From Candidatus Doudnabacteria bacterium CG10_big_fil_rev_8_21_14_0_10_41_10 (lineage in GTDB: Bacteria; Patescibacteriota; Doudnabacteria; UBA920; 2-01-FULL-50-11): 39,524 bases of DNA. Positions 1 through 39,524 of this stretch are shown here, in pieces. The stretch lies in contig PFAJ01000015.1 in assembly GCA_002773695.1 (NCBI GenBank), positions 1 to 39,524 on the forward strand, read 5' to 3'. Both the position numbers and the translations under genes were made by a program. A model generated the notes under the pieces. The model was not told the DNA's origin and searched no databases. It was given only the letters and a program-made list of their open reading frames with translations. Numbering within the stretch: position 1 is the first letter of the stretch; each line of letters opens with the position of its first letter.

Positions 1-1197
<1,197 letters not shown>

Positions 1198-1351
1198 GTT
1201 ATCCTTAGCGAAGTTATGAAATAAGCAACGCAAGCCTGGCCTAGAGCTGGGACTCGCAATCGATTATTTTCGTAAACTCGTTATGGTCGATTTACTCTTA
1301 TTCTATAAGGGTAAACGGAATCAACTAACTTCCTGTCACTATCTATTGGTT

Positions 1352-1379
1352 AAAAAAATCGCCCCAAGGCGGTTTTTTT
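1352..1379 (+). terminator. Rho-independent terminator downstream of 16S
   Basis: aaaaaaatcgcc-ccaa-ggcggttttttt hairpin with T-tract. Confidence 0.8.
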
Positions 1380-1393
1380 GTATGTACATAATA

Positions 1394-1477
1394 CTTTACA
1401 TACATAAATAAATGGCTCCTGACCCTTTTTTCTTTCTTTACATACATAAATAAATGGCTCCTGACCCTTTTTTCTTT
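1394..1477. repeat. Two tandem copies of a 42-bp unit containing ggctcctgaccc
   Basis: ctttacatacataaataaatggctcctgacccttttttcttt starts at 1394 and again at 1436. Confidence 0.9.
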
Positions 1478-1524
1478 TCCTTTTTTCTTTTCTTTTGTAT
1501 CAGGTCCGTCGGCCCCATAAATTG

Positions 1525-1590
1525 GGCAACTACAAACCGACTATCTTTAAAAGGGAATATTTTTAAAATAATATTTTTGTTGTAGTTGCC
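1525..1590. repeat. Inverted repeat ggcaactacaa / ttgtagttgcc within a repeat-rich intergenic region
   Basis: 11-bp perfect arms 1525-1535 and 1580-1590; related gcaactaca copy at 1623; tatcagg(t/c)c copies near 1498, 1596 and 1647. Confidence 0.75.
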
Positions 1591-1728
1591 TGATTTATCA
1601 GGCCGGTCGGCCCTATAAATGTGGCAACTACAGCTGGTTATAAATTTATCAGGCCGATGAATCGGCAAATTTTCTCTATGGAATTTTGTGGATTTGGATG
1701 GAAAGGGATATACTGAAATTAAGAAGGT

Positions 1729-2382
1729 ATGGAAGGAGAAATAAAAAAAAGTTATCGGGTTGAATTTTCGGATGTTACTGTGAAGGTCCGGCCAATTCGA
1801 CATCAAAAGCAACAACAAAACAGCGCCTGGTGTAAAGTTGAGGGCGGGGTTTTTCTTTTACTGTTGAGTGTTTTCGTTGCTCTTGGAAGCTTTACTCCTC
1901 TGAAAATATCTTTAAATTCTATAAGTTCGGACAACTTGCGGTATACGGCTGTTTCTGTTGAAAAACAGATTGAACCAAGCAAATTTCCTATAAACGAAGG
2001 TTTGGGTGACCGATATATCCTGGTTAATTTACAAGAGCAAATTTTAAAAGCTTACGATCAAGGGAAAAAAGTTTTTGAGACAACGATTTTATCCGGGCAC
2101 AAAGACCGGCGGACTCCTCGGGGCGAGTTTAAAATAATTAATCAGTCACCCCGCGCTTACTCGCAGGTCGCGGATTTGTATATGCCTTACTGGATGGCTT
2201 TTACTCACGATGGCAAGTATTGGCTGGGCTTTCATGAACTACCTGAATATCCAGACGGTAGCAAAGAAGGTGAAGAAAATTTAGGCTGGCCGTATTCCGG
2301 CAGATGTATTCGCCTTGGCATAGGCGCAGCAGAGGAGTTTTATAACTGGTCTAAAGTTGGCGACAAGGTATTGGTTTATTGA
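1729..2382 (+). CDS. L,D-transpeptidase (YkuD-family) with N-terminal TM segment
   Basis: DRYILVNLQEQILKAYDQGKKVFETTILSG...TPRGEFKI...YMPYWMAF...GWPYSGRCIRLG: YkuD-like catalytic region with Cys in GRCIRL. Confidence 0.85.
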   Translation: MEGEIKKSYRVEFSDVTVKVRPIRHQKQQQNSAWCKVEGGVFLLLLSVFVALGSFTPLKISLNSISSDNLRYTAVSVEKQIEPSKFPINEGLGDRYILVNLQEQILKAYDQGKKVFETTILSGHKDRRTPRGEFKIINQSPRAYSQVADLYMPYWMAFTHDGKYWLGFHELPEYPDGSKEGEENLGWPYSGRCIRLGIGAAEEFYNWSKVGDKVLVY

Positions 2383-2410
2383 GAGGCAATTATCAAATAG
2401 TCAAATCAAA

Positions 2411-2459
2411 AATCGCCCTGCGTCAGTCAGCCGCGGCTGACTTGATCGGGGCGGTTTTT
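2411..2459 (+). terminator. Terminator hairpin containing a 16-bp perfect palindrome
   Basis: aatcgccc...gggcggttttt outer stem; gtcagccgcggctgac palindrome at 2426-2441. Confidence 0.65.
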
Positions 2460-2534
2460 GAAATTATTAAAGTACGATGATTAATAACAGGTATTTTTTT
2501 CGACTTATTAACCCCTCTTGTCATTTTTTAGTAA

Positions 2535-2609
2535 GGTTTACAATTATAAGACAATTAAAAAAGATAGGTTTACAATCACTTGACAATTGATATCGTTACG
2601 GTTTACAAT
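2535..2609 (+). promoter_or_regulatory. Three phased direct repeats (operator-like array) and probable promoter upstream of 2648
   Basis: ggtttacaat at 2535, 2567 and 2600 (spacing 32 and 33 bp); ttgaca at 2580 and tacaat at 2604 form a -35/-10 pair with 18-bp spacer. Confidence 0.75.
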
Positions 2610-2647
2610 AACAATAAGTCAATAATCGTCATATTTATAAACCATTT

Positions 2648-3685
2648 ATGAGTAATCTTGATAAGGAAAAAATTCTATCATTTGCCCAAAAAAAAGGTCA
2701 GATACGATCGAAAGATTTGGTAGGTAATTATAAAGTGTCACGTCAGTACGCTTCCTCATTGTTGAAGGGTTTAGTTAAAACCGGAAAATTATTAAAAGTA
2801 GGATCTACAAATAAAGCTTTTTATGTCCTTCCCCAGTACGCTTCAACACACCTTGAAGTGTTTCCTACACGGATCAGAAAAAAATATAAAAATAAGGGTT
2901 TGGAAGAACATGTGGCGCTCGATGATATAGAAAATGAGTTTCCCTTACTTTTGAAATTATCGGAAAATGTGCGAAGCATTTTTACCTACGCCTTTTCTGA
3001 AATGTTGAATAATGCTATCGAACACTCAGAGTCAGATTGGATTGAGATAGAAATAATATTAGAAAAAAAAGAGCTGAACTTTAAAATCAATGATTTTGGA
3101 ATTGGTGTTTTTAGAAACGTTATGAAGAAAAGAAGCCTTAATTCAGAACTTGAAGCTACGCAGGATTTATTAAAAGGTAAAACTACTACGCAACCAAAAT
3201 CCCATTCAGGCGAAGGAATTTTTTTTACTTCAAAAGCCGCGGATTTTTATGAATTAGAAAGTTATGGTTTCCAATTAGTTGTCGATAATAAAATAAACGA
3301 TGTATTTTTTAACAAGGTGAAAGCTGATAAAAAAGGGACAAGGGTTGGATTTACGATAGCGACAAGTTCGACTAGACACCTCAATCATGTTTTCAAAAAA
3401 TACACAAGTAAGGTAGATAGCGGAAGCGGTTTTGATAAAACCGAAATTCAGGTAAAGCTTTATACAATCGGAGGGGTCTATGTATCACGCTCGCAGGCAC
3501 GAAGAATAATAGCAGGATTGGATAAGTTTAGGTCTATTATTTTAGATTTTAAAAAGGTTCCCATGGTAGGACAGGCATTCGCCGATGAAGTATTTAGAGT
3601 GTTCAGGAATCGGTATCCCAATATAAAAATCAAGGCGATCAATACTAATGAAGAGGTTAAATTCATGATTGATAGAATTGAATAA
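2648..3685 (+). CDS. wHTH - GHKL/HATPase - STAS-like (DUF4325) regulator
   Basis: N-terminal winged HTH (IRSKDLVGNYKVSRQYASSLLKGLVKTGKLLKVG); N-box FSEMLNNAIEHS and NDFGIGVF; C-terminal YVSRSQARRIIAGLDKFRSIILDFKKVPMVGQAFADEVFRVF resembling DUF4325. Confidence 0.85.
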   Translation: MSNLDKEKILSFAQKKGQIRSKDLVGNYKVSRQYASSLLKGLVKTGKLLKVGSTNKAFYVLPQYASTHLEVFPTRIRKKYKNKGLEEHVALDDIENEFPLLLKLSENVRSIFTYAFSEMLNNAIEHSESDWIEIEIILEKKELNFKINDFGIGVFRNVMKKRSLNSELEATQDLLKGKTTTQPKSHSGEGIFFTSKAADFYELESYGFQLVVDNKINDVFFNKVKADKKGTRVGFTIATSSTRHLNHVFKKYTSKVDSGSGFDKTEIQVKLYTIGGVYVSRSQARRIIAGLDKFRSIILDFKKVPMVGQAFADEVFRVFRNRYPNIKIKAINTNEEVKFMIDRIE

Positions 3686-3738
3686 AATTGGGCATGTAAA
3701 AGGGGGGCGGCCCTTTTTTAAATACTTTTTAATAAATG

Positions 3739-3905
3739 TAGGACTTACGCACTTGCCGCTTTTTGGCCGGGCGGAGCCCGGCCCCGCCAAGCGGTTTGGC
3801 CAATTTCTTCGTTATTTTCTTGCGGTTTGCCTCGACGTAGCTACACTACGCCTTCGGCCAATCCTCGGAAAATGCCTCGAACTTGGCTCAAATGCGTAAG
3901 TCCTA
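3739..3905. mobile_element. 167-bp MITE-like element with 13-bp perfect TIRs and 5-bp putative TSD
   Basis: taggacttacgca (3739-3751) and tgcgtaagtccta (3893-3905); aaatg flanks at 3734-3738 and 3906-3910; GC-rich hairpins inside; no ORF of recognisable function. Confidence 0.85.
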
Positions 3906-4058
3906 AAATGAATAAAATTGACGCAAAGGAAACAATTATATACGATTTTAATCAAAAGCCCTTAACAATAATAGGTAGCCCAAATATTCTCTAAAAAAAT
4001 TAAACTAAATTCCGGAAAAATGCTTTAACGGAAAAATCCTTGGTAACATATTCAGTAT

Positions 4059-4598
4059 ATGTATAACCAAATACTTAAAAAAAATATAATTGGGCAAGGC
4101 AGTAGGTTCGGATTAAAATTTGCTAAAGGTTTTACTTTAATCGAATTATTGGTAGTTATCGCGATTATCGGAATTTTAGCCTCGGTGGTTTTAGTGGCGC
4201 TCGGTCCGGCTCGGCATAAAGCCCGTTTTGCGCGCGTGGCCAGCGAACTCAAGCAGCTCGCCTTGGCCGCACAATTGGATTACGATGCCAATAACGGTTG
4301 GGCACCTAATACTTCTCCCGGAGTTGCACCAAGGTTCGTCGGTCCCTATATCGCAAGATTTCCAACCCCTCCGTGTTCAGGCTGGGTTTATGATTGGGAT
4401 AATTGGGCGCATCTTCCGCAAACCGGGCGAACCGTAAGGATGACCGTCCGTAAAAATTCCAATCCAAATGATAACAATAACTCCGTGTTCTATATCTGCC
4501 TTCAATCCTCGCTAGACTGTGGCGAAAGCTGGCATTTGGGCGGAGGCGGAGTCGATATTTATGAGACCTCGGTAAAGGAAATTACCTGCAATGAATGA
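4059..4598 (+). CDS. Type IV pilin / pseudopilin-like protein
   Basis: Prepilin motif [26 protein letters not shown]. Confidence 0.93.
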
Positions 4599-4928
4599 CC
4601 ATTGGGTTAAGTAGACAATAAAGAATGGTGTCTTCTCATAAGAAGTCGCCCTTCTTTTGTTAAACGGCTTTAGTTTACCGCGTTAGAAATAGTTTTCCAC
4701 TTTTCATCGGGGTGAGCCGTTTATTTATTATTTTCCAAAAAATCATCAGCGTTAAGCTGGTGGGGGTAGTTCGGAGAGAGTGCCATTATTACTTAGAAAC
4801 GATTTGGTTTTGTATTTAGGTTTTTGATTAAAAGTCTTGATAAAAAAATTATTATTTGATAATATATTAAAGTTGCTTGCCGGCAGTTTTTTTATCTAGC
4901 GGGTAGCAACTAAAAAAAAAGAGATACA

Positions 4929-5537
4929 ATGACAAAGATGACAAAGCTTTTGGCGATTTTGGTTTTGACTATAGCGGTTTCCGTTCCAGCTATGGCCGGA
5001 CCGCCGAGTAGCTGTGCCACCATCCAGCGTGGAAGCATCACTGACACCGCCGGCAACCCGATTTCGACCGGCTATGATCAGTGGGGCTACAATTATCAAG
5101 CCATGCTCTACAATGGCCTGTACGGGAATTTTTCTCGCCCCGCCCAACTGGTAACCGAGGGCGACAACCTCTCAATGAAGTGGAATGACGCTTGGCTTTC
5201 CAACAAGGATTGCGACAACGACGGCAAGCTCGACCGTCATTACGGCTTCGCAAGCTATAAAGGCTCGGGCGCTTGGCTGACCAACCACATGACCGGTAGT
5301 TATGAGGTCGACGGCAAGACCTATCATTGGTCGTACTTCGTCAAGATCGTCGCCGCTCCCGCTGACGCTGTGAATGTTGGAGGAGTGTGGCAGACGGCCG
5401 GTGGCGTGGAGATTGGCCCTGTGATCTGGGGCGAGTTCGCCATAATCCAAGAGGTCGAGAACGACCAAGGCGCGGGAGTTAACGGCGTGCAGTACAAGAG
5501 TCCTGCATCGCCGGGACTCGGTTCGTACAAGCATTAG
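4929..5537 (+). CDS. Secreted protein of unknown function (signal peptide)
   Basis: MTKMTKLLAILVLTIAVSVPAMA signal peptide; TTGATA-N17-TAATAT promoter-like pair upstream; terminator downstream; markedly more GC-rich than neighbours by eye. Confidence 0.8.
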   Translation: MTKMTKLLAILVLTIAVSVPAMAGPPSSCATIQRGSITDTAGNPISTGYDQWGYNYQAMLYNGLYGNFSRPAQLVTEGDNLSMKWNDAWLSNKDCDNDGKLDRHYGFASYKGSGAWLTNHMTGSYEVDGKTYHWSYFVKIVAAPADAVNVGGVWQTAGGVEIGPVIWGEFAIIQEVENDQGAGVNGVQYKSPASPGLGSYKH

Positions 5538-5558
5538 TCGTGAATCCTTTTCCGTAAT

Positions 5559-5586
5559 ACTGCTCGGTTTACCGGGCAGTTTTTTT
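5559..5586 (+). terminator. Rho-independent terminator
   Basis: ctgctcggtttaccgggcagttttttt. Confidence 0.8.
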
Positions 5587-5595
5587 ATGAGAAAA

Positions 5596-5624
5596 TAGAC
5601 AAAGCTTAATTTTTATGATATAAT
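5596..5624 (+). promoter_or_regulatory. Sigma70-type promoter for the 5702 ORF
   Basis: tagaca (5596-5601) - 17 bp - tataat (5619-5624). Confidence 0.65.
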
Positions 5625-5701
5625 ATAAATAAGTTAGGAGGGGTTCGACAAAGAAACAAAAATACAATTTAGTTGGGCGCCTTGAAAGGGGTGAATAAAT
5701 A

Positions 5702-5896
5702 ATGAAAAATAAATTTGCAGGCGCAATGTTGGTTTTTCTCTTAGTTATTACATTTTGGCCAACAGGTTCCGGAATACGAGGTATAATGGACTATAGGCTC
5801 AGTCTTCTTTCGGAAAAAGTTGACACTACTCAGTTTAGTGCGGTGATCCGTGATCGCTTGGAAGAAGTATTCGCACCAGCACCACCCACTCTTTAG
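5702..5896 (+). CDS. Small protein with one hydrophobic/signal-like segment, unknown function
   Basis: 64-aa ORF; promoter upstream; tight terminator downstream. Confidence 0.6.
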   Translation: MKNKFAGAMLVFLLVITFWPTGSGIRGIMDYRLSLLSEKVDTTQFSAVIRDRLEEVFAPAPPTL

Positions 5897-5918
5897 TCAT
5901 TGAATAAGAAATTAGAGT

Positions 5919-5955
5919 AAACCGCCTACGGCAATATTAACCGTAGGCGGTTTTG
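5919..5955 (+). terminator. Rho-independent terminator
   Basis: accgcctacgg...accgtaggcggtttt hairpin. Confidence 0.8.
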
Positions 5956-5980
5956 GTTAAACGGCTCAGTGAGCAATTTC

Positions 5981-6009
5981 TTGACAGGTACCCCCAGGGG
6001 GTATAGAAT
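5981..6009 (+). promoter_or_regulatory. Promoter with embedded CsoR-type operator
   Basis: TTGACA (5981-5986) - 17 bp - TAGAAT (6004-6009); spacer contains TACCCCCAGGGGGTA (5989-6003). Confidence 0.9.
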
Positions 6010-6050
6010 AGAAGTGTAAAGTTAAAAATGTAAAATGCAACGTTAAAGTT

Positions 6051-6320
6051 ATGAAGAAAATTGTTAAAAAAAGGGCAATCCGCAGACTAAAGATCATTGA
6101 AGGGCAAATCCGGGGTTTGCAGAAGATGGTTGATGAGGAAAAATATTGTGTGGATATTATTACCCAGTCAATGGCGGTCAAACAGGCCTTGTCCGGTGTT
6201 GAAGGTTTGGTTTTGGAAAACCATTTATCCACGCATGTCGTTCATCAGATGAAGCATGGCGACGATAAAAAAGCCACAAAAGAATTACTTAAAATTTATA
6301 AGTTATCAAACAAATCATAA
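6051..6320 (+). CDS. csoR: Metal-sensing transcriptional repressor, CsoR/RcnR (DUF156) family
   Basis: IRRLKIIEGQIRGLQKMVDEEKYCVDIITQSMAVKQAL...LENHLSTHVV family signature. Confidence 0.9.
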   Translation: MKKIVKKRAIRRLKIIEGQIRGLQKMVDEEKYCVDIITQSMAVKQALSGVEGLVLENHLSTHVVHQMKHGDDKKATKELLKIYKLSNKS

Positions 6321-6324
6321 AAAT

Positions 6325-6804
6325 ATGAAGAAAAAAATAACCTATCTTATCGTTTTCGGATTAATCATTGGCGCTGGTTTTCTTTTTTACCAAACAGATC
6401 GTAACGGAGGACGTCTGGTTGATTCCGTTTTAGCAAGTACCGATATTACCGTGTACAAAACACTAACCTGCGGGTGTTGCGTAAACTATATTGGTTATGC
6501 CACTCGGCAAGGTTTGGAAATAAAAGCAGAGACCGTGAATAATCTTGAACAAATAAAAATGGACTATGAGATCCCAGAAGATATGTGGAGTTGCCATACT
6601 TCTATAATGGGAGATTATATAGTGGAAGGTCACATTCCGCTCGAAGCTGTTGAAAAGCTGGTTTCGGAAAAACCAGATATTCGCGGGATTGCTATGCCTG
6701 GCATGCCCTCTGGCTCCCCGGGGATGCCGGGTTCAAAAACCGGGCCGTTTGAAATTTATTCTCTCAACCACGACGGTAGCACCTCGCTGTTTATGAGTCT
6801 ATAA
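6325..6804 (+). CDS. DUF411 metal-binding protein, membrane anchored
   Basis: ITVYKTLTCGCCVNYIGY...MWSCHTSIMGDYIVEGHIPLEAVEKL...IRGIAMPGMPSGSPGM; ATG at 6325 preferred to the ORF-track start at 6256, which overlaps csoR. Confidence 0.9.
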   Translation: MKKKITYLIVFGLIIGAGFLFYQTDRNGGRLVDSVLASTDITVYKTLTCGCCVNYIGYATRQGLEIKAETVNNLEQIKMDYEIPEDMWSCHTSIMGDYIVEGHIPLEAVEKLVSEKPDIRGIAMPGMPSGSPGMPGSKTGPFEIYSLNHDGSTSLFMSL

Positions 6805-6806
6805 TT

Positions 6807-7334
6807 ATGGAAAAAATAGCCTTCCTTACATTTTTTGGATTATTTTTTTTGGTCACGCCGGCTTTTGCTCATTGTCCTTTGTGTACTATCGGGGCGGGGG
6901 TTATTGCGTCTATAGCCGCTTGGCTTGGGGTTAGCACTTTAGTTATCGGAGTTTTACTTGGTGCTTTTGCTACCGCGCTAGGACTTTGGATAGCGCGGAT
7001 TATTAAAAAGAAATATTTCCCACGGCAAGATTTGGTAGTCGCGGTTGTAATATTTTTATCTACAATTTCACCGATCTTTCCTATCGCTGGGGGAAAAAAA
7101 AGTTCAATTTATATTTCTCTTGTGGGGGATTATGGTTCACTTCTTAACAGAACCTATGTAATCGATTTGTTTTTGATGGGGTCTTTGCTCGGCGCTTTGA
7201 TTATGATCGTTTCTCCTTTTCTAAGCAGGAAAATTACAAAATGGCGAAAAGGTAAAATGTTTCCATATCAAGGGGTCACGATCACTTTTATTCTTTTAAT
7301 AATTACCTCAATAACACTCCAGTTCACCATATGA
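6807..7334 (+). CDS. Membrane protein with CPLC motif, metal-operon associated, unknown function
   Basis: Signal peptide then AHCPLCTIGAGV; several TM segments; 2-bp gap to upstream gene. Confidence 0.8.
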   Translation: MEKIAFLTFFGLFFLVTPAFAHCPLCTIGAGVIASIAAWLGVSTLVIGVLLGAFATALGLWIARIIKKKYFPRQDLVVAVVIFLSTISPIFPIAGGKKSSIYISLVGDYGSLLNRTYVIDLFLMGSLLGALIMIVSPFLSRKITKWRKGKMFPYQGVTITFILLIITSITLQFTI

Positions 7335-7771
7335 ATTCTTTGTTGACAGTTTTTACAACAATCATCGCATTATTTTTTTTACTGCTCGCGGTAAAGAGTT
7401 TGTTTAAAGGAAAATTTTGCGTCATTTGCTCAAGTATCAGTTTTACCTGGGCAACTTATCTTGTATTAAATAAACTTGGATATTTTCAAGACACGGTTTT
7501 ATTGGGGATTTTGATGGGGCAGACTGTAGTGGGGATTTATTACCTTATAGATAGAAAAATAAAAGAAGACTTGCGCATTTTTCGGTTGCCTTTTATTTTA
7601 TCCCTGACACTGGCAGCCTACTTTACCCTTAATCCCGTAAAAGAGGGACTGCCTGTGTTTTTGTTGCTCGTGATTTTGTGGGTGGTATTTATTCTAACAT
7701 ATACTTTTAGGCGTCAGTCAGGTTTTGGTGGATTTGTGAAGAAAATAATTGAGTGTTGTAAAAATTGGTAA
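7331..7771 (+). CDS. Small membrane protein with FCVICSS motif, unknown function
   Basis: Overlaps upstream stop by 4 nt; about four TM segments; CVIC motif. Confidence 0.8.
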   Translation: MNSLLTVFTTIIALFFLLLAVKSLFKGKFCVICSSISFTWATYLVLNKLGYFQDTVLLGILMGQTVVGIYYLIDRKIKEDLRIFRLPFILSLTLAAYFTLNPVKEGLPVFLLLVILWVVFILTYTFRRQSGFGGFVKKIIECCKNW

Positions 7772-7784
7772 TTAAACAAAAAAA

Positions 7785-8741
7785 ATGGCAAAAATAGATA
7801 ATTGCTGCCACGAAGAAGGTAGTCGCGGATCAGAGACTGAAAAAACCGAAGAAAGTAGATCAAATAATAATTTTTGGAAGATTATCGCTCTTGTCTTCAT
7901 CGCTTTACTTTTCGCAACGCAGGTTTTTGGCGTTAATATAAAATCACGGATGGTCGGGGTCATTGAAAGCTATCAAACGACAAAATTAGAGCAGGCGGTT
8001 TTGCCGGCAGGAGGGGTAGATTTGCCGGTAGTCTGGGGCGATTTGGGCGCGCAGATGGTTGCGGTTGGAGTTATAGATCCGCAAGAATTCGAAGAACTTT
8101 ATCAAAAACGAGAGGGGTTAAGCGACGAGATGAAGGCCGCGCTTTATAGTTCCAATAACGGACGGATTAAAATAACCTCTGACAATGCTCACGTATTGCT
8201 AAATTTATTATGGGCTTTTGGGTTAAGTAATAAAAATTCTATATTGGAAGAAGGCCCAATGGTAGACGAGAAGTATGGCGGGGATGCCGGCAAGTTCGCC
8301 TCTACCGGCGGGTGGAGCCTTGGTATTGGCTCGGCCATGGATCATTACAGTGCGCATGAGTTTGCCGTTTTGACCCCGGCGCAACAAGAACTCGTGGAGA
8401 GAGTTTCAAAAAATATTTATCGTCCGTGTTGCGGCAATTCGGTTTATTTCCCCGACTGCAACCACGGCATGGCAATGCTGGGACTTTTGGAATTGATGGC
8501 CGCCCAAGGCGTTGTGGAGGATGAGATGTATAAAGCGGTTTTGCAAGTGAATTCTTTTTGGTTTCCCGACACTTATTTAACTATTGCTAAATACCAGAAA
8601 GAGAAACACGGGATTCCATGGGATCAAGTTAGTCCCAAAGAAGTTTTGGGCTCGGTATTTTCCAGCGCGGCCGGCTACCAGGGAATTTTGGCAGAGATTG
8701 AGCCGCCAAAGGCAGGCGGAGGGCCAAGTTGCGGAGTATAA
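7785..8741 (+). CDS. Membrane-anchored Cys/His-rich protein of unknown function in metal operon
   Basis: N-terminal DNCCHEE, TM segment, YRPCCGNSVYFPDCNHGMAMLGL, C-terminal GGGPSCGV. Confidence 0.85.
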   Translation: MAKIDNCCHEEGSRGSETEKTEESRSNNNFWKIIALVFIALLFATQVFGVNIKSRMVGVIESYQTTKLEQAVLPAGGVDLPVVWGDLGAQMVAVGVIDPQEFEELYQKREGLSDEMKAALYSSNNGRIKITSDNAHVLLNLLWAFGLSNKNSILEEGPMVDEKYGGDAGKFASTGGWSLGIGSAMDHYSAHEFAVLTPAQQELVERVSKNIYRPCCGNSVYFPDCNHGMAMLGLLELMAAQGVVEDEMYKAVLQVNSFWFPDTYLTIAKYQKEKHGIPWDQVSPKEVLGSVFSSAAGYQGILAEIEPPKAGGGPSCGV

Positions 8742-8750
8742 TAAATTTAT

Positions 8751-10913
8751 ATGGAACACAATCATCATCACAATCAGTCGTCTTCATCTTATACTTGCCC
8801 GATGCATCCAGAGGTTCACAAAGACAAACCGGGAATGTGTCCGGAATGCGGGATGAACCTTATAAAAGGGAAGAATAAAGATAATCAACACCATCATAAT
8901 CACCAAGGGCTCAACAAACGTTCCAGCGCTAAAGCTATGGATGGCAGGCATGCAGGGCACAGCACTAACATATTCAAAACCAAGTTTTGGGTAAGTTTGG
9001 TTTTATCTGTCCCCGTCGTCTCTTATTCAGACATTGTTCTGAATTTATTAAATTATCAAGCCCCGGTTTTTCCCGGTTCAAAATTTTTACCGTTTGTTTT
9101 AGGATCAGTAATATTTTTTTACGGCGGTTTAGTTTTTTTGCAAAGCGCCTATCGTGAACTCAAAGCCAGGATGCCCGGCATGATGACGCTAATTGCGCTT
9201 GCCATAACCACGGCTTATGTTTATAGCGTGTATGTAGTTTTTACCGGTGGCGAAAAAACATTGTTTTGGGAGCTGGCAACTTTAATCGTCGTAATGTTAC
9301 TCGGACACTGGATAGAAATGCGGGCGGTAAGCGGCGCGCAAGGCGCTTTGAAAGAACTTTCGAAACTGTTGCCAGATGAGGCCGAAGTAATCCGTGAAGG
9401 AAAAACCATCATGGTTTCCTTGGATGAAGTTAAAACAACCGATCTTGTTTTGGTAAAGCCTGGAGGAAAGATACCAACCGACGGGGTGGTTTCCGAAGGT
9501 AGCTCTGATGTGGATGAAGCCCTGGCAACCGGCGAGTCCAAGCCGGTTGAAAAAAAGAAAGGAAGTGAGGTTATTGCCGGCACCATAAATGGCGACGGGT
9601 CTTTGAAAATTGAAGTTACAAAAATTGGCGACGAAACTTTTTTGGCGGGAGTTATGCGGCTCGTTGCCGAGGCGCAAGCTTCCAAATCGCGGATGCAGCT
9701 ACTTTCCGACCGCGCCGCTTATTATTTAACAATTATCGCTGTCGTTACCGGTACCATAACTTTTGCAACATGGCTTGCGTATGCCGAACCAGCTTTTGCC
9801 ATAGAAAGAATGGTTGCGGTATTGGTTATCGCCTGCCCGCACGCCTTGGGGCTTGCTATCCCTTTAGTCGCCTCAATTTCCACTACCAAAGCGGCCAACA
9901 ACGGATTTTTGGTCAAACAACGAATGAGCCTGGAGGCGGCGCGAAAAATTGACGTGGTGTTGTTTGATAAAACCGGAACGCTTACGAAAGGTGAATTCGG
10001 CGTTGATACAATTGTCCCTTCCGTCGGTAACGACGAAGATGAAGTATTACAGTTAGCCGCCTCGGTAAATTCGCGTTCCGAGCATCCAATAGCTCGTGCG
10101 ATAGTAAAATTTGCAAACGAAAAAGGAATTGATTTGAAGCCAGTAAAGAATTTCGAAAGAATTGCGGGCAAAGGCGCACGGGGAGAAGTGGGTGCTCAAA
10201 ATCAAAAAGTGCAAGTAGGCAGTCCGTCATTAGCTGAAGAGTTAGGCGTTCAAATCGACAGTTCTTTGCGACCACGGATAGAAGAATTGTCTGGGCAAGG
10301 AAAAACAGTTATTCATGTAATTTCTGAAAATAAATTGATTGGTAGTATCGCGCTTGGAGATATTATTAGACAAGAATCAAAAGAGGCGATTAAACAACTC
10401 AAACAGATGGGAATAAAATCGGCGATGATTACCGGGGACTCGGAAGACGTCGCCAAGTGGGTCGCCAAAGAACTTGAATTGGACGAGTATTTCGCTAAGG
10501 TAATGCCTGAACAAAAATCGGATAAGGTAAAACTTTTGCAGTCGAAAGGTCAGAAGGTTGCGATGGTCGGTGACGGCATCAATGACGCGCCGGCATTGAC
10601 CCAAGCAGATTTGGGAATTGCTATTGGAGCAGGCACTAACGTCGCGATTGAATCTGCCGGGATAATTTTAGTTAAAAATGATCCGTGCGATATTGTGAAG
10701 ATTGTTCGGCTCTCAAAGATGACCTATACAAAAATGATTCAAAATCTATTTTGGGCAGCCGGATACAATATTGTCGCCATACCGCTGGCCGCCGGCGTGT
10801 TGGCGTTTAAAGGCATAACTTTGCAACCGGCACTGGCCGCGCTTTTTATGTCGCTGTCAACCATTATCGTTGCTATTAACGCGGTGATGTTAAAGAGGAA
10901 ATCATTAAGTTAA
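8751..10913 (+). CDS. copB: CopB-type heavy-metal P1B ATPase (CPH motif) with N-terminal heavy-metal-binding domain
   Basis: YTCPMHPEVHKDKPGMCPECGMNL; His-rich linker; VLVIACPHALGLAIP; DKTGTLTKGE; MVGDGINDAPALTQADLGIAIGAG. Confidence 0.95.
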   Translation: MEHNHHHNQSSSSYTCPMHPEVHKDKPGMCPECGMNLIKGKNKDNQHHHNHQGLNKRSSAKAMDGRHAGHSTNIFKTKFWVSLVLSVPVVSYSDIVLNLLNYQAPVFPGSKFLPFVLGSVIFFYGGLVFLQSAYRELKARMPGMMTLIALAITTAYVYSVYVVFTGGEKTLFWELATLIVVMLLGHWIEMRAVSGAQGALKELSKLLPDEAEVIREGKTIMVSLDEVKTTDLVLVKPGGKIPTDGVVSEGSSDVDEALATGESKPVEKKKGSEVIAGTINGDGSLKIEVTKIGDETFLAGVMRLVAEAQASKSRMQLLSDRAAYYLTIIAVVTGTITFATWLAYAEPAFAIERMVAVLVIACPHALGLAIPLVASISTTKAANNGFLVKQRMSLEAARKIDVVLFDKTGTLTKGEFGVDTIVPSVGNDEDEVLQLAASVNSRSEHPIARAIVKFANEKGIDLKPVKNFERIAGKGARGEVGAQNQKVQVGSPSLAEELGVQIDSSLRPRIEELSGQGKTVIHVISENKLIGSIALGDIIRQESKEAIKQLKQMGIKSAMITGDSEDVAKWVAKELELDEYFAKVMPEQKSDKVKLLQSKGQKVAMVGDGINDAPALTQADLGIAIGAGTNVAIESAGIILVKNDPCDIVKIVRLSKMTYTKMIQNLFWAAGYNIVAIPLAAGVLAFKGITLQPALAALFMSLSTIIVAINAVMLKRKSLS

Positions 10914-10921
10914 TTATTAAC

Positions 10922-11091
10922 GAGAACTTACGCGTTTTCTCTGTCTTTTGTAAAGGTGACCTTTGGCTGTGAAAATACCCGCACGTGGATGGAATAACGT
11001 AAATTCAAGAGTTTTTTCGCCTAAGCTGCCAGATTTAGGAGCCAAAGGTCACCTTTGCAATTGATGGTTGCGACCAAGTGCGTAGGTACTA
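10922..11091. repeat. Degenerate MITE-like element (about 170 bp) with internal 17-bp perfect inverted repeat
   Basis: gagaacttacgcg / tgcgtaggtacta degenerate ends; aaaggtgacctttggct (10952-10968) / agccaaaggtcaccttt (11040-11056). Confidence 0.65.
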
Positions 11092-11099
11092 ATAAGAAT

Positions 11100-11591
11100 A
11101 TGAAGAAAGCAATTTTAGTTGTTGCGAGTTTATCGTTAATCATTCCCGGTGTTGCCTTGGCTCACGGCGGCACAATGATGGATTTTGAGAGCGCCGATGA
11201 TAATTTTGACATGATGCGTTACGTGGAAGACCAAGTGGTGGGCGATGAAGTGCATGAGGAAATGGAAGATTTAATGATAAAGATGATGTCAGGCGAGATG
11301 ACGCAAGATGAAACTCAAAGAATGGTCGAGTTGATGGACGAATATCCGGGCGCGGGCGGCATGATGTCGGCGAGAATGATGGGAAGTGGAATGCTTGCCC
11401 GCCACAGTCAGCTTTGGACTGACGGAGGTGGGATGGGCGGGGGAAACGGATTTGGGATGATGGGCGGCTTTGGTATGATGCCCGGATTTGGTTTTGCCGG
11501 CGCCAATATTTTTTCCTGGCTAATTTCGCTTGTCTGGCTGGCGGTTGGGGCGCTGCTGGTTGTCTTTCTTGCGAAAAAGATTTGGAAGTAA
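11100..11591 (+). CDS. Met-rich exported/membrane protein, probable metal-resistance accessory
   Basis: Signal peptide MKKAILVVASLSLIIPGVALAHGG; Met-rich middle; C-terminal TM; ATG at 11100 chosen over the ORF-track start. Confidence 0.8.
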   Translation: MKKAILVVASLSLIIPGVALAHGGTMMDFESADDNFDMMRYVEDQVVGDEVHEEMEDLMIKMMSGEMTQDETQRMVELMDEYPGAGGMMSARMMGSGMLARHSQLWTDGGGMGGGNGFGMMGGFGMMPGFGFAGANIFSWLISLVWLAVGALLVVFLAKKIWK

Positions 11592-11632
11592 GTTTGACAA
11601 GGTCATTTACCAAATATCAAAAAACCTCCCTT

Positions 11633-11669
11633 CGTCAGTCAGCCGCGGCTGACTTGATCGGTGCGGTTT
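11633..11669. repeat. Second copy of cgtcagtcagccgcggctgacttgatcggNgcggttt
   Basis: Matches 2421-2457 with one difference; contains the 16-bp palindrome gtcagccgcggctgac. Confidence 0.85.
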
Positions 11670-11753
11670 GTTTTTTGCAAGCGAGCTTGACGGTTGGGAA
11701 ACGAAAAGATATTATGACCGGAAGGTGAGAGGAGGATTACGATCGATCTGGAA

Positions 11754-12008
11754 GTGACCTTCCACGCCTATAATGGCAGACTTATCCGTTGCGTGAGGTG
11801 GAAGGGCAGTGTGTTCTTGCACCAGTTAGATTGGAGGGGATGGCATGACTACTATGGTTCAGTATATTCTGCGCATGCCGGAAATAAGCTGACCATACAA
11901 AAGGCGGCCGATTGTCTCGCAGGCATTTTGAAATCAGAGCCGGGTATGGTTGAGCGAGAACGTTTGCTGTATGAGTTCAACTTGAAAGATTTTCTTCTGG
12001 ACGCCTGA
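11754..12008 (+). CDS. Small protein of unknown function
   Basis: 84-aa ORF with GTG start; strong SD (gaggagg at 11729) lies too far upstream for this GTG, so the start is uncertain. Confidence 0.5.
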   Translation: MTFHAYNGRLIRCVRWKGSVFLHQLDWRGWHDYYGSVYSAHAGNKLTIQKAADCLAGILKSEPGMVERERLLYEFNLKDFLLDA

Positions 12009-12107
12009 GCCCAACGCCTCATTACTATGGCGCACGCCTTGCCGACATGGCAGGAGACGGAGTTTTTTTATCACATATATAGAGAAGAAGAGAATAGCCC
12101 TCAAATA

Positions 12108-12163
12108 GGGTCAGGAGCAATTTTCTTCTCTACATATCTACATAGATAAATAGCTCCTGACCC
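12108..12163. repeat. REP-like hairpin, inverted copies of gggtcaggagc / gctcctgaccc
   Basis: gggtcaggagc 12108-12118 and gctcctgaccc 12153-12163; same motif as the tandem repeats at 1394-1477. Confidence 0.8.
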
Positions 12164-12324
12164 CTTTTCTTCACAGACTGAAAAAAATTCCTGATTGTTT
12201 TTTCTTTTTAGGTATATAGATTGATGGAAAGTCCGATCATTATTTATAAATCAAAAAGATTTATCAGGTGAGTCGTAAGATTACAACCATCGCTGAAAAT
12301 ATTAAGTAGTTTTGTTAGGATTTT

Positions 12325-12951
12325 ATGTTAAGCTTACCATTGAATACCCGTAACGGATTGGTTATAGTCGCTCATCCAGATGACGAAACTATTTGGATGG
12401 GAGGGACGATTTTTTCCTTTCCGCAGGTCAACTGGACGATTTTTTCGTTGTGCCGGAGCAGTGATTCCGATCGAGAGCCAAAATATATGCGGGTCTGCTC
12501 GCTCTACCCCGCACGCGGGATTATAACAGATTTAGAGGATGAAGGAATAATGAGCGTAGAAGAAAGCGTCGGTAAAATAAAAAGAATAATCAAAACTGAG
12601 CTGGTAACGAAAAGTTATGATATAATATTCACTCATGGATCCAATGGTGATTATGGCCATCTACGTCATAAAGGTGTTCATCGGGCAGTGACCGATTTGA
12701 TTAAAGCTCGCACCCTTTCCTGTCGGAAGCTTTATTATTTCTCCTATTTCCTTGATTCCAAAAAGAAGATTGCGCTACCCAAAGTTCCCGCGAAATACTT
12801 TATGAACCTACCTCTACCGGTCTGGCAGAAGAAAAAAAATTTAATACATGAAATTTATGGATTTAGCAGAAAATCTTTTGAATATCGAAGCTGTTCTAAA
12901 ATAGAAACTTTTGTTGATTCTAAATATAATGAAAACATTAATACTTTTTGA
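12325..12951 (+). CDS. PIG-L (LmbE-like) deacetylase family protein
   Basis: VIVAHPDDETIWMGGTI ... FTHGSNGDYGHLRHKGVHRAV. Confidence 0.92.
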   Translation: MLSLPLNTRNGLVIVAHPDDETIWMGGTIFSFPQVNWTIFSLCRSSDSDREPKYMRVCSLYPARGIITDLEDEGIMSVEESVGKIKRIIKTELVTKSYDIIFTHGSNGDYGHLRHKGVHRAVTDLIKARTLSCRKLYYFSYFLDSKKKIALPKVPAKYFMNLPLPVWQKKKNLIHEIYGFSRKSFEYRSCSKIETFVDSKYNENINTF

Positions 12952-14074
12952 TTACCCGCCAACCCCCACAGGGCTTTCTATGCAGGGCGATATGCTTTAT
13001 CGAGGTATGAAAGATAATGGTGAGGAAGTCATGTCATGCAATTTGACTGGCAGTTTGCAAAAGCAATGGTTATATGGTTCATTCAAACCCGATATTGTTG
13101 TTGGAGTTGGGCACTGGGGAGATGTTCCCGACGTGGTAATCCATCCTCAAAAATTTGGTGTAATCCCGGTGCCATGGTTTGTGGCTGATGGCTGGGTGGC
13201 GAATTATCATGATATACTCAGTTCCTTGCCTTTGGCCTTTATTACCAGCGAGTGGGTGAAGACAACTTATGCCCGGGATGGTGTGGATGTTAAGAATTTT
13301 GTAGTTGCTCATATTGGGATTGAACCTGATATTTACAAACCCATTTCAAAATCCGATCCAAGGGTAAAGCTGGTAAGAAACGCACTCGGGATCGCAGATG
13401 ACGAAGCCATGATTTTGACAATCGGCGGGGACGTGACCTCCAAGGGCGCGCAGGAGATGTTTAAAGCTTTAAAAATAGTAAATAAGGATTTCCGAAATTG
13501 GAAATATGTTTGCAAGACTTGGGGAGGAGGATCTTCAATAGACCATCGAGCGGATGAGTTACGGTTAATTGAGGAATTAGGAGACGCAAAGGATCGGGTG
13601 ATTTATCAGCAAGGTTCTTTTTCTCGCGATTTTTTACCTTACTTAATAAATGCCTGTGATATATACGCAGCCCCTAGTCGACTGGATGGGTATGGGATGA
13701 TACAGGTAGAGGCCCAAGCTTGCGGGATCCCAGTAATTTCGATAAATAAAATGGGACCACAAGAAACCATAGTTAATGGTAAGACCGGGTTTTTAGCGCG
13801 AGTTGCAGAGACTGTTGATTTATCAGAAGAGTGGGTTTACGAAGATATGGGATTTGAAAAAAAACATAAAAAAAAATTCGATCGTCCAAAAACCTTTGCC
13901 TATCGGGCGGATGTTGGAGAACTGGCAAATTATTTGATCAGTCTACTCGCCTCCCCAAAGTTACGTGAAGAGATGGGCCGGGCAGGACGTGAACATGTTT
14001 TGTTAAATTTTGAATATCACAAACTTGCGAAAGAAATGACTAAAAAGGTTAAACAACACCTAAATATTTCGTGA
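12929..14074 (+). CDS. Glycosyltransferase (GT4-like)
   Basis: Starts inside upstream gene (23-nt overlap); C-terminal region INACDIYAAPSRLDGYGMIQVEAQACGIPVIS typical of GT-B/GT4. Confidence 0.88.
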   Translation: MKTLILFDYPPTPTGLSMQGDMLYRGMKDNGEEVMSCNLTGSLQKQWLYGSFKPDIVVGVGHWGDVPDVVIHPQKFGVIPVPWFVADGWVANYHDILSSLPLAFITSEWVKTTYARDGVDVKNFVVAHIGIEPDIYKPISKSDPRVKLVRNALGIADDEAMILTIGGDVTSKGAQEMFKALKIVNKDFRNWKYVCKTWGGGSSIDHRADELRLIEELGDAKDRVIYQQGSFSRDFLPYLINACDIYAAPSRLDGYGMIQVEAQACGIPVISINKMGPQETIVNGKTGFLARVAETVDLSEEWVYEDMGFEKKHKKKFDRPKTFAYRADVGELANYLISLLASPKLREEMGRAGREHVLLNFEYHKLAKEMTKKVKQHLNIS

Positions 14075-14187
14075 ATAATTTTTAATCGAAAGAAAAATCC
14101 AAGCCAAAAGCCAGGACCGATAATTGTTCTACTATCGATAATAAAAAGTTTTTACTTCGCTAAACCAGAGAAAGCTCACCCGGGTTT

Positions 14188-15321
14188 TTAGAGGAAGAAA
14201 GGAATTTTTTTTTGTTTGAGACAATGATAGGCGAAAAGGTAAGAACCGGCAGACCATCCTTGAAAAGTAACCCCCATAGGTTTTCCGGTTTGGCCACTTA
14301 GCCATTCATTAAATTCCCAGAGCTTGTGTTTCCCCGCTCGATTAGCTAAAGCTAGTTGTTGAAGATTCCGGCCTGCTTTTTTTAGTTGTCCAGTTTTAAC
14401 TAAAGCCGCGATATACCAGCCTCCAATATATGGCCAGATTCCACCGTTAAGATAATGGTGAGGAGTTTTTGCCGCACATTTGGAAAAATAGGAGTGCCAT
14501 TCTTTGTCGTTTGGTTTAATGGGTGGATGTATGGTTTTACAAGGGAAAGGTTTATTGATTTTATTTTTTTCGATGTGTCGCAAGATCCCAAGGGAAATTG
14601 GTCGGGTTGCCAGTCCGGTCACGATTGCAAGAATATTACCAAACGTATCAAACCATGTTCCTTGCTCTCGGTCACCGTCGTGACCCTTCCAAACCCAAGG
14701 AAGGTAATACCCTCTCGTTTTGTCGTAAAGAGAGTTGTATTTTTTACCATTTATAACTTTTTTTATATGTTTTGCAAGGGCCATTTTATCATGTATTTTA
14801 AGCGCGGCATAGTAGAGTGCTAGTGTATTTAATACGCGGCCGTATTTATGGGGAAAAGCGTCTTGCCAGTCCATTGTGGGTTGTTGGACAATCAATTTGT
14901 CTTCGTTGGGGTCTTGATAAGATAACCATGCTAGTGCTTTTTTTAGGCTGGACTGGTATTTGTTGATTAGATTTAAATCGTGGTACTTTTTAGAGTACGC
15001 ATGATGTCCAATTAAATACCATAGCGTGGAGTCAATCGTATTAAAGGTTACATCTGATTGCCTTTCAAGATTATAGTCGCCTACCGCGTTAGGAATTTGT
15101 CCCAAACCCGACTGGTTTTTCGCCAAAGTTACCAAGCTTTTGGCGAAAGGAGTTTTGAATTTTTCCCCAGCTAAAGACGCGCCGATTGAAGTAATCATGC
15201 TATCTCTTGCCCATAGCGCCTCATATCCGCCAGGCAATCCAGACGCACTAAACCCTCGTCGATTAACACAATGTTCTAACACTTTTATTGCTTGTTGATA
15301 GCCTTCTTCTACAACGCTCAT
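14188..15321 (-). CDS. Amylo-alpha-1,6-glucosidase-like / six-hairpin glycosidase protein
   Basis: GGYEALWARDSMITSIGASL; (alpha/alpha)6-type repeats; GGIWPYIGGWYIAAL. Confidence 0.8.
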   Translation of the reverse strand: MSVVEEGYQQAIKVLEHCVNRRGFSASGLPGGYEALWARDSMITSIGASLAGEKFKTPFAKSLVTLAKNQSGLGQIPNAVGDYNLERQSDVTFNTIDSTLWYLIGHHAYSKKYHDLNLINKYQSSLKKALAWLSYQDPNEDKLIVQQPTMDWQDAFPHKYGRVLNTLALYYAALKIHDKMALAKHIKKVINGKKYNSLYDKTRGYYLPWVWKGHDGDREQGTWFDTFGNILAIVTGLATRPISLGILRHIEKNKINKPFPCKTIHPPIKPNDKEWHSYFSKCAAKTPHHYLNGGIWPYIGGWYIAALVKTGQLKKAGRNLQQLALANRAGKHKLWEFNEWLSGQTGKPMGVTFQGWSAGSYLFAYHCLKQKKIPFFL

Positions 15322-17552
15322 ATTTTTTCTAGGTGGTCTCTTACTTGTGAATTTTCAAATTCTAGCCTAGCCAAAAGATAGGACAGGGTTGATTCAGCTC
15401 CCTCATTGAGGTTTAAAGAGTATTGTCCCACCCCATCGTGGCAACCGCCCGTAACTTCGTCATAAACCATTTGTTGCAGATTGTTTTTACCGAGAAACCA
15501 GGTGAAGGCCTGATAGGCATTGGTTAAGTGCTTTAATTTTTTTGTAGTTTTGTAAGCGGTAATTTGAGACTGCACCATTGACGCGGTGTCTTCCGGCTGT
15601 TGGTCGTAATAGGATCGGTGTTTACCTTTGGCGTACCAGCCATTTTGTCCGATAGGTGAGTAATGTTTTTTTTTAAAAGTAATATCAGTAAGAAAATTGA
15701 GACTAGTCTGACCGACTTTTAAATATTTTTTTTCACGAGTGATATCGTAAGCAAAAAATAAACACTCCGAGAGTTTGCTGTTGGAATAGGTTAGGTTGTC
15801 TTCAAACCATAGCCATTGAGGAGCCGCCGATTCTTGATATAGTTTGATCTGTTTATCAGCAAGTTTTTTAAAGATTATCAGTAGTTTTTTGTTGGGATAA
15901 TTTTTTAGATAAAAATACAGACCAGACATTGCAAAAGCGATTGCTCGCGGAGCCTTTAGCGCATTTATGGTCACAAGAGATTTTTGGAACAAGTTTTTTG
16001 CCTTAGTCAAAATATTTTTTGGTAAATAATCTTGGGCGGTAAGGTATCCCAAAGCCCAGATTATCCGGCCTTGCGCATCTTCCTCAAAAGTCGTATCTTT
16101 TTTCTTTTTAATACTTACTATGTTGGCAAAACTACCATTGGGTCGTTGAACGAAATGGAGAAAATTTAAATAGGTTTGGATTAAATCTTCCACTTTTTGC
16201 GTGGGTTCGAGTAGATAATATTGGCCGCACACTATCAATGCCCGGGCATTGTCGTCAGCGCTGTAACCAAACCGCAAGTTTGGTTTATCGTAGGTGGCGT
16301 GTTGGATCAGTCCAAACTTATCAGTTAGTTTAACTAAATGGTCAAGTTTTATATCAGGAAACTTTTTTTCTTTTTCGGCAAAATTAGCAATTCGATTGTA
16401 GACATCAAAATATAAAGAGGCGACATTGGGCCAGATCATATGGCGGGTGGAAGCGTAAGCCGCTTGACTCATGGTTTTTAGGAGTTGTTCATTTCCTGCA
16501 AGTTTAGAAATAGCATGGCTGATAGCGCTTGGATTTCTAAATTTAACAAGGATTCCATTTTTATCGTTTATTACCCATTTGGCATATTCAGAGGGCGTAC
16601 TAACAGCAGGCCGACCACAGCCAAGAGCATAAGAAAGAGTTCCACTGACTGATTGGTTTGGATTGAGAGATGGTGAGATATATATATCAGTTGCTTTAAG
16701 GTAGTTAACGAGTTCCTCATATGACAGATATTTATTATAAAATTTTACGTATTTTTTTAAACCCAGAAGTTCAATTTCCCGCACCAAGGAATTACGATAG
16801 GCTTCCCCTTCACGCGACCGTAACACAGGATGAGTGGCGCCAAGTAATAAGTAGATGAGATTCGGATGCTTTTTAATCAATCGGGGCAAGGCTCGGATGA
16901 CATATTGGATCCCTTTGTCCGGACTCAGAAAACCAAAGGTGGTCAATACTAGACGGTTTTTTAGACCAAAATCAGATTTGAAAGAATCGCTTGGATCAAA
17001 AGTGGTCGAAGGAATGCCATGGGGAATAAGAATAATTTTAGATTTTGGTATGGAGTAATTATTTTCAAGCAGAACTTTTGATCGGTGGTTCATGACAATT
17101 ATCGCTTTGCTGTATTTGGCGATTGTTTTAACATTATCTATGATATTTTTTTTGGGTTGAGGAAGGACTGTATGAAAACTGGTAACCACCGGCTTTTTTA
17201 TAACCTGTAGAAAAGGGATTATATAATCACCCCAATTGCCCCCAAAAATTCCAAATTCATGCTGGATGTTAACCAGCTTTATAGGATTAAGCTTGTTAAT
17301 CTCTTGGGCTAAGCTCACATAATGGGAGGCATGATCAGCGGCTATTTGGCCCTGGACAATACCCGGGTAGTTATAAAGACTTGTTTCATTTTCATTGATA
17401 GCTATAACTTTGGATTTTATAGTTGGGTTATAGCGTTTGTTTATCGCTCGACATAAGTCCTGGGTAAAAGTTGCAATGCCACATTCTCTCGGAGGGTAAG
17501 TGCTCAATGATAAAATTATTGTATCGTGAGAACTAGGTTTCTTGATAAGCAT
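15318..17552 (-). CDS. GT4 glycosyltransferase fused to a C-terminal six-hairpin glycosidase-like region
   Basis: N-term LSLSTYPPRECGIATFTQDLCRAI... SFHTVLPQP...; C-term helical region GYSADDNARALIVCGQYYLL...QGRIIWALGYLTA. Confidence 0.85.
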   Translation of the reverse strand: MLIKKPSSHDTIILSLSTYPPRECGIATFTQDLCRAINKRYNPTIKSKVIAINENETSLYNYPGIVQGQIAADHASHYVSLAQEINKLNPIKLVNIQHEFGIFGGNWGDYIIPFLQVIKKPVVTSFHTVLPQPKKNIIDNVKTIAKYSKAIIVMNHRSKVLLENNYSIPKSKIILIPHGIPSTTFDPSDSFKSDFGLKNRLVLTTFGFLSPDKGIQYVIRALPRLIKKHPNLIYLLLGATHPVLRSREGEAYRNSLVREIELLGLKKYVKFYNKYLSYEELVNYLKATDIYISPSLNPNQSVSGTLSYALGCGRPAVSTPSEYAKWVINDKNGILVKFRNPSAISHAISKLAGNEQLLKTMSQAAYASTRHMIWPNVASLYFDVYNRIANFAEKEKKFPDIKLDHLVKLTDKFGLIQHATYDKPNLRFGYSADDNARALIVCGQYYLLEPTQKVEDLIQTYLNFLHFVQRPNGSFANIVSIKKKKDTTFEEDAQGRIIWALGYLTAQDYLPKNILTKAKNLFQKSLVTINALKAPRAIAFAMSGLYFYLKNYPNKKLLIIFKKLADKQIKLYQESAAPQWLWFEDNLTYSNSKLSECLFFAYDITREKKYLKVGQTSLNFLTDITFKKKHYSPIGQNGWYAKGKHRSYYDQQPEDTASMVQSQITAYKTTKKLKHLTNAYQAFTWFLGKNNLQQMVYDEVTGGCHDGVGQYSLNLNEGAESTLSYLLARLEFENSQVRDHLEKI

Positions 17553-18576
17553 TATTGTGACGAGATTTTTTTATTTCGGCGATTAGATTTTTGAGTTTTA
17601 CCGAGGCAACAGCAACAGCTCGATCCGCCGCTCCGTAATAGATATACAAATCAGGGCCAAACAAAGCGGTTCCGGTGGGAAAGACCACATTGGAAATCAA
17701 ACCTTTTTTTTCCCATTTTTTTGTAGGTGAAAACAGAGGATCGTGGAGCCGAGCAATTATTTTGCGGGGATTTTTTTTGTCAAGCAGGGCGGCACAAGCG
17801 TGATAAACTCGTCCTTTGTTGTTTTCTTCCACCGTATGAAAAATTAAAAGCCAACCGTCATCGGTGAGCAAAGGTGGACAGCCGCCGCCGATATTTCGAG
17901 ATTCAAACCAGTGCTTATTTTCTAAGATTATGTTTTTTGAAAGGTTTTTTATTTGACCCCGCCAATAGTCAGGAGTAAGCTCATTGAAGTTTTTGAAGAA
18001 AGCTATTTGAATATCAGGAAGGATACGATGGATAAGGGCGTACTGCCCATTGATTTTTTTGGGGAACAAAAACACATCTTTTTCCCAAATCAAGACATTT
18101 TTACCTTCATGGTTTTGATAATACGAGGAGAAGAAATAATAAGAATCTTTTAAAGAAGACTCAGAGAACAGCTTTTCAGCTTCTCGATAGGAAATGAGCG
18201 GGGAAATAATTCCCTGCTTTTTAAATTTTTTTAAATCTGTGCTGGTCGCGTAGGCGGTGACTGCATTTTTTCCATCATGGGCGACGTAAAAAACATAAAA
18301 AGTTTTCCCAACTTTTACTATGCGCGGATCTTCCACCCCGACTTTTTCATAGTCAAACTCCCTTGTCATTATCGGAAATTGTCCGCGCTCAACAACTGTG
18401 GTTGGACCTTTGAGTTTGGCGTAACCGATAGTTGATTTATTTTGTGAATCAATTGCTCTATAAAAAATATGGACGAATTCTCCATCTTTCCAAATACCCG
18501 GGTTTAGGACGCTTTTTTTTTCAAATTCCAGCTCACTTGGTTCGAGAATTACGCCATGTTTTTTGATTTTTAACAT
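17533..18576 (-). CDS. Glycoside hydrolase family 130 (mannosyl-glycan phosphorylase-like)
   Basis: VLNPGIWKDGEFVHIFYRAID...VGVEDPRIVKVGKTFYVFYVAHDG...GGCPPLLTDDGWLLIFHTVE...YIYYGAADRAVAVASV. Confidence 0.88.
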   Translation of the reverse strand: MLKIKKHGVILEPSELEFEKKSVLNPGIWKDGEFVHIFYRAIDSQNKSTIGYAKLKGPTTVVERGQFPIMTREFDYEKVGVEDPRIVKVGKTFYVFYVAHDGKNAVTAYATSTDLKKFKKQGIISPLISYREAEKLFSESSLKDSYYFFSSYYQNHEGKNVLIWEKDVFLFPKKINGQYALIHRILPDIQIAFFKNFNELTPDYWRGQIKNLSKNIILENKHWFESRNIGGGCPPLLTDDGWLLIFHTVEENNKGRVYHACAALLDKKNPRKIIARLHDPLFSPTKKWEKKGLISNVVFPTGTALFGPDLYIYYGAADRAVAVASVKLKNLIAEIKKSRHNNAYQET

Positions 18577-18766
18577 AGTATTGATTCGGTTTTTTGTAAT
18601 TTTCTAATTCTGTATAAGGAAGTGGGGTTTTAGACCCGGTTTTCGAATTGGCGTTATTAAGGTTTTGAGGAAGTTATTTAAGTTTATTATATCTTTTTCT
18701 GGTCTGGAGAGCAATTTATTAGATTTAAAATTAATAATCAAATTTGCTTTTATAAATGGCTATCTT

Positions 18767-18829
18767 ATGTCACGGTCAACCGTTATCGTTCCAGTTAACG
18801 CGGTAATATTAAAAAAGAAATCGTTGTAA
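18767..18829 (+). pseudogene. Remnant of the C-terminal end of a CopB-like ATPase gene
   Basis: MSRSTVIVPVNAVILKKKSL* aligns with the CopB C-terminus MSLSTIIVAINAVMLKRKSLS*; DNA similarity is also clear. Confidence 0.8.
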
Positions 18830-18845
18830 CCTTCATTATTATATG

Positions 18846-18875
18846 AAAATACCCTTGTTAGGGTGTTTTTATATT
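18846..18875 (+). terminator. Rho-independent terminator
   Basis: atacccttgttagggtgttttta. Confidence 0.7.
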
Positions 18876-18972
18876 TTGAAATTTTATTAAAATCTATTAT
18901 CAAACCTCTTGACTTTTTTAAAAAAAATTATTAAGTTAGATATTAGTCTAAATAAACATCGGAGGAATAATA

Positions 18973-19146
18973 TTGAAAGGTTATGAAATCAAGATGCCCT
19001 GTCGCGTCATACTCGCTTCATCCAGAGTTTATATCGGCGAAACTATCAGGGTGGGTAGCAGAAAAATTATTTTTGGGATTTCGGAAGTATGCGATCTTTT
19101 CATGCCGGGATCAAAAATAACCGTTGAAATGCTTTGGCCGATTTAA
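18973..19146 (+). CDS. Small ORF (57 aa), unknown; absent from the ORF track
   Basis: TTG start 7 nt after ggagg; LKGYEIKMPCRVILASSRVYIGETIRVGSRKIIFGISEVCDLFMPGSKITVEMLWPI*. Confidence 0.55.
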   Translation: MKGYEIKMPCRVILASSRVYIGETIRVGSRKIIFGISEVCDLFMPGSKITVEMLWPI

Positions 19147-19164
19147 TTCGACGGAGTTACTCGC

Positions 19165-19278
19165 ATGAAACTCAAAATAGACGGTAAAATCGCTGAAGCC
19201 AATGGGAGGTGGATAACCATCACATTCAATTCGTATCAGTATGAGTTTCGGACGATGGGGTCGAAGACTTCAATTTAG
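19165..19278 (+). CDS. Small ORF (37 aa), unknown; absent from the ORF track
   Basis: ATG with ggag upstream; MKLKIDGKIAEANGRWITITFNSYQYEFRTMGSKTSI*. Confidence 0.5.
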   Translation: MKLKIDGKIAEANGRWITITFNSYQYEFRTMGSKTSI

Positions 19279-19435
19279 TCGCGGTGGCGCGGTTCTATCG
19301 CGCTCCTGCGCTTTTTTTTTATCAAAAAATAAACGGCCCACCTGAGCCGTTCGCGACGCGACGAGTCGTAAAGTCGCTATCTATTTTTAATCTCTAACGG
19401 CGTAAACTTGAGCCGTTAACAAAACCGGATTTTTT

Positions 19436-19849
19436 TTATATCATTTCCTCAGTATTTTTTTCAGATCGGAAAAACTTACCAATTTCCTCCGCCAGGTCTT
19501 CCGTGGTTAAAAAAGCTTTCAAAAAGTAAGATTGGATTTTTAGTGCATTTGCCATATCCTTGTTTTGTTTATCCCAAAGGTTGGTCAAAATAATAACCGG
19601 CACATCGGCAATTTGCTTGTCTTCATTTTCACGGACCAGTTTAAGCATTTCAAAACCGTTCATTTCCGGCATAAGCAAATCTAGCACGACCAAGTCGGGT
19701 TTTTCTCCCAAACATTTTTCGAGGCCGACTTTACCGTTGACCGCGTCAATTACGTCATAGCCTTTAGATTTAAGCTTTTTGACGATGATTGACCTCATCA
19801 TTCCATCATCCTCGACCACCAGAACCTTTTTATTATTTTGATTTTCCAT
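19436..19849 (-). CDS. Single-domain response regulator (REC)
   Basis: KKVLVVEDDGMMRSIIVKKLKSKGYDV...DLVVLDLLMPEMNGFEML...PVIILTNL. Confidence 0.93.
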   Translation of the reverse strand: MENQNNKKVLVVEDDGMMRSIIVKKLKSKGYDVIDAVNGKVGLEKCLGEKPDLVVLDLLMPEMNGFEMLKLVRENEDKQIADVPVIILTNLWDKQNKDMANALKIQSYFLKAFLTTEDLAEEIGKFFRSEKNTEEMI

Positions 19850-19917
19850 GGTAGAATATAGTGTTTATATTGTATCACAGATTGATTTATATCAAAAATA
19901 ACGATATATTTATTTAA

Positions 19918-20961
19918 ATGCATAAAATTAATCGAATGGTTTTTAAAGAGTATGATAAACATCGATCGGTCTTTTATTTTGATCGACCTTCTTTGAATTT
20001 AAAAGTTTTTATCGCGATCCACCGAAACAAAACCATTTTTCCTTCTTTTGGGGCTACAAGAATGATGATGTATGCCAATGAGGATGAGGCGCTCAATGAT
20101 GCTTTGCGGCTGTCACGGTTGATGTCTTACAAATCTGCTTTGGCGGGGTTGAATTATGGCGGGGCAAAAGGAGTGATTTTGTTCGACGGCAATCATCCTG
20201 ACAAATCAGAAGTTTTAAAAATATATTCCGATATGGTCAACGAACTGAAAGGAAAATTTATCACCGGGGCAGATGTCGGTCTTAGCCAGGAAGACGTTCA
20301 ACTAATGACTAGAAATAGTCCATATTTTGTTGGGACAAAAAATAAACCCGAAAAATGCACCGCATTGGGGATTGTTAAGGGCATTGAAGTTTGCTTAAAA
20401 CAGGTTTTTGGTAAAGGATTTATTTCTGACCATACTTTTGCAATTCAAGGGTTAGGCAAGGTAGGTTTGGATTTGTTAGGTTTGATTTATAATCAAGCTG
20501 GTAAAATTTATGTTTCGGATATATCATCAGAAAAAATTGAAGTTGCAAAAAATTTGTATCCGAACATTGTTCCGGTCCCCGTAGAAGATATTTTTAAGTT
20601 GGAGATAGATGTTTTTTGTCCGTGTGCGCTAGCACATGCGATTAGTCCAAAAATGATAGCCGAATTGAAATGCAAGATAGTCGCCGGTGGTGCTAACAAT
20701 CAGTTGTTTAATCAAGAGGTTGGAGATGCATTATTCAGTAAGGGTATTTTGTATGCCCCAGACTATGTGATAAACAGTGGCGGTTTGATCAGCGTTGCTG
20801 ATGAGTATGAAAATCGTTTTAAGAATGAAAATCATATTGAAAAAAAATTGGAACATATTAAATCGGTTCTGGAAACAATTTTTGAACAAAGCCAAACCCA
20901 AAACCTGGCGACTAACCGGGTGGCGGATCGGTTAGCTGAGGATATTTTTAATAATCACTAA
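19918..20961 (+). CDS. Leu/Glu/Phe/Val dehydrogenase family protein
   Basis: SALAGLNYGGAKGVI; ITGADVGLSQEDV; FAIQGLGKVG; IVAGGANNQL. Confidence 0.92.
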   Translation: MHKINRMVFKEYDKHRSVFYFDRPSLNLKVFIAIHRNKTIFPSFGATRMMMYANEDEALNDALRLSRLMSYKSALAGLNYGGAKGVILFDGNHPDKSEVLKIYSDMVNELKGKFITGADVGLSQEDVQLMTRNSPYFVGTKNKPEKCTALGIVKGIEVCLKQVFGKGFISDHTFAIQGLGKVGLDLLGLIYNQAGKIYVSDISSEKIEVAKNLYPNIVPVPVEDIFKLEIDVFCPCALAHAISPKMIAELKCKIVAGGANNQLFNQEVGDALFSKGILYAPDYVINSGGLISVADEYENRFKNENHIEKKLEHIKSVLETIFEQSQTQNLATNRVADRLAEDIFNNH

Positions 20962-22485
20962 ATGTTGTCGGAAACTTTTCCAAAAGATTTGCAAAATCCG
21001 GTAAATTTGATTGCTCAATTACAAAAACAACCTGAAAAATACTGGCAGGAACGTGGTTTTCTAATGGCAAAGGATTTATTTTGGCAAAAAACTCAACGTG
21101 TCCCCGCTTATAAAAAGTTTTTAGCCGGTCGCAATATTAATCTAAAATTACCTGATACGGTTAGTGATTTTGATAAAATTCCCCCGGTAGATAAAGATAA
21201 TTATTTAAGAAAATATAAAAGAAGTGATTTGTGCTGGGACGGTAATTTTTCAAACCAACATTGGGTGATTTCCACTACCTCTGGTTCTACCGGTAAACCT
21301 TATTATTTTCCCAGACAGGATTTTCAAGACCAACAGTACGCGGTCACTGCAGAACTATATCTTCGGACAAATTTTGAGATCCATAAAAAAAGCACTTTAT
21401 ATATAGTGGCGTTTCCGATGGGGGCTTGGATTGGCGGGCTATTTACTTATCAGGCATTAAAAAATCTTTCCAAAAGAGGCGATTACAGGCTAAGCATTAT
21501 CACTCCCGGTATTAGTACCGCGGACGTTTTAAATGCTTTGCAAAATTTAGGCAAAGATTTTGACCAGGTTATCATCGGCAGTTACGCTCCGTTTTTAAAA
21601 GATATTCTAGACGAAGGGGATCGATTGGGACTGGATTGGAAACAGTATAATTTGGGTTTTGTATTTTCCGCTGAAGGATTTAGTGAGGACTTTCGTGACT
21701 ATGTGGCAAAAAAGACCGGAATTGATAATATTTTTAAAAAAACTCTGAATCATTACGGAACGGTGGATATGGGGACAATGTCTTACGAAACTCCGCTCGC
21801 AATACTTGTTCGAAGGCTTGCTTTAAAAAACCAGAATATTTTTCGCAGGCTTTTCCCCAAAGCCTCAAAATTACCAACTTTAACCCAATATATTCCAGAG
21901 CAGTTTTATTTTGAAGAAGTCGAGGGAAGACTCCTCTGCTCATCGTTTAGCGGTTTACCTTTGGTACGTTATGATTTGAAAGATTCCGGCGGGGTTATTG
22001 GCCTGGAAGAAGTAAAAGAAATTTTTTTGAAAGAAGGGATAGATCTTTCAAATGAAGTTAAGCTCGCTGGAATCTCCGACACTATATGGAACATACCTTT
22101 TGTTTATGTTTACGAACGGACCGATTTTTCAGTTAGTTTTTTTGCTTTCCAAGTCTACCCGGAAACCATCCGAAAAGCGCTTATGGAGGATAAAGCAAGA
22201 GAGTACACTACAGGGAAGTTTACGATGCTGGTTCGGGAAAATGAACAAATGGATCAAGTTTTACAGATAAATATTGAACTTAAAAAAGGGTTTTCAGAGT
22301 CAAACGAAACGGTAAAAGCGTTAACCGAAGAAATTACAAATATATTAACAGCCGAAAATTCTGAATACCGAAAAACGAAAGAAATGTATCCGGAAAAAAC
22401 CGTTCCCGAGATCATATTGTGGCCTTATGAACATGAAAATTTTTTTAAGAGAGGAGTGAAACAAAAATGGATAAAAAACCGATAA
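20962..22485 (+). CDS. PaaK/CapK-like adenylate-forming enzyme
   Basis: STTSGSTGKPYYFPR P-loop-like motif; GLPLVRYDLKDSGGVI. Confidence 0.82.
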   Translation: MLSETFPKDLQNPVNLIAQLQKQPEKYWQERGFLMAKDLFWQKTQRVPAYKKFLAGRNINLKLPDTVSDFDKIPPVDKDNYLRKYKRSDLCWDGNFSNQHWVISTTSGSTGKPYYFPRQDFQDQQYAVTAELYLRTNFEIHKKSTLYIVAFPMGAWIGGLFTYQALKNLSKRGDYRLSIITPGISTADVLNALQNLGKDFDQVIIGSYAPFLKDILDEGDRLGLDWKQYNLGFVFSAEGFSEDFRDYVAKKTGIDNIFKKTLNHYGTVDMGTMSYETPLAILVRRLALKNQNIFRRLFPKASKLPTLTQYIPEQFYFEEVEGRLLCSSFSGLPLVRYDLKDSGGVIGLEEVKEIFLKEGIDLSNEVKLAGISDTIWNIPFVYVYERTDFSVSFFAFQVYPETIRKALMEDKAREYTTGKFTMLVRENEQMDQVLQINIELKKGFSESNETVKALTEEITNILTAENSEYRKTKEMYPEKTVPEIILWPYEHENFFKRGVKQKWIKNR

Positions 22486-24683
22486 TTTATGATCCAAAAA
22501 CGGAAACGCTGGAATCATTTAAACAATCGCGCCACATTTCAGAGATTGTTGACCAGTATCGAGAAATGGTTTACGAGCTTTATTCGGTACGGTTTCCAGA
22601 ATCCCGGCTAGATCCTGAAATAAAAACCAAGCAACAACAATTTTACAGCGAGCATTTAGAAAATGCTTTATCTGAATTGGCAGGGGTATGGTTTTATTTT
22701 CCTTGGAATCAAAAATTGGTTCATTATTTAAAAGAGGATTTACATCAAGAGCTGCGAACCGCAAGAAATAAAAATATTGTCACTAAAGCCGAGCAGGAAA
22801 AACTGTACGATTCAACAATTGGGATAGCCGGATTGAGCGTTGGGAGTCACGCGGCGTTAACTTTGGCTTTGTCGGGGATTGGAAAAAGAATGAAACTGGC
22901 TGATCCTGACAATATTTCCGGTTCGAATCTAAATCGAGTACGCAAAGGATTTGGGACAGTCGGTAAAAACAAAGCTTTGCTCACGGCACAGGATATATAC
23001 GAAATCAATCCTTATATGGAAATTGAGATTTTTGAGGAAGGAGTTAATATTGAAAATATCAACAGATTTTTTAATGATCCAACAAAGTTGGATTTATTGG
23101 TTGAGGAGGTTGATGATTTGAGATTGAAGATTTTGTTGAGAGAACAGGCAAAAAAGGAAAACGCTCCGGTAGTTATGGCGACCGATAACGGCGACAATGT
23201 TATTGTTGACATAGAGCGATATGATTTGAACAGCGGTACAAAACTGTTTAATGGTTTGGCTGGTGATATAAATTATCATGATTTTAAAAATTTATCACAA
23301 CGAGAGTTGCCAAAATTATCCACTTTGATTGCTGGAAAAGATTTGGTAGTTCCTAAAATGCAGGACTCTTTGTTAGAAGTTGGCAAGACTCTCTATTCAT
23401 GGCCTCAGCTTGGACTGGCCGCAACTTTATCCGGAGTTGCGGTTGCTTATGTCGCAAAAAAGATATTGCTAAATGAACGAATTCGGGATGGAAAATTGGA
23501 GATTAATTTGGATTCGATTTTTGATCCAGAATACAATTTTCCTGATAAAATAAAATACCGACAACAAAAAATACAAAATTTTCATAAACAAATAGGTATG
23601 GTTGATGATTTATTTGGGTTGTTGCAGGAAATTATTCACAATTCAGTAAATGCCCCGTCAGGTGACAATACCCAGCCGTGGCGTTTTGAATTGGGTAAAA
23701 ATTTCATAAATTTATATAATTTTCCAGATCGTGATAATCCAGTGTTAAACTATGAACAAAGCGGCTCGTATATTGCCCACGGTTGCTTACTTGAGAATTT
23801 ACGATTAAACTGTTTATATGGTGGTTATGAGCCTGAGATCAAACTTTTTCCGGACATCAAACAGCCAAATTTGGTAGCAACGGTAAGTCTGAAAGAAAAA
23901 ACCGAAACTCGAGATGAATTACAAAGTTATATAAAAGATCGTCATACTAATCGGCGGCCATACAATAATCAACCTCTTACCGAGAAACAAAAAACCGAAA
24001 TTAAAAATTGTGTTTTGGAACTGGGATTGGAAGATGGTTATCAGGTTAAGATTGTGGCAGATGAAAAAGAAGTTTATCAACTAGCAAAGACCGCAGCGTC
24101 GGTTGAAGAAGTTATTTTAGAGAATAAAACTACCCACCGATTATTTTTTGATGATATTGTTTGGACCAAAAGAAAAGAGAGCAAGGTGAAATCTGGTTTA
24201 TATCTAGCCACCATGGAATTCGCAGTCCCGCAAAAAGTATTTTTTTGGCTAGCAAGCCACTGGCCGATTATGAAATTGATGAATAGGTTTGGACTATCAC
24301 GATTTATAGCCCGGGAAGACACAAAACTTTACGCAAAAAGTTCAGCGATTTGCGGTGTAGTAATCCCTAGAACCACTCCTGAATCTTATATAAACGCCGG
24401 AAGGATTTTACAAAGAGTTTGGTTAAAGACGGTGAAATTGGGGTTAGCCCTTCATCCTGTGAGCGCTTTGCCATTTGCCGCTAGAAGAGCGCAAGGTTCC
24501 GGTTCAGAAGTTTTTAACAGTTTACATAGAGAGAAAATAACAAAAAATTACGGAGAGCAACTTTCTTTATTTAAAATAACCACAGAATTTGTTGGAATGG
24601 TTTTTCGAGTAGGTTTTGCACAACCTCCTAGCGCAGTTTGCTCAAAAAAAGAAGCACAAATAAAAATAATCTCTGAAAAATAA
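22467..24683 (+). CDS. ThiF/E1-like adenylyltransferase fused to nitroreductase domain
   Basis: TIGIAGLSVGSHAALTLALSGIGKRMKLADPDNISGSNLNR; C-terminal EIIHNSVNAPSGDNTQPWRFE and RHTNRRPYNNQPLT. Confidence 0.9.
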   Translation: MDKKPIIYDPKTETLESFKQSRHISEIVDQYREMVYELYSVRFPESRLDPEIKTKQQQFYSEHLENALSELAGVWFYFPWNQKLVHYLKEDLHQELRTARNKNIVTKAEQEKLYDSTIGIAGLSVGSHAALTLALSGIGKRMKLADPDNISGSNLNRVRKGFGTVGKNKALLTAQDIYEINPYMEIEIFEEGVNIENINRFFNDPTKLDLLVEEVDDLRLKILLREQAKKENAPVVMATDNGDNVIVDIERYDLNSGTKLFNGLAGDINYHDFKNLSQRELPKLSTLIAGKDLVVPKMQDSLLEVGKTLYSWPQLGLAATLSGVAVAYVAKKILLNERIRDGKLEINLDSIFDPEYNFPDKIKYRQQKIQNFHKQIGMVDDLFGLLQEIIHNSVNAPSGDNTQPWRFELGKNFINLYNFPDRDNPVLNYEQSGSYIAHGCLLENLRLNCLYGGYEPEIKLFPDIKQPNLVATVSLKEKTETRDELQSYIKDRHTNRRPYNNQPLTEKQKTEIKNCVLELGLEDGYQVKIVADEKEVYQLAKTAASVEEVILENKTTHRLFFDDIVWTKRKESKVKSGLYLATMEFAVPQKVFFWLASHWPIMKLMNRFGLSRFIAREDTKLYAKSSAICGVVIPRTTPESYINAGRILQRVWLKTVKLGLALHPVSALPFAARRAQGSGSEVFNSLHREKITKNYGEQLSLFKITTEFVGMVFRVGFAQPPSAVCSKKEAQIKIISEK

Positions 24684-26375
24684 ATGGAAATTTTTGCGAA
24701 TTTAGATCTGTTTACAGTAGGTTTAACCGTAACCGGGATTGGGGTTTTGGGTTTTTTGGTTTGGTTAACTAACCGTCGGAGTATTACGAATCGGACTTTT
24801 TTTGCTTTTTCTGTGATTACAGTTAGTTGGGGGATTATAAATTATTTAAATTATCAAACCGCCTCCCCGATGGACACTTTATGGCTTTTGAGGATTGTAT
24901 TATTTTTTGCTGTGTTACAAGCCTTTACTCTGTTTCAGTTTATTTATGTTTTTCCTTTGGAACAAGGAAATTTTTCTAAGGCCTATAAATATGGGCTTGT
25001 CCCATTGGTAATTTTTACAGCAATACTGACCCTCACACCAGCGGTGCTTAAAGAAGTCTTGGAAATTTCTTCCACCGGTGGAGCGACCAGAGTACGCAAT
25101 GGAGTTGGTATCGGTTTGTTTGGGTTGGTTAGTGTTGGGTTAGTTTTAGACGGACTTTTAACTTTATACAAGAAAATCCGCATTGCTGTCGGCGTGCAAA
25201 AATCCCAGCTAAAAACTATTGCTTATGGTGTTTCTATTACTTTCGCTTTGATTATCTTTTTTAACTTTTTTCTGCCGGCATTTTTGGACAACGCTCTTTT
25301 TATCCCTTTCGGCGCGGTTTTTATTTTACCTCTAATTCTTTTTACTTATCATGCAATCATTCAACATCATTTTTTGAACGTGAAGGTAATAACTGTAGAA
25401 GTGTTAATAATGGTTTTAGCGGTAACATCTTTCCTTGATGTTTTAATTTCTGAAAGCTTAATCGAGGTTTTGATAAGGGTGGTGACATTTATTTTAGTTT
25501 TAGTTATTGGAGTTTTGTTGATTAAAGGGGTTTTAAAAGAAATTAAACAAAAAAATGAATTGCAAGTTCTTAGCATAAAACTTAAAAGTGCCAACGAGAA
25601 ACTAAAAGAATTGGACCAAGCGCGGGCGGAGTTTATTTCTGTTGTCTCACACCAACTTCGTACGCCGCCCGCCACCCTCAAATGGTATTTAGCCGCTTTG
25701 TTAAGTGGAGATTTCGGGAAAGTCACAGCCGAGCAACTCGATGCCTTGCAAAAAGCCAACATCACCAACAACAATCTTATCTCATTAATAGAGGATATGT
25801 TGAATGTCTCTCGTATCGAGCGTGGTCGGATGGAGTTTGATTTTGTAAAAGGTGATTTAAACAAGCTAATCGAAAGTGTGATTGTTCAGCTAAAACCGCC
25901 GGCAGACGATAAAAAAATAGGTTTGGTTTATAAAAAACCGAAAAAATCTTTACCGGAAGTAGTGATGGACGGTGAAAAGGTAAAGCAGGTAGTAAACAAT
26001 TTGATTGATAATGCTATTAAATATTCGAAATCGGGCAGCATTACAATCGAACTTTCACAAACTAACGAACAAGCGAAGGTTCGAGTTACGGACACCGGTA
26101 AAGGAATTGACCAAAAAGAATTAGAAAATATTTTTTCTAAATATGGCCGGGGAAAAGATTCTAAAAAATACGCTACTGGTTTGGGTTTGGGTTTGTATGT
26201 TGCCAAAATAGTAATAGAACAGCACGAAGGAAAAATTTGGGTGGAAAGTCCGGGACGGGGGAAAGGTTCAACGTTCGCTTTCACCTTACCGATGAAAGTC
26301 GGGGCAAGAGCGGAGAAAAAAGTTTTTAACATGGCTCAAAAAAGCAATTTAACAAAAAAACAACCTTCTGGTTGA
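24684..26375 (+). CDS. Histidine kinase with multi-TM N-terminal sensor
   Basis: About 8 hydrophobic segments, then FISVVSHQLRTPPATLKWYL, VNNLIDNAIKYS, VTDTGKGI, GLGLGLYVAKIV. Confidence 0.95.
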   Translation: MEIFANLDLFTVGLTVTGIGVLGFLVWLTNRRSITNRTFFAFSVITVSWGIINYLNYQTASPMDTLWLLRIVLFFAVLQAFTLFQFIYVFPLEQGNFSKAYKYGLVPLVIFTAILTLTPAVLKEVLEISSTGGATRVRNGVGIGLFGLVSVGLVLDGLLTLYKKIRIAVGVQKSQLKTIAYGVSITFALIIFFNFFLPAFLDNALFIPFGAVFILPLILFTYHAIIQHHFLNVKVITVEVLIMVLAVTSFLDVLISESLIEVLIRVVTFILVLVIGVLLIKGVLKEIKQKNELQVLSIKLKSANEKLKELDQARAEFISVVSHQLRTPPATLKWYLAALLSGDFGKVTAEQLDALQKANITNNNLISLIEDMLNVSRIERGRMEFDFVKGDLNKLIESVIVQLKPPADDKKIGLVYKKPKKSLPEVVMDGEKVKQVVNNLIDNAIKYSKSGSITIELSQTNEQAKVRVTDTGKGIDQKELENIFSKYGRGKDSKKYATGLGLGLYVAKIVIEQHEGKIWVESPGRGKGSTFAFTLPMKVGARAEKKVFNMAQKSNLTKKQPSG

Positions 26376-26393
26376 TAGGCTGTTTTCTTGTTG

Positions 26394-26813
26394 TTATTTA
26401 GGATTTATTAACTTGCCTTCTTTTACCCCCGCTCGTTTTGGCTGTACAATCTTTTGGATTCTTTCAATAAATTCGTCCGGGTCGATACTTTTGTGAAAAT
26501 AATCTACTACCCATTTTTCTTTCGCCCATTGTTCGCCTTCACGAGAAAGATCTTCGTTGGTTAGAAATATGATAGGGATATCTTTCGTCGGCTCTTCTTC
26601 GTGGAGACGCCTGGCGACCGCAAATCCATCTTCGTTGGGCATGCGAATATCAAGCAGTATTAAAGCCGGCTGTAACCGTCTGGCGATTTCTCTTCCGGTG
26701 GGGGAATCGTTAGCATACAATACTTCGTATCCCGCCTTGGAAAGTTTTGCTCCCATAAGCCGTTGAATTACCGGATCGTCGTCGATTAGTAGAATGTGAT
26801 GTTTTGACTCCAT
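26394..26813 (-). CDS. Single-domain response regulator (REC)
   Basis: HHILLIDDDPVIQRLMGAKLSKAGYEV...ALILLDIRMPNEDGFAV...PIIFLTNE. Confidence 0.94.
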   Translation of the reverse strand: MESKHHILLIDDDPVIQRLMGAKLSKAGYEVLYANDSPTGREIARRLQPALILLDIRMPNEDGFAVARRLHEEEPTKDIPIIFLTNEDLSREGEQWAKEKWVVDYFHKSIDPDEFIERIQKIVQPKRAGVKEGKLINPK

Positions 26814-27055
26814 ATAATTTATTATTTCTGACAGAATTCCCCCGCGGTTTATTTTGGGTATCGGTATTTAATAATAGTATATATCGAAAATTAATCGTTT
26901 TCAATAGCTTTTAGTGTAAAAATATGCAAATAATTTTTATCGAGATGGGCATTATTTTTTTGGCGATTTCTTAGTGTTATTTAACAATCTGATACCGCCC
27001 TATTAATTTTTCAGATGATTTGATATAATTCATTATATTAGTAATAAGTAATTTT

Positions 27056-27712
27056 ATGAACAAAATTGCTGGGATAGTTATCGCAATCATTATAGTGATT
27101 GCGGGTGGTTTATTGATTTTAAACTTTAATAGTTCGACAGTAGATGATAATTCAATGATGGGAGGAGAGAGTGATCCGACTGAAAAATTACCAACCGATG
27201 CGCAGTTTACGCTCGACGCAGAAAGCTCAACTCTCACTTGGTCAGCATCAAGAATTGTAGGGGAGTCTCACACAGGGACAGTCGATATTGCTCGTGGAAG
27301 AGTCGTGCGTCAAGATGGAGAATTTATTGGTGGCGAATTTGTGTTTGATATGAATACAATTTCGGAGAGTAAAGATAACCAGATTTTTCTGAAAGACGTA
27401 AAGTCAGATGATTTTTTTGGAGTTGAACAATTTCCAACCGCCGATCTGGTAATCACCAGTATCGTGCCCGCAAGCGATTCAAGTTTTGCGGTAACTGGCG
27501 AATTGACCATTCGTGGCATCACCAACGAGATTTCGTTTACGGCCGACACTTCATTTTCCAAAGGGATACTTTTAGCTGAGGCCAATTTCGAAATCAACCG
27601 GACACGTTGGGGAATTGTGTTTGATTCGGGAACGTTTTTTGCGAATCTTGGAGATGAAGCGATTAAAGACGAAATACAGTACGAGTTGGATTTGGTGTTT
27701 ACTCAAAATTAG
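27056..27712 (+). CDS. YceI-family protein, membrane anchored
   Basis: FTLDAESSTLTWSASRIVGESHTGTVDIARG...GGEFVFDMNTI...KSDDFFGVEQFPTADLVIT...GELTIRGIT. Confidence 0.92.
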   Translation: MNKIAGIVIAIIIVIAGGLLILNFNSSTVDDNSMMGGESDPTEKLPTDAQFTLDAESSTLTWSASRIVGESHTGTVDIARGRVVRQDGEFIGGEFVFDMNTISESKDNQIFLKDVKSDDFFGVEQFPTADLVITSIVPASDSSFAVTGELTIRGITNEISFTADTSFSKGILLAEANFEINRTRWGIVFDSGTFFANLGDEAIKDEIQYELDLVFTQN

Positions 27713-28054
27713 TCGAACGGGACAAGGCGCTTTCTATATAGCAGACGTTTTTAATATTTTCTTACAATAAACCTCGCGTGAATTGCATGTGGTAGTAATT
27801 AAGATGTTTGTTTTTCCTCCCGGCAATGAGTTTATTCGCAAGCACGGGTTTCAGTTTTGTGGAGAAAGATACAGAAGACCCGAAGATTCTGGGACGCGCG
27901 AAGCGCGACCTTATGTCTCTAAAATACGCTCGGGCGAGGCGGCAAAAAAAATAGGTTTGAGGAAATGAATTCCCGCTCCACACTTGCTTTTGGTTGCCAG
28001 CGGACAAAAATAATAGAAACTTCTTACACATTGTAAAAATGTTATCTTGTTTAC

Positions 28055-29764
28055 ATGTACGAATATAAACTTAACCATATAGAGTCTGCTTCGCGCAGCC
28101 CGAACACAAAAATTGAACAAGAAAGCGCTTTTGAAATTGATGCGGCATCCTTTCAAAATGGTGTCACGGATTATTTTAAACTGATTTCTACAAACGAAAA
28201 AAGCGCCAAAGATTTAAAGGTTTACGTAGAAAAATTTTATGATGAACAAAAGATTTCTTCACCTGAAAACAGAGATGCAATACTCGGTTTCGCTGTTGCG
28301 GCGGCTAAACATCGCAATCCCCACATTGTTTTTGAAGTTTTGAAAAAAGAAGGTTTTTTGTCCGATAATCCGGAAAAATTAAATAGATTTTTAGAGTGTC
28401 TCGGCTCTCAAAAAGAGGATTTTCTTCCTGCTTTAGCGAAGGTTAATAATCCTGTAGAACAAAATCTTGGTATAGATGTAGACCCGGAAAAAGAAATTCG
28501 TCAGATATATTTATTTGAACAACTGACAAGGGCGATCCGAGCAAAAAATCCCAGCCAAGCTCATGCAATAGCGGAACAACTGTGCGGTCAAGTCGTGGAC
28601 ATTACCCACGCAACAGATTCATCGAGATTAAAGGCCATTTTACGTTCGGGAGAAATTTGGTCCAGTGAGGGTGGTGGTCATTACTACGGTAACGGGGTTT
28701 ACGCTGGCGTTAACGGTGGTTTTAGACATTGGGGCGATCAAATGATATATTTTAAACAAGTTCCCGCGGAAAAGCTGTTGCCCGTAATAAACGCTAAACA
28801 ACCCATGACAAACATACCGATAGAAAAAATAAAAATAAGCGACCCAAAACGTTTTGACGATATTGACGGACTTTCTCCGGATGATCCTTTTTTCTATTTG
28901 CCTTCAATAATCGAAGCTACGCCAAATCTTGATGAAATGAACAGTTATAGATTTCCCGGTTTTATGGAACCGGTAGATAAAGCAGTTTTAAAACAAATTG
29001 ACAATTTACTCGGCTTGGTGAAAGTTGAAAAAGCCTTCGATGATTTTTATGGAATCTACGATCGGGTTTACGTGCAAGATAAGCGTCCTTTGGTATGCAT
29101 GGCAGTTATGAACTCTTTATATACTGTTGGCGAAATAGTATGGGATGAAAAAACTGAACTGAATGTCGCAGAACCAATAAACCTTGAGGATGAAAAGGAA
29201 GTCAATGTTATTGTTGAACAAATATTGAGTTGTTACGTAACCGAGAGTCGTGATATTGATTCTCCCCATGGCCGACGGCATATAGAGCGGGTTATTGAAA
29301 ATATTAAAATTTTATCGGACGAAATAAAAGCAGATATTAAAACTCGCCATATGGCTATAATAGCTGCCGCCGCGCATGATATTATTCGATATACTCGGGA
29401 CATTTCTCCAAACTGGGCGTCCGCTCTTTGGGTAAAAAGATTATTAAACGGATTGTTGGAACGCCAATCTTTAAAAAAGATACGAGACGCCATTGTTCAA
29501 CATAGTAGTCCAAAAGATGATCGGATTAACGATACTGTCATTACTCAACTTCTTTATGATGCGGATAAAATGGATACGAGAGCGGATAGATTTCATATGC
29601 ATATAAGGGATGAACAATATAATAATGTGTCAGACGGACTATTTGAAGATTATATTGAGATGGTAATGGAGAGCGTTTATTCAAAGGTAGCCCGTGAATA
29701 TTTAGAAGATCTTTTAAAACAGCAAAAACATCGTAAAGAAACGTTGCCTCATAAACAATTTTAG
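28055..29764 (+). CDS. ADP-ribosyltransferase-like region fused to C-terminal HD domain
   Basis: DITHATDSSRLKAILRSGEIWSSEGGGHYYGNGVYAGVNG (ART-like H and Y motifs, tentative); HD residues in SPHGRRHIERV, AAAAHDIIRYTR, IVQHSS, LYDADKMD. Confidence 0.7.
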   Translation: MYEYKLNHIESASRSPNTKIEQESAFEIDAASFQNGVTDYFKLISTNEKSAKDLKVYVEKFYDEQKISSPENRDAILGFAVAAAKHRNPHIVFEVLKKEGFLSDNPEKLNRFLECLGSQKEDFLPALAKVNNPVEQNLGIDVDPEKEIRQIYLFEQLTRAIRAKNPSQAHAIAEQLCGQVVDITHATDSSRLKAILRSGEIWSSEGGGHYYGNGVYAGVNGGFRHWGDQMIYFKQVPAEKLLPVINAKQPMTNIPIEKIKISDPKRFDDIDGLSPDDPFFYLPSIIEATPNLDEMNSYRFPGFMEPVDKAVLKQIDNLLGLVKVEKAFDDFYGIYDRVYVQDKRPLVCMAVMNSLYTVGEIVWDEKTELNVAEPINLEDEKEVNVIVEQILSCYVTESRDIDSPHGRRHIERVIENIKILSDEIKADIKTRHMAIIAAAAHDIIRYTRDISPNWASALWVKRLLNGLLERQSLKKIRDAIVQHSSPKDDRINDTVITQLLYDADKMDTRADRFHMHIRDEQYNNVSDGLFEDYIEMVMESVYSKVAREYLEDLLKQQKHRKETLPHKQF

Positions 29765-29934
29765 AATAAAACTTGTCTTTACTAAGTTTCCACCACCTGC
29801 CGAAGCGAGGGCAGGGCGGGAATTCATTTCCCCAACCCCCTCCTTCCGCCACACCCGAGCGGTCAGTAATTTTTGGTAAAGTAAGTTCGAGCGAAGTCTA
29901 AAGACACTTGAGAAATACTATGGAGGAGGAAAGT

Positions 29935-29961
29935 AAGTCGCTTTATAGGAGCGGCTTTTTT
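29935..29961 (+). terminator. Rho-independent terminator
   Basis: agtcgctttataggagcggctttttt. Confidence 0.7.
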
Positions 29962-30014
29962 ATTGGCAGGATTTGAAATAAATTTTGAGATTTGTTGTAA
30001 TAGTTTAGATAGGA

Positions 30015-30584
30015 ATGATTCTCAATTTAAAAGCACAATCCGATGAGGTAATAGCGAAGTTAGTGCAGACAGGCGACCGAGAGTCGTTCGGTCTTTTGGT
30101 GGAAAGGTATGAACAAAAAATGAAACGATATGTCCGCCGGTTTCTTTTTAACGAGCAGGAAGATATTACGCAGGAAATATTTATCAAAGCTTATTCAAAC
30201 ATCCAAAGCTTTGATACCAGCCGCAAATTTTCCCCTTGGCTTTATCGGATCGCGCATAACGAGTTGATTAATCAAATAAAAAAACGAGGGAAAGAGCAGG
30301 TGTCGTATTTTGATTTTGACACGGTATTCCCACACCTTAAAGCCAAAGAAACGGCAGACTCGGATATTTTACAAAATCAGGATAAAGAATTAATTGGCAA
30401 GCTGTTGCCAAAGTTGGACCCAAAATATCGCGAGCCGTTGTTACTATATTATTTCGAAGATCTGGATTATAAAGAAGTGGCTGAAATAATGAGAATTCCG
30501 GTTTCTACTGTGGGGGTAAGAATTAAGCGAGCAAAGGAAATTTTAAAGAAGCATATTATTGAATCTGAAACTAAATATGAATAA
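30015..30584 (+). CDS. ECF-type sigma-70 factor
   Basis: FGLLVERYEQKMKRYVRRFLFNEQEDITQEIFIKAYSNIQSFD...FSPWLYRIAHNELINQIKK; sigma4 region YKEVAEIMRIPVSTVGVRIKRAKEILKK. Confidence 0.93.
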   Translation: MILNLKAQSDEVIAKLVQTGDRESFGLLVERYEQKMKRYVRRFLFNEQEDITQEIFIKAYSNIQSFDTSRKFSPWLYRIAHNELINQIKKRGKEQVSYFDFDTVFPHLKAKETADSDILQNQDKELIGKLLPKLDPKYREPLLLYYFEDLDYKEVAEIMRIPVSTVGVRIKRAKEILKKHIIESETKYE

Positions 30585-31323
30585 TAAAGAAGAAAAATCG
30601 ATTAAAGACCAGATTTTGGGAAAACTGGAAAAAGGCGGAATGAAGATGCGTCCAAAGTATTATTTTGTGATCAGAACAATTTTAGTTGTGTTAACAGTCG
30701 TTCTTTTGGTCTTAACCGTGTTGTTTTTAATAAGTTTTGTGTTTTTTCAGCTACGGTTTTCCGGATTACACCATACCCCATCTTTTGGTCTTCCTGGCGT
30801 GAAAGCGTTTGTGGTTTCTCTTCCGTGGGTGTTGATTGCTTTAATTGTGTTCCTAACTTTTGCATTGGAGTATCTTTTAAAAAAATATTCATTTACTTAT
30901 AAGCGGCCATTAATCTATTCGTTGATGGTGGTGGTAGTTGTGGTTCTGGTGGTTGGTTTTGTAGTTTCAAATACGCCGTTGCATGATCGGTTTGCTATGC
31001 GCGCCATGGAAAATAGGTTGCCGGTTGCCGGGGGTCTGTATCGAGAGATAGAAAAAAGAGCTCTTGGTCACGCGCAGTTCGGACAGGTTACAGCTGTGCG
31101 TGACGACGAGTTTGATTTGGAAACCAGGTTGGGAGAAAGATTAACAATAAAAATAAATGAGAGGACGATATTTCAAACCGCCTTGAATTTGCGGGTGGAT
31201 GACGTGGTTATGGTTATTGGCAATAAAGACAATGGAACAGTGGATGCCGTAAGAATTCAAAAGGTGCCAGACGAAAAATTTCCAATGCAAAGAATAAAAG
31301 GCAGATTTCATATGATGAAATAA
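30577..31323 (+). CDS. Membrane protein, possible anti-sigma/regulatory partner of the ECF sigma factor
   Basis: 8-nt overlap with sigma gene; cytoplasmic N-terminus, TM segments, C-terminal OB-like region GQVTAVRDDEFDLETRLGERLTIKINERT. Confidence 0.7.
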   Translation: MNNKEEKSIKDQILGKLEKGGMKMRPKYYFVIRTILVVLTVVLLVLTVLFLISFVFFQLRFSGLHHTPSFGLPGVKAFVVSLPWVLIALIVFLTFALEYLLKKYSFTYKRPLIYSLMVVVVVVLVVGFVVSNTPLHDRFAMRAMENRLPVAGGLYREIEKRALGHAQFGQVTAVRDDEFDLETRLGERLTIKINERTIFQTALNLRVDDVVMVIGNKDNGTVDAVRIQKVPDEKFPMQRIKGRFHMMK

Positions 31324-31374
31324 TTTATTCCCCCGATTGTAGTAATAGTTGAAAGAGGGTGAATAATAAACATT

Positions 31375-31806
31375 ATGAAAAAGTACGCAATCATAACTTT
31401 AGTAGGAATTGGAGCATTGAGTCTTGTCGGGTTGGCTTCTGCTCATGGAGGGTTTGGAGGATTTCACGATGCTACACCCGAAGAACAAGCGCAACATCAA
31501 CAAGAGATGTTTGAAGAAAAGGCAGAATTTCTAGGAATTACTGTCGAAGAAGTGAAAGACGTTTGGGTTGAAAATAAATCTTTTAAAGATTTAGCAGAAG
31601 AAAACGGGATTTCTGAAGAAGAGCTGAAAACACACATGCAGGAACAGCACAAGGTTCGTGCCCAGGAGCGGATGCAGAATTTGGTTACCGAAGGGATAAT
31701 AACCCAAGACCAGGCTGACCAAAGGCTTGCAACAATGCGAGAGCGGATGGAGAGTGGAGAACTTCATCGAGGAGGGAAAGGTTTCCATTGTGGTTTTGGT
31801 AAATAA
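31375..31806 (+). CDS. Exported small protein of unknown function
   Basis: Signal peptide; repeated helical LGITVEEVKDVWVENKSFKDLAEENGISEEELKTHM; GGKGFHCGFGK tail. Confidence 0.75.
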   Translation: MKKYAIITLVGIGALSLVGLASAHGGFGGFHDATPEEQAQHQQEMFEEKAEFLGITVEEVKDVWVENKSFKDLAEENGISEEELKTHMQEQHKVRAQERMQNLVTEGIITQDQADQRLATMRERMESGELHRGGKGFHCGFGK

Positions 31807-31843
31807 TTTAGGCCTAATAATTTAAAAGTAATAGGTAAAAAAC

Positions 31844-31871
31844 ACTTTCCGGAAGTGCTTTTTATTTTTTA
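31844..31871 (+). terminator. Possible Rho-independent terminator
   Basis: cactttccggaagtgctttttatttttt. Confidence 0.55.
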
Positions 31872-31969
31872 AAGCTTACTTGCAAAGGTTGGTTTCTATG
31901 TTATAATCTAAGTGTTATAAACTACGGATCAGAAATAAAAAATGTAATAGTAATATTAAATACAATCAT

Positions 31970-32386
31970 ATGTTGCAAACTCCAATTAAAGCCTTTTTAA
32001 TAGTCGTGTTAGTTTTAGTCGTGATTGGGTTTATTTTAGCCGTCGCGCAGTCGCCGAGCGAGCAAGGGACCCAAGTATCCATAAATCCGGTAGACGAACC
32101 TTTGGTTTTGGGTCATACGTACTTTGCGGGAGCGAATACGTACTCCGGTAGTTTTATGACCCCAACTCCGTGCTACGATTGGGGCCAGACTGATGTTGAA
32201 TTATCCGATACAAAACCGGAAAAAATAAAGCTGGTAATCTCTGCCCAGGAAGTTGGAGATTGCGTTGATGTTAAAACTCCGGCAAAAAAAGATTTTACTT
32301 TTTTAGTTCCATCTTCTCCTGATGCGGGATTGGTTGGGGTTGAATTGAACGGCAAGGAAGTTAAATTCGAAATTCGAAAGGACTAA
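31970..32386 (+). CDS. Membrane-anchored protein of unknown function
   Basis: N-terminal TM segment; two Cys in TPCYDWGQ and VGDCVDV. Confidence 0.75.
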   Translation: MLQTPIKAFLIVVLVLVVIGFILAVAQSPSEQGTQVSINPVDEPLVLGHTYFAGANTYSGSFMTPTPCYDWGQTDVELSDTKPEKIKLVISAQEVGDCVDVKTPAKKDFTFLVPSSPDAGLVGVELNGKEVKFEIRKD

Positions 32387-32469
32387 ATTTGTTCAAAAAC
32401 TATTTGCCCGCTTTTGGAATTTCGATGTAATATAGTCACCGAAATTCTTAAGGCGGGTTTAAAATTTTT

Positions 32470-33927
32470 ATGAGTGAATTGGTAAAAAAATCACAAAGAG
32501 TCGATCCTTCAATGCTGGTGCTGTTTGGAGCAACCGGTGATTTGTCGGCAAATTATTTACTGCCGGCTTTTTATCACCTGGACGCCTCGGGTTTTTTACC
32601 GGATGATTTAAAAATTGTGTGTGTTGGTCGTCGCGATTTTAACGAACAGAGTTACCTGGATTTTATCATAGAAAAATCAAATTTTCTTGAAAAACTAAAA
32701 AAACCAAAAATCAAAAAATATTTTCTAAAACACATAGTGTACTATCAAGGCGATTTTAGTAATCCTGATTCGTTTGCCGGGCTAACATCGGTCCTTTTCA
32801 ATCTGGAAAAACCTACTCACAAATGTTACAACCGGTTATATTATTTTGCGACTTCCCCAGAATTTTTTTTATCAATAGCCGAAATGTTAGAAGGAGCCGG
32901 TCTTTTGAAGAGTTGTGAAGTTCATAACCGCACAATCCGAGTGCTTGTTGAAAAGCCGTTTGGTTTTGACCTGAAATCCGCAAAAAAGTTAAACAAATTA
33001 TTGTTAAATTATTTTACCGAGGACCAAATCTATCGCATCGATCATTATCAAGGCAAAGAAACCGTACAAAACCTCATGGTGGTAAGGTTTGCCAACAGCA
33101 TATTCGAACCATTGTGGAGTAAAGATAATATTGATCATGTTGAAATAAGCGTTTTAGAAGATGAGACGGTCGGTGGTCGCGGAAAATTTTATGATAGAGC
33201 CGGAGCCTTGCGCGATATGGTGCAAAACCATCTATTGCAGATGTTGGCTTTGGTTTTAATGGATGAGCCAAAAGAGTTGAAGACCGAATTGATCCGAGAC
33301 GAAAAGCTGAAAATTCTCAAAGGACTAAAGTTATTTTCAAAAAAAGACTGTAAAACTGAAGTTGTGCGCGGTCAGTATGGCGGGTATATGAAAGAAACGG
33401 GGAAACAGAGTGTAACCGAAACATATGTTGCGTTGAAAGTTTTTGTCGACCTGCCCAGATGGCGCGGCATGCCGATTTATCTGCGTACTGGCAAAGCGCT
33501 TTCCAAAAAGGTTACAGAAATTTCTATTCATTTTAAAGAGCCTTCGAAATGTCTGTTTACGCATTGCGCTTCCAATATTATGACCTTGCGAATCCAGCCG
33601 GATGAATCGGTTGATTTGCGAATAAACAACAAGATCCCGGGGTTTGGAGTTGATTTAACCCAAAAGAAGCTGCAATTTGGTTACAAGAAAGAATTTGAAA
33701 AGGACTTGCCTCCCGCTTATGAACGATTGCTTTTGGATTTTATTCAGGGTGATCAGCGGTTGTTTATTAGAAGCGATGAAATAGAAGCCGCGTGGAAATT
33801 TGTCGGGTCTATTACGGATAGTTGGCGCGATTTGCCGTTGAGTATGTATAAAAAAGGAAGTCATGGTCCGGAAGCGGCGGAGAATTTGATAAAAAAGGAT
33901 ATGAGGGAGTGGTGGACGGGGGAATAG
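32470..33927 (+). CDS. zwf: Glucose-6-phosphate 1-dehydrogenase
   Basis: LFGATGDLSANYLLPAFYHL; RIDHYQGKETVQNLMVVRFAN; GRGKFYDRAGALRDMVQNHLLQ. Confidence 0.95.
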   Translation: MSELVKKSQRVDPSMLVLFGATGDLSANYLLPAFYHLDASGFLPDDLKIVCVGRRDFNEQSYLDFIIEKSNFLEKLKKPKIKKYFLKHIVYYQGDFSNPDSFAGLTSVLFNLEKPTHKCYNRLYYFATSPEFFLSIAEMLEGAGLLKSCEVHNRTIRVLVEKPFGFDLKSAKKLNKLLLNYFTEDQIYRIDHYQGKETVQNLMVVRFANSIFEPLWSKDNIDHVEISVLEDETVGGRGKFYDRAGALRDMVQNHLLQMLALVLMDEPKELKTELIRDEKLKILKGLKLFSKKDCKTEVVRGQYGGYMKETGKQSVTETYVALKVFVDLPRWRGMPIYLRTGKALSKKVTEISIHFKEPSKCLFTHCASNIMTLRIQPDESVDLRINNKIPGFGVDLTQKKLQFGYKKEFEKDLPPAYERLLLDFIQGDQRLFIRSDEIEAAWKFVGSITDSWRDLPLSMYKKGSHGPEAAENLIKKDMREWWTGE

Positions 33928-33973
33928 TGAATTGTAAAGCTTAAAGCGAAAAACGAAAAATGAGTATCCTTTT

Positions 33974-34048
33974 GTCATCCCGGACGCCATAACGGGTGGT
34001 CCGGGATCCAGGAATCTGGATTTCTCCGCCTAGGCGGACGGGAATGAC
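33974..34048. repeat. 75-bp palindromic intergenic repeat
   Basis: gtcatcccgga ... acgggaatgac imperfect terminal inverted repeats; inner ccgcctaggcgg palindrome at 34026-34037. Confidence 0.75.
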
Positions 34049-34093
34049 TCACGTAGTAGATTGGAAATTATTAATTTAAAATTCTAAAATGAT

Positions 34094-35029
34094 ATGTCTA
34101 AATCACAAATCGGTGTTATAGGTTTGGGTAAGATGGGGATGCAGATAGCCAGAAGACTGCATAAAAAAGGGCATAGGGTTTATGCATGGAACCGTAGCGT
34201 GGAACCGCGAAAGAAATTTAAAGAATATACTTCTCGACTTCGCTCGAAGAATAAGAGCGGAGTCGCGGGTTCGGTACCAGAGCTTGTTTCCGGTTTAAAA
34301 AAACCAATGATAGTCTGGACTATGCTGCCGGCCGGCAAGCCCACCGCGGATGTTATGAAAGTTTTGCTTAAAAATTTATCTCAAGGAGATATCGTTATAG
34401 ATGGCGCTAACGAAAACTATCAAAATACCCAAAAACGCGCGAAAATTTTTGCAAAAAAAAGCATTGCGTTTTTTGACGCGGGCACCAGTGGAGGCGTGCA
34501 TGGCGAAAAGAACGGTTTTTCGATAATGGTCGGTGGGCCAAAAAAACTCTGGAAAAAAGTTCGGCCGATCTTTGCCGATTTGGCAGCCGGTGATTCCTAC
34601 GGCCTGGTTGGCGAGTCTGGTTCTGGCTAATTTGTTAAAATGGTCCACAACGGTATTGAATATGGGATGATGGAGGCACTTGCCGAGGGCTACGCAGTTA
34701 TCAATAAATGGAACCCGAAAGTGGACCTGGCGCAAGTAAGTAAAATTTGGCAAAAAGGATCGGTGATTTCTTCCTGGCTTGTGGATTTGTCACGAGATAT
34801 TTTTGAAAAAGAGGATATGCGAAAAGTGGTTGGGTTTGTAAAACACACCGGCGAAGGAATGTGGACAGTGGAGGTCGCAAAAAGATTGGGCGTGGATGCG
34901 CGCGTGATCAAAGCTTCTTTAGATGTTCGCAAAGAATCAAAAAATAAAAAAAATCAGAAGTTACTTCGGAATAAAATTTTGGCGTTACTTCGCAATCGTT
35001 TCGGCGGACACGATGTGATTAGGACATAG
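34094..35029 (+). pseudogene. gnd: 6-phosphogluconate dehydrogenase (decarboxylating, short form) interrupted by one in-frame TAA at 34628-34630
   Basis: IGVIGLGKMGMQIARRLHKKGHRVYAWNRS...FDAGTSGGVHGE...[27 protein letters not shown]; both halves in one frame. Confidence 0.92.
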
Positions 35030-35066
35030 TATCAGGTATTTAGTATTAAGCATCTAGTATAAAAAT

Positions 35067-35528
35067 ATGAGAGCTTATGAAAGGACACCATATCGGGAGG
35101 TTCCAAAAAAGAATGACCCAGAGACTTTGAAAGCAATTACAAGTATTTATAAACAAATAAAAAATTTCCCAGAGGGAGTTAGAGGGGCGGTAATGAGAGA
35201 AATCCAAGGCGGTAAGCTAGAAGATTTAGCAAAAGAGAGCCCGGAAGAAGCCCTGACCGCAATACGGTCGATTGTGCAAAAAAATAGACCGAAGCCAGGC
35301 GGTGAAGGAGGTCTGGTATTATCAGTTGATTTACCAAATGCCTCGGAGTTTCCGCGACAAAGGTCTTCGAAAAAGCCAAAAATGGATCCGCGTGAAAGAA
35401 TAAAAGATGATTTTATCCAAACTCACCACACCAAACCGCTAAAACCTCGCGGGGATTCTCGATCGGTAAGAACCGAGCCGGATCGATTATCCGAAGACAG
35501 GAAGCACGATTTTGAAGAAGTGGTATAG
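35067..35528 (+). CDS. Protein of unknown function
   Basis: 153-aa ORF with disordered charged C-terminus. Confidence 0.65.
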   Translation: MRAYERTPYREVPKKNDPETLKAITSIYKQIKNFPEGVRGAVMREIQGGKLEDLAKESPEEALTAIRSIVQKNRPKPGGEGGLVLSVDLPNASEFPRQRSSKKPKMDPRERIKDDFIQTHHTKPLKPRGDSRSVRTEPDRLSEDRKHDFEEVV

Positions 35529-35557
35529 GTAGGTTATTGTTTAATATCAAGAGAAAA

Positions 35558-35596
35558 CAAGGGTGACCCTTGCGGAAGCAAAGGTCACCTTTGTTG
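35558..35596. repeat. Double palindrome caagggtgacccttg / caaaggtcacctttg
   Basis: acaagggtgacccttgcggaagcaaaggtcacctttgttgg; related copies at 36248-36287 and 10952/11040. Confidence 0.85.
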
Positions 35597-35710
35597 GAAT
35601 GTCGTCGTTTATTTTTTTATTTTACATAAAGACATATTTCATATAGAATACCTGATTCTCGTCGTGTGAGACGTGGAAATGAAAGGCGATTATCGCCATA
35701 AGGAGTGACA

Positions 35711-36139
35711 ATGAAACTAAGTTTGAATACGATATCTCAACACGAAGTTTTCGAGAGAGGGGTCGACCATGTTAACCCAAACCCCACCCAACTTGAGTGG
35801 GTATTCCAGATTTTTTTGAGTATCAAAGAGAAACTGGGAAACATTGCGGAAATGGTCGAGGTCGTGAAGATGGGATTTCGTCAGTTTTCGTTCGAGACCA
35901 AATACCCTCTCGTTCTCGACATTGAGGTGATTCTCGCCGAGCCGGGAGAGGTTCCTCATCCGAGAAGGAAGATCATTGTAAAAGGGGAGGGGAAAGGTTA
36001 TTGGCAAGAATCAAACACATCGGCGACGAAACTCCCCGATGAGGTTGCGGATGACATAACTGTTCGCGTCAAAGGTGCCCTTTCCGACTTCGCCACCAAC
36101 CTCAGACTTATGGCGGATCATATGGATCCCAACAAGTAA
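35711..36139 (+). CDS. Protein of unknown function
   Basis: 142-aa ORF; SD aggag at 35701; TTTACA-N17-TAGAAT promoter-like pair upstream; ggcga-tta-tcgcc hairpin at 35685-35697; terminator downstream. Confidence 0.75.
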   Translation: MKLSLNTISQHEVFERGVDHVNPNPTQLEWVFQIFLSIKEKLGNIAEMVEVVKMGFRQFSFETKYPLVLDIEVILAEPGEVPHPRRKIIVKGEGKGYWQESNTSATKLPDEVADDITVRVKGALSDFATNLRLMADHMDPNK

Positions 36140-36162
36140 CCGCCGAACCGGATTTCAAAACG

Positions 36163-36200
36163 CACCCAGTAGCGCTAGCTACCCGGTGCGTATTTTTTTT
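36163..36200 (+). terminator. Rho-independent terminator
   Basis: acgcaccc...gggtgcgt-like hairpin (acgcacc / ggtgcgt) then T-tract. Confidence 0.75.
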
Positions 36201-36247
36201 GACAATAAATATCGATCGGTATAAATTGTAAAGTCTTATCGCATAAA

Positions 36248-36287
36248 ACAAGGGTGACCCTTGCTAACGCTGAGGTCACCCTTGTTG
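36248..36287. repeat. Second copy of the GGTGACC double palindrome
   Basis: acaagggtgacccttgctaacgctgaggtcacccttgttgg. Confidence 0.85.
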
Positions 36288-36292
36288 GTTTA

Positions 36293-36946
36293 TTATTTCC
36301 AAAGAATCACTCTCGCGGGCGAGCCGTCGCTTGCTTTTATTTTGAGTGGCAACGCGGCAATATTGTATTTTCCCGGTTTTATCCGTGATAAATCCACCGC
36401 TTCAATAATCACTATCCCTTTTGCAAGCAATGTTTTATGCACCGGATGTCCGGGCGCGGATTTGGCCTCGATACCAAAGTAGTCAATCCCAACCAGGTCA
36501 ATTTTTTTACTAGCTAAATATTTGGCAGCGTCTAGCGCGAGCGACACATAGTTGTCGACAAATGTTTTCTTTTTTAACAGTTGTGAGTTTCTGGTTTTGA
36601 ACAAGATTTTGTCGCGCGCTTTGATATTTACATGAGCGAAGTCTTTGGGTCTGATAAGAGATTCTTTTTGAACTCCCCCCAAACCCTTCTTTGGTAAAGA
36701 GGGGGAGACAGATCGGACTTCGATCACCAGACATTTTCCAATCAGTTTATTTACCGGAATAGAATCGATGCCAGGACGGTTAAATAAAAAATGTTTTGGC
36801 GCGTCAATGTGTGTGCCAAAATGAGTTGCTATATCCATCCGAGAAGTTATGGCGGAGCCTTTTGACTCGACTCTTTTGAATTTGCCGTCGCCGGGCCAAA
36901 CAATCGTTTTTTCGGAAAGTTCCAGAGAGATATCGTAATATTTCAT
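36293..36946 (-). CDS. Cyclase/kynurenine-formamidase-like family protein with an in-frame repeat insertion
   Basis: YDISLELSEKTIVWPGDGKF...MDIATHFGTHIDAPKHFLF...VGIDYFGIEAK; insertion SPSLPKKGLGGVQK. Confidence 0.88.
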   Translation of the reverse strand: MKYYDISLELSEKTIVWPGDGKFKRVESKGSAITSRMDIATHFGTHIDAPKHFLFNRPGIDSIPVNKLIGKCLVIEVRSVSPSLPKKGLGGVQKESLIRPKDFAHVNIKARDKILFKTRNSQLLKKKTFVDNYVSLALDAAKYLASKKIDLVGIDYFGIEAKSAPGHPVHKTLLAKGIVIIEAVDLSRIKPGKYNIAALPLKIKASDGSPARVILWK

Positions 36947-36957
36947 AAAAATAATTC

Positions 36958-37030
36958 GTCATTCTAAGGCGGAGCTGAAGAATCTTCACAGTCATCGTTT
37001 ATAGAGATCCTTCACTTCGTTCAGGACGAC
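36958..37030. repeat. Palindromic intergenic repeat
   Basis: gtcattctaaggcggagctgaagaatctt...agatccttcacttcgttcaggacgac, imperfect inverted repeat. Confidence 0.7.
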
Positions 37031-37095
37031 AGAGGGTTATTGATAATTTTTCAGTTAATAACTATACTTAACTTACTCAATTATAACATACCATT

Positions 37096-37824
37096 ATGGA
37101 TAATGATTTACAAAAACGATTTCGCGCGTTTGAACTTTTCAAACATCTTAGCGATCAAGATATTGTCGATTTCGAACGGATTTGCGTGACAAGAAAGTTT
37201 AACAAAGGAACCACGATTTATGTTCCGGGAGAGAAACGTGACCGGGTTTTTTTGGTTATTTCCGGCGAGGTTAAAGTTTACCAAATTTCTAACGGGAAAA
37301 AGATTACCATTGATGCGCATCGGGAAGGTGGTTTATTCGGAGACCTTTCTTTTGCCCACAAGCCTTTTGACGCAAAACCGACTAATTACGCGGAAGCGTT
37401 GTCTGATGTTTCGGTTTGCGCGATATCTTCCTACGATTTAACCGATTATTTAAAATCCCATACTCGCTTGGCTCTTGGTCTGTTGGTAAATATGCGCAAC
37501 CGTTTACATATGGCGGAAAGCAAGATTCGCGACCTGGCGCTGTTTTCTGCTGACATTCGGATAATCAACGAGCTTATTCGTCATTCTCTTAAACACGGTA
37601 ACGATCAAGGAGATTATTTTGAAATCCCAGAGCGACTCACCCACCAGGAAGTATCGGAAATGACCGGACTGGCTCGCGAAACCGTGAGCAAGGTTTTGGC
37701 GGGACTCACCAAAAGTGGAATGATAGAACTTTCCGATGATAAATTCTTTAAACTCAACAAGAAAAAAATAATAGAAGATTGCATTGATTGCATAAAGGTC
37801 GCAAAACTCGATATATTTTCTTAA
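37096..37824 (+). CDS. Crp/Fnr-family transcriptional regulator
   Basis: cNMP-binding-like domain (GEKRDRVFLVISGEVKVYQISNGKKITI...GGLFGDLSF) and HTH LTHQEVSEMTGLARETVSKVLAGLTKSGMIEL. Confidence 0.93.
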   Translation: MDNDLQKRFRAFELFKHLSDQDIVDFERICVTRKFNKGTTIYVPGEKRDRVFLVISGEVKVYQISNGKKITIDAHREGGLFGDLSFAHKPFDAKPTNYAEALSDVSVCAISSYDLTDYLKSHTRLALGLLVNMRNRLHMAESKIRDLALFSADIRIINELIRHSLKHGNDQGDYFEIPERLTHQEVSEMTGLARETVSKVLAGLTKSGMIELSDDKFFKLNKKKIIEDCIDCIKVAKLDIFS

Positions 37825-37934
37825 CCCCTTTTAACTTCCTTTTGGAAAGCGGAGGAAGTGGGGCAGATGTGACCAAGATTACAGATAAAGTCGTGCTTTT
37901 TTTATATGATTAAATCATAATTAATAAAACCAGT

Positions 37935-38168
37935 ATGAAAAATGTTACGATTTATACGACTTCCACATGTGGCTATTGCAAAATGGCCAAATCGTTTTTT
38001 AAAGATAAAAACGTAAACTATAAAGAGGTCAACGTTGAGGCCGATCCAGCCGCTGCCCAGGATATGATAAAAAAATCCGGGCAGATGGGGGTGCCGGTTA
38101 TCGACATCGACGGCCAGATTGTGGTCGGATTTGATCGAGGCGTGCTTTCAGAATTGTTGGGAGTATAA
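37935..38168 (+). CDS. Glutaredoxin-like protein (NrdH type)
   Basis: VTIYTTSTCGYCKMAKSFFKDKNVNYKEVNV...MGVPVIDIDGQIVVGFD. Confidence 0.93.
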   Translation: MKNVTIYTTSTCGYCKMAKSFFKDKNVNYKEVNVEADPAAAQDMIKKSGQMGVPVIDIDGQIVVGFDRGVLSELLGV

Positions 38169-38271
38169 AATTTATTTCTTTCTTTAAGATAAAGGGAGAT
38201 TAAGAAAGGTTATGAATTTTTTAATCTCATAACTCTCTTAGCCTCCTCTGGTCTTAAGAGGGGGAAAAATT

Positions 38272-39300
38272 ATGTCATCAAAAGTTGTCTATGTGGTAAT
38301 AATTATTGTTGTCGCCTTGGTGGCCGGTTTTGTGTTAAAGCGAGCTATTTTCGCCGAGAGTTTTGATTGGCCAACCAGTGGTCAAAAAAGTTTAGAAAAA
38401 GTTTCAGTCGCAGATGGCGAGACTGAAGAAATTATGATAACAGGCGGGTATCGCCACAGCGTTCTTTTGGAAGAGATTGTCGGTGGAGGTCCAGAAAAAG
38501 ACGGAATCCCATCTATTGACGACCCGAAATTTGTTGACGTTAGAGAGGCGGAAGATTATTTAGACGACACAGAGCCGGGGATTTCTTTGACTATTGGTGA
38601 CACTACCAGGTTTTATCCTTTTCAGATTTTGGTTTGGCATGAAATTGTCAACGATACGATTGACGGAAAACGGGTGATGGTGACTTTTTGTCCGCTGTGT
38701 TTGACCGGTGTGGTTTTCGATCCTATCGTTTCAGGTGAACGCGTCGAGTTTGGTACCAGCGGAAAATTATGGAATTCAAATTTGGTTATGTATGACCGAA
38801 AAACAGATAGTTTGTGGTCGCAAGTTTTAGGCGAAGCTATTGCGGGGGAAAAAACCGGAACAAAACTTGGAATAATCCCTTGGGACCAGATGAAGTTTGG
38901 CATCTGGAAACAAAAATATCCAAACGGCGAAGTTCTTTCCCGTGATACCGGCGCGACAAAGTTTTACGGCATTGATCCTTACGGGGACTACTATACCAAC
39001 GACAAACTTTTGTATTCCCGGGTTAACAATCGAGACGATCGGTTAATCGAAAAAGACAACATTTTAGGAATAGTAATAAATGGAAAACCAAAAGCCTATT
39101 TAGTAGACGCGGTTCGCGCCGCTGGCGGAGTTGAGGACGATTTTTCCGGTGAAAAGATATTTCTGGAATATGATAAGGAGTTGGACGCAATAAGAATATT
39201 TAGAAATAACAAAGATGGAGAAAAGGAAAGAATAAACCCAATACCCAGTTTTTGGTTTTCGTGGGTTGCCATATATCCAAACACAGAGTTGTACAAATAA
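38272..39300 (+). CDS. DUF3179 domain-containing protein, membrane anchored
   Basis: FYPFQILVWHEIVNDTIDGKRVMVTFCPLCLTGVVFDP...FGTSGKLWNSNLVMYDRKTDSLWSQ. Confidence 0.9.
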   Translation: MSSKVVYVVIIIVVALVAGFVLKRAIFAESFDWPTSGQKSLEKVSVADGETEEIMITGGYRHSVLLEEIVGGGPEKDGIPSIDDPKFVDVREAEDYLDDTEPGISLTIGDTTRFYPFQILVWHEIVNDTIDGKRVMVTFCPLCLTGVVFDPIVSGERVEFGTSGKLWNSNLVMYDRKTDSLWSQVLGEAIAGEKTGTKLGIIPWDQMKFGIWKQKYPNGEVLSRDTGATKFYGIDPYGDYYTNDKLLYSRVNNRDDRLIEKDNILGIVINGKPKAYLVDAVRAAGGVEDDFSGEKIFLEYDKELDAIRIFRNNKDGEKERINPIPSFWFSWVAIYPNTELYK

Positions 39301-39316
39301 TCATTAACAAAAAAAT

Positions 39317-39436
39317 ATGAGCTTTCACCAAGACGGAGATGGTCACGATCATGGGCAAGAAAAAACGAAAGGATGCCCTGCCTGTGGGCAGCAGCATAAC
39401 ACTGACGGATCCTGCGATTGCAGCTGTGAAAAGTAA
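39317..39436 (+). CDS. 39-aa Cys/His-rich putative metal-binding peptide; absent from the ORF track
   Basis: MSFHQDGDGHDHGQEKTKGCPACGQQHNTDGSCDCSCEK*; ATG 17 nt after the DUF3179 stop. Confidence 0.65.
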   Translation: MSFHQDGDGHDHGQEKTKGCPACGQQHNTDGSCDCSCEK

Positions 39437-39524
39437 GAACATCTTGTCAATTGCCACGCAAGACAAGAGTAAGGAATTCTCTACATGAGAATTTTTTTGC
39501 TCGTCCAAACGACTTAACCTTGGA

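Follow-up and report, generated by a model that had tools for sequence, protein, structure and literature searches.

The window, a stretch of 39,524 nucleotides on contig PFAJ01000015.1 of Candidatus Doudnabacteria bacterium CG10_big_fil_rev_8_21_14_0_10_41_10, contains one uninterrupted same-strand run of four genes encoding an amino-acid dehydrogenase, a PaaK-like ligase, a ThiF-nitroreductase fusion and a seven-TM histidine kinase. The run is flanked by two lone receivers, REC1 and REC2, one at each end (Table 1). All ORFs were found where the first-pass annotation had placed them, as four nearly contiguous genes with a lone REC protein on either side, and its family assignments (Leu/Glu-type dehydrogenase, PaaK-like enzyme, ThiF-nitroreductase, multi-TM kinase, two REC proteins) were upheld by domain searches. 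Within the run, the first and third junctions have no spacing (0 bp), and at the second the genes overlap by 19 bp; REC1 is divergent at a distance of 68 bp and REC2 convergent at 18 bp. The scan for promoters and terminators did not clearly exceed shuffled sequences (28 vs 22.7 ± 5.6), and statements on the transcription unit are therefore drawn solely from gene spacing, in which the absence of gaps argues against separate transcription of the kinase. Antisense ORFs (e.g. 25367-25864 and 25928-26332) were taken as chance occurrences since they overlap conserved genes.

Table 1. Genes of the cassette and its flanking receivers, in window coordinates.
Feature	Position	Strand	Family evidence
REC1, stand-alone receiver, 137 aa	19436..19849	-	Pfam PF00072 Response_reg, 68.5 bits
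ELFV amino-acid dehydrogenase, 347 aa	19918..20961	+	PF02812 + PF00208
PaaK-like ANL ligase, 507 aa	20962..22485	+	Family profile vs PaaK 2y4o, 2e-21
ThiF cyclase-like domain + Acg-type flavin oxidase domain	22467..24683	+	NCBIfam NF005901, 452 bits
Histidine kinase, 563 aa, multi-TM N-terminus	24684..26375	+	PF00512 + PF02518
REC2, stand-alone receiver, 139 aa	26394..26813	-	PF00072, 74.3 bits

The dehydrogenase scored alike against leucine dehydrogenase (234 bits) and tryptophan dehydrogenase (225 bits) in the PDB. Its score against the NCBIfam model of the ScyB tryptophan dehydrogenase (NF035922) was 284.9 bits, below the equivalog cut-off of 600. K72, K84 and D119 are invariant among 12 relatives, and the enzyme is proposed to remove the alpha-amino group from an amino acid, yielding an alpha-keto acid.

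For the ligase, an AlphaFold model (pLDDT 89) was compared with known structures by Foldseek. The best matches were PaaK1/2, with E 5e-22 to 2y27 and TM 0.64-0.74 to 2y4o; relatives of the same fold include NatL2, AjiA1 and ClxA and, more widely, the amide synthetase McbA and GH3. The protein has the fold and the ATP-binding motif (S107-G108-G111) of PaaK phenylacetate-CoA ligases, and S107/G108/G111, D341, R386 and K500 are invariant in a 35-member alignment. The Pfam C-terminal domain was barely above cut-off, and the curated PaaK equivalog score was not reached (paak_haloarch, 26.2 bits vs a cut-off of 700). The ligase is proposed to activate an acid as its adenylate and to N-acylate an amino acid with it; the usual products of PaaK enzymes are CoA thioesters, which counts against a role as an amide ligase.

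The fusion protein consists of a ThiF domain (residues about 1-375) and an Acg-type oxidase domain (about 380-738). Residues 12-729 were matched by positions 24-713 of the 'Rv1355c family' model with 452.4 bits, the curated cut-off being 476. The adenylation residues N154, N156, R157, K169 and D216 are identical in actinobacterial Rv1355c-family proteins and in all aligned cassette ThiFs, and the flavin motif S398/N401/Q403/W405 is common to the fusion and the actinobacterial proteins. D216, the adenylation-site Asp (D217 in TrzS), is invariant; Arg540 of TrzS is possibly replaced by Glu, in a column placed by an inferred constant numbering offset. Rv1355c is TrzS, which cyclises N-acyl-Trp in a reaction requiring ATP and Asp217 and then desaturates the product (PMC12856293). 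The architecture resembles that of TrzS, OxzB and TyzBC, by which N-acyl amino acids are cyclised and desaturated to oxazolones, and the same chemistry may apply here. Molybdopterin or thiamine biosynthesis was rejected, as MoeB/ThiF models scored far below cut-off and the full-length match was to the Rv1355c family. Plasmid-borne relatives of the fusion in Rhodococcus, Mycolicibacterium, Desulfovibrio and Streptomyces have the known architecture without PaaK and without a kinase, so that the cassette was found only in Patescibacteria in this analysis.

The kinase combines HisKA, with H323, and HATPase_c with an N-terminus of the seven-TM type (HisKA_7TM family). H323, N439, N443, D470, G472 and G474 are invariant in the kinase alignment. 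PF16927 HisKA_7TM was matched by 24 of 26 cassette kinases; the window kinase itself fell below the threshold of this model, yet is alignable across the region, and the combination of 7TM N-terminal domain, HisKA and HATPase_c holds at family level. When the window genome is left aside, each of the 26 best matches to its N-terminus belongs to a cassette. Fold comparison of the N-terminus gave only GPCR-like matches that were non-significant (E > 0.03) and were not used as evidence. HisKA_7TM kinases also exist apart from cassette genes. REC1 has the phospho-acceptor Asp57 and an acidic pocket (D14/D15), and REC2 the phospho-acceptor Asp55. Divergent receivers homologous to REC1 occupy the corresponding position in other cassettes, five of them recorded as examples, and many cassettes are adjoined by lone receivers homologous to REC2.

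Gene order, on which the first-pass annotation had let its module depend, proved to be strongly kept across Patescibacteria, which are tiny, mostly uncultured bacteria with very reduced genomes. Among 380 sampled Patescibacteria genomes, the cassette PaaK family occurs in 54 and the core ThiF in 46; both occur together in 43 (p 1.1e-42). Of the 54 PaaK genomes, 41 have ThiF no more than 3 kb away on the same strand, and 46 have the kinase, also on the same strand, at a distance of up to 6 kb. Counted by locus, a 7TM kinase is found near 79 of 88 PaaK loci. The order PaaK-ThiF-NTR-HK recurs in dozens of genera at about 35-50% amino-acid identity, and the four-gene grouping is not due to chance. 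Biosynthesis and the coupling of synthase and kinase are backed by strong genomic evidence. No exporter was conserved in the cassette neighbourhoods.

The gene at the head of the cassette is exchangeable. Across the 88 PaaK loci it codes for an ELFV dehydrogenase (30), an aminotransferase (18) or an MIO lyase (8), the latter with FlxA as best match (599 bits, cut-off 700). The ELFV-headed window PaaK groups inside the aminotransferase-headed PaaKs (closest relative 57% identical), which indicates a head swapped between two enzymes of the same product class, and in one genome ELFV dehydrogenase and PaaK are fused into a single protein of 847 aa. With the deaminating gene exchangeable in this way, families of related products are to be expected.

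The same kinase family was also found beside other synthases, always in the downstream position. FeeM-type genes lie within 2 kb upstream on the same strand in 6 of 9 cases over cut-off, and short ThiF genes likewise in 10 of 16. Two of the kinase-linked FeeM-type acyltransferases exceed the Pfam LuxI cut-off, and alpha-oxoamine synthases (BioF/Kbl/LqsA superfamily) are located immediately upstream of the kinase at two further loci. By gene neighbourhood, a synthase gene is coupled to a membrane sensor kinase as in a quorum-type pair.

Our preferred reading, to which a probability of roughly 0.45 is given, takes the run as an operon for a signal synthase and its receptor: the neighbouring kinase would sense an oxazolone-like or acyl-amino-acid product made here and pass the signal on to the lone receivers. 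Product, sensing and output we infer as follows. The ELFV dehydrogenase would turn a possibly aromatic amino acid into an alpha-keto acid; PLP aminotransferases or tyrosine-ammonia-lyase-like enzymes take this slot in relatives. The PaaK-like ligase would adenylate the acid and couple it to an amino acid through an amide linkage, in the role that the N-acyltransferase (FeeM/OxzA/TrzA) has in known oxazolone clusters. By comparison with TrzS, OxzB and TyzB, the ThiF domain would then adenylate the N-acyl amino acid at its free carboxylate, leading to an oxazolone-type ring, which the flavin oxidase domain would desaturate. The ligand of the kinase's seven-TM region may be the product or its open precursor, with one or both lone receivers as the probable output.

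The first-pass annotation had suggested an amino-acid-derived small molecule sensed by the kinase; this became the leading reading through conserved synteny and retained adenylation and FMN-site residues, and two further observations add to it, the occurrence of alternative deaminases and the association of the kinase with FeeM/LuxI-type acyltransferases and alpha-oxoamine synthases. The accompanying claim of an undescribed module had to be narrowed: the ThiF-nitroreductase fusion has the known Rv1355c/TrzS oxazolone architecture (PMC12856293), and the rest of the cassette was found described nowhere. Against the preferred reading count the lack of output domains in the receivers, the lack of a conserved exporter, the existence of HisKA_7TM kinases apart from these genes, the possible Glu at the position of TrzS Arg540, and the lack of a nearby deaminating gene at 31 of the 88 PaaK loci (about a third). 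Oxazolone cannot be the product everywhere, because several loci (five recorded) lack the oxidase and some PaaK-kinase pairs (three recorded) lack ThiF. In mycobacteria the oxidase step requires O2, and many Patescibacteria live without oxygen, an observation against the oxazolone version.

Alternatively, the metabolite made by the enzymes could be secreted or protective (an antioxidant, a pigment, or an antagonist of neighbours or host), with the kinase sensing another cue such as host contact or stress and switching production on. Oxazolones have been tied to stress, with an oxidative-stress phenotype of tyz mutants and antibiotic induction in proteobacteria (PMC12856293, PMC10404671), and co-transcribed sensor kinases commonly regulate their own operon. 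This explanation is considered less likely than the preferred reading: the receivers have no DNA-binding domains, and one kinase family stands downstream of chemically different synthases (PaaK, FeeM/LuxI type, alpha-oxoamine synthases) throughout the phylum, a consistent position that fits a product-tracking receptor rather than an environmental sensor.

An ELFV dehydrogenase or aminotransferase together with a PaaK-type ligase follows the logic of aromatic amino-acid catabolism. The cassette pairing matches this logic, and PaaK is the closest solved relative of the ligase, so that fermentative salvage, i.e. deamination and acyl-CoA formation for energy with ThiF and oxidase as side chemistry, was considered; it is improbable, as it leaves the ThiF cyclase-like gene and the kinase, the most tightly linked partners, unexplained, and the PaaK-kinase pair is kept even without ThiF and deaminase. 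That ligase and ThiF act on a protein or peptide, as a conjugation or peptide-heterocycle system, is very improbable. E1-like relatives (ThiF, MccB, PaaA) and the nitroreductase-type oxidases of peptide-heterocycle pathways speak for it, but the full-length match of the fusion is a small-molecule cyclase-oxidase, and among all but the shortest ORFs of about 100 neighbourhoods there was no evident conserved peptidase, precursor peptide, ubiquitin-like or E2-like protein. A last option, also very improbable, is that the metabolite is no diffusible signal and that the kinase binds it as a chromophore or cofactor for sensing light or redox state. In its favour, photoactive yellow protein likewise obtains its coumaroyl chromophore from a tyrosine-ammonia-lyase and ligase pair. 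Aryl-oxazolones absorb near 360-400 nm (PMC12856293), but the pairing of the kinase family with LuxI-type and alpha-oxoamine synthases is left unexplained.

Extending the synthase-plus-receptor reading, it is plausible, and put forward tentatively, that Patescibacteria use one seven-TM kinase receptor family with interchangeable synthases (PaaK-ThiF-oxidase, FeeM/LuxI-type plus ThiF, alpha-oxoamine synthases). The whole phylum would then share a language of chemical signals, which may be quorum-like or directed at hosts and of which two-amino-acid oxazolone-type molecules would be one dialect. Our literature search returned no report of such a system in Patescibacteria. A conserved synthase-kinase cassette of 6-8 kb in about one in seven sampled genomes suggests that communication or host sensing matters to these organisms. 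What bacterial oxazolones do physiologically is, according to PMC12856293, an unsettled question, which a genetically coupled receptor kinase would open to direct testing.

Compared with the tryptazolone cluster TrzAS (Rv1356c-Rv1355c; PMC12856293), the window fusion shows a full-length match to the Rv1355c family, with conserved adenylation and FMN residues, at about 27% identity and a family score below the curated value. The N-acyltransferase TrzA is replaced by the PaaK-like ligase and the dehydrogenase, and kinase and lone receivers are found where TrzAS has c-di-GMP genes. In OxzAB of Pseudoalteromonas rubra and TyzACB (PMC10404671), cyclase and oxidase are fused or adjacent, and both states occur in Patescibacterial cassettes. 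These systems use FeeM/LuxI-fold acyltransferases; in Patescibacteria only the sister FeeM-ThiF-kinase architecture has one, and none was found in the window neighbourhood, and PF21926 had no match anywhere in the window genome. The cassette is therefore outside the oxz/tyz/trz cluster type, which is defined by an adjacent FeeM/OxzA-type N-acyltransferase. Flexirubin clusters share the lyase FlxA, matched by the MIO heads, and the PaaK-like ligase FlxY, matched weakly by the window ligase; polyene and resorcinol genes are missing here, and the window head is an ELFV dehydrogenase. The PaaK-family ligases NatL2, AjiA1 and ClxA, employed in benzoxazole-type pathways, share the fold of the window ligase at only 14-15% identity, and the cassette has no amidohydrolase partner. 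The features of the cassette that were found nowhere described are the PaaK-like ligase and exchangeable deaminating enzyme in place of a FeeM-type N-acyltransferase, and the kinase at the cassette end. In the synthase-receptor-kinase pairs CqsA/CqsS and LqsA/LqsS, the synthase gene likewise adjoins that of a multi-TM sensor kinase, and synthases of the same superfamily are those located upstream of the present kinase family at two loci. The window differs from these pairs in its synthase chemistry and its lone receivers, and its diffusible signal is putative. By analogy, the cassette may combine the workings of an oxazolone cluster with those of a synthase-receptor pair.

The gene content of the biosynthesis-and-sensing module proposed in the first-pass annotation was matched exactly by the open reading frames found in the window (table below); the source genome of the contig measures 1.08 Mb. 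The four cassette genes lie head to tail without gaps. The phospho-acceptor aspartates of the two lone receivers (D57 and D55) and the acidic pocket of both were read from the sequence, and no output domain was detected in either by Pfam domain search. The YceI-like gene just past the cassette is not kept in the cassettes of relatives.

Features of the cassette and of other genes in the window
Feature	Position	Strand	Domains or remarks
Heavy-metal P-type ATPase	8751-10913		N-terminal HMBD domain
Carbohydrate genes	12325-18576		PIG-L deacetylase, two glycosyltransferases, GH100/GDE-type hydrolase, GH130 phosphorylase
Lone receiver	68 bp upstream of cassette, divergent		Pfam Response_reg
ELFV dehydrogenase	19918-20961	+	Pfam PF02812, PF00208
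PaaK-like ligase	20962-22485	+	Pfam AMP-binding C-terminal
ThiF-nitroreductase fusion	22467-24683	+	Pfam ThiF; nitroreductase match weak in Pfam
Histidine kinase	24684-26375	+	Pfam HisKA, HATPase_c
Lone receiver	18 bp downstream of cassette, convergent		Pfam Response_reg
YceI-like domain protein	27056-27712		
569-aa protein	28055-29764		No Pfam match; C-terminal half HD-hydrolase-like in look (HGRRHIE ... AAAAHD)
ECF sigma factor, then 254-aa protein	30015-31323		Second protein without family, possibly an anti-sigma factor

Among 380 Patescibacteria genomes, relatives of the fusion were found in 63, the PaaK family in 54 and core ThiF in 46. PaaK and core ThiF occurred together in 43 genomes (Fisher p 1.1e-42, odds ratio 421; kinship ignored, the 54 genomes representing 47 genera). 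On the same strand as PaaK, ThiF was located within 3 kb in 41 PaaK genomes and the kinase N-terminal region within 6 kb in 46; the kinase followed PaaK directly (36-142 bp) in 14 genomes, some without a recognised ThiF. Outside the window genome, the 26 sequences most similar to the kinase N-terminus were all in cassettes. Scanning of named genomes yielded 43 PaaK loci, including those of Paceibacter, Adler-, Magasanik-, Roizman-, Kaiser-, Woese-, Doudna-, Gottesman-, Lipton-, Nomura- and Saccharibacteria; all named organisms with this PaaK family were Patescibacteria/CPR. The genes themselves, cassette conservation and synthase-kinase coupling are well supported by sequence.

By sequence comparison, the architecture of the fusion is already known. 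Residues 12-729 match the NCBIfam Rv1355c-family model with 452 bits, below its curated cut-off of 476. TrzS (Rv1355c) uses ATP to close N-acyl-tryptophan into an oxazolone, whose desaturation by the same enzyme then requires FMN and O2; cyclisation is abolished in D217A and desaturation impaired in R540A (PMC12856293). Equivalent chemistry on Tyr and Phe is performed by TyzB/TyzC (PMC10404671) and, likewise, by OxzB of Pseudoalteromonas. The window fusion retains the ATP-site residues N154, N156, R157, K169 and D216 and the flavin motif S398-x2-N401-x-Q403-x-W405, both common to actinobacterial family members. The oxidase step is less certain, because the position of TrzS R540 may be Glu (numbering inferred). 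In other Patescibacteria, the two halves are mostly encoded by separate adjacent genes. At three loci (L069:4298-6367, L109, L111), 7TM-GAF kinases adjoin ThiF proteins that are 550-690 aa long and carry an unassigned N-terminal extension; the extension may be an acyltransferase, and that of L069, the one tested, matched no Pfam family.

In known oxazolone clusters, the amino acid is N-acylated by a FeeM/LuxI-fold acyltransferase; no FeeM match was found in the window genome. In other Patescibacteria (L100, L103, L107, L115), a FeeM-family gene is flanked by a short ThiF gene on one side and a kinase of the cassette family on the other. Proteins of FeeM/LuxI type immediately upstream of the 7TM kinase (L103:8345-8992, 40.6 bits; L113:8809-9432, 43.2 bits) exceed the Pfam Autoind_synth cut-off of 24. 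Across the 380 genomes, 6/9 FeeM genes above cut-off and 10/16 short ThiF genes were within 2 kb of the kinase, on the same strand and always upstream (chance about 0.3% per gene). Acyltransferase and PaaK-like ligase thus hold equivalent places. Most simply read, the ligase would form the N-acyl bond. Alternatively, its product may be a CoA thioester. The modelled ligase fold (pLDDT 89) is that of PaaK. NatL2, AjiA1 and ClxA are likewise near matches, and two amide synthetases, McbA and GH3, are among those further away.

The head gene, encoding the first enzyme, was surveyed by neighbourhood content in 88 distinct PaaK loci. It encoded an ELFV dehydrogenase in 30, a class I/II aminotransferase in 18 and an MIO-type ammonia-lyase (best family tyrosine ammonia-lyase FlxA) in 8; 31 loci had none and one was at a contig edge. 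What these three unrelated enzymes share is that each takes the alpha-amino group off an amino acid. The ELFV-headed window PaaK nests in a clade with mostly aminotransferase heads (nearest 57% identical) and PaaKs with lyase heads mostly form a separate group, which fits supply of one alpha-keto acid by dehydrogenase and aminotransferase and of an aryl-acrylic acid by the lyase. In one genome, dehydrogenase and ligase are fused in a single 847-aa protein (L040:6321-8861). Methyltransferases are optional in some loci (L033, L036, L049; L033 called solely by similarity to L036). Head-gene exchange and retention of cyclase residues are well supported by sequence.

The kinase N-terminus belongs to HisKA_7TM, matched by 24/26 family members; it was modelled as a helical bundle with moderate confidence, and no significant solved relative was found. 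In other Patescibacteria, the gene directly upstream of two 7TM kinases (L161:6179-7780, L170:6618-8891) encodes an alpha-oxoamine synthase (NF005526 139 and 160 bits, below the cut-off of 428) of the BioF/Kbl superfamily, which also contains CqsA and LqsA; the arrangement is reminiscent of the CqsA-CqsS or LqsA-LqsS pair. Three UbiA-type prenyltransferases and several methyltransferases directly precede the same kinase family elsewhere; the prenyltransferases and a KAS III-like synthase are at L114:8012-9040, L116:6625-7482, L163:2850-3740 and L171:2939-3793. Since several other such kinase loci had no informative neighbour, the association is a tendency rather than a rule. The repeated position downstream of unrelated small-molecule synthases would be best explained by sensing of their products.

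For the cassette, we infer the substrate, the making of an amide, a ring-shaped product, its sensing by the kinase and a relay to the receivers. The product must vary among loci, since the oxidase needs O2 and some loci are without oxidase or ThiF. Within incomplete literature coverage, no report linking oxazolones with histidine kinases and no description of oxazolone clusters in Patescibacteria was found. The window cassette should not be named an oxz, tyz or trz cluster, because the acyltransferase defining OxzAB, TyzACB and TrzAS is absent, but it probably works like one.

What the first reader, a model, noticed from the sequence alone, without database searches (positions are those of the whole stretch)
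28055..29764. Possible ADP-ribosyltransferase-like domain fused to an HD phosphohydrolase-like domain
DITHATDSSRLKAILRSGEI...YYGNGVYAG resembles the H and Y motifs of PARP/DarT-like ARTs, and the C-terminal region has the H...HD...H...D pattern of HD hydrolases. The N-terminal ~150 aa are unassigned. A transferase joined to a hydrolase would suggest writer/eraser, toxin or nucleotide-processing activity. The ART call is from short motifs only.
Basis: partly seen in the sequence, partly recalled or inferred. Interest (0 to 1): 0.72.

Follow-up and report, generated by a model that had tools for sequence, protein, structure and literature searches.

The report
Orphan ART-like and HD hydrolase protein
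A small-genome bacterium carries a one-off protein whose tail is a clear metal-dependent phosphate-cutting (HD) domain and whose middle looks, weakly, like an enzyme that transfers ADP-ribose from NAD; the pairing is unusual but its activity is untested.

Summary
The 569-aa ORF at 28055-29764 (+) is real and both quoted motifs are present. The C-terminal HD domain is well supported: profile score 43 bits against at most 14.8 for 5000 shuffles, hhalign probability 96%, and ligand set H409, H441-D442, D504 plus H483. It belongs near the small stand-alone HD (PF01966) hydrolases, the group with YpgQ-like solved structures. The central domain (about residues 174-372) is probably ADP-ribosyltransferase-like, with H185 in strand 1 and Y216 in G-x-G-V-Y, but only remote evidence supports this: hhalign to an independently collected phage H-Y ART profile gives P = 7e-4 (0 of 400 shuffles), HMMER about the top 1% of shuffles, and a seeded AlphaFold model finds mostly ARTs in the PDB without significance. 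The usual third acid is not at the aligned place (R344), so transferase activity is doubtful. The N-terminal 173 residues match nothing and look helical. No relative with the same architecture was found in 380 sampled phylum genomes, the order, phage, plasmid or viral sets. The gene has no antitoxin, secretion or phage neighbours. Verdict: partly supported; an orphan, new combination of known domain kinds.

The parts
28055..29764 (+). 569-aa ORF, three-part protein
   Evidence: single open frame, HD homology in frame
28055..28573 (+). N-terminal region, residues 1-173, predicted all-helical (low confidence), no relatives
28574..29170 (+). ART-like central domain, residues 174-372 (core 180-245)
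28607..28609 (+). H185, strand-1 histidine aligned with the H of H-G-T in ARTs
28700..28702 (+). Y216 of G-N-G-V-Y, aligned with the Y of the G-x-G-V-Y motif in ARTs
29258..29590 (+). HD phosphohydrolase core, residues 402-512
29279..29281 (+). H409, first HD metal ligand
   Evidence: invariant alignment
29375..29380 (+). H441-D442, HD dyad
   Evidence: invariant alignment
29501..29503 (+). H483, extra histidine shared with three of four relatives
29564..29566 (+). D504, last HD metal ligand (DADKMD)
   Evidence: invariant alignment
29935..29957 (+). terminator-like stem with T tail downstream; the number of such sites is not above chance

Best explanation
A cytosolic, single-copy, lineage-specific protein of a reduced-genome (Patescibacteria-like) bacterium: a helical N-terminal part, an ART-like fold with the histidine and tyrosine that clamp NAD in H-Y type ARTs, and a C-terminal HD domain of the H...HD...D (probably one metal) type. 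The most likely working is that the HD domain hydrolyses a phosphate or pyrophosphate bond of a nucleotide (shown: domain and ligands; inferred: activity and substrate), while the ART-like domain binds NAD or ADP-ribose and either modifies a target or acts as the sensing part (inferred). The two would then act on the same NAD/nucleotide pool.
For: HD: 43.3 bits to a profile of four HD proteins, each of which itself scores above the PF01966 cut-off, against a best of 14.8 in 5000 shuffles; hhalign probability 96%, P 2.5e-9; PHROG 3921 E = 2e-6 over 382-512; invariant ligands; relatives of this type match solved HD hydrolases including 5dqv, the YpgQ structure, a mononuclear Mn nucleotide pyrophosphohydrolase (PMC8177086). 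ART: hhalign score 25.8, P 7e-4, 0 of 400 shuffles, register H185 to H-G-T and Y216 to G-V-Y; score 22.9 with a smaller profile, 1 of 200 shuffles and 0 of 87 real decoy fragments; phmmer with one independent ART finds the same place, though below any significance; the seeded model has pLDDT about 70-83 over much of residues 174-245 and eight of its nine PDB matches are ARTs or (by my own knowledge) ART-fold toxins, best Tpt1 2'-phosphotransferase.
Against: No Pfam, NCBIfam or PADLOC match for the ART region. HMMER puts it only at rank 49 of about 5000 shuffles. PDB fold matches have E of 0.67 or worse, and the model was built on an alignment with ARTs, so it leans to that fold. The unseeded model is unusable (pLDDT 36.7). 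The place of the ART third acid is R344 in the alignment. No relatives, so conservation of H185/Y216 cannot be tested.
Confidence: 0.5

Rival explanations
1. The central domain has the ART fold but is catalytically dead; it serves as a ligand-binding or scaffold part and only the HD domain is an enzyme.
For: Third acid not at the aligned position (R344); ART similarity confined to the first about 65 residues.
Against: H185 and Y216, the NAD-clamping pair, are both kept; some active mono-ARTs and Tpt1-type enzymes lack the glutamate (own knowledge); the alignment of the third strand is uncertain.
Confidence: 0.25
2. The central region is not an ART; the H-x-T...G-V-Y resemblance is chance or convergence, and the protein is an orphan HD hydrolase with an unrelated N-terminal two-thirds.
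For: No curated family matches; HMMER rank 49 in about 5000; no relatives.
Against: hhalign P 7e-4 in the expected register, improving as the independent profile grew; the downstream segment GDQMIYFKQVPAEKLL follows the phage pattern GSEVIEVKIPKKRL by eye.
Confidence: 0.2
3. A toxin or injected effector (DarT-like or polymorphic-toxin-like ART) with an HD self-antidote.
For: ARTs of the H-Y type are common in phage polyvalent proteins and toxin systems (PMC5512222).
Against: No adjacent small antitoxin, macrodomain, secretion or phage genes in the ORF lists around it; flanked by YceI and a sigma factor; no Pfam Macro above cut-off (only a short piece with three stops) and no ADP-ribosylglycohydrolase match in the whole genome; the N-terminus shows no obvious signal peptide.
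Confidence: 0.05

Closest known systems
PF01966 HD, YpgQ-like stand-alone HD hydrolases (PDB 5dqv, 3dto, 3djb, 2pq7)
   Same: H...HD...D ligand set, DAD[KR]xD motif, similar spacing; profile of relatives matches these structures
   Different: Here it is the C-terminal part of a 569-aa protein; lacks the GAIGIARAF-like segment that two of the relatives have after DADxxD
ART-PolyVal (PF18760) and related H-Y ARTs in phage polyvalent proteins
   Same: H-x-T, helix, G, G-x-G-V-Y, then a strand of the VIEVKVPKxxL type
   Different: No significant match of the family model itself; third acid not aligned; about 100 residues inserted before the last strands; not in a phage or conjugative context
DarT (PF14487)
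   Same: ITH...L..IL..G wording at the start of the domain (own recollection of the family)
   Different: No Pfam match; the DarT model does not find this protein in its own genome
PARP catalytic domain (PF00644)
   Same: H and Y of the H-Y-E triad pattern; fold search lists PARP1, PARP4, PARP15 without significance
   Different: No Pfam match; glutamate not identified; no PARP regulatory domain seen

Membership tests
HD domain superfamily (PF01966) | H...HD...D metal ligands in order and spacing | tested here: met
   H409, H441-D442, D504 invariant in the alignment with four PF01966 proteins
HD domain superfamily (PF01966) | Statistically significant similarity to family members | tested here: met
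   43.3 bits vs max 14.8 in 5000 shuffles; hhalign 96%; direct Pfam match absent
HD domain superfamily (PF01966) | Metal-dependent hydrolysis | not testable with these tools
   needs an enzyme assay
Dinuclear HD hydrolases (YqeK, HD-GYP) | Two extra histidines (H...HD...H...H...D), plus further His in PDE types | tested here: not met
   between the HD dyad and the last D only one extra histidine, H483, is present in the sequence; motif rule from PMC8177086
ART superfamily, H-Y clade (PARP/HYD2 type) | Strand-1 histidine | tested here: met
   H185 aligns with H of HGT
ART superfamily, H-Y clade (PARP/HYD2 type) | Strand-2 tyrosine | tested here: met
   Y216 in GNGVY aligns with GEGVY
ART superfamily, H-Y clade (PARP/HYD2 type) | Acid (E or D) on strand 5 | tested here: inconclusive
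   aligned residue is R344, with D342 and E360 near; alignment uncertain there
ART superfamily, H-Y clade (PARP/HYD2 type) | ART fold | tested here: inconclusive
   only a seeded model, core pLDDT about 70-83, best PDB E 0.67; unseeded model failed
ART-PolyVal PF18760 | Match to the family model | tested here: not met
   no match in own genome or by hmmscan
DarT PF14487 | Match to the family model | tested here: not met
PARP PF00644 | Match to the family model | tested here: not met
DarTG-type toxin-antitoxin | Adjacent macrodomain antitoxin | tested here: not met
   no Macro above cut-off in the genome; the sole piece has three stops and lies on another contig

The most novel reading that the evidence does not exclude
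A self-contained NAD-using enzyme in which an H-Y ART domain makes an ADP-ribosylated (or NAD-derived) product that the fused HD domain then hydrolyses: a one-chain ADP-ribosylation cycle using an HD fold as the eraser or processor, for which no description was found in the library searched.
Probability: 0.1. Interest if true: 0.7.

Novelty: new variant of a known kind. Interest (0 to 1): 0.35.

Why it matters
If both domains are active, this would be an ART joined to an HD hydrolase, a pairing I did not find described, and a test case for HD domains acting on ADP-ribose compounds. If only the HD domain is active, it is one more orphan hydrolase of a reduced genome. Either way it shows that a lineage with about 1 Mb of DNA keeps a large protein that its sampled relatives lack.

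Tried and rejected
Close relatives by scans of genome, viral, phage and plasmid sets: none. Phylum and order genome searches gave only HD-only relatives; other weak matches that were read proved unrelated (RecO, a tRNA dimethylallyltransferase-like protein, a penicillin-binding protein and the like). These rows were used for searching only and entered no statistic. Single-sequence AlphaFold was useless. A first HMMER test with nine ARTs was not significant (rank 274 in about 5000). PDB sequence matches to an antibody and to RNA polymerase were judged chance.

Full report
Observation. The ORF 28055-29764 (+) is open for 569 residues from an ATG, in a genome of 1.08 Mb in 70 contigs whose sampled relatives have 0.5-1.5 Mb.

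HD domain. Pfam gives no direct match, but PHROG 3921 does (E 2e-6, residues 382-512) and whole-genome searches found four HD-only proteins (E 1.8e-5 to 3.9e-4), each above the PF01966 cut-off. A profile of those four scores residues 376-569 at 43.3 bits against a best of 14.8 in 5000 shuffles, and hhalign gives 96%. H409, H441, D442 and D504 are invariant, and H483 is shared with three of the four relatives. The profile of these HD proteins (built with this one included) matches solved HD hydrolases, among them 5dqv, which the HD review lists as YpgQ, a mononuclear Mn pyrophosphohydrolase of nucleotides; that review gives H...HD...D as the usual mononuclear motif and H...HD...H...H...D as the dinuclear one (PMC8177086). 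The sequence here fits the first better. The same review warns that cofactor and substrate cannot be inferred from sequence alone.

Central domain. No curated family matches. I collected H-Y ARTs without using this protein: the PARP model found a 1807-aa phage-like protein in a phylum genome, whose ART scores weakly with ART-PolyVal and PARP, and further scans of viral contigs gave more. Against the resulting profile of 23 sequences, residues 140-375 score 25.8 by hhalign (P 7e-4; best of 400 shuffles 19.7), aligned H185 to H-G-T and Y216 to G-x-G-V-Y. With the earlier nine-sequence profile the score was 22.9, with 1 of 200 shuffles higher and none of 87 real decoys. HMMER is weaker: rank 274 with the first profile and 49 with the second, in about 5000 shuffles each. 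A model seeded with these ARTs has pLDDT about 70-83 over much of residues 174-245 and under 50 for most of the rest. Its nine PDB matches are Tpt1, several PARPs, two Rhs toxin domains (ARTs by my own knowledge) and one kinase, none significant; the best viral match is a Tupanvirus orphan (E 3.7e-3). The seeding makes this a compatibility check, not independent proof. The polyvalent ART family is described as H, Y and D in strands 1, 2 and 5 (PMC5512222); here the last position falls on R344 in the alignment, with D342 and E360 near, so the third residue is open.

N-terminal part. Residues 1-173 match nothing and are predicted helical at low confidence.

Distribution. No relative of the N-terminal plus central part appears in the four family genomes, the 49 order genomes or the 380 phylum genomes searched, nor in viral, phage or plasmid sets. 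The two genome-contig scans used short exact or near-exact peptide patterns, so distant relatives could be missed.

Neighbourhood. Upstream lies a YceI-like protein, downstream an ECF-type sigma factor, and farther off a histidine kinase, a response regulator and glucose-6-phosphate dehydrogenase. G+C is even across the region. There is nothing that looks like an antitoxin, a secretion system or a phage. The genome, 94% complete, has no Macro domain above cut-off and no ADP-ribosylglycohydrolase match.

Conclusion. Shown: a real ORF and an HD domain with its ligands. Probable (about 0.75): an ART-like fold in the middle. Unknown: activity, substrate, and whether the two domains work together. 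Literature searches of the held library for ART with HD fusions returned no description of such a protein; only passages around the search terms were read.

Noticed in passing
22467-24683 +: ThiF plus nitroreductase-like fusion protein matching NCBIfam Rv1355c family (452 bits, cut-off 476).
   Followed up: partly
2648-3685 +: HATPase plus STAS-like DUF4325 protein with a winged-helix-looking N-terminus.
   Followed up: no
8751-10913 +: Metal-transporting P-type ATPase-like ORF next to ORFs that look like metal-handling proteins at 6256-8741 (read from the translation).
   Followed up: no
L076 (genome G006, C1 near 374459): The search reported an open frame of 24963 aa in an order relative; the frame I read at that place looks like a UvrD-type helicase, so the number may be an artefact or a giant ORF.
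   Followed up: partly
L032:3001-3081: Phage protein of 1791 aa with an R-S-E type ART whose YGDGVYAG string resembles YGNGVYAG here by chance.
   Followed up: yes
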